Assembly (NCBI RefSeq): GCF_963675165.1
Contig: NC_087378.1
Location: 8,578,572-8,642,571, forward strand
Direction of reading: 5' to 3'
DNA: 64,000 nucleotides
Source of the DNA: Halichondria panicea
Lineage: Eukaryota; Porifera; Demospongiae; Suberitida; Halichondriidae
Shown: one piece after another, positions 1 through 64,000 of the stretch
Layout of the letters: every line of letters begins with the position of its first letter
How positions within the stretch are numbered: position 1 is the stretch's first letter
Notes under the pieces: model-generated
What the model was told of the DNA's origin: nothing
The model's input: the letters and a program-made list of their open reading frames with translations, nothing else
The model's database searches: none
Made by a program: the position numbers and the translations under genes

Positions 1-204
1 ATACATAACCTGTACATCTGTGAGTGTCCCACATCAAAGACCTTGAATATCTTTAAAAGTGTTTGTGTGGGCTTGTAGTGGTGGCTCTGACGTGAATAAA
101 CTAGTTACACACAATTATCAGCTCTAACTACTTCCATGGGATAGTTTTGGCTTACCCTAAGATATTTACAGAAGGGTGGGTTTTATTTGATACCAGCTGT
201 CTTG

Positions 205-404
205 NNNNNNNNNNNNNNNNNNNNNNNNNNNNNNNNNNNNNNNNNNNNNNNNNNNNNNNNNNNNNNNNNNNNNNNNNNNNNNNNNNNNNNNNNNNNNNNN
301 NNNNNNNNNNNNNNNNNNNNNNNNNNNNNNNNNNNNNNNNNNNNNNNNNNNNNNNNNNNNNNNNNNNNNNNNNNNNNNNNNNNNNNNNNNNNNNNNNNNN
401 NNNN
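205..404. other. assembly gap (200 N)
   Basis: Exactly 200 consecutive N, so probably a scaffolding gap of arbitrary size. It removes the rest of the first coding exon of the calcium-sensor gene read on the minus strand. The 204 bases to its left show no recognisable continuation of that protein. Confidence 0.98.
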
Positions 405-500
405 TGTACCACTCTTGCAGTTCGTGCTCATTAAACTCTGTGTTCTCAACGAGATCCTGAAGAACTTCTGGACGAAGTTTGCTGTTTGTCTTGCCCATCA
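405..500 (-). CDS. hippocalcin/VILIP-like neuronal calcium sensor, first coding exon (partial)
   Basis: The minus strand encodes [19 protein letters not shown] and continues to HELQEWY before running into the N gap. This is the start of the hippocalcin/neurocalcin/VILIP branch of the neuronal calcium sensor family, EF-hand proteins that bind membranes through N-myristoylation. The MGKxNS start is the myristoylation signal and [10 protein letters not shown] is the family signature. The ATG is at 498-496. A splice acceptor ends two bases upstream of it, so the gene has a 5' non-coding exon; the best candidate donor is at 1029. Only about 31 of the usual 190-195 residues are visible, and no EF-hand lies in the window. 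Family assignment is firm; the exact paralogue is not. Confidence 0.9.
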
Positions 501-1525
501 CTGTGAACAGGTGTGTGTGTTTGTGTGACAATGCATCACTTAATAATTGTCTTAATCCTACATGTAACTGCTAATTTCTCATTAGTATAACTGCACACCT
601 TAGGAAGCTAAGAATCATCAATGCATGATGGGTACATGCGTTAGCAAACAGGAAACGCTCAGGAATCCATTGATTACATGGAAAACAGATTATCAACAGT
701 GCAGTTAACACACATTGGACTTTGCAATAACTAAGATTCATACAACATAACATAATTGCTCTAAGGATTGATGAATAGCATGTAGCTATACAGAACACAG
801 TTGAGCTTCAGAGAAATAGGTTTCCTATATACAACTTTTACAACTTGGATATTAAAATAATACTCAAGTGCTAATTAGAGGTGCTTGTTCAGTGCTTGTT
901 CAGTGCATGCAGTGGAAACATAAAGAACCTCATACATAAAATCATCAAGCTGGTACCACCCCATTTTGAACAGCTAGCTAGCTAGAAAGGTACCTACGTA
1001 CATGTACGTACCTACGTATCTAGCTCACCTGCTCAAGAATCCCTCTCGGCTCACTACTCGTCGTACAGGCACTGGTATAATGGAAGCAAAGTAGAACCTC
1101 AATCTAAGCTCTCCGGCTGATTTTGGCTCAAGAAGTTTTCAGCAGTACTGCACTAAACTGTGTACTGTACTATGACTAGACTATGTTCACTTCACTGTAT
1201 GTGATCACGTGAGACAATTAAACGTTAAATTAATAACCACAACAAGGGTAACATAATTAGAAGACATCAAAATGTGTTGCACACCTAGCTCTCTCTTACA
1301 GCTCCTGCTCACTATTGCATGTTCATAGTCTTTGTATACGTACGTAAGTAAACATTTCAACATGAAATATTATGACAGGGGAGGGGGGGAGGTATTTACG
1401 GGACGAGAATAATGCGTCGCTGATTCACAAGCAGCTATAATATAGTGCTGAATCTTTTTCAATGCTGAAGTGATGTAAAATAAGTGTTGTTAAAATGACA
1501 CACCCTATAAACAAAAAAGTATAAA
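501..1525 (-). other. 5' intron and candidate non-coding exon of the calcium-sensor gene; TRAPPC9 3' flank
   Basis: No convincing coding sequence. On the minus strand a CAG|GTGAGC donor at 1029 could end a 5' non-coding exon of the calcium-sensor gene (about 1029-1110), paired with the acceptor before 500. The rest is AT-rich spacer up to the TRAPPC9 stop codon. Confidence 0.4.
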
Positions 1526-4500
1526 TTATGACACACTAAACGTAATCTGTGGACCAGAAAAAACTCTAACTGATTTTGGACTCTGAGAACGCAGTCTTAG
1601 AAGCTCCTGAAACCTACTAGAGTGATCTTGCTTGATGCTGCTGAATCGTTTATTCGAATCACTGTCAGATTTTGCTAATTTTCCATGGTAACCCCTCGGA
1701 AGAGGTGGTGGTGTAGGATTGTTGGTACGAGTCACTTCTACTGGCGATGCAGCTGTTCCTTTCAAGAGAGAATCACCAGACACAAACTCTGACAACAGAA
1801 TATTTAGACGATCACAATCCACACGAGGTTTCTTGAAAACCACCTCAGGGGAACGTTGTGAAGTTTTAATACTAGCCAATGCTTTTGTCGAGTTTATAAC
1901 TGATGAAGTTCTCTCTACTTCTGGTGACTTTATCTCCTTTGTAGCAGAAGCAGAAGCAGCATTCGCCTTATCAGTTTTAGGCTCCTTGTACACAATTGCA
2001 GATCTTGCTACAATCTTGGCTTCGTATATTTTGGCCATCTGTCTCGCTAAGTTTGCTGGAGAGTCTGGAGAGGAAATACTCCTTCGTGGACTGGGGGATT
2101 GCCGTGGCGACAGGGGTCTTGGCTGGGATGGGAGTGGGCTGACAGAACCTTCACGTGGAGGAGATAACGAAGACCAAAGGCTGGTGTCAACTGATACAGA
2201 AGCTGATGTGCTTGTTTGAGTGGAATCATTCTTACTGTCGTCTATAGTAGGGGTGGTGGTCTCGACATGCGATGCTGAGGTGGCTGGTAGCTTAAATTGT
2301 AAACTGGGTGGTCCTTCAACTTGTAAATAATTTTTGATTTCCATGTGATACTTTCCCTTGAGCAGAAACACAAAGGTCAATTTGTGCACGTACTTCTTAC
2401 CAGGATCAAGCTGCAAAAGTGAAATATACGAGTGTATGAAGCAACAACACAACACCTGCATGTTCACATGGCCCAACATCTACTATCCATCAGCATGTAC
2501 CATAGTAAGGCCAGTCTAGCTAGATCAAAATTCTACTTACATGTACAACTTTTCACCTCACAAACCTATAGTTACCCGGTGCGCGAGCGCAGCAGGGGTA
2601 GAGTGTAGTGTGTGTGTGGGCAAAAAATGAGTGTTTGAGCGAACTAGACACTTTCTTGGACTGCTTTACTGCTAATGAGACAGTGGTTAGGCTACTTATA
2701 GTTTAAACTTGTAGGCAATCTTTGAAGGTGACAAAAAACACAATATTCACGATTCCGAGCATTCTCCATAATGTTAAGGTCATTACGGTAAAAAGTTATC
2801 GTGTCTGTTATGTCAACGCACGGGGTGAGTGCTCTACTGAGCATCTTGCTTTTAGAGAAAACAGTATAACAGTGTAAACTGGGACTACATGATAGGCTCG
2901 TCGCTGGCTCGATCTGTACACTATTCTACAATCTTGAGGTCAATTAGTCACACGTAAACCTATATTTAGAGCCATGACATATTTATTCACATCAATCAGT
3001 AGGAGGCCTGGCAGTTAGTACAGTACATACATGTACACACACCTGAGGTATCCCAACAATTAGACTCCCAGAGTGCAGTATCATATGGCCAACATCTTTG
3101 AGCAGTCTCTTCAGCTGCTGCGAGTGGAACTGAGGCTCAAAAACCAAGAATGACGGGGCCATAGAGACACCAGAGCTGTTTCTGATAGCGACAACCACGT
3201 TGACTTGATCTCCAACACCACACTCGTGACTGTACGAGCTTTGTGAAGGTAGGGTATGATCATCTATTAAGAAACCTATAAGCGGATTTAAGAACACAGA
3301 TATATACCAATGACCAAGTTGACACATACTCACCTAACCAGGTTAGTGTAATGGTTAAAGCTTGTACGTGCTAAATTTGAACGATCTGTACATGTTACTT
3401 ACTGAACATTAAAGGAATGGGTCTCATTAAGGACACCGTAGAAGCTGAGAGGCGGAGTCCATCCAGTGCGACCACACCCAGCTTGTTATGCTCCAGATCT
3501 TTCCAGTGAACTTTGACAACCTCACCAACCTTTTCTGAATAGAGCTTTGTCACGTCACCCTGAATAGAACACATGACATGAAAAGTTAGTTTTTGTACGT
3601 GTACATATGTACACCTGTGCATACAAGTTGAGTGATGCAAAAGTTAATAAGGGACCTCTGACTCCGAGGCTTGCACACTCACATCATTTTTGTTGTTATC
3701 GACGATGAATCTCCTTATGGCGAGGACCATCTCACTCCGTCCATTAGGGTCAAGGGTTCGAGAGGTTGCTGTTTTGCCATTATCACCATCATAATCTACA
3801 GATAGAAAATGCAATAACTTGAGGAAACACAACACGTATCAAGACAGCATTAAGGTGAGAAGCTTCACAATTGGCTAGTCACAAGGAGATTCATTAATAA
3901 AAGGGAGCTACATACATGTACATGTACACCATAACGAGGGAATTAATACAAACCGGCATACATATACCTAAAAATAGACTATAGAAGAGCTACTTACTAT
4001 ACATTATAACAATTGCTCAATGTACATTACTTCTGCTTACTTTGATCAATACTGACTGAAACTTCCACTCTAATCTTCGAGATATTGTGAACAAAGTACT
4101 TGAGATTGAAAAGCTCTCGAGATCTGTACGTACAATGTCATATCATTATTACACACGTACATGTCAATCAAGCATTGTACTCCAAAACATACATGTACCA
4201 CACAGTGGAGTGCAAATTACGAAAACATATCATGACTTGTAGTGTACAGTTTGAAACTCAGACATACAGACACAAAATGCAACAAGGGGCTCTCACTAGT
4301 GCATGCACACTCACTTTTCAGTAGAGAGGACTTCAAAGCGCTCAAACACGAGACAAGGCTTCACCACGATAGGCAATTTAGTGAAACACTGCCGACAATA
4401 ACCCTCGGCATAACCACCTCCACCTGAGTACTGGATCTTAAACTCGCCTTCCAAATTCTTACGAGATGGTGGTTGGGGTTTTTCCCTGATCAGAGGCCCC

Positions 4501-7500
4501 ATCGGTACAGAAATACTTCCTTTTGTGAGTGGTGTCTGCTGCTGCTTTCGAGGTGTTGAGCTTTTGTTTCCAGAGGAAGTTCTGTGTAAGTTAGAAGACT
4601 GCACAGACGAAGGAATACCGTTCTCTGAGTATAGATGAGGGCTGTTACTAATGGGACTAGCACGAGACTCGATAGATTTTGGAATTGCAACAGCTTTGGA
4701 CGATTCGGAACCTTTGCTAGAAAGTTTCGGTCGGCTCTTTCCTTCGTCTCCTGGGTCTGATCGAATGGACACCATCGATGCCCGCTTTATATCAAACACA
4801 TCTATGTCCATTGGTAATCTTTTAGAGCCTCTATTTTTTCTTTTCAAGGTCCCGCCACCTAAACTAGTGTTTCTCTGATGGCCTGGACTACGTCTGAAGT
4901 GTGGGAGCGAGGCAGTGCTTCGTGGGGAGGTGAGAGCAGGGTGGTCCAAGTCTAGCGAGTCCATTAAAACACTCCCTTTAGAGCTGGAATAGTCACGATC
5001 AGACTTGCTCTTGAGTGAAGATCTTAACGCTGACTGGTTACGTTTTGCAATTGGTGAAGAAGTAGGCGATTCTCTGGGTGTGGTGTTGGCTGAGTACGAG
5101 TGGTGGCCTGAATCTTGAAACAATTGTTCTTGTTTCAAATTCGGAAAAACCGTGGTCTTTGAGATGCCTTGTGTGTGCTCATTGAGTACCCTGAACCAGG
5201 CTGGGATCTTGGCACGTATGGAGACAGTGAAGGATCCACAGGACCCACTGAGAATGGGGAGCAGGGCCTTTACCTCGGAGTCATCCCACGAGATGTCACA
5301 GTAGTCCTCTGTACAAAACAATCATAGGGTGATCAAAACACCTACATGTACGTACGTATTGTAAAGATTATACAGGCTTGCCAAATAAACTAAAACTATG
5401 CAGGCTATATACTGACTATAGTACGAGTACGAGCAACAATCCAAGTAAAGTATTGTGTACATGGTAAAGATCACCATAATTATACATGTATACATGCACA
5501 TGCAGTATAGACTGGAGACCACTCGGAAAAGAGAGACTGGTATCTACCACAAAAATTAGGTCCACGTTTAGCTAACAGAATACACAACATCATTTTACCA
5601 AATTAGCGTGCGTGAAATTTATTTAACGAAATGGTTTTAGAGGCGATTCTAGTGCCTCGAAAATTTCGTGCTATACGAGCATTTGTAATCGAGGCTGGTA
5701 ATATTTTGTGCAGTAATAATAAGTGCATGTGCTGTGGCACGTGACGTTTGCATTCTTGTGGTTGCATGAGATTCTTCACACACGGAACAACTCTTTGATA
5801 AATAGCTTACCAGTCCCTTTCCAAAGGCAAAAAAGGGAGTGGTCTCCAGTCTAGCATAAATTATGGACACAAACTCACTGTCATAGTCAGCCACTGTCAC
5901 AGTGACAAGCTCCACATCGGTGTGCGCTTTAGCCAGACACTCCAGCTGGAAATCGTACTTGCAACTAAACAGAGAATAGTACAATTTCATGATCCAGAAT
6001 AATTATAACTATACACTTCACAACTAGGTGCTTGACCTACATGTACAGCGTACAACATGATTGTAGCAATGGTTAATCGAGATTATGTGAAAATTGAAGG
6101 CGATACTACGTACAGCTGTAAGCAAACGAGAAAAACCATCATAGGGAAAGAAATACAGACAGTTTATACTCACATTTCTCCATCAAGCAGCTCAAATTTA
6201 GTAATGGCAGGCCTGGTGACTCTGAGACTGCCCTCCCTACCGGGGGAGAGGGGCAACTCATCCGAGGCAGGGAGTACAGACAGACGAATCTCCGGCAGAG
6301 GAGGGACCACTCGCACTATGCGGTCTTCCGGTATCTTCACTTTGCACTCGTGGTGTAGAATACCAAACACAACCGCCTCATAGCCTATACAATGGTATAA
6401 CTATACAGTTTGTATATTACGTACATGTACACATGTATTACAATTCATCAGCTAACTGAATTTCTGAGTGAATTAAAGCAGTTGTGAGATGTTACATAAT
6501 TATATTCTTTATGTACAGTGTATCGTAGTCGTGTTGCTCTCACCTTTAATGTCCAGAAGGCCTGGTTCTCGGGGCACAGTGATAAGCTTGATGTCCTGGG
6601 GCTCCGACTCTGAGGGCAGGGTGAGGGACGTCGGGAATATTTCCACTTGAGCTCCCTCCGTCAGAATCAGCTGTACAGTTACATGTACATAGACATGAAA
6701 TCTACCAGTTGTAGTAATTTGCTAAAAGGAGGACTTATATTGTTTACTTCTCAGGCTGTACACTATGCAAATAGCTGTAAAAGAGACGCTATTGGCCGGC
6801 TTATCTCATGTCATACATGACATATCTTTATGTATTAGTCAGTATTCTCAAAATTATTCATTGGATTTGCATGCATCTTAGAGTGTACAAGTATTTACTG
6901 GTTGTGTTGAGGCTATGTATGCTGTAAATGCAGCGCTATGACAGGTGAGCAAACTCACACAAAATTGACAAACAAATCAACACACCGACCGACTACTATA
7001 ATTTGTGGCGCCGGCAGCGTGCCTTGGGTAATTTAAGCTCTATGAAATCTATTATCCTAAAAAGTGGGTGTGTAGTTTTAAGTACACACACACATGTATG
7101 AATACTCTCATACAAATTAAGGGACCTTCTCATACTCTAAAATCAAAATCCCACAACGATACCAGCCCTATACATGTACGACATACTTGCACCCACCATT
7201 TCAGATACTCTCAAGTCAAAGGGTAGTGTGTTTTCCACAATCAGCTTGATCTCCCCCGGGTTACCCACCACCCACAAAACCTCAGGACGCTGCTTCCCCC
7301 TACGTCGCCTTGCTTCATATGGTGAGAAAATGAATGGACTGTCTTCTTCTTGCTTCGAAGGAATTTCTTTTGGCTCTACAAAGCCCTTGATTTTGATTGG
7401 CTTTAACAAATCCACGAGCTCGACTAGAGATACGGATTTAACCGAGGGGATATTTTCCAGAGGCAGTGGAGATTGGATCTTCTTGATTGTAGCAGAATTG

Positions 7501-10500
7501 GGAGAGCCATTGTCCCTCTCCAAAGATTCCTCCACAATGTTTTTGAGCATCAAGGTGATCTCTTGTACATCTTTAGAGGAGAGGTGCTCGGCTAAGTACC
7601 GCAGGAGGTAGCAGCTGTGGCTGTATGAAAGAAAACAAGAGTTGCGACATTTAAAATTGTGTGTGGCTACTGTGCATGCACATTGGCATACCATACACAA
7701 AGAACAGAGATATAATATATCATTACTAATACTTACATACAAGGAAATGTGTTGATCACATCAGCTCACCTAATAGTCAGCTCATTTTCTTGTTTCCTTC
7801 TTGATAGAAAAACAAAGTCCTTCAACACTTGTGCCTGTATCAGGGGCCAGCCGTTGTAGCACTCTATAGGGAGTTGAACAGAATAGCTTTCCTAACACAC
7901 ACCATTCGTTATAAACTCACTACAAGCATAACTTAAGTATAAGATGTACGTACGCACCCTCATTTTTAGGCAGCTCTGCTAACTGCAGACTCAGCTTGTA
8001 GTCCGGGAGACAAGTCACGATCAGATTGTAAGCCTGCATGAACGACCATACATGTACACTTCAGTAGATGCTAATGTTTTCACCTGTACACCTCAACACA
8101 TACAGTGTACATTTACATGTATGAATGTCTCGAGGGAAAACATACAAATACTGTTTCAACCATGGAAATTAAACACCATGTAATATTTATATCACACTTA
8201 GCTACATGTAGCAATAAGTGTTTTAATGTGTGCATGAGGATGATGCAATATAATGCATAGCTGAGCATTACTCAACGAGAGCATTATTGCATCATCGAGT
8301 GCACCAGCATTAAAAACACATCAACTAAGCTGTACAGTAAAGTGTGCAATAAGAAGTTGTTGTTGCACATTTTTTTTCTAATACTATACTACTTTATTAT
8401 AATTATGCTCTAGAAGCACTTTCAAAGAGCAGAAGTAAATGCACCACCCTCCCCACCCTCCCGCTCCTAAATGACACTGTACTGAGATAACGTAGACCAT
8501 TATGTACAGTCCTCCAATATGCACAGGGTACCAGGCAAATACATTATACTAACAGTATCTTGGACTGAGTAGGGCTCACCTCTATGACTTGGTCAGGAGA
8601 CTCGGCGATTTTGCTGGCCCAGCGAGCAGCGTAGTGTGTGAACAAGGCAGCCTTGCGATGAAGTCCCATGCTACGATACATCTCCGCTATGGTGCAATGC
8701 AGCTGGAGCTATGGGGACGGCAACATTCAATCATGAGCTGAATCAAGACGAATTTCCTGGCTACATGTATGACAGCTACATAGCTACAGTACATGTAGTA
8801 TAGACCATTACATGTGTACTGCATGCACCCAATGCTCAATTCTCACCCTACATGAACTGTACGTGTGTGCACACATACAATACAATACATGCACAGGGAA
8901 CACTTTGGGCACACGTCAGAGTGAACAACTAACTACATGTATAGCCCAACCTTGTCAGTGGCATTGATGAAGGAGGGCTCTTCCACTGCCAGCATTCTCT
9001 GCAGTTGGTCACTTGCCACCCTGTAACTCTATGTGTGTGTGGGAGAGAGAGGTTAGCGCTATACACACAGGGCATAAATATACACACTCTCTGTATGGTA
9101 CCACACATTAATTTTGCGTGTGACTGCCAGTGAGGATTCATAAATCTTAGGAAATAATCGCTATTTGGTCTTCCCTATTGATCAATACTACAATCTTGCA
9201 AATTTTATAGCACAGCTGTCAGCCACCTTTTGATCAATGAGATACTTGCTGAACTTGAGCAGAGCTTCCAGGAGGGACACAACTCCAAGGTGTTTAGCCT
9301 AAGCATTGTGTACACAAATGATGATCACGATTGGAATCAACTTATAGTCACTATAATTATTTGCAAAAAATTCAAACATTCTGGAGTGCATAGAACTTCA
9401 ATTTGAAGTTTGGGGGTACTTAAAGTTAAAGTTCGGTTGTACATGTACAGACTGACTATTAAAATACTAAAATTAATAGAGCTCCTTTTAATCTAGACGT
9501 ACCTTATCGTAAAACTTGAGCGCAACAGTGTACTTATCGACGATGAAGTCCTTATGCAGGAGTGCCTCGTTGACCTGCAAACAGCCCTCGTCGTCATCCT
9601 CCTCCCCGTAGACACCGGACTCATCTTCGTCTGACAGTGCAGGCCGTGAAGAAGGGGATTCCCCCGCATTGGCAGCTCCAGTCTTGAACACTATACTACC
9701 TGTGGCAGTGAGAGGATCTTATACTGATTCTCTGCAATTGATTATTGGGTGCATTAACAAGCAATCTGCCAGACAATGACAATACGTACATTGTGCATCA
9801 GTAGAATTGGTAGTATGCTCATTATCTTCAAATATGGACATGACTCCACTCCTCATGTTCTTTATATCTTAATGTTTACGTAATGCCCTATATAAAGTAT
9901 GGCCGTCACTCACCATTAACCTTATCTGTCTCACCATCTCCATCTACTGTACCAACTGGTTTCCGCAGTGAATTGTATTTTGGCCTTACGATATCTACTC
10001 CTGTGAGTGAGGATTGTCGCCTGGGGTCAAGGGTCAGAGTTGAGCGAGGTGATGAGGTGGAGCCACCGGAGGACGAGGAACTGACACGAGATATTCTGGA
10101 ATTGTTGGCAGGCTACAAGGTAGGGAGTTATGGAGCGTAAAATTATTGCAAGCAAAAACAAATTTATATAACAGCCACACCAAATGTAGGATTTAGGAAG
10201 GCTGGATTGCACAAAAAGTATGCTTGGCCTCCTATGATGAAGCAATGACTCCACCCCCTTGAGTGGAAAAAATAAGGTGGCTAATCTGCACATTATATGC
10301 TTCACCTTCCTCAGCGGTCCAAGATTAAGTGTGAAACCCTGGGCTTTCTGTCCCAGTACTTCCTCACACAGCTTCATAACTATTGCCGTCACGCCCAGCC
10401 CTTCGTTGACGGAAGCATACCACAAGTTGTCTCTTTGGTGAGGTCTCATGAGTTGCAGTGCACTGGTGTACCAGTGAAAGGCCATTTTGAGGTCACCTAC

Positions 10501-10577
10501 CAACAGGCTCATGTCTGCAAGGTGTTTCTCCATCCTCGCCTTGATGTGAGTGGGTGTCAATCTAGTATGTGTGTGAA

Positions 10578-10625
<48 letters not shown>

Positions 10626-11817
10626 TGTGGTTGGAAAGTAGGCTGGCGTATGGGTATGTACTCAGGAGTTCATGTACTCATGATGTACGTACTATAAAAG
10701 GGGGTATTGTGTCAATAGTTAGTGTTTGCATACACTGTTAAGTTAACACCAACAATACCCAATTTATGTTGGGTATAGTACTACCCACATAAAGAACAAT
10801 GTGTTTTAATCACTTTCAAGGTATACAAAAGGTACTACCATATTACTAGAATGTTTGCGAGCATCAAACATTTGCGAATTTTGCGAGGGTTGATCAATTC
10901 GCAAAACCTACTAGTAAATACACACGATCCTTGGCCAGAACGCGATAGTTAGATCGCAAAGGGTCAAATTTTCTGTTGATTTGGCTCATTCGCAAAGGTT
11001 TTTCACCTGCAAAATATTCTAGTAATACGGTATAAAAACCTATCACACCGAGCTATTATATGGCATCTGTGTATTGTAAGTCAATGAGCAACCAATAAGA
11101 TACCATTTCAGTACCACCAGGAGACCAGCCTAAGGCACAAAAGATAATGGCAAACATCTATACCATGCACTCTCACTTCAATTCCAGCCCTGGGTCATCT
11201 TCAGGATGACTGTACTCTTTGGACTCAAACGGTGAATGCAAGACTGTGACAGAAGATGTTCGAGCTAACGAGTTATTCAACTGTGTTATCCGTGATTTCA
11301 GAGTGGAGTAAATAGCAAGAGCGAAGTCCGTGACTATTTCGGTGAGACAGTCGTGTTTAATGTCATCACTGCCGAGCTCAGAATCTATCAGACAATGTCC
11401 CTTGTTGATATCTATGTTCCCACCCTCTAGCTCAGACTTTGAGCCATAAATTATACATCTACATTCACACAAACTGCTCTCAAACCGATTAGAATACGTC
11501 TTGAAACCAGCGATGACATTGTCAAGGTCGTCTAGGTCGTAGCATCTGCATACTCCGAGGACACCTCTAATCTGCTTGTGTGGGTTGAATTCGCTCCACT
11601 TGGGGCCTTCACTTGCCCATGATGGTAACTCTTTGTAGTTCAGAAATCTTAGGAACAGCACTGTCCCTTTAGGCTCTGTTAGCTGAATGGGTGGTAACTT
11701 GGTGAGTGCTTGAAGGACACCATTGAAAAATGAGTGTGACTCCTCTCCAAGATCTTTCACTGCAATGTGCAGAAATCCCTGGTTTCTGGCCTCCTGGTTG
11801 AAGTCTATTAGTGACAT
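1526..11817 (-). CDS. TRAPPC9: TRAPPC9 (NIBP/Trs120) TRAPP-II complex subunit
   Basis: A 19-exon gene; exons in transcript order are 11817-11177, 10534-10306, 10112-9914, 9699-9503, 9298-9227, 9028-8951, 8708-8580, 8033-7958, 7863-7770, 7620-7197, 6670-6544, 6383-6174, 5963-5811, 5308-4315, 4123-4041, 3795-3683, 3559-3403, 3263-3043 and 2410-1526. Exon lengths sum to a multiple of three, about 1,693 residues. Conserved blocks follow the family order: the N-terminal GTPase-like region, ERMxKH-type TPR segment (MEKHLADM), GLHRKAALF, DSPFIFSPYEARR, LPFDLRVSEM and YSGGGGYAEGYCR. The protein should be the TRAPP-II subunit acting at the Golgi in Rab activation. It is longer than the 1,150-1,250 residues usual in vertebrates, because of a Ser-rich insert near 9914-10112, another of about 200 residues in exon 14, and a disordered C-terminal tail of about 270 residues. 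A few exon boundaries may shift by some bases. Confidence 0.93.
10582..10623. repeat. (GT)n microsatellite
   Basis: An uninterrupted GT dinucleotide run in TRAPPC9 intron 1, just upstream of exon 2 on the minus strand, where it reads as a CA-rich tract before the splice acceptor. Confidence 0.95.
10838..11030. mobile_element. MITE, TA target site, in TRAPPC9 intron 1
   Basis: A 193-bp AT-rich element whose ends are imperfect inverted repeats: CCATATTACTAGAATGTTTGC on one side and, read on the opposite strand, CCGTATTACTAGAATATTTTG. It is flanked by TA dinucleotides, as expected for a Tc1/mariner-type target site. It contains no ORF. Its ends resemble several other MITEs here that finish in TACCGTAT. 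Confidence 0.7.
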
Positions 11818-12038
11818 TCTTAGTATAGACCAGTCCTGTTAGCTTTATCTCTAGCTCTAGCTCTAGCTAGCTAGCTAGCTCTGTCCTCCAACATAAATTT
11901 TAATAGCGAAACACGTCACGTGAAGTAGAAGAATTGAATGGTAAAGATCACAATCAGAATAAGTCACAATAAATTACAAAAGTAAGTGCTAGCCTAGGTG
12001 TGTGGCAAACACTTCTCACACAATATATATACGAGTCA

Positions 12039-13593
12039 CTAAACATTCTTTCGTCCTAGCTCAGCCAGCACTTGATGCCGTTCTGCATAATAAAATTACA
12101 CAAAGTAAAAACAATCGTATCATAATTTTTACTCACCTGACCATCGCAACTGGCAGAGTTTTTTCCCTAAGAAATAGAAGAATAATCCAATGAAGGAGCA
12201 TGCCAAAAAGAAGAGTGGTAAAAGGGGCAGTGGGATGATATTGAAGAAAGGATAAGGCCACGCTTGAGACATTGTGAACACCCAGACTATCCAGATCATG
12301 TATGAAAATGAGTATCCAAATGTGACAAGAGTGGCAGTCCAATTTCCAGGGAACCGATGAAACACTACAACTAGCTCAACAAGGACACACAACACGACTG
12401 TTGTGTGCCATAAGTGGTTCAAAATGGATGGTATGGTGTTGTCCAGGAAAGTTGGGTAGATCAGCTCGCGGTCAATGGCATAAATACCCCAGAACATCAC
12501 TGCTACAAACTGAGGAATAATACAACACATCATCCCAATCCACAATTAAATATGAAACAACGAATATCACTTTGATCTCTATTCTTACGCACACACTACT
12601 GCGGTTCAAAAATATTAAAGCATGATGATCTAGTAGGAGGTGGAGCGATTATAGTGGACCCCTTTACAAGCAATGTTTTGGCTGCTGTACAGAGGTTGGC
12701 CTTAAAACAACCCTTCAACAGACACACATTTCATTTGGGACACCAATGCCTAAGCTGCAGTGACTGTCAAGAGGGGTCAACTGTACAGGCATGACAGAAT
12801 TACTAAAGCCAGTAGGCTTTAACTAGGATTGCATGGCACCACTTTTGTAGCTTTTGAAATCACTTAGTTCACACGCCCCTTAACACTAAACAAGGGGAAG
12901 TAAGTAACAAAACATGTACATCCTCTCACGTTAAACTTATCAGGTGAGTCGCTTTGCACTCACACCAAATCTATCTAAATACACCTCCTAAAACGATTGA
13001 CTTTACTTACAATTGGCAGAGGAAGGGCTACGGTGCAAAACACAGTATCACAAATCTTTCTGAATGAGACTTTGGTGGCACCATACGGCATTATGTCCAC
13101 AAAGAAGCACAAAAAGAAATACAGAAACTGGACCCACTGCAGAGAGAGAGAAAAATGTAATGGACACAATCGTAGCTCAACAACGTACCAAATTCAGGTA
13201 AGTAAGATACTTCCATCTTCCTCCATAGGTGAAGTGGCCCTCAAATCCCACTCCTTTGCTTCGTTTGAAAATCGTAGCATCATACACATGCACGAAAATG
13301 TAGAAGCACATAAGAACAAGATGACACACAAACGACACTCCAATCTCAATGTTGGAACGTCTGAGAATTTGTCGGTGCCTTGAGGCTGAGCTCTGTCTAG
13401 AGCCACCGCCACCCGTACCACCCCAGTCATCATCATCTGATAGGTCCCAGTAATCATCCCCACCCTCTTTGGCCTGATTAGCATCAAGACTGGCATGAAC
13501 GGGCTCCTCACCTCCCTCACCAGGGCTGGCCTCCATCTCTTCTGGGTTCTCCTCTGCTTTGGTGGCAGCTCTCTTCCGTGGTCCTTTAGCCAT
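12039..13593 (-). CDS. AIG1/ADTRP-family multipass membrane protein
   Basis: Four exons (13593-13189, 13136-13011, 12509-12137, 12082-12039) sum to 948 nt, 315 residues plus stop, with GT-AG junctions in phase. The family blocks YGGRWKYLTYLNL, FWGIYAIDRELIYP, LNHLWHTTVV and WVFTMSQAWPYPF match androgen-induced gene 1 and ADTRP. These are ER/plasma-membrane threonine hydrolases that cleave fatty acid esters of hydroxy fatty acids. The Thr after KYL and the His residues in the NHxxHTT block are the candidate catalytic residues. Compared with the human protein there is an extra N-terminal segment of about 100 residues, basic at the start, then acidic and Gly/Ser-rich, before the first membrane span. 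The gene lies 221 bp downstream of the TRAPPC9 start and in the same orientation. Its start codon is only 57 bp from a transposon end. Confidence 0.9.
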
Positions 13594-13649
13594 CTCGAAA
13601 TCTAGCCTCAGTTAGTGAGATTATGGGGGTTGCTGCAGCTCAGTGCAAT

Positions 13650-15177
13650 CATAGATACTAGAGGAAGGGGATTGTGAACGAGATCACGTGAACTCAATTT
13701 TCATGGACTGTCCGTGTTAGACGGAAGCATTAGCAGAATGGCCGGAAGTAGACAGGAAGTATATAGATCTGTGTTGCTGGGTATGGTTGCAGCCTCCTCT
13801 GTGGGCCCTCCTGCTAGTGAAGACATATAAAGGAAGTAGGACTCTGAGCTATGTGTGTATGCAAGCTTTTAGTTTTGAAATTATTTATTTGTAGGTTCTT
13901 TCTACTCTGGAAATGTGTCCATGCTCTACAATTATACAATATAAAATATCCATGACAACTCATCATCAGATTCTATATAACATTATTATGAACTGCAGAC
14001 AAGCCATGACATTGTAAAGATACACGTACATTATGAACGATATGAGTTAGAATGTGTTGTCAGAGTCCGGTCTTCTGCGTTTGGGTAACGGTTCGTGAAC
14101 AATTTTTTGACAGAACTTACCTGCATGATCAACTATAATATATAGTGTAGAAGAGTGATGCTTTCACAAATCCATTTAAGGCCAGGATTTTCATCACAAA
14201 TGTTCAGGGAATCGATAGATCTCTAGCACAGCACGCTGGTTTAGGTAACTTAGGTTGAAAGAACTGAGTTGATAGAGGGGGTGTAAGGGTATATTCAGAA
14301 CGTACTGACAAGTTCCAAATGAGCTGGCACTGAACACACAAGGTGACGATGACATCAACTCTTGGAAGCTTGACAATGGTGAGCACATTCTTGATGGCAA
14401 TTAGTTCAACACTGACTTGGCAAGAAGTGGAGAGATTCAAGAGTTGCTGGTCGACTCAGGTAAAGGCTGATGAGAACAGACGGGGATGTCTGCTGCTTCT
14501 TGCTTTTCTTTCGCTGAAAAAAACGCAATTTCTGACTTCCCATGCCCATTGTTACAATCACACCTGTGTGGGAAAAGAACAACATGACATTTTCACACTT
14601 TTTCATTGAGGCAAAATTCTTTTTTCGAGTTAGTACAGCTACTATGTAATAGCTATTCTCATAGAGTAAAGCTAAGAGAATCAGAAAATTCACACTAAAA
14701 CTTTCAATTGTGAACAGTCAGATCAGGACACCCCACACAAAGAAGGCACCCCATTCGACCTATTTCACAACACTGGAGAACAACAAAAAGCTTACATATC
14801 AAAAAAAGGGGCTATCCTGTTAAAGCTCAAGTCAAGGAAACAGCCAATGTGCTTACTAGCTTCTAAAAGTGTATCAGAAACTAGATTCTCCCCAAACAGT
14901 GCTAAAAACAGGTAAATGGTGAGTCATAGCTAACTTGTAGCTCAACAGTAGTATCTTTTTACTTAAAACGCTCAAAATATTGTTAGTATAGATTACTACT
15001 GACATTAAAGCTCTTAGATAGTCCTTTCTTACCTTTAGAAGCGAGTAAAACTCTGAAAAGTCTTTAGCCCGCTCAAAATTAGCCAATTCGCGGTCTAACG
15101 CGGATAGACCTCAGCTCTCATGTATGATCTATAGCGCACGTGATCTCGTTCACAATCCCCTTCCTCTACTATCTATG
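13650..15177. mobile_element. TIR transposon with 7-bp target duplication, copy A
   Basis: A 1,528-bp segment bounded by 41-bp inverted repeats (13650-13690 and 15137-15177) that differ at one position. They begin CATAGATA and end in CACGTG on the inner side. The flanks are perfect 7-bp direct repeats, GTGCAAT at 13643-13649 and 15178-15184. Internal ORFs are under 100 codons (for example minus-strand frames at 14194-14693 and 14874-15086 with plausible splice donors) and match no transposase I recognise, so the copy is probably non-autonomous. A second element in this window has the same end sequence and target-site length. The length of the duplication would suit P-like elements, but the superfamily is not established. 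Confidence 0.85.
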
Positions 15178-16905
15178 GTGCAATGGTGCAATGTACCGGG
15201 TATATGTACGTGCAGCAGCCAATCCCGGATCCCAACACCAGTCCTCCTTCCTGGTCAGAGCTTCCTGGTCCTAGACTCTGATTAGCTAGCTGGGAGGAGC
15301 TCTGATACCACATCACGTGCCACACTTGATGCACATGTGCATCCCCTAGCCTCGAACAGGTGTATTTTAATCGGCCTGATCTCGAGGCTACAAGAATAAT
15401 AGCTACAACTTTAAGGTATAGCCAGCGATCCGATTTACGGCCAATGTTTTAATATACCTGATGATAGACCTTGATTAGTGCTCTCTAGTGGTGGTCTTGG
15501 ATTTTCAGTGCCTTGCTTGGTTCTCTAGATATGAAGGCCGAAAGTAGCTGGGCGTGGTCTGGTGAGTGGGTAAAGGGTGCTAGGTATGAAAGTGGCTTAA
15601 TGGGGGTCAGAGGTCAGTTTGGAAAAGGGTTGGGCTTGCAAATGAGAATCCGGATGACGACATGTCTGGGTCAGAGGTCAGATGGGCTGGGCATCCGGAT
15701 GACGTAGTACTGGAGTTCAGAGGTCAGCGAGATAAAACGGGTCAGAGGTCAGCTCAGAAAAAAGGGGCTGGGCTCTGTGCTTTATATAGAAATACAAATA
15801 ATTTTTTATACAAATAAGTACGGCCTAGGGTCCAGGTAGCTAGCTACTATACTATACCTTAGGGCAGTGCTAAATAGACAAAGACAGCACTCTACAGAGT
15901 ATCACAGGTGAGGAAGTACACGTGCATTGGAGGGTAAAAATACACGTATTGGAGGTTATATGTATATTATTGTGTCTTCTCTCCAACACAAGACAACCCC
16001 TGAGGGCAGAGCAGTGTCTCCACCATTGTCTGCTGGGCTGGCTACTCATTCATTTGTGATACCCAAAGGCGGTGGTCTGAGGATTGTGATTGGGATGGAC
16101 CTCATCTCTTTATTGAGAAGAACCTCAATGGAATGGCTGCTGCCCAAGGTAGGGGGTAGATGGGCGTGGTCCGCCTCCAAAAAGGGAGACGGGTTGCAGC
16201 CCTATCTAGCATTCACGCAGCACCAATACTGGCAAGTTGCCGTGTGAGAGTTGTCCTGCAAACCACAAAATGCATGATGGGGTGATATTGCTTCCATACT
16301 GCTCCTATATACGCCTCTAACCCTAACCGTTGCCCGTCCACCCAAAAGAAGGGAGGACGGGTTTCAAGCCTATGTCTAGATTTGTATAGTGCTGCATTTA
16401 CGTACAGCTTCTTATCAGTTTTTACATTTAGTCATAACGTTGCTACACTCTTTCCGCCATTTCACCCCCTTTTGGAAAATATCATCTGGTTGCTTAGCCG
16501 CATAGTCAATTGCCGCTGTTACATGCAGTATAATAGAACTTTTTATGGTAAATACTAGGAGTATGTATAAAAGCTATTTAGTATTAGTAGAGCTTTATGT
16601 TATGTATAGCTCTGGTATCTCCACCGAGGCATCAGCACTTGCGGTGCTTTCATTTAACAGGGTTTCATACAGGATTCTTAGCTAGGAGGGGGAAGCGTTT
16701 AATTCAGGGGTGTCCCGGGGGAGGACAAAATTGCACGCTGTCAACGACAACGTATTGTTTTCGAATAACTCCCGTGGCCGAAAATGTTAATAAAAACTGC
16801 AGAGAACTTCATCATTCACGATTAGAAATCAATAGTATGGTTACTTGTGCTATTAATCCCATATTGCAATTCTATTAATTATATACATGCAGTCTATTAT
16901 TAGAG
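15178..16905. other. intergenic, repeat-rich
   Basis: No gene was recognised. The stretch holds the GGTCAGAGGTCA repeats (entered separately) and a minisatellite-like phrase beginning AGATGGGCGTGG near 16156, related to transposon ends at 38957 and 39600. It also holds, near 16613-16655, the terminal motif of the dispersed GAGGCATCAGCACC family. Plus-strand frames at 15513-15707 and 15927-16247 look non-coding. Confidence 0.5.
15604..15752 (+). repeat. dispersed GGGTCAGAGGTCA repeats (DR1-like)
   Basis: The 13-mer GGGTCAGAGGTCA occurs at about 15604, 15668 and 15739, plus a variant at 15713, on the same strand within 150 bp. Each copy has the form of two AGGTCA-like half-sites spaced by one base, which is the DR1 pattern bound by RXR/HNF4-class nuclear receptors. 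Related copies ending in GGTTA lie at 50227 and 50252. Regulatory function is not shown; a short minisatellite is the simpler reading. Confidence 0.5.
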
Positions 16906-19782
16906 TTATGATTGTTCTGTGCATGCCTCGCACTTCCATTCGACGCCATCAACTTGAAACACTTCGTTGGGAATGCTCAAGCACGATCGATGATACCACC
17001 CCTTGCAAACATCACATTCTGCCATAGGATCGTCTTCGATGCTTTCCTCGGGCATTCTGCATGTGCAGTACAGGGAGACATGCTCAGCGTGGATCACACC
17101 TGTTGAGGTCCTCGAATTCCTTATTGGGAAGCGATCGAAGCAGCACTTCTTGAGGCTCTCCTTCAGGTGTTGTCTTGTGGATGTGTGCTCGTACACCACG
17201 GTCAGCGGATCGTTCCCAGCACACAAGTCATAGGCAATGGCGATAGCTAGCACACCACAGTCAGAGCCGTTTGTCTGTCGACCGACGTCCATCATGTTGA
17301 TTGTGAGGTTGGGTAAGGTGCATAACATCAGGCTTGCTATAATTGGAATCGTTGACTTCTGAACGCTGCGGTACATGGTGTCGTAGACGTTTACTTGCCC
17401 CGGGCTACAGCCAACAGTAGACACAACACACCAGTGCATATTGCTCACGTTTAAAATTTGAACAAATTCTCCTTTGTTCACATTGAATCCTCTAATCGCT
17501 TGGAGTGTAGGTGGCTGTAGGCCTTCAATGTGCGGGAAATGCTGGTACAAAAGGTGTTGGCTTGCAGTGATGACGATATCATTCAGCCATCCTGTGGGTC
17601 TATCAATCTTGTTGATGTCAGTTGATGACAGACAGTATATGGATGTTTGAATAGTGTTATCACCCTGTTGTGTGTCTGGGTCCTCTTCTGAATCATCGTC
17701 CTCCACGTACAGATAGTCTGGAGTGTCGATTGCACACGAGCAGCTCACCATGTCTTCTTCCTGCAGTGCTCTGGTTGACACGACCTCGCTCTGGCGCCAG
17801 TTGTCGAGGGGAATCTCGTAGCCTTCGTCTTCCCCCAATTTGTGTAGCTCACTTCCTCCAAATCGCTTCAATAGGGTCCCTCGCTTGGAATGGAGTGTGT
17901 ATCGCTTGTTGGTCACTTGAGCAATGCGACAGACAAGGTGTTTCCCAGACAACCTCGTAACGTGGATGGCTACCTTGTCTCCAGGTTTGAAAGTCTGGAA
18001 GAGCCTTTTCCCACGGTTCCTATTGCCCGCTGGGCAGTTTCTCTTGTGTGCTTTGGGATTTGGGCAGATACATTCGCCTCGTTCTGCGTGCAAAATTTGA
18101 TCCTCGAAGTCGCTTTCACTGCTGTCACTGCTGTCCCTGTTCACACTAGCGTCTGTCCCATTGTTTCTGTGTTGTAAAAATATTTATAGCGAACATGTTA
18201 TCACAATCACACCACAAAATCCCATTGTGGCGGCTGCTGTACATTACACATTGCTTCTGTTAGTATACATGCATTCATGTGTACGTATTACTCACTCATC
18301 TGATTCAGCTGAAGAAGGTCCTTGTTTCTCTGATTTAGGATGACTTCTGGCATCCCTGCATGTAAATAAGAAACCCGGACATCAGATCAGTAAATTGTAT
18401 AGATGCATGCATGGTGTGCTTCAATCATATTAACTGGACACAATGTTTTTTGCGTGTCTGTATGTTGTTTTAAAATCTCATTACAACTCTGACCTGCTTG
18501 CGTGTCGCTTGTTCAGTGGGCAGTCTCTGTGAGATTTGTTTCTGTGTTCGCTGGAGCCACACTTGCAGAGTTTCGTGGCAGCTTGATCCTTCTCTGTTCT
18601 CTTTCTCCTCCATTCACAACCGTATGCATCACCGAGTTTCTTTGACCACTTTATTCTTTCTTCCCTGTCCATCTTTCTCTTAACCTTATATCGTATCCTT
18701 CTCTTCTTGTGCTTATCCTCTTTGATTTCTCTCAATTGCTTGTCTCTGGATTTTCCGTACTTCTCCAGAGCATCCTCAATTCCTGTATAGAGGGGCAGCC
18801 CCAACCTTTGGTACAGCACAGGAATCCAGTGGTAATGAGGTCCTTTGTTTTTTCTCATTGAGGTAAGGTTGGCTTGAAGGAGGCCCAGCTCTGTGGAGAG
18901 CTCGTAGTGACTCTTTTCCAAGGAGATGTGCTTCTGCCTAAATCGAATTAGGATGTTGTGTGATGATTCCATCGAGTTTGTGTGCCCTGCTTTTAGTTCT
19001 GGGTGGATCAGCGATGATGACTTTCGAGCCCTGTGCTCAATCTCCGTCCTGTAGGCCATCATATGGAAAGGACATGTCAGCTTATCCCGTGTGTGGTACT
19101 CTTGTCCCTCGCACACAAAGTTTGTTTTGTCGGGGCACTCTCCACAGCTGCACACTTTTAGGGCGTGAAAATCGCAAGATCCGCCATCCCACACGTGTTC
19201 ATCAATTGCATGATGGTAGAGACTACGGGTTTTTTTTTCAAATTCCTCTTTGGACTCGCTGTTCGACAGAATTTTTGAGAACAAATTTCTGGAGTTTTTG
19301 ATGAACTGGTCAGTGAAACATCCGCAGCCTTTCTTGTGCTTTTTTCCAGAACAGGAGCAGGGCTTGTTCTGTATGTCCGCAATGTGATTTTGATGACTTT
19401 TAAACATTGTAGAGGTGAACGCTTTCATTTGCATCAGCTTTTTCAACTGATTGAGATGAGACCTTCCCTCGTGTCCACGACACATCATTATTTCTACGTC
19501 CTCGTAGATACCTCTTATGGCCTTTGAGGTGGAGGAGTCATCATCCTGCCAATTAGGGGTTGGTGTAATTATTTTGTAAATTAAGGCAGGAATTGCATCA
19601 TTCTAGCTTGCTTATAATCATAGATATAATGCCATTAAGTATAACCATTACCTGCCGGTTTATTTCCAATTTCATCCCCTCTTCTTTGGCTTGCTGGAAG
19701 AGTTTCCTGGCTGCATAGCCCTCCGCTCCCTTGGACGTCCCCTTGTACAGATTGTCTCCGCCCTTTTGAGACAGATGTATTC

Positions 19783-19882
19783 GAAACAGCAATTCACCTG
19801 TGAAATAATTTCTAATACTGAAAGTAAAGTTCGAAAGAGCAATTCACCTGTGAAATAATTTCTAATGCTGAAAGTAAAGTTC
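19783..19882 (-). repeat. 50-bp tandem duplication that frameshifts the transposase
   Basis: Two adjacent 50-bp units, 19783-19832 and 19833-19882, differ at two positions. They duplicate codons for the SIRNYFTGELLF region of the Mutator-like transposase. Because 50 is not a multiple of three, the downstream frame is shifted. Possible cryptic splice sites inside the units would remove 30 nt and would not restore the frame. Confidence 0.9.
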
Positions 19883-20841
19883 TTCGAATGATGACCTCTT
19901 GTCATCCATGCTCCATCTGCAACAGTGACGGCTCTCTTCCACGATCCTAGCTCTTCTGGTTTCATTTGTTTCATGGCCTCTTTGGCTTCTGTGCACATCT
20001 CATCCACCATTTTTTTGACCACTGGGTGCATAGTGCGAATAGTGTCTTGAAACCGGTCGTCGTATGTGGACTGAATTCCCAGCGAGTAGCGTAAGACCTT
20101 GGTGTAGGTTGTGAAGGTACACCCACTGATGATGAAGGCGACATGCAGTGCTCGTGTGATCTCACTGTTCCTTCCATCTTCTTGTACCTTGCACGTGTCC
20201 AGTGTGAGCTCTTGTCCTCGGCATCCGTCACAATTGTATGTTATTGTTGCAGCTCCACCTATTCCCCTCTTGACTGAGGTGGGAACAAGGTTACCCCTAC
20301 AAGCTGGTTCAGGGCACTGACGAATCTCATTGAGGCGTTCAACAAACTCGTCCAACTGGCTCAAATCAAGAAAACAAAGCGCCTTTTCATGCGCATTAGT
20401 ACATCTTATGTCCATTGGTGTTATAATGTAGTCCAAATCTTGAGGGTATTCCACAGTGGAGAGGGGTGTGTCTGGTTGCGAATCCTGAAGGGGGGTCTGC
20501 TCTGGTAAATTTAGCATATAATTATACATGTACGTGCATATACCGTAAATAGGGACGGATTTCAACCAATTATAAGCTGCGAAAAACAATATAGCACGTA
20601 GTCAAAATATAATACGCGAAATTTGCGGCAATTTTATGGAAAAAATTGGGGGCCCGCTATGTATGATACATATGTATAATTATATGCACTGTACGTGGTT
20701 GTACTGATGATGTAACTATTAATTTTCTCACCTGTAGACATCTCCTCTTTGGAGTAGGGGGCGAGTCGGACTCTTGTAGCCTGTCCTGTTCAGAGTAGTC
20801 TTCAAGTTCCTGTATACAGGTGGGTTAAATTCCTTAGCATA

Positions 20842-21047
20842 CCGTATAGCGGGTAATTTTCGGGGGACAAAATATTCGTGGTTCAGCAATATTGAGACAT
20901 TTCGTGGGTAATATTTTCGTGGTTGGAGCTTGCACTGCAGGTAAAGGTAGGCAAGGTCGCTTCATTCGTGGGTAAAATATTCGTGGTCAGACCTACAACC
21001 ACGAAAACCACGAATATTTTGCCCCACGAAAATTATACGCTATACGG
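20842..21047. mobile_element. MITE, CCGTATAGCG ends, TA target
   Basis: A 206-bp element with imperfect inverted ends: CCGTATAGCGGGTAATTTTC on the left, and CCGTATAGCGTATAATTTTC when the right end is read on the minus strand. It is flanked by TA on both sides. It lies in the first intron of the transposase gene. It consists of short alternating direct and inverted copies of TTCGTGG-type words. Confidence 0.85.
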
Positions 21048-21627
21048 TATATCCGGTTTCTGAGCATTATATGTAGTTGCCGTGTATACAATACATACTT
21101 GTTGTTTTCAAATGCGGTTCACCAAATGCAGTTTCCACTCTATATATCACAAAGTACATACAGCAAGGGTGTACAAACCTCTGAGTCCTTTGTTGGGGTG
21201 AGAGGCGAGTCTTCCATGCTGGACATCGCAGAGTTCTCTTTGCACCTGGAATATCTTGCTCTGTGAGATCAACTTGCTGAGTTTGGTGAGATGAATAGTG
21301 CTGTTTGTGTACTGTGTAGCCTTTATATGCAACTAACCAATGATGTAACTACAATCTAAAAATAATACTTGGTGTGGTGGTTTGTGGTTTTTTCAGCTGA
21401 GCTACCTGGTCACTTTGTGGTTAGGGTCACTTTGCTGACCATCAGCACACAGAAATGGTGTGTGGTTTTTTTCAAGCTGAGTTGTCACTTTGTGGTCATG
21501 ACCAGCACAGAGGAAAAACCCTAGGCACAATTTTTAGGTTGTCACAAGTTATGAAAAATAAGGTAAGTGAGATGATTATATCTATCCATGATTGCATGTT
21601 GTGATGTTGTGATGATTGTTGTATATA

Positions 21628-21935
21628 CAGTAGAACCTCGATTATCCGGCCCTCCATTATCCGGAACCTCGATTATCCGGCTTGGCAGTTTTCTTTTTAT
21701 CAGATTAAATAATTCAGAAAATGGGCGTGTCCCTAAAATGCGCATGCGCGTTGCAGCTGTTACCATGGAGACATGCCTGCTTATCTTCTGCGCATGCGCA
21801 GACAACCATGTGGCACTGCTGTTTATCAATAAAGTGGGTGGATCAAGGCGTGGTTTATCTATTCGATTATCCGGCATATTCACTTATCCGGCCTGCTTCT
21901 GGAACCAAGGTGTCCGGATAATCGAGGTTCTACTG
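21628..21935. mobile_element. pogo/Tigger-like MITE
   Basis: A 308-bp element with perfect inverted ends CAGTAGAACCTCGATTATCC, flanked by TA duplications (21626-21627 and 21936-21937). CAGTAGAACCTC-type ends are characteristic of pogo/Tigger elements in the Tc1/mariner superfamily. Extra copies of ATTATCCGG are repeated just inside both ends. There is no transposase frame. Confidence 0.9.
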
Positions 21936-22021
21936 TACATACAAATTGTGTCAGCTAGATCTGTCTTGTTCCCTGCCAGGTGTAAAATTGTGATTGTGAT
22001 TGTGTACCTGCGTACTTACAG

Positions 22022-22359
22022 ATCAGACAAACACACAAGAGGACTCTCAAGCTGAAGAGGTACGTACTTGTAATGTTTGTACCGTATTCAGGCCGCTAAA
22101 ACATTGCGTAAGGCTAAACAAATACTGAGAGGTGCCCTAAATAGCTACGTGTGCCTACATGTATAGGATGCGCATAACCGTTCCACCTCCTAGCGTTACA
22201 CTTATCCTATAATTATGTGTGGCTGAGTAAGTTACTGTATGCATTCCCTCGTATGATTGGCTCATAGAATTTCGTGTGACCTCTCCCCCTCCCCCACAGC
22301 TGTTCCGCAGACTGGAGAAGCACCCTGTCTTGCTCAAAGAGCTGCCGAGACATCTCATT
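22022..22359 (+). CDS. two spliced exons of an unrecognised gene
   Basis: Exon 22022-22059 ends QEDSQAEE at a GAG|GTACGT donor. Exon 22300-22359 follows a polypyrimidine acceptor and encodes LFRRLEKHPVLLKELPRH plus LI before ATT|GTAAGT. The phases agree (both junctions phase 0). The composition is helical and charged. No family was recognised. The exons stand at the head of a run of plus-strand exon remnants to 32 kb, and may belong with exons at 51-56 kb that share the same splice style. Confidence 0.4.
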
Positions 22360-22440
22360 GTAAGTGTGTGTACGTAGTGGCATTGATGACTGTGTTGAAG
22401 CATGAGTTTTCTGATTTTAGTCAAGTCATAGTTATGTGTA

Positions 22441-22648
22441 CCGTATAGCGGGTAAGTTTCGTGGGGGTAAAAAATTCGTTCAACTCGAGAAACAGTGGTT
22501 TTCGTGAGTAAAAATTTTGTTTAGCCTCGTGGCTGCACGGCATTCCTACGTTCCGATAAGCCCACGCCTACGTTAAAATTTCGTGGAGGTCAGCCTGCCC
22601 ACGAAAATAACGAATATTTTACCCCCACGAAAATGACCCGCTATACGG
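22441..22648. mobile_element. MITE, CCGTATAGCG ends, TA target
   Basis: A 208-bp relative of the element at 20842. CCGTATAGCGGGTAAGTTTC and its inverted counterpart form the ends, flanked by TA. Internal TTCGTGG-type words are conserved. Confidence 0.88.
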
Positions 22649-23316
22649 TATTCTGATCGATATAGCTGTTCTATAAAATTAATACACTTCCATAATTTAT
22701 ATAGTTATATAACTCGTATTGCTTCATCATGTACAGCATTGTATAAGCAGGAAAATGTTGAACTTTCTCAATAATTATTGCCTGATGTATGATATAAAAA
22801 TAGTAAGGGTGCTGGACAGGTCTTGAATAAACAAGATAGATCTTGAATAGAAATTGAGCAATAATTTAGAACCACAATGTACCTGTGCTGGACATGATGA
22901 AGCATGATGTATGATAAAAATAGTAAGGGTGCTGGACATGATGAAGCATGATGTACATGTATGATAAAAATAGTAAGACATTAATGACTTGACTAAAATC
23001 AGAAAACTCCCTAGGTCTTTAACTTCATCATGTCCAGCACAGGCATTGTGGTTCTAAATTATTGCTCAATTTCTATTCAAGATCTATCTTGTTTATTCAA
23101 GACCTACCAGGACTTAGCATAAACCCTGTAATGTGTGGTTAGCTATTTTTAGGTATCACCCACTTTGCTTCATCACCTCCTACATGTATGTACATGGCAG
23201 GCTTATACCTAATGTACTGTACATAGCCCCCCCCCCCCTACACACACAACAGGCTTTATACCTAATGTACTGTACATATTGAACTGTGTTGCTAAATATC
23301 CCCCCCCCCCCCCAGC
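22649..23316. other. non-coding; local inverted and direct repeats
   Basis: No gene was seen. A phrase including GGTGCTGGACA, AAGATAGATCTTGAATAG and AACCACAATG at 22808-22890 recurs inverted at 23035-23110, giving a foldback of about 80-bp arms. Shorter direct copies of ATGATAAAAATAGTAAG lie between the arms. Confidence 0.55.
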
Positions 23317-23760
23317 TGAGGGCACCCGCCTTAGACACGACTGACGGCTAGCCACAGGGATCACTCGATTATGCAGGAGACGATATTGGGACCACCCCTA
23401 CGTGCAAGGTATGCATACTGTACACAACTTCCCCCCCCCCCCCAACACATACACAACCTTCCCCCCCACACACAGGCTCATAGCTAATATACTGTACACA
23501 ACCTCCCCCCCCCCCCACACACAGGCTTATAGCTAATATACTGTACACAACCTCCCCCCCCCCACACACACAGGCTCATAGCTAATATACTGTACACAAC
23601 CTCCCCCCCACACACAGGCTTATAGCTAATATACTGTACACAACCCCCCCCCCCCCCACACACACAGGCTCATAGATACTGTACACAACCTCCCCCCCCC
23701 TCACACACACACACAATATACTGTACACAACCTTCCCCCCCCCCACACACACAGGCTCTG
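23221..23760 (+). repeat. C-tract/ACAC minisatellite
   Basis: About eight to ten imperfect copies of a 40-55-bp unit: GGCTNATAGCTAATATACTG, then TACACAACCT, a run of 7-13 C, then CACACACA. The first copies flank a decayed exon (23317-23401). C runs of varying length suggest ongoing slippage. Confidence 0.9.
23317..23401 (+). pseudogene. decayed copy of the exon at 51925
   Basis: After a C-tract acceptor the bases match the exon at 51925-52021 closely (ACGGCTAGCCACAGGGATCA, then GGAGACGATATTGGGAC). Here small deletions destroy the frame, so a stop appears within the first third. A CAAG|GTATGC donor is retained. Confidence 0.7.
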
Positions 23761-23912
23761 TGATTAGTCATAATGAAGGCTAATGAAGGTATTTATCCCT
23801 ATTTAAAGTAGAGCCTCACACCTATTTAGTAGCATTTTTGAGAGCATGTTCAATTCCTAAACTAATAATATTGATGCAGTAGCTCTCAGAATTACCTTTC
23901 CAATGAAAGCAC

Positions 23913-24408
23913 CGTAGGTGCTGATGCCTCGGTGGAGGTGCCAAAGCTACATAACATAAAGCAAACATTGATCATGATTATTAGTGGGTAATGATCGATG
24001 GTGATTGTGTTGTTAAAAAAGATCAATGCCAAAAGTTCAAGTCTAAAATTAATGGCTGCAAGTCAGCGAGCCTTGCAGCTCTTTTCTCACTCTTGCAGCT
24101 ACCAATAGCTAGCGTTCTAGTGCAGAGCTAACTACTAAGTAGAGTAGCAACACTCAGTGAACAGGTTTTGCTACGAACTCTTCTGAAAAGGCTGCAATGG
24201 CACTCGAAGTGAGCAAAACTAGCCATAACTCGAGAATGAAGCTTTATTTTATAAATCCACGAATTAAAATCCAAGAAAACATGATTAGAAGCCTATAGAA
24301 ACTCTTATTTGCACTTCATTGATCCTTGAGCGGCTGTAGCAGTCTACACACACACACACGGACACACTACTGTATAGCTCGCTTGCGCATGCGCACTGGG
24401 GCATAATG
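23913..24408 (-). mobile_element. dispersed repeat family with GCCTCGGTG ends (near full copy)
   Basis: Reverse-oriented copy of a family of about 500 bp. One end has AGCACCTACGGTGCT, a near-perfect 15-bp palindrome, followed inward by GATGCCTCGGTGG. The other end carries GCGCATGCGCACTGGGGCAT. The terminal GCCTCGGTG/CACCGAGGC words are inverted. Related copies are at 37580-38105 (full), 33010-33290, 53010-53300, 58870-59210 and 16613-16655 (partial). It has no ORF. Confidence 0.7.
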
Positions 24409-24474
24409 ATGTGCTCAGATACAAGTGTGATTGGTTTCTCTGACAATGTGTCCTCCTCCCCTATTGTACAGATT

Positions 24475-24640
24475 GAGGAGCGTCTCATCAAGTCTCCACC
24501 TGTCCATTACTGCGTGGACAGTGCTTGTGTGGGGTCTCGTCAGAAGGGAGCGGGGTCGACACCTCTATGGACACCACACCCTCTAACGCCCCCACCACTA
24601 TCAAACTAGGGGGCACTCCACAACTTGAGGTACACACCTC
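24475..24640 (+). other. candidate exon, unrecognised
   Basis: A TTGTACAG acceptor is followed by sequence whose first part is open as IEERLIKSPPVHYCVDSA. A different frame (DTSMDTTPSNAPTTIKLG) looks coding after about 24530, up to a GAG|GTACAC donor. The switch of frame suggests decay or a missed splice. The gene was not recognised. Confidence 0.3.
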
Positions 24641-24695
24641 CTACACATTTATAGCATTTTATATTTTTTGTGAGTGTGGATCAGCTATCACTATA

Positions 24696-24748
24696 TAACC
24701 TACCCCCCACAGACTGTTCGGAACGAACAGTCTGTGGGGGGTAGGTTA
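24696..24748. repeat. perfect palindrome, 25-bp arms, 3-bp loop
   Basis: Positions 24696-24720 and 24724-24748 are exact inverted repeats around GAA. The left arm ends in ACTGTTCG, and both arms include the CCCCCCACAG run that resembles a splice acceptor. Confidence 0.97.
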
Positions 24749-24775
24749 CAAGCTCTTACCTCAATTTCAGCCCCT

Positions 24776-24940
24776 TTCCCCATTGATAACCCACCCAGCT
24801 ACACCCAATACCCTCGTGAAACCCCTCCCCCTTTTCAAGTAATGGTCAGAGTGTGCAGGGGATCCCTCCTTGATGTTTTCGGCAGTCACAAAGTACTCTC
24901 GGATCTGCAGGACTACACCTACCTATATCAGGACATGACG
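24776..24940 (+). other. candidate exon, unrecognised
   Basis: Follows an ATTTCAG acceptor and stays open through PPSYTQYPRETPPPF and LLDVFGSHKVLSDLQDYTYL to a possible donor near GAG|GTTGGT. It is Pro-rich, then helical. No family was recognised, and no conserved domain can be claimed. Confidence 0.3.
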
Positions 24941-24949
24941 AGGTTGGTA

Positions 24950-25770
24950 CCCAACTGTAGCGTACACCCTCGGCTACCCGCCAAATAACGTTTCGGGGTG
25001 CTCAAAACTTGTAAGTGCCGAAACAAGGCAAGGGCCCGGTTAAAGAAACCCATACACGTTTGGGCGAGGGGGGCGCGCCGGAGCACGGGAGAAAACTTGC
25101 GCTTTAGGGCATGCCTCGATTTTGGCAACTTTATATTTTCGATAGCCGCAGTGCACGGCACCCATTAATGAGTCGATGGCAGGTTAAGTATTAGAATATT
25201 TTGCTGGTGAAAAACCTTTGCGAATGTGCATGGCATTTCTTCTAAAATTATGGATCAGCACGAGGATCCCGGCTCAATAGCTTGAAATTCACCAAACCTA
25301 GTGGTTTTACTGTACATAGGCTACTATGGAGAGCAGTCTTGTGTTAGTTATAGTTGCTGTCTCCATTAACGGCTTACAATATTCGAGTTCACTTGAGCTT
25401 GCTAGAGAGCACAACAGTAGATCTACACAGGCACTGTATTCGTAGATTTCATTGGAAAGGTGATTCTGAGAGCTACTGCATCAATATTATTAGTTTAGGA
25501 ATTGAACATGCTCTCAAAAATGCTACTAAATAATAGTTAGTATTTCCATAATTCAAAAACATGTACCTGTACATGAAACAATTTTATACATGGCTTATGG
25601 CATAATAAGGCAATCTATATTCATGTTAGGTAGACCACAACATTCCAATTAGACACATGCATGCAGCCACAGCCTGTTGGACCATAACTACATGTACACT
25701 TAGTCCATTTGCCTATTGCCATGACCACTTTCCAATCAAAATTAAATTACACTGGATTCAAGTAATTATT
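24950..25770. other. non-coding repeat-rich DNA
   Basis: No gene was found. A fragment at 25190-25320 resembles MITE sequence (TTTGCTGGTGAAAAACCTTT). The stretch at 25430-25520 repeats words from 23870-23910 in inverted orientation (GAATTGAACATGCTCTC). Confidence 0.4.
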
Positions 25771-25828
25771 TATTAGTTCTAGAAACCGCTAATAGTGTGA
25801 GCAAAGTACATTTACTGAGTGCGCGTGC

Positions 25829-25897
25829 AGTCCACTGATGAGTCCCGGCACAATAAACATTAGGGACGAAAAGGTCTTGTATTCGACCTTCTGGGCT
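25829..25897 (+). ncRNA. type-I hammerhead ribozyme (family B, copy 1)
   Basis: CTGATGA at 25835-25841 is followed by stem II (GTCCC/GGGAC, 25842-25846 with 25863-25867), then GAAA at 25868-25871. Stem III is AAGGTC with GACCTT around an 8-nt loop, and the cleavable C is 25891. Stem I pairs AGTCCA (25829-25834) with TGGGCT (25892-25897). All core positions and three helices are present. Stems II and III are capped and stem I is open, so the fold is type I. Cleavage is predicted after 25891. Confidence 0.9.
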
Positions 25898-26300
25898 ATA
25901 CCAATCCGTTACTGTAAGTGTATGGCTTTTTGTCGCACTTTTCTGCAGCTCAAGCACACCTGTCCAGCAACATTTTCTCCATACAACGCCTTCTCATGGA
26001 TCTGACCAATGAGGTTGCGTAACACCAGGTGGAGGTAGCAAGAGTATGGCCGCCCAGATTGAGAATGACGGCGTGGCAGGATATCAATACTGGAGACTGC
26101 TGCCAGGTAACTCCACTGCAGATAGTGTGAACTGCATGCTGTTACTGTTCCACCTCACTTGTATTAGAGCTTTAGCTAGCAAGCCAAGAAAACACTGGCT
26201 CTTTCCTTAGCTGTTCGTGTATTGTTTATGTGCGTGCTACGTCAGTGCTGCACGTGTTTTTTTGTTTTGGTAATTCTAATGTTCTCCTGTCCTTACACAG

Positions 26301-26333
26301 AAAAAAGTGGTTGACTCCTTCGGAAAGTTCAGG
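26301..26333 (+). other. short exon KKVVDSFGKF (copy 1)
   Basis: A TTACACAG acceptor, 33 coding bases reading KKVVDSFGKF, and a CAG|GTCAGC donor. An identical exon is at 55775-55807. Too short to assign. Confidence 0.4.
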
Positions 26334-26725
26334 TCAGCTTTACTACATGTGTACGTACCTGACTTAGCACCTATTGGGGTGTAAATAAGAGATTGAGTTA
26401 CTATTGGGCATACAGGACATGTAATGGGTAAAAAGTACCTATTGAGCGTATATACATGTACATGTATACATGCACGTACGTAGTGGTAAAGGGTTAGTAG
26501 TTATATGAAAGTGACTAAATGATAGTGATTATCAAAGGCCACCTCTGTAGCCAAAACTTTGTTCCCCGAAGGTGTCCGTTATGTAGACCACTCAAACTTT
26601 GTGCAATGCTGACACGTAACGTCTAAACAACCTCTGCCACCTCTCTTTTTGAGAGGCTTCAGTAGTTACGTATCTACCTCCCTCTAAATGCTGAGAAATT
26701 ATCGGTGTTTTCTTCTGGTTCACAG

Positions 26726-26858
26726 ACTGAGTTCATTGTAGACAGTGAGGAGTGTGCACAGGGCCAGAGACACGGGAGCAAGCCTGGCATCTTTCTCCAG
26801 TTTGATGGCCACTGGGACCCATCGCCAGCATCAGCTCTTACCGGACAGCTGGGCAAAC
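26726..26858 (+). other. exon EFIVDSEECAQGQRH (copy 1)
   Basis: Bounded by TTCACAG and AAAC|GTACGT, it is open for 44 codons (EFIVDSEECAQGQRH, then GIFLQFDGHWDPSPASA). In the partner copy at 56182-56316 a 2-base insertion shifts the frame. The product was not recognised. Confidence 0.45.
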
Positions 26859-27789
26859 GTACGTGCTTTATTTTAAAAGAATGCCAGCCTAAATAGATGA
26901 ATACATTTTGTTATGGGCAGTCAAAGATAGTTGCGAATGCCTCTGTAACATTATTCTATGTACATGCACTAGCCCGTCAATTGGACACCATTGCGTACGT
27001 ACATGTACATGCTTTTCTTTTGTATCAGGCCGATTGGTATGATGCTACATGTACATGTACGTATTTGCTCTTGTAGGTGTAGGCAAGAGTGTATTACCAA
27101 GAGTATGCAACTGCCTCTGGAGATGAGATTAGGCATTGGGCCTCTGCTACGTCACTACAATGTGTAATTGTGTAAACTGTGAAAACCGATAAGGCAACGC
27201 ATCAGAGTCAGTGCACGTGCATAGCATTTTGGCAGTTGGCTGTGGAGGGAGCATGCTGTTCACAGCTATGGATTTAATTAGCGGTTTTGCTGCCTTATAA
27301 ATTTAATTAGCGGTTACCACAGTTTACACAAGTACACATTGTAGTGACGTAGCAGAGGCCCAATGTCATCTCCAGTGGCAGTTGTATACCGTGCTCTACC
27401 GAGATTACGCCCACGTCCGAAATTACGCCCACCCCACTTTTGAGTGAAAGTTCCTGCATAGGCAAGAATACGCCCACCAGGAAGTGATACATTTGTCAGT
27501 GAGTAGTTGCCGTTTAGCAGTTTATTGTGTAAGCTGGTTAGCTCTGAATATAGCTTGATATATAGCTAGATTACTCCTATTTGCAAGTATAAGAGACCGA
27601 AACAAGAACAATCTTTTCTAAATCTCTGTTGAAGAGCATCGAGGTGCCTAATGGTGCCTAATCGGTCAGATTTTTTGCATGACTAATCAAAATCAAAGAA
27701 GTCACACTGGATCATACTTGCAAGTATTATTAGCTAGGAACCTCTAATATAGTGCGAGCAAGGTAGATTTTATTACTGAGTGCGTGTGC

Positions 27790-27852
27790 AGTCCACTGAT
27801 GAGTCCCGGCACAATAAACATTAGGGACGAAAAGGTCTAGACCTTCTGGGCT
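27790..27852 (+). ncRNA. type-I hammerhead ribozyme (family B, copy 2)
   Basis: Core CTGATGA 27796-27802; stem II GTCCC/GGGAC (27803-27807 with 27824-27828) closed by a 16-nt loop; GAAA 27829-27832. Stem III is AAGGT with ACCTT around the tetraloop CTAG; cleavable C is 27846. Stem I pairs AGTCCA 27790-27795 with TGGGCT 27847-27852. It lies 1,955 nt downstream of copy 1 in the same orientation. Confidence 0.92.
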
Positions 27853-28381
27853 ATACCAATGATGGATGATCGACATGATCAATCTTCGTTCTGTAAGTGT
27901 AGGGCTTTTTGTCACAGCCTTTTCTGCAGCTCAAGCACACCTGTCCAGTAAATGTCCAGAACAGTGCAAGCTAGGATAATTAACATGCCCTATTAACATG
28001 CCGATTTACCTTAGGTTTTTGTTTTTCACATACATTTCACTTGGTCCATTTGCCTATTCGTTCTGCAGGTGATGTACAGTTTGGATTCATTGAGAATGAC
28101 GCTATTTTGATGTGAGGAACTGAACTGGCAGTATTTAAACAGTTACAGTCAAGAGATGTGAGTCGTCGTGGTGATGTGTATTCTGATCTAAATAGCAGCT
28201 GTTGTATATGCCCCCCGCTCCATTAGACTATAACTTTCACTTTCAGCATTAACACACACACACACACAAACGGACTACCGTATACCTCGCTTGCGCATGC
28301 GCACCGAGAGCATAATTATTCTCGGCCACAGCAATTATGTCTACATGCAGTCACATGGTATTCCTCTGATCTGTTGCCTAG

Positions 28382-28512
28382 GACCATCGAGAGGCCTCTC
28401 TTCCAATCGAACGCTACCAAGGTCACACACAGGAGGTGTGCAGGCTCAGATGGTCACCTGACGGTCAGCTCTTATAGCCTCAGGTGGAGATGACAACTAT
28501 GATGTTTTCAGA
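28382..28512 (+). pseudogene. CDC20/FZR1-type WD40 exon, frameshifted (copy 1)
   Basis: Reads [20 protein letters not shown], the GHxQEVCGLxWSPDG block of CDC20/Cdh1 anaphase-promoting-complex activators. Two extra bases (TA) then create a stop before ASGGDDN. The partner exon at 58033-58161 lacks the insertion and is open throughout. Confidence 0.7.
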
Positions 28513-28734
28513 GTACGAAGCTTGCATGTACATGTACGTGTACTTTAGATCGAGTCATCCAATGCAAATGTTCCTACACAAAGATGCATGCCTCTCAATC
28601 AGGCAAATAAGCAAATAAGCAAATAAAACCTCTCTATAGAAAACCCGTTTTCAGGTGCACCTGCACAGCATGTATATCTCCCACTCACTTTTGGTCGCAT
28701 CGTTTATAATAGGGTCACAGGCCAATGTTACGAG

Positions 28735-29470
28735 CTGTTGTATACGCTGTGCCCTCCCCCCTGTGCTCAATTAGACACTAACGTACTTTTTGTTAAACCA
28801 TAGATACAGGAAGAGAGGGATTGGTAACAAAAGCGCCTCGAATAGCCATCCGTGTTTCCCTGCGGTTTAATTGAAGCCGCCTACTTTCAACGTTGGGAAA
28901 AATGGCCAGACACAAAATAAGAGACAAACGATTGTTTTACTGTCAGTATAAGAATTTTGCTGCTTGACTTTCAGTTCAATGCAGTGCTTTAGGCCATATG
29001 CTACACAGTACACTACTTAGTTAGGCAGCTCTAGCTATATTATAGTAGCAGGAGGTACATAGTGTCGCATGTACCTCTAGCTACTTCACAACAATCGAAA
29101 TTATGTTTTTGTCATCTCTAAATGATGCCTACAAGCAAGGGGCATCGAATAGAAGGGCTTGGAAAGGTTCGTAAAGGTTGTTCTACCGCATTGGGGAGGG
29201 AAACACGGATGGCTTGTCAAGCTCTGTATTGATTTCATGTAATTTTATATGTGGCTTATGGGCGCACGTGATCCGTTGCCAATCCCTCTCTTCCTGTATC
29301 TATGGTTAAACAAGCTGTTGCATACGCTGTACCCCCCCCCCCCCTGTGTTCCATTAGACTATTATAATAACGTACTTTTTGTATGTTGTATACGCTGTGC
29401 CCCCCCCCCGTGTTTCGTTAGACTTTTATGTGTTGTATACGCTCTGCCCCCCCTGTGTTCCATTATAGTG
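28735..29470 (+). repeat. imperfect repeats with GTTGTATACGCTGTGCC and C runs
   Basis: At least four copies (near 28737, 29311, 29387, 29433) of a unit of about 60 bp: GTTGYATACGCTGTRCC, a C run, TGTGTTCCATTAGACT and ACGTACTTTTTG. A TIR transposon (28799-29304) is inserted in the first unit. Confidence 0.75.
28799..29304. mobile_element. TIR transposon with 7-bp target duplication, copy B
   Basis: A 506-bp element with ends starting CATAGATACAGGAAGAGAGG. The first 26 bp are identical in inverted orientation, and the right end continues into ATCACGTG like copy A at 13650. It is flanked by perfect GTTAAAC repeats (28792-28798 and 29305-29311). A second inner inverted repeat, GCCATCCGTGTTTCCCT, lies at about 28843 and 29199. 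It has no ORF, so it is a non-autonomous relative of copy A. Confidence 0.88.
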
Positions 29471-31306
29471 TTATAATAATGTATGATCGACCCTTCAGAG
29501 ATAGGACCTCCGTCTCACATAGCGTTTATTGTCTAGTGGGTCTTTACCGGCTGTTTTGGCTCATTGTGACTGTTACTTATCCATTCTAAAGTCTTTACCC
29601 ACTAATCGAGGCACGCGTGTCGTATACCTCCTCTGCTCTTGAACTGTGACATACATTCGAGAATAATGGTATAACAAGTGCAAAAAACATTTTTGGGAGA
29701 GTAGGGCATGTGCTCTTGAACTGTGACATACATTCGAGAATAATAGGTATAACAAGTGCAAAAAACAAAAATGGGGAAGAGTTATTGGACAGAGTTCAGG
29801 TAACAATAGAGATCACAGAAAGACGCACAAACATGAGTGAAATAAGCTTCATCACAGGGACTTATATGCAGGAAGCGGCTTGTTTGCCAAGGTGGTTTGA
29901 ACACCAATACTTGCTGGGGAAATCTGCACTTTATTGTGTCCACATCATCATGCTACATGTAGGTGGTTCCACCCAATTTCATAGCTCCGTGGAGGGTCAC
30001 AGCGATCCCTACTCAACTGGTAGTCAGTGACCGCCTACGACGTTAGTATTTAGCTTTTTTTCACAGCAATATTTTCTTTTTTGCAGCTCTAGTGAGTTTC
30101 TCTATAGCAACACTTTCATTTTGAAAATTTTCATTTTGGATCTAATTACCAACCAGGAATTTGGCTGCCCGATTCACTCACATTGAGAACGACAGAGATC
30201 AAGAGACAAGACTCGATCAGAATAAGTCAACGTGTTATACGGTACCCTCTTCGATGTGGGTCATTCGTTTCTCACGTTTAATTCTTAAGTTTCACCCCAA
30301 AAGCACTCTATGTGTAACTATACACGACAATGTATAGTGTACGTCCCAAAGTTAGCTACTTGCTTGCACCATAATCATCAAGGTGAGGTGTATTGGCATT
30401 GGCCTACAGTATTGCCCAGCAGTGACAGTTATTGTAGCCTTTAAGGAATGGATGCATGTAAAGTACTTAGTATACGTACAATTAATCCTTAATTCGAACC
30501 GTTGCCAATAATTATCATAAACAACATTAGATTGCAATCATTAATCTTTGTATGTACACATGTACATTATTATTGTCTTTGTGCAAAAGCACAAGATATA
30601 CTGTGACATGCAGCCTATAAGCACATGTGTCATATACACACACACAGCACATACACCACTCCAGGTATGGCAAAGACCAACTCGTTGTTTTGGGACGATT
30701 GTACATATTGCTAGGTTGTACAAAGACGTTATCTCCTCCGCAGTGGGAGCCTAGGGTTTGGGATCACCAAGCACCTCCAGTGACTGTCAGCGGATTGCTG
30801 TAAAAGGTAAGGGTTACAAAGTAATGTGTTAAACCAGCATGTATGTAAATTTATAATGCAATACTAGCCATGTACGTACATTTTATCTCCACAGTTAATA
30901 CTGACTCTGTCATAATCCATGTACACGCATGTACCTAAAGTGTCTGTTTCGTTATATACGTGTGTCCATTACAAATGGTTGTGATCCTCCAACTGTGTAC
31001 CTCTAACTCTAAACCATTGGATATCACCATCCCCTCATGTCCTTCTACCCACGCATTTCTGTGTCTTACATGGGGAGGTATGAGTTAGCTAGCCAGACCA
31101 AGAAACCTGGTTCAGAGCTAGCCTCTTTATATACATGTCGTCGTGTGTGCTAACAGTAGTACTGATAATTTGCTTTTAGTGTTATGTATTGCATCTCTTG
31201 TCCTTGCAGAGAACAAATTAGCTTGTGAAAACGTGACCCTATATACCCATTGGAGATGAAGCCAATTTATTGTGTAGGGGGTATTTACCGTATTTTTTTG
31301 TCTCAG
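29305..31306. other. non-coding with local duplications
   Basis: No convincing gene. A tandem duplication of about 55 bp (CTCTTGAACTGTGACATACA onward) is at 29636-29690 and 29711-29767. Near 30160-30230 there is a decayed relative of the segment encoding IENDKDREK at 32240. Confidence 0.45.
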
Positions 31307-31482
31307 TGTGTTGTGATTCGTGTCCCAACGACAGTGCTGGCTGCTTGACAGAAGTGATTGACCAATGGATGAAGGGTTGGTCTGGACGACCAACATGGAG
31401 TGAGCTGGCCAATCTCGTCTCAGTAACATAGGAGAGAAGCAAGTACATGTAGCAAAGGAACTTGTGACCAGCTACGAGTCTG
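31307..31482 (+). pseudogene. death-domain-like exon with frameshift
   Basis: Between a TTGTCTCAG acceptor and a CTG|GTGAGT donor one frame reads VIDQWMKGWSGRPTWSELAN and LVS. The continuation IGEKQVHVAKELVTSY is in another frame. The pattern W..G....PTW.ELA......G....A.EL...Y is that of death/death-like domains. The frame change suggests a pseudogene. Assignment rests on pattern recognition only. Confidence 0.45.
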
Positions 31483-32953
31483 GTGAGTATACAGTGATAA
31501 TAGTTGTGTTAGGTTGTACAATCAACCCTTTATCAGAGCTACGTAGGACTCGTGTGTCGCTTAATGTTTATTGTCTAGTGGGTCTTTACCGTCTGTTTTG
31601 GCTCAGTGTGACTGCTGCTTTTACCCAAGTGCTCTAAAGTATTACCAAATGTACCCACTCTGAGTAGAGAGGATGTGTTTATTGGTTGACTGATGCTTCC
31701 ATTTACAGCCCCTTTGTATACTTTATTGCTTCTTGATGTTTACCACTTCTAGCAGTTAGAATAAAGTTCCCATTCTGTTTACGTGTAGGGGCATGTGGCA
31801 GGGGTGCACGACTCTAGGAGGATCTTCTGAGAGGAGAGTGTGTTATATAAAATATCTCCTTAGGCAGTTCCAGCAGTGGATTGCAGCTACATCTGTTATA
31901 GAGTGTACACAGACCAGTGAGGAGGACCTTGCACGTAAGGAAGTGTTTTGGTACACAGTAATATTACCTAGCTAGCTACATTGTAGTGTTTTCTAACCAG
32001 AGAGATGGGATTCTATTTCACAGAGTGTATACTAGCTAACGTAGGTGATGTGTTTTCTCTGTGCATGGTGGCCTATATCAACCTTAGCACTCTAGTGGGT
32101 CTTTACCGTGTGTTTTGGCTCAGTGCGACTGCAATATTTCCTTTTCTGCAGCTCAAGCACACCAGTGAGTTTCTCCATAGAATCAGATTGCTCGTAGCAC
32201 CAGTCGTATGCTGATGGAGGTGGCAAGAGAATCTCAAGAAAATGGCTGCCCAGGTCACCCAGATTGAGAACGACAAAGATCGAGAGAAGACTCACCGATA
32301 AGAGAGAGTACATGTAAGTCAATATACAGTACCCCCTTAGATTATAGGCACGTAGTTCACATTTAAAGGTCGTCAGTTGAATCCGAAGGTCGGGTGGAGA
32401 TGCTGGCGTGATAATATCGGTTTACGCGGGCACAGTCTTTGTGGCTTAACCTGTTGACCCATACTTGCATTTTTTTGTCATCTTGTTGTGGGGGCTGGCT
32501 ATGCGTTTAGGCCACTCTTTTTATTTGTTGAACACACAATCAGCATGAGCTTGCCGTCACACAAACACGAAGTTTAACCCCACTCTCTTTTGAGTAGCCC
32601 CACAAAATTAGCGCCACTGTTTTTAGCTTGTCGCCACACAAATACAAAGTTTAGCCCCCCTACTCTTAGCATACTTTTAGAACAAATAGTATGCCATACA
32701 ATGGAGGATTTCAAGTTGGTGGCAGAAGTTAAAAGTTGAAGTGCACTCAGCCATGACCCCTCCCCCCCACACACACACATGTACACACACACCGTGCACT
32801 GTGCACAGGAGGATAGTCAGGGTCAATTAAAAGGATTCCTGATAACTTATTTGCATTCCGCTCTTTCTTTCTTACCTCTAACCACTAGCGAGGGGGTTGG
32901 AGATAATTAAGTCCGCTGGAAGCAGATTTGAATTGACCTTAAATATCCTCATT

Positions 32954-32984
<31 letters not shown>

Positions 32985-33300
32985 TACTGACAAACATTTG
33001 GTTCATATTAGCTCAGCCAACAAGTCACAAGTAAGTATCCTTTGTCTTCGACTTAATTCGTGGATTTGCAAAATAATGTTCACAGTTTTGCTTACTTGGA
33101 ATGTCATTGCAGCCTTTTCAGAAGAGCACGTTTGTTTACGGAGTGTCAATTGGTTGATCATTACCCATTCTTTGAGTTTGCATGTGCAGTAAAATGTATG
33201 TTCGTCATGTAAATTTAAAAAAGCTATTAGTTGCTTTATGTTATATGTACGTAGCTTTGGCATCTCCACCGAGGCATCAGCACCTGAGGTGCTAAGTATA
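31483..33300. other. exon remnants and repeats
   Basis: Contains a candidate remnant at 32240-32310 (MAAQVTQIENDKDREK) shared in shape with 26045 and 57460. The stretch 32480-33300 is duplicated at 52560-53310: AGCGCCACT and TTAGCTTGTCGCCACACAAA words, a CACA tract, then the dispersed GAGGCATCAGCACC family. Confidence 0.5.
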
Positions 33301-33303
33301 CTT

Positions 33304-33739
33304 AGACAGAGGAGGTTGGCCACGCGTCATCAATTTTGTGACGTATGTGATGTCTCTGCTCAAGTTACCATGGATACCGAGCAACTGTAAAAAGAATGTA
33401 TGGCTACTGTTACTTTGCTAGCTTATAACTGTTGTCTAGTTGGACCAGGATTAGCTAGACTATAGGGTAGAGTATAGCTCAGCGGTGCTGCATGTAGCTT
33501 GTACTGTACTGGCTGACAAGAATCTGGTAAACACTATATGCACTGATAACTCGCCAGAATAGAGGGGATCGCTGGGGATCGGGTTGGTTAATGATAGCCA
33601 GAGAGATACATAAATGTTGCTTTCAGTCTCCAATGACCGTGCAACACCAGCTAGAAGTTTACATGGAAAACCCTTGTCAATTTCTATGCCAGCTCAGCAA
33701 AAAAAGTGGTGCACGTGATCGTGTCCAACCTCCTCTGAT
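33304..33739. mobile_element. possible TIR element, CAGAGGAGGTTGG ends
   Basis: CAGAGGAGGTTGGCCACG at the left is matched inverted at the right by CAGAGGAGGTTGGACACG, whose inner side continues into ATCACGTG like the 7-bp-TSD family. No target duplication could be defined and there is no ORF. Confidence 0.4.
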
Positions 33740-34054
33740 GCTTAGATCATGTTTGTCATAAATACTGCAATTTGATTGGCTAAAGGAATTAAGTGTTCTA
33801 TCCAACTTAGAAAATCATGTATATACTTCACTTAGAAAATCATGTAGAGATAAGAACATTCAAATCTGATTGGCTAAATACCCATGGTTGCTATGATCTA
33901 AAATGCTTAGACACTGTTTAGGAAGTTTCCACGTGATTTAGAAGTCCTCAGGGCACTGCGTTCGAGATACTACGACCAGCCCTTTGGGCTTCTAAATCAT
34001 GCAGAAACTTCCTAAACAGTATCTAACTATTGCATAATCATACCATGCAACTGC

Positions 34055-34122
34055 ACTGTGCTGATGAGGCCCAATAAGGCCGAAACCATCTGACCATAAT
34101 TATAAGGCAGATGGTCCACAGT
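34055..34122 (+). ncRNA. type-I hammerhead ribozyme (family A, copy 1)
   Basis: CTGATGA 34061-34067; stem II GGCC/GGCC with a CAATAA loop (34068-34081); GAAA 34082-34085. Stem III is 8 bp (ACCATCTG with CAGATGGT) around a 15-nt AT-rich loop, and the cleavage site is GTC ending at C34116. Stem I pairs ACTGTG 34055-34060 with CACAGT 34117-34122. Every invariant base is present. Confidence 0.95.
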
Positions 34123-34894
34123 TGTTAACATACATGATTGGCATCCTATTGTAAAAACAACTGAAAAACTCAATTTGAAATGCAAATTATTTACCTCTAC
34201 TATAGTGTTGAGAGGCATTAGCAAGCTATAGCGCACGCTTGCAACACTCATGTAAGTTATGTGCATGCCCATTATATAATTTGATAACATAATTGCAAAA
34301 CAACAAGCGAGAGCTAGCTAGTGACAAGCTACTGAGTGGGAGTGATAAGTGAGCATCAATAACAACGCAGAAATACAATCAATTAGTGTTTGTTTTCAAG
34401 AACGTTTGTAATTAATGTATAGAATTAGTGTATGTTTTGTTTTCCCCTTTTCAAAAGACGTTCATTCGGCCGGTTTCCAAGACACCTTTGAGGTACGGCC
34501 TTCATCTCGCTTTTTTTTTTCGAGGTATCGCCAGTAGCCATATAACCCCGCTCACATCACCATCATGTTTGCCATAAATACTGCAATTTGATTGGCTAAA
34601 GGAATTAAGTGTTCTATCCAACTTAGAAAATCATGTATATACTTACTTAGAAAATCATGTATATACTTCACTTAGAAAATCATGTAGAGATAAGAACATT
34701 CAAATCTGATTGGCTAAATACTCATGGTTGCTATGATCTAAAATGCTTAGACACTGTTTAGGAAGTTTCCACGTGATTTAGAAGTCCTCAGGGCGCTGCG
34801 TTCGAGATACTACAACCAGCCCTTTGGGCTTCTAAATCATGCAGAAACTTCCTAAACAGTATCTAACTATTGCATAATCATACCATGCAACTGC

Positions 34895-34962
34895 ACTGTG
34901 CTGATGAGGCCCAATAAGGCCGAAACCATCTGACCATAATTATAAGGCAGATGGTCCACAGT
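34895..34962 (+). ncRNA. type-I hammerhead ribozyme (family A, copy 2)
   Basis: Identical to copy 1, 840 nt downstream, with predicted cleavage after 34956. Cleavage at both sites of one transcript would release an 840-nt RNA (34117-34956). Confidence 0.95.
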
Positions 34963-35516
34963 TGTTAACATACATGATTGGTATCCTATTGTAAAAACAA
35001 CCCATTTATAATGAAAAACTCAATTTGAAATGCAAATTATTTATTTACCTCTACTATAGTGTTGAGAGGCATTAGCAAGCTATAGCGCACGCTTGCACTC
35101 ATTTTGTAAGTTATGTGCATGCCCATTATATAATTGACAACATAATTGCAAAACAACAAGCGAGAGCTAGTGACAAGCTACTGAGTGGGAGTGATAAGTG
35201 AGCATCAATAACAACGAACAACGCAGAAATACAATCAATTAGTGTTTGTTTTCAAGAACGTTTGTAATTAATGTATAGAATTAGTGTATGTTTTGTTTTC
35301 CCCTTTTCAAAAGACGTTCATTCGGCCGGTTTCCAAGACACCTTTGAGGTACGGCCTTCATCTCGCTTTTTTTTTTCTCGAGGTATCGCCAGTAGCCATA
35401 TAACCCCGCTCACATCACCACGGGACACTGCAGGAAATAAACACACACAGTCACATTGCATTCTCATAATCGTCTTCACTCACTGTATTAACGCTCAAAA
35501 GAAATGTTTAAGAACA

Positions 35517-35681
35517 ATGAAGTTGCCCATTGTTTTGTTGGTGTGTTCGTTAACTGTAAGGTCTCTTGCACCAGCTAGTGTGCTCATAGAGACACAAACG
35601 GAAGGAATACTTTTAGGCTACACATACATATTCAAGTGCAGCTACATTCTCACTAGCCTCGATCGCAGTCCCTCTCACTAG
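35517..35681 (+). CDS. small ORF with signal-peptide-like start
   Basis: ATG at 35517 gives MKLPIVLLVCSLTVRSLAPA, a basic residue then a hydrophobic stretch typical of a signal peptide, followed by about 34 more residues to a stop. It could be a first exon of a secreted protein or chance. It lies directly after the second hammerhead unit. The family was not recognised. Confidence 0.25.
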   Translation: MKLPIVLLVCSLTVRSLAPASVLIETQTEGILLGYTYIFKCSYILTSLDRSPSH

Positions 35682-35810
35682 AGGAAGGCCTGGTAACCAA
35701 CCATGCACCGTTCACGTTAAATTTTTTCGAATTCTTTACCCAACGAAAATTAACTGCTACAGTAGTAAAGTTTTTAGTACTTATGGTTACCAACGTGGTT
35801 GATTAAACTA

Positions 35811-35998
35811 CCGTATAGCACGAAAATTTCGCGGATTTCGTGGGTTAGCCGAAAATTAAGTCCACGAAGTAGAATTACCTGTTACAAGTCATGTATGACG
35901 TAAAGGAGTAAGCAGTCATTCTGCAAACTTGTGCAACGAAATACTTTTAGAGGCCAATCCACGGAATATAAGTGCGTTGAAAATTTCGCGCTGTATGG
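35811..35998. mobile_element. MITE, CCGTATAGC ends, TA target
   Basis: 188 bp; left end CCGTATAGCACGAAAATTTC, right end inverted as CCATACAGCGCGAAATTTTC, flanked by TA. Confidence 0.8.
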
Positions 35999-36111
35999 TA
36001 TTAGAAATGAAGAGAGGAGAGATAATCGCCATCACAACTCTAGGCTCATACGAGGAGCACTGATCTTTCTAGTAGCTATCAGATGGGCTAGAACCTTCAA
36101 TCAAAGTTTCC

Positions 36112-36320
36112 ACCGTATAGCAGGTTATTTTCGAGGCACTAAATGTTCGCAGATTGGCATTTCGAGGATTTATTTTCGAGGATAGATGTTCAATTGACCA
36201 CACCCCTATAGTAGAAAGGCTCAATACCGGATGTAAACCAATTTTCGAGGCACTAAATGTTTGTGTTTCTGGGCCAATCCTGTTTCTGGGCCAATCCTCG
36301 AAAATAACCAGCTATACGGT
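36112..36320. mobile_element. MITE, ACCGTATAGC ends
   Basis: About 209 bp; ACCGTATAGCAGGTTATTTT on the left and ACCGTATAGCTGGTTATTTT inverted on the right. GAGGCACTAAATGTT is repeated inside. Confidence 0.82.
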
Positions 36321-36848
36321 AAACGGTTGCGTGTATTCCAGAACTGGTCATTTTCCTGTTTGAGAAATTATAAATTTATATATAGACGCCGCCCCAACCC
36401 CCCTGTTTGAGTGAGAGACCCGCAACATTATTGGATATTTGTTCCTGTAAATACTGACTTGACAAAGTCATACACAGAGCTACTTTCTTCCTGATAGAGT
36501 AGACTTTCGAAGTTAATATTAGATGGACGTGGCCTGTCCATTAGGCTATTGTCAGCTTCACTCCGTTCAGACGATTGTCATCCACACGGCATAGCAGGCT
36601 ACGAGTAGCTATCAGCTCTTTCTGAGATGGGCTAGAAACCTTCAATCGAACTTTCTATCTACTTCCTTCCCGTTTGTTGTTTTACTGAACATAATTATAC
36701 GTTGTTATCATGCGTTAGCCGGTATCTGGCTAATGGTTAGCGCACGCGCAAAGAGTCGATACCAGGCCCTCTCTTCCTAACACATACCAAGCTGCGCATG
36801 CGCAACCGAGGTAGTTAGCTTGCTACCCCTTAATTAACTATACCTAGT

Positions 36849-37064
36849 CAGGGTTTCATCTAGGATTAAATATTTGGGGGGAGGGAGGTTTGGGCGTGAC
36901 GTAAACACGCCACTGACCACACCCCCTATTACATGAAAATGCATCTCAGTAAATCTAGTTCATATTGCACATTATAGACAGTACTAATGTATGATGTCAT
37001 TATTCTACAACATTTTTGGGGGGGGGGGAGGTTCACCCCAGCCCCCCCATTAGATGAAACCCTG
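36849..37064. mobile_element. MITE with CAGGGTTTCATC ends and 5-bp duplication
   Basis: 216 bp with ends CAGGGTTTCATCTAGGAT and, inverted, CAGGGTTTCATCTAAT, flanked by CTAGT at 36844-36848 and 37065-37069. Sequence starting GGGTTTCATACAGGAT at 16655 and a variant at 38283 are related ends. Confidence 0.8.
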
Positions 37065-37146
37065 CTAGTACGTAATTAATAATGGAGGATTGACTACAAT
37101 GCAAGTGGGTGACATGGAGTACAAGTGCATATGACAATCAACTTAC

Positions 37147-37403
37147 CACACACACAGACGCAAGGACAGTTTTACACCTCCCCTCCTGCCAGACTTGCTG
37201 GAATTTGCAGTCTATAGCAACGAGACTGCTAGCAGGAGGAGGGGGTGCCCACTGCTCCTGTGGGATTGCCAGCCAGTAAGGCGATGATGATGGATCGTGA
37301 GACTATAACAAGAGAAAAGGATAAAGAATGAATGACCCAGCAATTTTATGAAGCATTTAAACTAACCTGTTCACCCTGAGGCAGCATCTGGGGCAGCATA
37401 TGG
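37147..37403 (-). CDS. two spliced exons of an unrecognised gene
   Basis: Exon 37403-37367 (HMLPQMLPQGEQ) joins in phase to exon 37302-37147, which is open for 52 codons (SPYWLAIPQEQWAPPPP, VAIDCKFQQVWQEGRCKTVL) between good acceptor and donor sites. Splice signals and the absence of stops favour a real exon pair. No family was recognised, and neighbouring exons were not found. Confidence 0.4.
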
Positions 37404-37579
37404 CTGTATACAGAATATGATGACAAATTAAAAAACCGAGGACATTCGTTATTACTAGCCAGCTTAATTGCTGGTTCAATGTGTTAGTCTAAGTCCTATT
37501 TCAGAACATTCTGTACCTAACTCTCCTGCCGCTGCACTACATACACCATAATATTCACAGGCTGACCGCGGTCTGTAAT

Positions 37580-38105
37580 TATGCCTCGGTGCGCATGAGC
37601 AAGCGAGGTATACGGTGTGTGTCTGTGTAGACTGCTACAGCTGCACAAAGATCAATGAAGTGTAAGTAAGAGTTTCTATAGGCTTCTAGTCATGTTTCCT
37701 TGGATTTTAATTCGTGGATTTGCAAAATAAAGCTTCGTTCTCGAGTTATGCATAGTTTTGCTTACTTGGAATGCCTTTTCAGAAGAGTCCGTAGCAAAAC
37801 TTGTTCACCGAGTGTTGCTACTCTACTTAGTAGTTAGCTCTGCACTAGAACCGCTAGCTATTGGTAGCTGCAAGAGTGAGAAGAGAGCTGCAAGGCTCTG
37901 CTGACTTGCAGCCATTTAATTAGACTTGAACGTTTGCCATTGATCGTTAATAATCGTCGATCCTTACCCACTCTTTGAGTTTCTCGCACGCAGCAATTAT
38001 TGTATCATCATGATAATTATAGTGTGTGTATAAAAGCTAGCAATTAGTATCTTTATAGCTTTGGCATCTCCAGCGAGGCATCAGCACCTGCGGTGCTTTC
38101 ATTTA
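37580..38105 (+). mobile_element. dispersed repeat family with GCCTCGGTG ends (full copy)
   Basis: Starts ATGCCTCGGTGCGCATGAGC and ends GCGAGGCATCAGCACCTGCG with a GCACCTGCGGTGC hairpin. The interior shares ATTCGTGGATTTGCAAAATA and CTTCGTTCTCGAGTTATG with copies at 24250, 33050, 53030 and 59040. No ORF. Confidence 0.7.
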
Positions 38106-38601
38106 TAAGGCAATGCGGCATTTAGGAAAGTAGGAAGATGCGATTTCCGAACCCATGCAGAGTTAGACGCTCCTGCTGTAATGTGCTCCTGGTAGCTACA
38201 AGAGTGAGAAAAGAGCTTCAAAGCTGTACTTAAGCTGTTTCATGCAGCAGCCTAGCCTCGATCTCAGCCCCTCTCACTAGAGGGTCTCATACAGGATTTT
38301 TAGCTGAGGGGAGGAAATGACAACGAACATAGGCCGCCGAAATTTTGGGAGGTCCTGAAACAAATTTGGCAGAATGATTCAATTTGGTGGTTTTTTGTTA
38401 GTCTAGTTCTCTACCTTCACCTCACATGAAAAAAATGTTTAAGCATTGCAAGAAGCAGAAAAGCTACTCAAATTGACCTAAGTGTGTGTACAGTCCCACT
38501 ATGTACACTGCTTATACAGTGCCTTCAACTTTCACCCTTGATAGGGCTGAAACCTGTCCTCCCCAATTTATGGCTGGGGCCATCTAGCATGCTTAGCCAG
38601 C

Positions 38602-38938
38602 ATTGTATAACACCAAGAGTTTATGATAGAGAGTATCGAACGTAGGCATGCTGTACATCAGATGTATGCGGAGAGTAATATCTGTCACAAGCTTGGAATT
38701 TGCACACTGACCAATCCAAGTGTGGGTGATGTCATCTATCAAGAAAGTAGATTACATCACCCTCACTTGGATGGGTTGATAGATTACATCACCCACGCTT
38801 GGATTGGTCAGTGTGCAAATTCCAAGCTTGTGACAGATACAGGAAGTCACGTTACTCTCCGCATACATCTGATACACAGTATGCCTACGTTCAATACTCT
38901 CTCTCTATCATAAACTCTTGATAACACTCTTTTGGTTC
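38602..38938. mobile_element. foldback element with arms of about 140 bp
   Basis: The sequence from AAGAGTTTATGATAGAGAG to TGGGTGATGT is repeated inverted from ACATCACCCACGCTTGG to CATAAACTCTTG, with an asymmetric AAGTCACGTTACTCTCC difference and a short middle. A single arm of the same family is at 53320-53470. Confidence 0.85.
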
Positions 38939-38956
38939 TGTACTGTAGATCAACAG

Positions 38957-39600
38957 CTAGATGGGCGTGGCCCGCCTCCAAAAAGGGAGACGCGTTACAG
39001 CCGCTGCAGAAAATCATGCAACACCAACCAGATCGCACCATGCTTATGTAATGCATTTATTGGCTGCTCCCCCTTCTATGCAGCAAACTAAGCTATGTGG
39101 TTAGAGGCGTGGCTAATATTAATGATATTCATATAGTTAGTAGGGGATGCAGTAGTTGGGCGGAGTCCAACCAACTGCGTGGGGTTGGGCACCACTGCAA
39201 TGTCAGGTTTTGTTCCACTGCAGAAATTTTGCAGCCCAATCAGATTGCAGGGTTCAAGTGCTGAAGGCGTGGCTTATTAATAAACGAGTCAGTAACTGAT
39301 AATTCTCTTTAGTCAAATCAAAATGCAACAATAGAGACAAGCCAGCTTGATCCAGGAACACACCAGGTCAGTTAGAGCTAGTGGCAAGCAAAAGTGACTT
39401 CTGCAGAGCATTCTAACTGGTTACCGCCCATTATTTTTGTTAGCCACACCCTAAAGCTAAGTACCAATGGACTGACATTGCAGTGGTGCCCAACCCCACG
39501 CAGTTGGTTGGACTCCGCCCAACTAGGGGATGCAGTAGAACGAATGCTAGATAGGGCTGCAACCCATCCCCCTATTTTGGGGACGGGCACGCCCATCTAG
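38957..39600. mobile_element. TIR element (CTAGATGGGCG ends) interrupted by a MULE-like element
   Basis: Ends CTAGATGGGCGTGGCCCG and, inverted, CTAGATGGGCGTGCCCG, flanked by TCAACAG at 38950-38956 and 39601-39607. Removing the nested 373-bp element and one duplicated target leaves about 261 bp. A related end is at 16156. Confidence 0.75.
39153..39525. mobile_element. MULE-like MITE, 10-bp target duplication
   Basis: 373 bp with perfect inverted ends of about 54 bp beginning TAGTTGGGCGGAGTCCAACC. It is flanked by perfect GGGGATGCAG duplications at 39143-39152 and 39526-39535. A duplication of 9-11 bp with long TIRs is the MULE pattern. No ORF. Whether the Mutator-like transposase at 17-21 kb mobilised it is unknown. 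Confidence 0.85.
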
Positions 39601-40154
39601 TCAACAGCCGGGGGCCAGAGGAGGTAAGCCAACAGGGTCACTTTTAATGAAACATTAATCATCTTGTGGGTGCTTCTTGGTATAACTATTCCTTGCATTA
39701 CATCATACTAGACTACCCTATGTTTTACATGTAAAACTGAGTTTACCCTCGCGCCCCTGGGTTTATACACCACCACTAGCTTCATCCTCTTCATAATCAT
39801 AGCAGAAATCAGTTGAGCTATCGCGCCCCAGACGAAACAGCTTGTGAGATCTCAGATTTAATTGCAACCTTTGACCTTTGATTGCATTCTTCGAAACCAC
39901 AAGATAAGCCTTCTGTAGCTAGGGTATAAATTTTGATGTACTGGTTTGCTGCACTGGATAGAACGAGGTATAGCAAGCTTTCCAAGCAAGAAAATAAACG
40001 ATCAAGAGCAACAGAGACGGTAGCTGCTATAATCCAAGCAAAGGTCACGAACCCAGGACAAGATGGGATGCTTCTTGGTATAACTATTCCATCATACTAT
40101 TACACTGTGTATTACATCATAAGGTAATGTATACTGTATATTAACATAGGCACT

Positions 40155-40806
40155 AGGTAACATGGGTAATGTAGGTAATATAGGTAACACTGGTAATGTA
40201 GGTAACACGGGTAATGCTGGTAATGTAGGTAACACTAGTAATGTAGGTAATGTAGGTAATGTAGGTAAGGTAGGTAACATGGGTAATGTAGGTAACATGG
40301 GTAATGTAGGTAATGTAGGTAACATAGGTAATGTAGGTAACATGGGTAATGTAGGTAATGTAGGTAACATAGGTAAGGTAGGTAATGCTGGTAATGTAGG
40401 TAAGGTAGGTAACGCTGGTAACACTGGTAATGTAGGTAATGCTGGTAATGTAGGTAACACTGGCAATGTAGGTAATGCTGGTAATGTAGGTAACACGGGT
40501 AATGTAGGTAATGCTGGTAATGTAGGTAACACTGGTAATGTAGGTAATGTAGGTAACACGGGTAATGTAGGTAACACTGGTAATGTAGGTAACACGGGTA
40601 ATGCTGGTAATGCTGGTAATGTAGGTAAGGTAGGTAACGCTGGTAATGTAGGTAACACGGGTAATGCTGGTAATGCTGGTAATGTAGGTAATGTAGGTAA
40701 CACTGGCAATGTAGGTAATGTAGGTAATGTAGGTAACACTGGCAATGTAGGTAACACGGGTAACACGGGTAATGTAGGTAACATGGGTAATGTACATGCA
40801 GGTAAC
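40155..40806 (+). repeat. 9-bp minisatellite, GGTAAYNNN orientation
   Basis: About 70 copies of GGTAATGTA/GGTAACACT/GGTAATGCT-type nonamers. The long ORFs on both strands (Gly-Asn-Val or Leu-Pro repeats) are by-products of a 9-bp period and lack gene features. Confidence 0.97.
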
Positions 40807-40921
40807 ACATTATAATTAGTAATTAAGTAAGTGTTACAGTCATTATAATTAGTGTGCAATTGCTGGGAAATCAGCAAACATGCTGGTTACATCATAGATT
40901 GAAGAGTTCAATCTATGGTTA

Positions 40922-41306
40922 CCGTATATCTTCTAATTTATCGGACACTTCTAATTACCCGGACACTGTTTTGGGCAATTTTCATTGTTCTAATACAACG
41001 GACACTCCAGTACTTTAATATTACATTTGTTCTAAATATCCGGACAATACCTTGAAAAGTTGAGTTATCATTCACAGACGGCAAGTAAGACTTAGAGTGC
41101 TGCAGTTAGATAGCTTTGAGTAGCTAGTTTTAGATAGCTAGTGCAACTATTCAGTCGTACCCTGTTCTATTAAACTTAGCTAGCTCGCATGCAGCTGCTT
41201 GCTTGTTCTAATTATTCCGGACACTTCGCATGCTCTATTCCAATTATACCCGGACAATTTCCAAAATAATTATTTTTTCCTGTCCGATAAATTAGAAGAT
41301 ATACGG
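40922..41306. mobile_element. MITE, CCGTATATCTTC ends, TA target
   Basis: 385 bp between TA dinucleotides, with perfect inverted ends CCGTATATCTTCTAATTTAT. CGGACACTTC-type words are repeated inside. It lies in the spacer between the two minisatellite arrays. Confidence 0.88.
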
Positions 41307-41537
41307 TATATTAATTTGATGGCGACTATAGTTACTTTGATCTCTTTATAAACGAAAACGAGTAAGTCGGTGCTCTTTGTCACTATAAGGAGAGTGTAGT
41401 TTCAAATTGTGTTCATCACATTATTGCATTATTGCAACCGCTAATTATTACCACTGTTACAAAATACCTACCTATATAATGCGTAGCTATATACATGCAT
41501 TACTGCATCTAATTAACTGTATTACCTATAATACATT

Positions 41538-42843
41538 ATATACCTACGGTACCTACATTACCAGCATTACCTACCTTACCTACATTACCAGTATTACCTA
41601 CATTACCAGTGTTACCTACCTTACCAGCATTACCTACATTACCCGTGTTACCTACATTACCAGCATTACCTACATTACCCGTGTTACCAGTGTTACCTAC
41701 CTTACCAGCGTTACCTACATTACCTACATTACCCGTGTTACCTACATTACCAGCATTACCTACATTACCCGTGTTACCTACATTACCACATTACCAGCAT
41801 TACCTACATTACCCGTGTTACCTACATTACCCGTGTTACCTACATTACCAGCATTACCCGTGTTACCTACCTTACCTACATTACCAGCGTTACCTACCTT
41901 ACCAGCATTACCTACATTACCCGTGTTACCTACATTACCAGCGTTACCTACATTACCCGTGTTACCTACCTTACCTACATTACCAGCGTTACCTACCTTA
42001 CCTACATTACCAGCATTACCTACATTACCCGTGTTACCTACATTACCAGTATTACCTACATTACCAGCGTTACCTACATTACCTACCTTACCCGTGTTAC
42101 CTACATTACCAGCATTACCCGTGTTACCTACATTACCCGTGTTACCTACCTTACCTACATTACCAGCGTTACCTACCTTACCTACATTACCAGCATTACC
42201 TACATTACCCGTGTTACCTACATTACCAGCATTACCAGCATTACCCGTGTTACCTACCTTACCTACATTACCAGCGTTACCTACCTTACCTACATTACCA
42301 GCATTACCTACATTACCCGTGTTACCTACATTACCAGCATTACCTACATTACCCGTGTTACCTACATTACCAGCATTACCAGCGTTACCTACCTTACCTA
42401 CATAACCCGTGTTACCTGCATTACCTACATTACCAGCATTACCTACATTACCCGTGTTACCTACATTACCCATGTTACCTACATTACCAGCATTACCAGC
42501 ATTACCAGTATTACCTACATTACCAGCATTACCAGTATTACCTACATTACCAGCATTACCAGCGTTACCTACCTTACCTATGTTACCTATGCACATTACG
42601 TAATGTAACGTACATTACCCGTGTTACCTACATTACCAGCATTACCTACATTACCCGTGTTACCTACATTACCAGCATTACCTACATTACCAGTGTTACC
42701 TACATTACCAGCATTACCAGTATTACCTACATTACCAGCATTACCAGCGTTACCTACCTTACCTATGTTACCTATGCACATTACGTAATGTAACGTACAT
42801 TACCAGCATTACCTACATTACCAGCATTACCTACATTACCCGT
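41538..42843 (-). repeat. 9-bp minisatellite, inverted orientation
   Basis: About 140 copies of TACATTACC/CGTGTTACC/AGCATTACC-type nonamers, the reverse complement of the 40155 array. A higher-order duplication of about 180 bp includes TATGCACATTACGTAATG at 42590 and 42770. The array resumes after the retrotransposon at 49658. Confidence 0.97.
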
Positions 42844-43277
42844 TGTTGAGCTCTTATCTTGGTGTAGAGGGATTCTAGACAGGCTAGACAAATTAGCTAG
42901 AGACAGGCTCCTAGCTATAGGCAATAACAACTAGTTATAGACAAATTGACTTCACAGTGTAGCTTAACCAAATTCTTAGATCGAGGAGCAAAATATCAAC
43001 TGACAATACAGGTAAGGTGAGAGTAAAACGAAGTTAAAGTGAAGTGAGGCAAAAAAAGGTAAACAAAACCTTAAATACGTGGAGCAGGGCCCCAGAGGCT
43101 CGCACAACAACAAAGGGAGGAAGTGGAGCACTAACAATGAGGATTGTTAGAAAAGAGTATGATATCAACATCAAACATCAAATCATGGTTAAGGTAGTAG
43201 TAAATATTACATAACATAAGGTGTTAATAAGGTTCTAATAAATGTTAATTTAAAGTAAGGTACATTGAGCGTGAACA
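42844..43277 (-). repeat. 3' LTR of the BEL/Pao element
   Basis: 434 bp, TG...CA ends. It differs from the 5' LTR by an extra T near 43264. The polypurine tract expected upstream is not obvious; the adjoining bases are GC-rich (GGCCGGCGGTAT on the coding strand). Confidence 0.95.
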
Positions 43278-43337
43278 TACCGCCGGCCAAGACCGGATGG
43301 TCTTACAAAACAAAAGAGGTGAGGAGATTTAAAGTGT

Positions 43338-46300
43338 TCAATTATCAAATTGTTCATCATTTGGCAGGATTACTGCGAGTTTGGTTATTGGCCGAGTATA
43401 GGTTCCGTTAGTGGTTCTAATCGTTGCCACGCGTACTAAATTGTCTTTTCCTGGGTGAACTTCGATTACGCAGGCGAGAGGCCATTTGGTAGATATTAGA
43501 GAATCTTCATGGATTACAACTAAATCACCAGGTTGAATGTTTCGAGTGGGGTGCCGCCATTTGTTAAAGCGTCCAAGTTGGGAGATGTATTCTAAGGACC
43601 ATCGCTTCCAGAAGTGTCTGAGTAGAGACTTGCACAGCTGCCAACGCTTGAGGAGGGAAGTGCATCCTGTGGGGGTGACTTCTGGGAGAGCTGTCAGTGG
43701 CTTCCCAATGAGGAAATGACCAGGTGTGAGAGCTTCAATTCCATCATCATCATTAGGGAGTGGAATGAGAGGTCGACTATTGAGGCAAGCTTCAATTTGG
43801 GTCAAGAGGGTGGAAAGTTCTTCATACGTCAATTTTACATCACCTAGAATTCGTCTCAAATGAGTCTTCGTAGATTTGACTGCTGCTTCCCAGATGCCGC
43901 CTAAGTGAGGTGCGTGCTGGGGAATGAACTTCCAGTTAATCTTCTTATCACTGAGGTAGTGACTGACATTTTCTTGAGTGGATTGCATTTGTAGGAATTG
44001 GTAGAGATCTTTGAGTTCTCGAGCAGCTCCAACGAAGTTTGTGCCGTTATCACTCCAAATGAGCGAGGGGAGGCCGTGTCGAGAGATGAAGCGTTTCAGA
44101 CACGCAATAAATGCGTCTGAGGTGAGGTCAGTTACTAATTCAAGATGGACTGCCTTCACTGTTAGAGAAACAAACACACAGATGTAGGCTTTGACTACTG
44201 TGGGTTTACGAACGTGTCCATATTTGATCATCAAAGGGCCAGCATAGTCAACGCCGACTTTGTCAAAGACTGAGCCAGGTGTGATCCTTTCGATAGGGAG
44301 TTGTCCAAGCATCTGAGGTTTGGGTCTTGCTGTGTACCTGCGGCAAATAATGCATTTCCTAGCAACTGATCTGACTACCTTACGTCCACCAACAATGTGA
44401 TAACGTCTGGATAGGGAGGCAGAAAGTAGAGTAGGACCTGCATGTAGTAGTCGCTGGTGTTCATGTCGTATCATCAAGTGGGTGAGAGGATGTTTTCCAT
44501 GTAAAATGGCTGGGTGTCGAGACTGATAGTTGGAGGTTTGAGAAAGTTGTTTTCTACCACCTACTCTGAGAATATCAGATTCATCAATAAATGGTTGCAG
44601 AGACATTAGTGAACTAGAGTTGGAGAGAGTTTGTTTTCTTTGCAGTGAATCCAGGTCAGCTGCGAAGTGAGTTGCTTGAATAACCTTGATCCAGTAATTT
44701 TCTGCTGCTTGCAATTCAGTGGTTGTGAGATGAGTCTTGATCCGTTCTGCTATATTCTTGGTTTGAGAATTTCGATTGAAACAAATGGTCCAAGCAGTAA
44801 CACGTTTCAAGGAGTCATAACTTGAAAATCGATCCATAGGGATGATGGGTGTGAGATCTTGAGTGAGTACAAGTAGTGATACTTCTTTTTCATCAATTTC
44901 AGGTTTGTTTGGAGGGAGAGGTAGTCTTTCAGGCCAATTAGTTGGTGGTTCTTTAAGCCAAGTGGGTCCATTCCACCAGAGAGAGTGGTCAAGGAGTTCT
45001 GAGGGGTAGAGTCCTCTTGAGGCACAGTCAGCTGGGTTGTCAGCTGAGCGAACATGTCTCCATTTGTCAGGAGGGATGAGATCGACTATGGTTGAGATTC
45101 TGTTTCCAACATATGTCTTGTAGCGTCTAGGACTTCCATCCAGCCAATTTAGTACAATTGTGCTGTCGGTCCAGGCATGTGTGAGTGAGAGGGGAATATC
45201 GAGTACTTGTCTGATATGATGGATTAGTCGAGCCAGTAGTTGAGCTCCACAGAGCTCTAGGCGAGGGATAGTTAGCCGCTTGATGGGTGCCACCTTGCTC
45301 TTAGACATCACCAAAGCAATGTGGACACGATTAGAGGTGTCTGTGATGCGTAGATAGACTACAGCTGCATAAGCAAGTTCAGAAGCGTCCGAGAAACCAT
45401 GGATTTCTGTTGAGAAGGGTTTGGACTTCTTGTCAAAGTAGCATCGGGGAATGGGTATCTGTGAGAGTAGGTGCAGTTCTGTTCTCCATTGTAGCCAGGC
45501 GTCATGGACATGTTCAGGCACAGAGTCATCCCAGTCAACCTTTAGCTCCCATAGCTGCTGCATGAGAATCTTGGCCTTGATAGTAGAGGGAGAAAACCAA
45601 CCTAGGGCATCAAAAGTCTTGGCAACATCTGAGACAAGACCACGTTTTGTCAGAGTTTCCAGTGATGTGGGAGAAGGTACAGACAGTTTGAAACAATCCT
45701 TGGGAGCATTCCATTGAATTCCAAGTGTCTTTGTGTATTCTTCCGTCGAGGGCATTTCTTGAATAGACTTGGGGTCTTTGAGGTTTGCCGGCAAGTGCTG
45801 GATAGCTCGTAGATCGCTAGAGTTCCACTTTCTTAGGAGAAATCCTCCTGCAGAGAATAAGTCCTGGAGTTGCCGTTGAAGCTCAATAGCTTCTTGAACA
45901 GTATCAGCTCCTGTGAGTCCATCATCAACATAGAATGAAGTGTCCACGCTCTTGGCTGCAAGTGCGTATTCCATAGCGTGGTCGATAGCATTTTGCTTAA
46001 CAGCCATGTTAGCTGCAAATGAGGAAGCAGATACTCCGAAGGTGATGCGAGTCATCCTGAAGTCAAGCAGAGGGTCCTTTGGGTTGTTCCGCCACACAAA
46101 GCGATGGAGATCGCGATCGGCAGTGGTTAGTTCGACAGCCCGATACATTTTGCTAACGTCTGTGGTGAGAGCAATTCGATGTGTACGGAATCGAAGGAGA
46201 ACATCAATAAGAGGGAGGTGAATGGTAGGTCCGACAAGCAGGCTGTCATTGAGTGAGATACCATTGCTGGATTTGGCAGAGGCGTCAAATACGACTCGGA

Positions 46301-47168
46301 GTTTCGTTGTCGTACTTTCTTCTTTTCTCACAGCATGCATGGGCAAATAGAACGTTTCTTGAGAGGGTTTGTGCATGTCTGCTTCTGGTACACATTCAGC
46401 GTGTTTGAGATCCATGTATTCGTTCATGACAGTAGCAAATTCATCAAATTGATCCTTTGAGTGGAGAGATCGCTCGAGAGAGAGGAATCGGCGTACAGCA
46501 GATGATCTTGACTCTCCAAGAGGTTTTGTCCGAGGGTTTTTTGGAAGTGGTACGACAAATCTACCATCTTCACTTTTCTTGTGGGTTTCAGCAAAATGAC
46601 GAACAACAGAGCGTTCTTCTGGTGAGTGATTTGAGACATCTCTTGGGCATTCTTCAATTTCCCAGAACTTGCGGAGAATGTCGTCACCAGAGAGTGTGAT
46701 TGCATAGTTAGCTGCAACATTTGAGGGGACCTTGAGATTGTCTGTTTTGCCAGTGAGTACCCATCCAAACTTAGTTTCAAAGGCAGTAGGTGTACCAGGG
46801 GGTCCATTCCGCCGGCCTTGCAACAGCACATCAGCGTAGACGTCTACTCCCAGGAGTATGTCAATTTTGTTAGGTTGGCCGAAGTCGGGATCTGCAAGGT
46901 GTAGATTGTTGAGGTGACTCCATTTGGCATTTAAGTGAACAGGTTGAGTGGGTAGATCACAAGTGACACGTGGGACAACAATTGCAGACATTTGAAGCCT
47001 TTCAACGGGTGGACACAGAGTTGAGATTGAGAACGTGGCAACTGATTGCAAGGGAGATCCGCGAGACATACCAGTGATGCCAGAGATGCAAATGTTATGA
47101 GTTGACAATGGTAGTTAGAGAGATTGAGCCAATCGCTCGGATATGAATGAAGTAGAAGAGCCTGAGTC
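43338..47168 (-). pseudogene. BEL/Pao pol: protease, RT, RNase H, integrase
   Basis: Frame 47108-43338 is open for about 1,256 codons and starts within a polyprotein, not at an ATG. Visible motifs are LTTDVSKMYRAVEL and YVDDGLTG in reverse transcriptase, FSDASELAYAAVV and WTDSTIVLNWL in RNase H, the integrase HHCC zinc region ending CIICRRY, and the integrase core (VGVDYAGPL, SDNGTNFVGA, GGIWEAAVKS). The protease active-site DSG (47160-47168) is in the same frame but is cut off by a TAA at 47115-47117. The block order protease-RT-RH-IN and these motifs are those of the BEL/Pao group. The copy is defective as it stands. Confidence 0.93.
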
Positions 47169-48850
47169 AAGTAGACCGCGTTGACAAACATTTGACAAGT
47201 CATGAGTAGTGTAGTTCCAGAGCCAGACTGAGCATAACTTGAGACCATTGGTGCTACTGCTAGAGCAGAAGATTCGGTAGAGGGAGGCTCTGACTGTTCT
47301 TTGTTTTCGGCAGACTCACGGTGAAGCAACGTGTGATGTGGCTTCTGGCATTTCTTGCAACGATTGTTGCTTCCACAATTCTTTGAGAAGTGACCTGGTT
47401 TGAGACAATTGAGACATACATTGCTTGAGCGGACAGTGGACAACATCTTGTCGTGAGGGAGCAACTTGAACTGCGGACAAGCATACAAGGGATGTTTCTG
47501 AGTCTTACATATCGAACAATTAGGTGCATCTGGCGATTGTGAATTCGCCACAAAGGAGGCTGCTGATTTGGGAAATGGTTTCCGTATCTGGTGATGATGT
47601 CTTCTAGGTTCACTTGAGCAGGTTTCTGAGGTTTGGGCACGAAGGTCAAGAAACTTAAGCAAATCATCGTAGTGAGGTGTTTTCTTGGAGTCTTGGCTAG
47701 CCTTTTGCCATTCAAACATAGTGTCCTTGTCAAGTTTCAATTCCAACAGGGCAGTGATGAAGGAGCCAGTGGGTTCTTCGTCCATAGCTTTGAGTGCTCG
47801 CAGATGCTGTTGAACAGTGTCATGGAAACGTCTGAGTTCTTTGCCTGATCCATCCTTTAAGCTTGGTACATCATATATTTTCCTGACGTGAGTTTGGTGT
47901 ATGATACGTGGTCGATCATATCGAGCTTTGAGTGTCAATAGCTTCTTTGTACTGATTGCCTGAGTGCGATAGACCTTCAATTACATGCTTGGCTGAACCG
48001 TCCTTTAGAGAGTGACGGAGGTATACTAGTTTCTCGGTATCGGAGATGTGAGGTTGTTCATCAACTGCAATGCCAAATTGCTCCCAAAAGGTTTGCCAAT
48101 GTAGCATTTCGCCATCGAATGTAGGAATATTGATTTTTGGTAGTTTAACACTGTGGGTTTCTGGGATGGAGGCGGAGTGTTCCTTTGAGCTTGAGATTGA
48201 AAAGAGTAGTTTCTTAACTTTGACTGCCATACCAAATATGTTGTCTTCCTGCTTCTGTGTGTTGCTCATGAGTGGATCTGAAGTGTCAGCAGTTATAGCG
48301 AGAATCTCGTTCCTGAGTTCAGAGAGTTCTTTCTTTAGGTCAGCCAGGTGTTCTTGGTACAGTGAGATGAGGTGAATCTCGCTACCATCATCTTTGAGAT
48401 CATCAATCTTTTCGTTAATTGAAATAAGCCTTGCTTGGAATTGTGTCGAGCGTCGCTCGAGGATGCCGCGATTTGGGAGAGAATGAGTATCAACAGCAGG
48501 GGTAGATGGAGAGAGAGTTGGAGTGGTGGATCTAGCCAGATCCATTACTGTTTGGATTCTAAGACTGAGATCAGCTACATCATCATCATGTTGGTCAAGG
48601 GTTTCTTGCTCTGTTGTGTTTCTTGCTCTGTTGTAAGCTGACCTTCATCTTCAATGACATCGAGGATTGCGAAGTGACGGGTCTTGTAGTCACTGTCCAG
48701 ATTCTCAAGACGTTTAGAGAGGTGTTGTGCATGAGTTACGATTGTTGGGTTGGGTTCTTTGTCTTCCAGCTCAGCCACCTTGGTAGCTAGTTTTGTGATG
48801 CTGGCCTTAATTGCACCTCTTCTTCTCTTGAGAGCTGGTAATTGAGACAT
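46931..48850 (-). pseudogene. BEL/Pao gag, broken into three frames
   Basis: Gag begins at an ATG at 48850-48848. It is spread over frames 48850-48575, 48545-47916 and 47980-46931, with breaks near 48560 and 47940 and a further shift near 47200 before pol. The first part is a coiled-coil-like N-terminus (RRRGAIKASITKLATKVAEL). The middle contains the capsid-like FDGEMLHWQTFWEQFGIAVD block typical of BEL gag. The end has zinc knuckles (CSICKTQKHPLYAC, CLNCLKPGHFSKNC, CKKCQKPHH). Confidence 0.9.
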
Positions 48851-48924
48851 AGTTAATCAAAGTCAAATTTGACCACAACTATTTCGTGGTAAAGTGTTCA
48901 ATTTGCAAAAGTGTCGTGTCGATA

Positions 48925-49122
48925 ATTGTGCACCTTTGTGCAGATACAACGATACTTGCACCTTTGTTCAGTAGAGTCGATGAGCGCGCACCCTTGTGCG
49001 GAATATACAACAATTGCGCACCTTTGTGCAATCGAGAGGTATCGTGCCTCTGCGGTAGGGAATCGGCCAGTGAGCACCTTTGTGCAACGTTGCGAGATTC
49101 GTTCGTGCACCTTTGTGCAGGC
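48925..49122 (-). repeat. repeated GCACCTTTGTGC hairpins in the gag leader
   Basis: Six copies or near-copies of the self-complementary word GCACCTTTGTGC, at about 48929, 48957, 48988, 49018, 49073 and 49107, spaced about 28-55 bp. They lie between the primer binding site and the gag start, so they would be in the genomic RNA leader of the retrotransposon. Confidence 0.85.
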
Positions 49123-49201
49123 GATTGAGTGGACTGTATTCGGGTTTCGGTGTGAACGCAAGAAAGGAGCCAGTTGTCAACAATTGATCCGTGGAGTAGT
49201 T

Positions 49202-49219
49202 ATCCGGTTCGAAGGACCA
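49202..49219 (-). other. primer binding site, tRNA-Tyr type
   Basis: On the coding strand TGGTCCTTCGAACCGGAT lies 5 nt inside the right LTR. It matches the reverse complement of the 3' end of eukaryotic tRNA-Tyr (CCGGCTCGAAGGACCA) over CCA, the discriminator and the acceptor strand. It fixes the right LTR as the 5' LTR. Confidence 0.8.
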
Positions 49220-49224
49220 AATAA

Positions 49225-49657
49225 TGTTGAGCTCTTATCTTGGTGTAGAGGGATTCTAGACAGGCTAGACAAATTAGCTAGAGACAGGCTCCTAGCTATA
49301 GGCAATAACAACTAGTTATAGACAAATTGACTTCACAGTGTAGCTTAACCAAATTCTTAGATCGAGGAGCAAAATATCAACTGACAATACAGGTAAGGTG
49401 AGAGTAAAACGAAGTTAAAGTGAAGTGAGGCAAAAAAAGGTAAACAAAACCTTAAATACGTGGAGCAGGGCCCCAGAGGCTCGCACAACAACAAAGGGAG
49501 GAAGTGGAGCACTAACAATGAGGATTGTTAGAAAAGAGTATGATATCAACATCAAACATCAAATCATGGTTAAGGTAGTAGTAAATATTACATAACATAA
49601 GGTGTTAATAAGGTTCTAATAAATGTTAATTTAAAGTAAGGTACATGAGCGTGAACA
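49225..49657 (-). repeat. 5' LTR of the BEL/Pao element
   Basis: 433 bp, promoter-containing by position. Transcription would run leftward. One single-base indel separates it from the 3' LTR. Confidence 0.95.
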
Positions 49658-49778
49658 CCCGTGTTACCTACATTACCAGCATTACCCGTGTTACCTACAT
49701 TACCAGCATTACCTACATTACCAGTATTACCTACATTACCAGTATTACCTACATTACCCGTGTTACCTACATTATCTA
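49658..49778 (-). repeat. 9-bp minisatellite, remainder beyond the retrotransposon
   Basis: CGTGTTACC/TACATTACC nonamers continue the 41538 array, showing that the LTR element is the younger insertion. Confidence 0.93.
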
Positions 49779-49933
49779 AACACTAGGCTTATGAGTCTAG
49801 TATGATGTAATGCAAGGAATAGTTATACCAAGAACCCAAAACATAAGCCCACGTGATGTTTTAATTAGTGACCTTTTGACATTGGCGTACCTCCTCTGGC
49901 CGGGGGCTAGTGTTTAGGTGTACTATAGCTTAC

Positions 49934-50049
49934 CAGATAATATTTTTCCATTTCCGAATGAAAAGTATTCTCTCCCACTCCATGGCCCTCTTTGCTAACT
50001 TCAAAGAAGAACGTTTCTTCATCTTCTTTGGGGGAGTTACGTTGGCCAT
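49934..50049 (-). CDS. candidate first exon, basic protein
   Basis: ATG at 50049 sits in ACAATGG, a good start context, and gives MANVTPPKKMKKRSSLKLAK plus RAMEWERILFIRKW to a CTG|GTAAGC donor at 49934. A second frame is also open through the same bases (NSPKEDEETFFFEVSKEG), so the reading frame is uncertain. It lies next to the repeat cluster. No family was recognised. Confidence 0.3.
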
Positions 50050-50289
50050 TGTAGGGTTGAGATGGTAGTGCAGGTTGGGTTGAGACGGTAGAACTGGTCA
50101 GTGGTAGTACGTTGGTTGCACGTGTAAGAAAGTAGATACAGACAGGTGGATCAGTCCCAACCACTCCCCTGCACGTGATCTGACATGCCCTTGAATCGAG
50201 GCTATAGGGCTAGGTGGACAGTGGGGGGTCAGAGGTTAATTTTGAATTGTTGGGGGTCAGAGGTTAATTTTGAAAAAAGGCTTGCTAAA

Positions 50290-50862
50290 GAACATAGCCT
50301 AGCCGACTGTAATCAAGTCCCAGATCGACCAGGCTGGTATACTAGGCAATAAGCTATATAAGGTAAGTAACTAGACCTTCTGGGCCACATCTACATGATG
50401 TAAAACCAATTTGCTCGATAATAATATAAGTAAGCTTTTATACAAAATCATGCATAGATGGAATGTTGTTGCCAGATCAGAGGAGCATTTTTTATCTCCA
50501 CGATGGTATCAGCAAATTTTCTTAGAAATGTTCCTATCACAAGATCACATTAATTATGTATACCGTATGGGTGGAAAATTTCGAGTGTGGAACATTTCGT
50601 GCAGTTGGAAAATTTCGCTGGTAGTAAATTTCGTGGAGTTAGGGTGTGGCACTATCTCGCATGTGTATACGAAGCCTTCCAAGGGGTTTTAATTCGTGTT
50701 CTGCAGCCACCCACGAAAAACGCGAAATTAAAGACACGTACGGTTATACTACCATATTGCGCGAAATTTTCGAGGCACTATATTTTGTGCTTATATAGCT
50801 TATTGCCTAGTATACCAGCCTGGTCGATGTGGGACTTGATTACAGTCGGCTAGGCTATGTTC
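50290..50862. mobile_element. TIR element with 73-bp arms
   Basis: Arms 50290-50362 and 50790-50862 are inverted repeats with a single mismatch (ends GAACATAGCCTAGCCGACTG). The interior holds a MITE (50563-50743, CCGTATGGG end) and other TTTCGAGGCAC-type words. No target duplication could be defined. No ORF. Confidence 0.85.
50563..50743. mobile_element. degraded MITE of the CCGTAT group
   Basis: Left end TACCGTATGGGTGGAAAATT, right end inverted as CCGTACGTGTCTTTAATTT, inside the 50290 element. TTTCGTG/CACGAAA words match the relatives at 20842 and 22441. Confidence 0.55.
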
Positions 50863-51389
50863 TTATCCTTAATTTTCGTGTAGGATTGCTAACCCACAAA
50901 ATCCACAAAAATTAAGCCCCTCGAAAATTTTCCAATTGCACGAAATGTTCCACACTCGAAATTTCGAGGCACTAATTTTTAAAGGTAAACCGCGTAAATT
51001 TAGTGCCTCGAAGATACTTTTTGCTTGTACCAATGGTACTCGCGTCTTTAGGGAGGTTACACATTTTGAAAGTGGTGCCTATTATAATACAAGCAATAAT
51101 CTACCACCCCTACCTGTACATTATGTATTTCTAAAGCTTGTCGACAAGTAGAAGTGATATGTCTATTATACCAGCAATATTCTACCAACCCCTTCCTGTA
51201 CATTCTGTATTTCCAAATAACTTTCAGAGCCTGAAAAAGCCTGAAAAAGTGATGCCTATTAGATTATGTCCGTCAAATAATGAAGATTGTATATCTCACT
51301 TAATATTTATTATCTAGTGGATCTTTACCGGCTGTTTTGTCTTAGTGTGACTGTTGTGCACTCCTCTTTTTTTAGGTGTTCCTAACCCT

Positions 51390-51507
51390 CCCTCAGGTAC
51401 ATGTACATGTACTATGTGGCTGAGGGTGTGAGGCTCTATTGTCAGGAGACCTGGAGGGCGGTCACACAGGACCAGGAAAGTGCAGCCAGCACATTAACAA
51501 GTGAGTG
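51390..51507 (+). CDS. exon of an unrecognised gene
   Basis: Between CTCCCTCAG and ACAA|GTGAGT, open as YYVAEGVRLYCQETWRAVTQ plus DQESAASTLT. The helical, HEAT-repeat-like composition is suggestive only. It probably belongs with the exons at 51925 and 55197, whose phases fit. Confidence 0.4.
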
Positions 51508-51924
51508 GGTGATCGCATTGCAGTCTGCTGTTAATTGTTTGAATGTGGCATTTCATTCCCTACTTTGAGTGCGCTTTAACCAATGTGTCAAAGATGTTGC
51601 CAACTGACAAAACATTACGCATTTCCACATCCTAATTGTTACTTCCCTGCCCCCTCAACAAACAAAGTAGCAGTTCCTAGTCGTTGCCGTGGTACATGTA
51701 CACACGCTGGCCATTATCGAGTGCGACATAGCAATCGTAAATAGCCCCCCCCCCACACACACACACACACACACACAGGCTTCAATATCATTGAATTTGT
51801 ATTACATGTACCACAATATTAGTTACATAGCCGACTCTAGTACTCCTTAAAATACGTACAATGTTCAGTTGTGACAACTGTACTGATGTTTATACATAAT
51901 TATCACGACCCCCCCCCCCCCAGC

Positions 51925-52021
51925 TCCTGGTGAAGGCACCCACCTTAGACACACGACTGACGGCTAGCCACAGGGATCACTCGATTATGCAGGAGACGAT
52001 ATTGGGACGCCTACGTGCAAG
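51925..52021 (+). CDS. exon of an unrecognised gene
   Basis: After a C-tract acceptor it reads LLVKAPTLDTRLTASHRDHS and IMQETILGRLRA, ending in phase 2 at CAAG|GTATGC. The phase matches the exon at 55197. The homologous copy at 23317 is decayed. Confidence 0.45.
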
Positions 52022-52029
52022 GTATGCAA

Positions 52030-53310
52030 TTACAAACCCGGGTTTAGTGAAGCCCTCCTTACCACCTACATGTACATGTTACTCCTTAAGAAAGCACATC
52101 CTAATTATTATGATGTGCATATTATAATTCTCCCGCGGTGCCTAGATTTCCTAGCTGTAAAACCTCGAAGTGGCCAATACTGAGTAGGTAGAAATACCCC
52201 TATTATGCTTTTGAGCACTGCCCCAAATTCACCCTATTATGCTTGTGGCCATTATGTCCCACATTGCAGTTATAAATACAACAGTATTAGTATTGGCATG
52301 ATGTGCTCCCTACTATTTGTTCCAAAATTAGTGGCGCTATTTGTGTGGCGACAAGCTAAAAGAGTGGCGCTAATTTTGCCTCCAGTTTTGGAGAGTGCAC
52401 GTGACTGCATGGCAAATACAGGAAAATTGAGTGTGTCTACTGGTTATTACTGACTTTAATAATTCAATGACAGAAAGTCTAGTCCTCTGTTCAAAGTGTC
52501 AAGGCACTCTGATATTACCAGACGAAACTTCACCAACCACTTCATCCATTTTGTTTTATACAAACAAAACACAAATTTAGGCCACTCTTTTAATTTTGCA
52601 CACACAATCAGCATCAGCTTGTCGCCACACAAACACGAAGTTTAGCCCCACTACTCTTTTGAGTAGCCCCACAAAATTAGCGCCACTATTTTTAGCTTGT
52701 CGCCACACAAATACAAAGTTTAGTCACTACTCTTAGCCCCCCCCCCACACACACATACACACACATGTACACACACACCGTGCACTGTGCACAGGAAGAT
52801 AGTCAGGGTCAATTAAAAGGATTCCAGATAACTTTAGTTGCATTCCAATCGTCTGCTCTTTGTTTCTTACCTTTAACCACTAGGAATTTTAGCGAGGGTG
52901 TTGGAGGTAATTAAATTCGCTGGAAGCAGATTTGAGAAGGCGCGTGCCTGTACACACACACACACTACTGACAAACATTTGGTTCAGATGAGCTCAGCCA
53001 ACAAGTCACAAGTAAGTATCCTTTGTCTTCGACTTAATTCGTGGATTTACAAAATAATGCTTCGTTCTCGAGTTATAGTTTTGCTTACTTGGAATGTCAT
53101 TGCAGCCTTTTCAGAAGAGCACGTAGCCAACCTTGTTTACGGAGTGTCAATTGGTTGATCATTACCCATTCTTTGAGTTTGCATGCGCAGCAAAATTAAT
53201 AATGCAAACATGTTTGTCATGTATATAAATTTAAAAAAGCTTAGCTTTATGTTGTATGTAGCTTTGGCATCTCCACCGAGGCATCAGCACCTGAGGTGCT
53301 ATGTATATTG
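52030..53310. repeat. segmental copy of 32480-33300 and spacer
   Basis: No gene was recognised. From about 52560 the sequence follows 32480-33300 closely, including the CACA tract, GTGCACTGTGCACAGGA palindrome, and the dispersed family ending GAGGCATCAGCACCTGAGG. Confidence 0.75.
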
Positions 53311-53319
53311 CATAATCAT

Positions 53320-53470
53320 ACCAAGAGTTTATGATAGAGAGAGAGTATCGAACGTAGGCATACTGTACATCAAATGTATGCGGAGAGTAACGTGACTTCC
53401 TGTATCTGTCACAAGCTTGGAATTTGCACACTGACCAATCTAAACCTGGGTGATGTAATCTATTACAATG
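53320..53470. mobile_element. single arm of the 38602 foldback family
   Basis: AAGAGTTTATGATAGAGAG through GGAATTTGCACACTGACCAA matches one arm at 38610-38740. The opposite arm is missing. Confidence 0.75.
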
Positions 53471-55195
53471 ACTGCTACACGTACATGTAACAGTGTGTAT
53501 AAACAAGTTTCTGCACTCAAGAATTTCAGCGGACAAGTAAGTGTTTAGAGCGACAGTCACATGCCCATGTTAGAGAATCCAGTGGCAGAATCAACTTACT
53601 TCTTTTTCTTGAGGTCCTGGTATACCGGTAAGCCACAAAACAAATGATACCGTAAAAAAATTATAGACAATAGATTCATGTACACAATTCTGGTAACAAT
53701 AGATACATTTACACAAGTCTTTTCTTCTCAGTATTACTTTCTGCTTGTTTATATACTATTATTATATTGTCTGTGCTAGACAGTACTCGGTGCCTTTGAC
53801 AAAGGTTTGCTCCCACTATTTGGCTACAGGCCATTTCAATAACATGCAGTTGCTTCAGTATCGTTGATTTAATTCTGTGATTGAATTGTACTTATCTCAC
53901 AGACTACTGACTATATGCCTTCGACAAAGGTTTGCTCCCACTGTTTGGCTACAGGCCATTTAAGACGATCAGTATACACCATTAACTGTGGACACCTCTT
54001 TTTTGTGAAACAATCACATTATTATTTACCTCTTAGACTACATTACATCATCTGTAATTGATCTGATTGGCTAAAAACAGTAGATTACATGGAAGCATAA
54101 TCTACAAGAAGGTACTTATTCTACAGGAAGTGGACACATATTCTACAGGAAATGGACGCATATTCTACAGGAAGTGGCAAATAATTTGCAGGAAGTTCTC
54201 AAAAGTTGGAATGAAATTTTTAGTGAAAGTGACAAGAAGATGACAAAAACATTATAAAAAACACAGAATGCAATAGTTTGTTCAGTCAATATCCATTTTT
54301 TCCATGTCCACTGTTGCTTTGTATTGCTTTTTCCAGTTGGGCATGGGCAAGGGGGGCCAGGAAGCATCAAAAACACTTTAGCAGTCGCTTGACACTTTCT
54401 ATTGAGTTTTTTAAGGTTCCATGCCGGTCCAGTCTGCTCTATACCCCCCTCCACTCCACCGCAGAGCTTCATTCTTCTTCTTGTAGTGTTGCAGTCAGTT
54501 CTAGCATAGTTCTAGGTTCTTTTTACTTGTCTGTTCTTTCCAGTATCTTCAAGAAGCGTTTCACAGCTCTCCAGCTCCAAACCTGGCTTTTTATAACCAC
54601 GCCTCGCGCATGCGCAATGAAGTCCAAGTTAGATAGACCACACCCACTTGTAGAATATGCGTCTTAGTAACCGCCATGGTTACGGTTAGCTTCCCTCGAC
54701 TTTGCGCCTCGGGCTAACCGCAACCGCGGAGGTTACATAGACGCATATTCTACTCTTAGGTGTAGTCTATCCTATACTTCTATAACACTCTAATACTTTT
54801 GAGCAAAAGCACAAACATGACGAGAGGCATTAGCAAGAGCACGCCTGCAACACTTGTTCTTAACTGTTTTTACTGCATTATACACCTTCACCTCGCCTGA
54901 AAATGTGTGTGTACAGAGCCTATGGTCCCACTGTGTACACTGCTAAGGTTAAGGGTATAATAATACTGTGTACACTGCTAAGGTTAAGGGTATAATAATA
55001 ACATGCATTTTGTGTATCTCGTCTGCTATTTTAGTATTACATGTGATATGCATAACTTGTTGATACCTACATGTACATATGACTATTCCAGAATGTGCAG
55101 TTTTGTATGCTCATACTGTGGACGTTCAGTTGACCGCCACTAGCCTGCTCTGTATGTCATAATAATTGTGTACTTACTGTACAGGTCGATGATTG
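53471..55195. other. non-coding; short direct and inverted repeats
   Basis: CAAAGGTTTGCTCCCACT with GGCTACAGGCCATTT occurs at about 53801 and 53927. ATTCTACAGGAAGTGGAC is repeated at 54118-54178. An imperfect inverted repeat spans 54631-54770 (TAGAATATGCGTC ends, inner GGTTAGC hairpin). Opposing frames at 54143-54472 (minus) and 54278-54667 (plus) are open for over 100 codons but show no recognisable protein. Confidence 0.5.
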
Positions 55196-55196
55196 G

Positions 55197-55260
55197 GAAC
55201 AGTGCTACGAGAATGAAGCAGCTTGAGGATGATATCAAAGAACAGGAGAATGACCTCATT
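55197..55260 (+). CDS. exon of an unrecognised gene, coiled coil
   Basis: TGTACAG acceptor, then SMIGNSATRMKQLEDDIKEQ and ENDLI to ATT|GTAAGT. The phase continues from the exon at 51925. The heptad-like charge pattern suggests a short coiled coil. Confidence 0.4.
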
Positions 55261-57223
55261 GTAAGTGTTGTAAACTAGCTCTAACAGCTAGACTAGTGTA
55301 CAAGTTAAGGTAACTGTGCCGTTAATACAACTGTATTTATATCCCGTTGCTACGATGTTGCCAAGTGCAATATGCACCATAATGCACTAACCGCAAAGTC
55401 ATAATGCAAAAAACGCCCTCTGGCATTTGACAGATTAAAATTTAATACGCATGAGAAATAACAAGTATCAAAGTAAGTCCAGCCATGCAGGAATGTTCAC
55501 CACTGCTGGAGTTTCTTCTTTGTAACCGTACAGGTTTTAAAATGGTCCAAGGCTCATTTTGTGGAAGATTCTGTGTTCCTATCCTAGATCGACCTCGTGA
55601 TGCATGTAGATTCTAGTAGCGGCTCTTTTTGCTGGTGGCTTGAGCTGTTTTGCAGCATTGCAGCAGTGTAGAAGCGAGCTTTCTTGGCTTGGTTATGAGG
55701 CTGAGGCGTGCTACGTCAGTGCTGCACGTGTTTTTTTGTTTTGGTAATTCTAATGTTCTCCTGTCCTTACACAGAAAAAAGTGGTTGACTCCTTCGGAAA
55801 GTTCAGGTCAGCTTTACTACATGTGTACGTACCTGACTTAGCACCTATTGGAGTGTAAATAAGAGATTGAGTTACTATTGGGCATACAGGACATGTAATG
55901 GGCGTATATACATGTACATGTATACATGCACGTACGTAGTGGTAAAGGGTTAGTAGTTATATGAAAGTGACTAGATGATAGTGATTATCAAAGGCCACCT
56001 CTGTAGCCAAAACTTTGTTCCCCGAAGGTGTCCGTTATGTAGACCACTCAAACTTTGTGCAATGCTGACATGTAACGTCTAAACAACCTCTGCCACCTCT
56101 CTTTTTGAGAGGCTTCAGTAGTTACGTATCTACCGCCCTCTAAATGCTGAGAAATTATCGGTGTTTTCTTCTGCTTCACAGACTGAGTTCATTGTAGACA
56201 GTGAGGAGTGTGCACAGGGTCAGAGACACTGTAGCAAGCCTGGCATCTTTCTCTCCAGTTTGATGGCCACTGGGACCCATCACCAGCATCAGCTCTTACC
56301 AGACAGCTGGGCAAACGTACGTGCTTTATTTTTAAAAAATGCCAGCCTTTTTTGAAAATAGATGAATACATTTTGTTATGGGCAGTCAATAGTTGCGAAT
56401 GCCTCTGTAACATTATTCTATGTACATGCACTAGCCCGTCAATTGGACACCATTGCGTATGTACATGCTTTTTTTTTGTATCAGGCCGATTGGTATGATG
56501 CTACATGCATGTACGTATTTGCTCTTGTAGGTGTAGGCAAGAGTGTATTACCAAGAGTATGCAACTGCCTCTGGAGATGAGATTAGGCATTGGGCCTCTG
56601 CTACGTCACTACAATGTGTAATTGTGTAAACTGTGAAAACCGATAAAGCAACACATCAGAGTCAGTGCACGTGCATAGCATTTTGGCAGTTGGCTGTGGA
56701 GCATGCTGCTCTACAGCTATGGCGGTTTTGCTGCCTTATAAATTTAATTAGCGGTTACCACAGTTTACACAAGTACACATTGTAGTGACGTAGCAGAGGC
56801 CCAATGTCATCTCCAGTGGCAGTTGTATACCGTGCTCTACCGAGATTACGCCCACGTCCGAAATTACGCCCACCCCCACTTTTGAGTGAAAGTTCCTGCA
56901 TAGGCTATTTTGCCTCGAGAATACGCCCACCAGGAAGTGATACATTTGTCAGTGAGTAGTTGCCGTTTAGCAGTTTATTGTGTAAGCTGAATATAGAGCT
57001 AGATTACTCCTATTTGCAAGTATAAGAGACCGAGACAAGAACAATCTTTTCTAAATCTCTGTTGAAGAGCATCGAGGTGCCTAATGATGCCTATAATCGG
57101 TCAGATTTTTTGTATGACCAATCAATATCAAAGAAATCACACTGGATCATACTTGCAAGTTTATTAGCTAGGAACCTCTAATATAGTGCGAGCAAGGTAG
57201 ATTTTATTACTGAGTGCGTGTGC

Positions 57224-57286
57224 AGTCCACTGATGAGTCCCGGCACAATAAACATTAGGGACGAAAAGGTCTAGACCTTCTGGGCT
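57224..57286 (+). ncRNA. type-I hammerhead ribozyme (family B, copy 3)
   Basis: Same 63-nt motif as at 27790: CTGATGA 57230-57236, stem II GTCCC/GGGAC, GAAA 57263-57266, stem III AAGGT-CTAG-ACCTT, cleavage predicted after C57280, stem I AGTCCA with TGGGCT (57281-57286). Confidence 0.92.
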
Positions 57287-58032
57287 ATACCAATGATGGA
57301 TGATCGACATGATTAATCTCCGTTCTGTAAGTGTATGGCTTTTTGTCCTTTTCTGCAGCTCAAGCACACCTGTCCAGTAAATGTTTCTCCATAGCAACGC
57401 CTTCTCATGGATCTGACCAATCAGGTTGCGTAACACCAGGTAGAGGTAGCAGGAGTATGGCTGCCCAGTTTGCCCAGATTGAGAGCGACAAATGTCAAGA
57501 GAGAAGACTTATACATGTAAGAGAGAGTGCGTCAATGTGTTTTACATGTACGTACGGTAAGTACTTACTGTAAGTACAAAACTAAACTTTACATGTGCAG
57601 GCTCATCTACATGTATATGTTCAGATAATTTTACTCCCTCACTGTAAACATTTAGTCTACAGTAAGTACAAAACTATGTCCAGAACAGTGCAAGCTAGGA
57701 TAATTAACATGCCCTATTAAGTACAGTTTGGATTCATTGAGAATGACGCTATTTTGATGTGAGGAACTGAACTGGCAGTATTTAAACAGTTACAGTCAAG
57801 AGATGTGAGTCGTCGTGGTGATGTGTATTCTGATCTAAATAGCAGCTGTTGTATATGCCCCCCGCTCCATTAGACTATAACTTTCACTTTCAGCATTAAC
57901 ACACACACACACACACACAAACGAACTACCGTATACCTCGCTTGAGCATGCGCACCGAGAGCATAATTATTCTCGGCCACAGCAATTATGTCTGCATGCA
58001 GTCACATGGTATTCCTCTGATCTGTTGCCTAG

Positions 58033-58161
58033 GACCATCGAGAGGCCTCTCTTCCAATCGAACGCTACCAAGGTCACACACAGGAGGTGTGCAGGCTCAG
58101 ATGGTCACCTGACGGTCAGCTCTTAGCCTCAGGTGGAGATGACAACTATGATGTTTTCAGA
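58033..58161 (+). other. CDC20/FZR1-type WD40 exon, open (copy 2)
   Basis: A phase-0 exon of 43 codons ([20 protein letters not shown], then [13 protein letters not shown]) between a CCTAG acceptor and an AGA|GTACGA donor. It matches one blade of CDC20/Cdh1 propellers. No other blades were found nearby, so it is an isolated exon, possibly part of a decayed gene copy. Confidence 0.6.
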
Positions 58162-58448
58162 GTACGAAGCTTGCATGTACATGTACGTGTACTTTAGATC
58201 GAGTCATCCAATGCAAATGTTCCATATAGACTAGTCATGGTAACGACATGTAAGCAAGTACAAAACATCAAAGTTGGACTGTAGAAACTAAATGAGTTAC
58301 AAACACAATGAGCGATCATGATACAAGAGTCCGCAAAAAATAAATGAAAATATGAATCGAAATAAATATAAAACCAAAAGTGATGACGTTCCAAACACCG
58401 AGTTCAATACAATAAATACCAGCCAAAATATTGATGTGATATACATTC

Positions 58449-58658
58449 TCAGAAGAAGGGAGTTTTGTGAAGGTCTTTCTGCAATGATCGGTGATTCTGT
58501 TTTCCTGGCATGGAGTGGATGGTGGCCCAGCAGTATTCACAGTAATACTGCAAGCAGTTTAGATTGGCACAGAAGAAAGGAGCAGGCTTCTTGTTACACT
58601 GCACACCGTGACACTCATCGCACATCTGGCCCTCCAGAACGTATGGGTTGATCTCAAT
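58449..58658 (-). CDS. CPEB (CPEB2-4 type) C-terminal ZZ zinc-finger exon
   Basis: A terminal exon of 69 codons plus stop after a CTGTTCAG acceptor. INPYVLEGQMCDECHG, APFFCANLNCLQYYCEYCW and IHSMPGKQNH give the CxxC, CxxxxC and Cys/His ligands of the ZZ finger that ends cytoplasmic polyadenylation element binding proteins. These proteins regulate mRNA translation. CPEB RRM exons should lie upstream (higher coordinates) but none was seen up to the window edge, where other genes intervene. It is either an isolated copy or a gene with very distant exons. Confidence 0.85.
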   Translation of the reverse strand: MEINPYVLEGQMCDECHGVQCNKKPAPFFCANLNCLQYYCEYCWATIHSMPGKQNHRSLQKDLHKTPFF

Positions 58659-58869
58659 CTGAACAGAGAACATTCAAAATTAGGACATACTAACTATGAT
58701 TACTTCACTGCTAATGGTGCTGGGCTATATCTGGCAACCTAAACACAACCAGTGTACATGTACACACTTATTGGAGGTGTTACACAACTTAAGCAATACA
58801 CACATCTACAATCTACCATGCATGCATGGCTTTTACATTCCATAACTATGTAAAAGTGTATGCAAAAGT

Positions 58870-58923
58870 AATTATGCCTCGGTTGTGGTCTACGTAGTGT
58901 GCTTGTGTGTCTGTCTGTCTGTC

Positions 58924-58958
<35 letters not shown>

Positions 58959-59210
58959 TGCTACAAATGCTCAATGATTAATGAAGTGAAAGTAGCTTCT
59001 ATAGGTATCTAGTCACGTTATTTTGGATTGCAATTATTATTTAATGCTTCGTTCTCAAGTTATGTCTATGTTTTACTTACTTTGAAGGCTGTTGGAAACT
59101 TCTTCACAGACTCTTGTGTAGCAAATCTGTTGATATAACTTGGCTATTCTACTTAGTAGTAGATCATCAGTATCATGCACATTATTTATTAATGCTCCAT
59201 TTAATCAATA
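58870..59210 (+). mobile_element. dispersed GCCTCGGTG family, 5' part
   Basis: Starts ATTATGCCTCGGTTGTGG, followed by a GT microsatellite and CTTCTATAGGTATCTAGTCA and ATGCTTCGTTCTCAAGTTAT, as in the copy at 37580. The terminal hairpin end is missing. Confidence 0.65.
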
Positions 59211-59292
59211 TGAACTGCTCTAAAATAATTGTCCACCCTACGACAATAACCGCTATATACGGTATACTAAACTATACTTGACTAGTACATAC

Positions 59293-59896
59293 CAGCACTC
59301 TATCATGAGTTGGTAGATAGCCTTGGGGCAGCCCGGAGGTGGTGATAATCGATACCCACTGTCCACCAGCGCCACAGTCTGTGTGTGTGGGAGGGAGTGT
59401 GTGACGGGGGAGTGAGTCGGGCAAAATGACACAACAGCACGAATGTACGTACCTCTTCAGCTGTCTTGTTCTTGAATGGTGATGCGCCCAGACTCCATAT
59501 CTCGTAGAGGAGGACTCCAAAGCTCCACACGCCACTGGCAGGGGAGTATCTGCGATATAATGGATCGCCTACAGGAGAGAAATAGCAAAAACAATATTTT
59601 TAGACATCCCCCCCAACTGACCTCTGGGGTTGTCCACTTGACGGGGATTACAGAGCCACCTGGGAGGAGAAGCTGAGCAGCTGCTGTGGGAGGGTGTCCG
59701 ACACTGATTGGCTGTGAGAGTAGTGGAGTGTACTCTACAGAGCTACTAGTGCTAGGACAATAATTAGAGGCATGCACAATATGAAGTATAGAATACTAAC
59801 ACAGTAGCTAGTATAAACTGACAGCTGCATGGGGTACCTTGATCTGAGTGACTTCCTGAGGTCTCCATTGTTGACCAACTCCAACACTATCATAAC
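59293..59896 (-). pseudogene. receptor-type tyrosine kinase fragment
   Basis: Exons 59896-59838 (VMIVLELVNNGDLRKSLRSR), 59711-59622 (VIPVKWTTPE), 59568-59453 (VWSFGVLLYEIWSLGASPF) and 59378-59293 (VDSGYRLSPPPGCPKAIYQL) cover the hinge, P+1 loop, helix F and helix G-H of a tyrosine kinase. The exon for HRD and DFG is absent. Two extra bases in the 59568 exon shift the frame between HY and RRYS, and the invariant Asp before VWSFG is Gly. The N-lobe was not found. A decayed fragment. Confidence 0.85.
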
Positions 59897-60110
59897 CTGG
59901 ATTAATAATTTATTATTATGAATCTGCTGTAATAATAAGCAACTCTATGATGTGAATAACTGATTGAAGTGATGCTCAACAAATTAAATGACGGACTTGT
60001 GAACATTTATGGGAGCCAAACAATTCAAAACGACACATGTACACTGACTGTTCTTGCTGATATGAATTGTGATACCTGTATGTACAATGTCAGTTTTCTC
60101 TCTAAGCAAA

Positions 60111-61088
60111 TTAATGTCCGGGATGCCAGAGAGAAGCAGGGCTCGTGTGAAGTGATTGCGATAAAGTATTGCCGGAGGTTCCGATTGAAAAAGCAGATAG
60201 CTTCACCGAGCTGTCTTGAGTCATTGCTGAACCTCCAAGTAGCGAAAGTGGTGAAGTATCCATACCAGTAGCTAGCTGTTCAGTGTAGGATAGTCCTGTT
60301 GAGAACATAGAGGAGGGAGGAGAGTAGGGAGGAGAGTAGGGAGGAGAGTAAGGAGTGATCAACGGAAGGGAGCTGTTTCGTTCAATGTCGGAGGTGCTGC
60401 GAGGAGAATACATGAAACTTTGACTACCGTAAGAGGAAAGGTCTGCAGGATTATGTGCGAGAGACTGAGCTGCAGCAAGAGGGCTCTGCAGTGTGTATGG
60501 ACTTGCATAACTGGTTGCTGAGAAGGCTACTTTCTTCACCGACCGCTTGTAGTTGCCTTCCTTGAACATAACTTCATGGTTAGGATCGAGAACCCAGTGA
60601 TGACTTCTGCCACTCTTTCCAGGCAGTTTCATAAAGCATTTTTTCAGAGAGAGAGTGCGACGCATCACATCTCGCCATCCTTTTCTATTTCTGTAGTACG
60701 GGAATTTCTGAGTTATATAGTCGTGTATGCCATTGAGCGTAAGTCTCTTCTCAGGGCAGTTCTGTATTGCCATTGAGATCAATACAAGATAAGAATATGG
60801 AGGCTTTACATGCTTCATCTTGTCGTCCCCATCATCAGTGTAGTAGTCGTCGAGACTGATGGCTCTTGCTGGGATTATAGCCACAGGTTTAGGAGTTGTC
60901 TTTGTTTTTTTGCTCATTGCCACAGGTTTAGGAGTTGTCTTTGCTTTTTTGCTCACTGCCAGATAATATTTATCCAGTGCTTGCCTGATCTCTTGCTCGC
61001 AGTTGCTATCACCCTTGTGTCTGTAGCTGTCTCCTCCAACTATTTGTTGAGTTGGACTGCTTGCATCGATGTCTGAACTGGAATGCAT
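60111..61088 (-). CDS. forkhead-box transcription factor, intronless
   Basis: 325 codons, single exon, ATG at 61088. The forkhead domain covers about residues 93-185 (KPPYSYLVLISMAIQN, RLTLNGIHDYI, KFPYYRNRKGWRDVMRRTLS, HHWVLDP). The nuclear product should bind DNA, but the recognition helix differs from the family. The usual W-x-N-S-I-R-H-N-L-S-L is here W-R-D-V-M-R-R-T-L-S-L, so the base-contacting Asn and His are Asp140 and Arg144. The N-terminus has an exact duplication of the type TTPKPVA. The C-terminus is Ser/Pro-rich with YSPPYSPPYSPP. The forkhead class cannot be assigned with confidence. Confidence 0.92.
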   Translation of the reverse strand: MHSSSDIDASSPTQQIVGGDSYRHKGDSNCEQEIRQALDKYYLAVSKKAKTTPKPVAMSKKTKTTPKPVAIIPARAISLDDYYTDDGDDKMKHVKPPYSYLVLISMAIQNCPEKRLTLNGIHDYITQKFPYYRNRKGWRDVMRRTLSLKKCFMKLPGKSGRSHHWVLDPNHEVMFKEGNYKRSVKKVAFSATSYASPYTLQSPLAAAQSLAHNPADLSSYGSQSFMYSPRSTSDIERNSSLPLITPYSPPYSPPYSPPSSMFSTGLSYTEQLATGMDTSPLSLLGGSAMTQDSSVKLSAFSIGTSGNTLSQSLHTSPASLWHPGH

Positions 61089-61172
61089 CGACTTGCAAAG
61101 AGAGGAAATATTTAGTGATGAAACAATTCCACAACAACTCTATAACTAGTCCAGGAATAGAACTTCATAGAT

Positions 61173-61834
61173 TCAGGCAACGCCCCACGTGATGCTAGGT
61201 AAATGCAGTGTGTGACGTCTCTCCTTGTCTCTGGCAAGATTCTGTAATGTGAAATTATCAATATACATGAATGTTATGTTCTGTGTGTATGCTATGTTAG
61301 ATTGTAGAGGCTCGTACCATCTCCTTCTTGCACTTCTTGTAGGCATCGAAATACTGCTGACAAGCGTCTCTATTGTAATTGTTGTCGTACATACACTTGT
61401 AGGATTGTTTCGCCTCCTGGATCCATTGAGGAAACAGAGATAGAGATACTGTGAATTCTATAATGATAATTCATTAGGGAGGAGCACATTATAATTATAT
61501 TTAGCCTGTGCATGCCCCTTGTTTCCTGAAGCCTAAAATAATTTTCTGCCTATTATTCCCAAGAAATTCCTGCATAAATCGTCATTTGCTAAGAAACTTT
61601 GATTATGAATGTAATCTTATGTTTATTAATATTTGATTCACACAACAATTAATAATAAAGTCGGAGAATGATCAGGGGGTGATAAATAAGAGATCGATGA
61701 TACGCACACAAACAGCTATTAAAACGAAATCGTCTGTGCAAAGAAAATATACAATGTAGAAAATTAATAGATGCGCACCTGTCATGTCAGTCTTCAACTT
61801 AATGTTTATTCCTAGCCTGTCCCGAAGCCCGTAT
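61173..61834 (-). CDS. CHCHD7/COX23-like twin-CX9C-type protein
   Basis: Exons 61834-61779, 61448-61318 and 61241-61173 join in phase. The middle exon holds SYKCMYDNNYNRDACQQYFD and AYKKCKKEM: a CX10C and CX9C CHCH fold matching CHCHD7 (CLDENNYDRERC, CSTYFLRYKNC). The last exon gives NLARDKERRHTL to a stop. CHCHD7/COX23 is a small intermembrane-space protein linked to cytochrome oxidase assembly. The first exon shown (YGLRDRLGINIKLKTDM) is less certain and the start codon is not located. Confidence 0.65.
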
Positions 61835-62507
61835 CTGAATGGATAGAGATTAGTATGATAATTTATAGTCGCAGTGGTAATAATTATGTGTAATGGATAC
61901 AATCCTAGCTGAGGGACTACATGCCAGGACTATACTTGAGCGGTTTCTTTACTAATTTGCAGTATCAAATCAAAATTGGCCAATGTACTAACACAACAAC
62001 TATAGATATAGCTATACAGGGTTGCAGTATAAGGTCTACTCCACAGATCGACGTGAGATGGAGAGTGGTGTACCAGAGGTGTCTATCTCATATCACACAG
62101 AAAAAATAGCGAAATGTGAACATAATTATTGACAGCAGTGGCGTAGGAAGAGAGTTATCACTTAGAGAGCATGGAGAAGGGGAGCTGATACGCATGTGCA
62201 CACATATTAAAGTGCGCCTGCAAGGGGGTTTTGGGGTAGTCCCCTAAAAAATGTTGTATGCTCTGGGATTGATTGGTGTATAAAATTTGCGTACAACTAA
62301 AAGCTTGATTCAATTGAGCTTGCATTGGGCAAAAAGCAAGCATGCAGTGTTAGGGGCCTGGTTCCTACTTTTAGTACTGTAGTACACCACTGGACAGTAC
62401 TGCAGATGTCTTCCATGCACCAAATTTGAGTAACCACAATTTACTACAATAGTACATCGTGGTTTCATGCTTATGTTGAAAAGGTGCTTAAAACTGCTGT
62501 AGCTAAG
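61835..62507. other. intergenic
   Basis: AT-rich sequence without a recognised gene. Frames of about 60-80 codons lack splice signals or protein features. Confidence 0.5.
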
Positions 62508-63313
62508 GGGTGAGTGTAAAAGCTGGAATGCGGAATGGAATGGAATATGGAATGGAATATGGAATGACAAACTTAGAATAAAAACAGAGCTGCTGATGGT
62601 GCTCTGTAATTTTTTAGCGTAGTATGACTTAATACTTGTAAAAAGTGTTCAAGAAGCCTTTTATAAGTTAATTTTAGAAGACTGTTAATTCTGGGATATA
62701 ACATACACATTACATGCATACAGTGTCGAGCCTTAACCAAGTATAATTATGCTGTGCCCAAGGTGGAGTGTGAAGTGTACATAGATATAGCTATAGGACA
62801 CCCTACCTTTCTTCTATCTGAATGCCTGCAAAGTTTTGGCCCTTGGTGAAACTTTAAACAATTTGTGCGTGCATGTTGAAGAGACACACTGACCAAGCAT
62901 TTTGCCACACATATTGTGAATTAAGTCAGCAAAATTCCACATTTATATACTCTCAGCAAAGAAACTGCCACTTATGCAACAGTGTGTGCAAGTTGTTGAT
63001 CCTCTTTTATAAACAGGGTGTCGTGTAATAATATAAACTTCACGCACAGTATAATTACTTCGCAAAGGGTAGACACTTATATGTGCAGAATTTTTTAATG
63101 TTGCTAGCTACTGAGTAGTCTATACTCCTCATTAAAAATTAGCTGTGTCTATAAAAGGCTTCTGTAACACTTATTTAAGTCATACTACACTAAAAAAAAT
63201 ACAGAGCACCAATAGCAGCTCTCTCTTTATTGCTAAATGTGTCATTCCATATTCCGTTCCATATTCCGTTCCATATTCCATTCCATTCCGCATTCCAGCT
63301 TTTACACTCACCC
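62508..63313. mobile_element. foldback/TIR element with GGAATGGAAT-rich arms
   Basis: Inverted arms of about 135 bp at 62508-62640 and 63170-63313 begin GGGTGAGTGTAAAAGCTGGA and contain repeats of GGAATGGAATAT. The right arm has one extra unit. The interior is non-coding. No clear target duplication. Confidence 0.85.
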
Positions 63314-63594
63314 ATGTAGAGCACATCTGCCCACTGTTATAAGTGCACTATACACTTGGGCCTAGTAAAATGCACCTTGTCATCAGAGCATTTACCACAG
63401 GAATTAGTACGTAATCAGTGGACAGTAAGCTTTCCAAGCAGGCAAATAAAGAACAGAAGCGCTCTTCCTATGCTCAATATAAGGAAGCATATACAGGTGG
63501 CTGCAAGGCCAGGTGAAACACACTTGTCTAGCAAATAACACTTACTGGTTAGAATTATAAAAGCTGAGAACAAACACATTATGACTGGGCTAAC

Positions 63595-64000
63595 CTGGGT
63601 GACAGATATCTCCTTGTCCATCAGGTTGTTGGAGTTACTAGAGTTTGTGTTGACAGAATGGGTAGGAGCAGTGCTACTCTTGGAGCTTCCCAGTGAGGCC
63701 AGACCGGCCAACCGTTTACTCTCAATGAATTCCTCCCACGACGGACGAGTACTTCCTTCTCCAATCGACTGTTTGCGTAAAAGTCCATTGCTACTTGCGT
63801 ACATATCAATCCCGTGGTGGTTACGAGCAAGAACAGTGCTTTGAGAGTGGATCCTTCTGCGTTTGTATTCAAAGTCCATTGATGCTGACTTGCTAGACTC
63901 CGTGAACAGACTCCTCTTCACACTAGTAGTATTCTGAATTTTTGGCATAGGTATCAGAGGCGGAGGCGGAGTGGGAGAATGCTTATGGCACAGTCCGCCT
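63595..64000 (-). CDS. partial exon of an unrecognised low-complexity protein
   Basis: Open from the right window edge to a CAG|GTTAGC donor at 63595: PTPPPPLIPMPKIQN, SKSASMDFEYKRRRIHSQS, RPSWEEFIESKRLAGL, then a Ser/Asn/Thr-rich stretch. It is likely disordered, with a basic patch (YKRRR). It could be part of a gene whose other exons lie beyond the window; no family is claimed. Confidence 0.45.

Follow-up and report, generated by a model that had tools for sequence, protein, structure and literature searches.

An identical pair of type I hammerhead ribozyme motifs in a sponge genome, probably derived from one tandem duplication

The window, by which we mean the whole 64-kb stretch of sponge DNA analysed here, lies at the end of contig C2 of a 131-Mb assembly of 39 contigs. 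It carries two identical and intact type I hammerheads, here called HHR-A, which are a genuine ribozyme motif of a known kind. Comparison of the copies across the genome suggests that the pair probably goes back to one old tandem duplication of ~0.8 kb, later copied within a larger block; the 840-nt spacing as such is incidental. The initial annotation had proposed a retrozyme, a Penelope-like pseudo-LTR or a new class of element. We favour instead a single duplication that would have spread in a larger block, with borders that do not look like the ends of an insertion.

Table 1. Positions in the window of the hammerheads, the tandem units and their surroundings
Feature	Position	Strand	Remarks
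HHR-B copy 1	25829-25897	+	helices I/II/III 6/5/6 bp; TTC before cut
Block common to the window and places A and B on C11	27774-36488	+
HHR-B copy 2	27790-27852	+	helices I/II/III 6/5/5 bp; TTC before cut; just inside left edge of shared block
Left flank, another dispersed repeat	33496-33737	+
Dispersed hairpin repeat of unit 1, with TTAG border	33742-34031	+
Tandem unit 1	33746-34561	+	816 nt
Long inverted repeat within hairpin repeat of unit 1	33902-34031	+
HHR-A copy 1, type I hammerhead	34055-34122	+	predicted cut after 34116
Tandem unit 2	34562-35419	+	858 nt
Hairpin repeat of unit 2, without TTAG border	34562-34871	+
HHR-A copy 2, identical to copy 1	34895-34962	+	predicted cut after 34956
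Older sequence with diverged C5 homologue	35096-35635	+	74% over 550 columns
HHR-B copy 3	57224-57286	+	helices I/II/III 6/5/5 bp; TTC before cut

Motif and fold of HHR-A

HHR-A has the features that define a type I hammerhead, namely the invariant core, three helices, an open end at helix I and an NUH cleavage site. Helices I, II and III comprise 6, 4 and 8 bp, the core is intact and GTC precedes the cut. The two copies agree at 73 of 73 nucleotides (34053-34125 versus 34893-34965), with 840 nt between equivalent positions; descriptor and alignment here bear out the coordinates, copy identity, stem lengths, core, GTC site and spacing given in the initial annotation. All three helices are present in the minimum-energy folds of all three stretches tested, with z-scores of -1.66, -3.14 and -2.72. 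A strict type I descriptor gives five matches in the 64-kb window, all on the plus strand and none on the minus strand, against a background of one match in 200 first-order random 64-kb sequences scanned on both strands. That HHR-A resembles a hammerhead by chance and is no ribozyme is extremely unlikely. The scores under the Rfam cut-offs do point in that direction: a scan of the window yields nothing at gathering level, and the closest family, RF02275 (HH9), reaches 32.7 bits (E 9.2e-06) where the cut-off is 52. The random expectation of the descriptor, the dispersed relatives and the covariation, however, all oppose it. By the Rfam covariance search first proposed for this motif it scores below threshold; covariation within the genome points the other way.

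Covariation was assessed among eight distinct HHR-A members of this genome. All 138 cells of the fold are paired, in an alignment that puts a 2-nt insertion of the C3 member at 3.23 Mb in gap columns, which favours pairing, and in which the C9 member has gaps at six of the eight helix III pairs. Changes on both sides are seen at 5 of 18 pairs, and none of 500 shuffles matches these two measures; slid versions of the fold leave only 28-43% of cells paired. Further pair types are uninformative, because 133 of the 500 shuffles reach the same count. Since the fold is maintained by compensatory change, HHR-A is probably cleavage-competent. By known hammerhead chemistry, a plus-strand read-through transcript would be cut at the two predicted sites to give an 840-nt RNA, as the initial annotation had anticipated and as we agree in principle, and a host ligase could join its ends. 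As a circle-making device the pair is thus chemically possible.

Relatives of HHR-A in the genome

The exact 26-nt core of HHR-A occurs seven times genome-wide, as three pairs and one solitary copy, and not at all in the viral contigs searched. A looser pattern allowing one mismatch finds 20 positions (control, 0), 16 of which pass the structural descriptor; the four that fail are those on C10. The 16 comprise the six copies of the three pairs, five copies of an element E that are 98.6-99.96% alike over 2.0-2.2 kb, one older relative of this element (C1, 17.49 Mb; 90.8% over 1129 columns) and four further members, on C9, C1 (13.26 Mb), C13 and C3 (3.23 Mb), the last three examined over 200 nt only. 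None of the ten unpaired positions has a second copy in the stretch examined (at least 3 kb for seven, 200 nt for three). HHR-A is a low-copy, dispersed type I hammerhead family with a long helix III. Type III hammerheads are found neither in the window, places A and B or element E nor in 100 random 64-kb sequences. RF02275 gives 15 matches across the genome, all below cut-off and the best at 42.3 bits (a C1 copy), at a loose limit at which 11 of 14 control genomes match too. RF00163 gives two matches, again below cut-off, the C9 member of HHR-A (26.3 bits) and C3:6742226 (19 bits).

Between element E and its C1 relative, the ribozyme shows no excess conservation (2/68 versus 28/979 changes, p 1). 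Between the members C1_13.26 and C13_3.12, it has 1/68 changes and the remainder 24/109 (p 4e-5), with unaligned ends counted. Ribozyme and flanks differ at p < 1e-8 when the window is compared with loci L070-L072; the flanks there are largely non-homologous, and this value therefore says no more than that what these loci have in common is the ribozyme.

Element E is young and is found at L046-L050 (C3, C8 twice, C11 and C12), with one HHR-A ~660 nt from the common left edge; its opposite strand has an intron-bearing frame (by eye), two pieces of which were tested and gave no significant Pfam match. On C10, four hammerhead-like cores lie on one strand within 68 kb (G000:C10:2046566-2113840), all failing the structural descriptor and scoring 21-32 bits with the HHR-A model, and a reverse-transcriptase match sits between two of them.

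Tandem units and their borders

Each tandem unit is a composite, in which a dispersed hairpin repeat is followed by the ribozyme and then by older sequence. Copies of the hairpin repeat are frequent, with at least 93 matches in a whole-unit search (40 of 714 candidates scored), and the descriptor finds a hammerhead in none of 23 hairpin-repeat loci scanned with 1.5-kb flanks. TTAG precedes the repeat in 20 of 20 copies examined (of the 23) and in unit 1 but is absent before unit 2, and the tandem junction therefore lies inside the hairpin repeat. The right tandem border is traversed by the C5 homologue, with 407 of 550 columns identical and 106 gaps, in an alignment that is 74% alike and has 13 nt of gap near that border. 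By eye, no target-site duplication is seen at the borders of the tandem. Judged from these alignments, neither border appears to resemble the end of an element, the left lying within the hairpin repeat and the right being crossed by the C5 homologue.

A shared block and the origin of the pair

The window shares its block with two places on C11, place A (4.78 Mb) and place B (5.04 Mb, inverted). Window 27774-35809 forms a single match to place A at 97.5%, with a further match at 35792-36488, and place B matches the block in pieces at 90.3-98.2%. Other tandem copies, which the initial annotation had thought worth seeking, do exist, the exact-core pair being present at three places, but all three sit in one common block of at least 8 kb, with common flanks. 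When first units are compared across places, they differ at 3-6 of 790-812 positions, and second units at 3-12 of 842-854, whereas units 1 and 2 of one place differ at 13-17 of 779-812. Columns that split all first from all second units number 10 by substitution and 38 by gap; those that group units by place number 2 and 1, and other patterns account for 13 and 179. At place B, unit 1 is enlarged by an additional insertion of ~100 nt. Like-numbered units across places are thus closer than the two units within a place, which argues for one duplication followed by copying of the block.

Under this account, one HHR-A between an inserted hairpin repeat and older sequence would have been duplicated once, in tandem, as a stretch of ~0.8 kb, and the duplicated stretch would then have reached two further places inside the copied block. 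We infer the direction of these events, because a search for an empty site with the two flanks joined (250 + 250 nt) revealed neither an empty nor an unduplicated block: of 371 candidates 40 were scored, and none of the 40 matches crosses the join. HHR-A is intact in six of six tandem copies, which is also compatible with function; with 0/73 changes in the ribozyme and 12/738 elsewhere (p 0.62), the difference is not significant at ~2% divergence. The lesson is that ribozyme pairs at a fixed spacing need not be retrozymes.

Retrozymes and Penelope-like elements

It is distinctly unlikely that the pair is a long retrozyme, the dimer of which would spread via an 840-nt circular RNA with reverse transcriptase supplied elsewhere. 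The type I hammerheads seen here, both intact and identical in sequence, stand in direct tandem, as those of such an element would. Furthermore, the ~840-nt stretch, taken one base early at start and end, has a more stable fold than its shuffled versions (z -4.6, n = 20; mostly due to the hairpin repeat, by eye), and the genome has at least 150 reverse-transcriptase matches (150 of 616 candidates scored) as well as GIY-YIG frames. However, the pairs are confined to one block, the differences between units fit one duplication, and the tandem borders are not element ends. A metazoan retrozyme would be a unit mobile independently of its surroundings, and here three pairs occur in one shared block; as for a plant-type LTR retrozyme, HHR-A is of type I, no type III is found and no target-site duplication is seen by eye. 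The initial annotation had also remarked on the lack of a reverse transcriptase, and indeed there is none within the tandem or next to it; the window's single example belongs to a Pao/BEL element (43338-47114, minus strand).

The pseudo-LTR remnant of a Penelope-like element is a very unlikely source. GIY-YIG matches, which we infer to be Penelope-like elements, occur at 19 places in the genome. At 8 of these the open frame has 803 aa, and three of the eight frames stand in tandem ~4.5 kb apart (G000:C12:6452239-6461549). None of the 42 positions of HHR-A and the second family, HHR-B, however, lies within 20 kb of these 19 matches (by eye; the nearest is 22 kb away, on C4), and there is no reverse transcriptase between the units. 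Helix III is complete, with 8 bp in HHR-A and 5-6 bp in HHR-B, unlike in the minimal Penelope and Terminon forms without helix III, as those are described in the part of PMC7761336 considered here.

A second hammerhead family and a possible larger element

The strict descriptor recovers the HHR-A pair of the initial annotation and adds three hammerheads on the same strand that it had overlooked, the HHR-B copies of Table 1. Genome-wide, HHR-B has 22 positions within three mismatches, 17 of them with an exact core (control, 0); two of the five inexact ones are changed at the first core base, two at the GAAA core and one in helix II. The HHR-A model, built without HHR-B, detects the window's copies at 20.5-23.5 bits (rough E 6.5e-04 to 6.1e-05), and RF00163 gives 20.4 and 16.5 bits for copies 1 and 2 against a cut-off of 34. 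Of the three copies, only the first has the hammerhead as its best fold in the energy model. When 25734-25970 is compared with 27685-27951, changes number 1/67 in the ribozyme and 32/164 in the homologous flanks (p 1.2e-4), and the third copy gives 1/67 against 43/252 (p 2.6e-4); these low values could reflect constraint or gene conversion. Place A likewise carries HHR-B copies, in its inverted terminal repeats (98.7% over 2262 columns), and same-orientation pairs recur at spacings of 1961, 7843, 9004 and 12498 nt.

Such recurrent pairs, a ribozyme less changed than its flanks, the position of HHR-B at the shared block's edge as well as in place A's inverted repeats of 2.3 kb, and the common strand of the window's five hammerheads would all suit a giant Terminon-like mobile element, of which the block would be the whole or a part, with HHR-B terminal, HHR-A internal and the ribozymes processing a long transcript. 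We nevertheless consider this unlikely. First of all, the edge copies of HHR-B at place A are inverted, and one transcript therefore cannot hold both active strands. Second, one partner has an altered core in the 7843-, 9004- and 12498-nt pairs, and the edge copy at place B is altered at the first core base. Third, the second occurrence of the 1961-nt pair is due solely to a 3001-nt stretch that two places share at 100% identity. Finally, gene conversion also could explain the conserved core, and no reverse transcriptase is seen in the block. It is likewise unlikely that HHR-A and HHR-B, whose helix III is complete in each case, are parts of one Terminon-like element in which they were selected to cut a long transcript into defined linear or circular products, among them the 840-nt RNA.

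The 3001-nt identity links window 25600-28600 to G000:C2:3316571-3319571, on the opposite strand of the same contig, and is either a very recent copy or an assembly artefact. At place A (G000:C11, ~4780350-4807484), ~27 kb lie between inverted repeats of 2.3 kb (98.7%) and 0.9 kb (95.8%), which contain tandem repeats of ~118 bp. A 365-aa frame at this place has no Pfam match and seven relatives, all without a name.

Comparison with known systems

HH9 hammerheads are solitary and intronic in amniotes. RF02275, the best Rfam match both in the window and for the C1 copy, has the same core as HHR-A and a similar helix II and loop; HHR-A differs in scoring under the cut-off, in leaving the outer pairs of helix I unformed, in its longer helix III and in being partly duplicated. 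Intronic amniote hammerheads are also mentioned in the part of PMC7761336 drawn on here. Animal retrozymes, in the portion of PMC7229834 considered, have repeats of ~150-450 bp, arranged from dimers to long arrays, at high copy. Our tandem is like these metazoan non-LTR retrozymes in its type I hammerheads, direct tandem arrangement and low G+C, and unlike them in consisting of a single duplication of 0.8 kb, carried by three copies of the same block. Plant LTR retrozymes, as outlined in the same part of PMC7761336, also have hammerhead dimers, 600-1000 bp apart, but theirs are of type III with 4-bp target-site duplications, neither of which is seen here. Penelope-like elements and Terminons, again in that part of PMC7761336, associate type I hammerheads with large elements, to which HHR-B in repeated edges may be likened; their hammerheads are minimal forms, whereas both families here have helix III, and the block has no reverse transcriptase.

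A literature search found no paper on sponge hammerheads among the matches listed, with subscription journals mostly outside its scope, which is weak evidence of novelty; the main text of a broad survey (PMC3088659) does not contain the words sponge, Porifera, Amphimedon or Reniera. If active, those described here would be well-supported hammerheads in a sponge, and an HH9-like form with compensatory changes within one genome could link the solitary hammerheads of amniotes and the mobile ones of invertebrates.

Other features of the window

On the minus strand, 43338-48644 is occupied by the Pao/BEL-type retroelement, with Peptidase_A17, DUF5641, an integrase zinc-binding domain, a weak RVT_1 and DUF1759, and 16906-20601 by frames that match a Mutator-like transposase and contain a PHD finger. 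A forkhead protein is encoded at 60111-61139. Among the best 120 of its 759 relatives, the best species-labelled one is Em0018g977a, presumably of the sponge Ephydatia muelleri, at 206 bits; named bilaterian relatives among the matches listed reach at most 106 bits.
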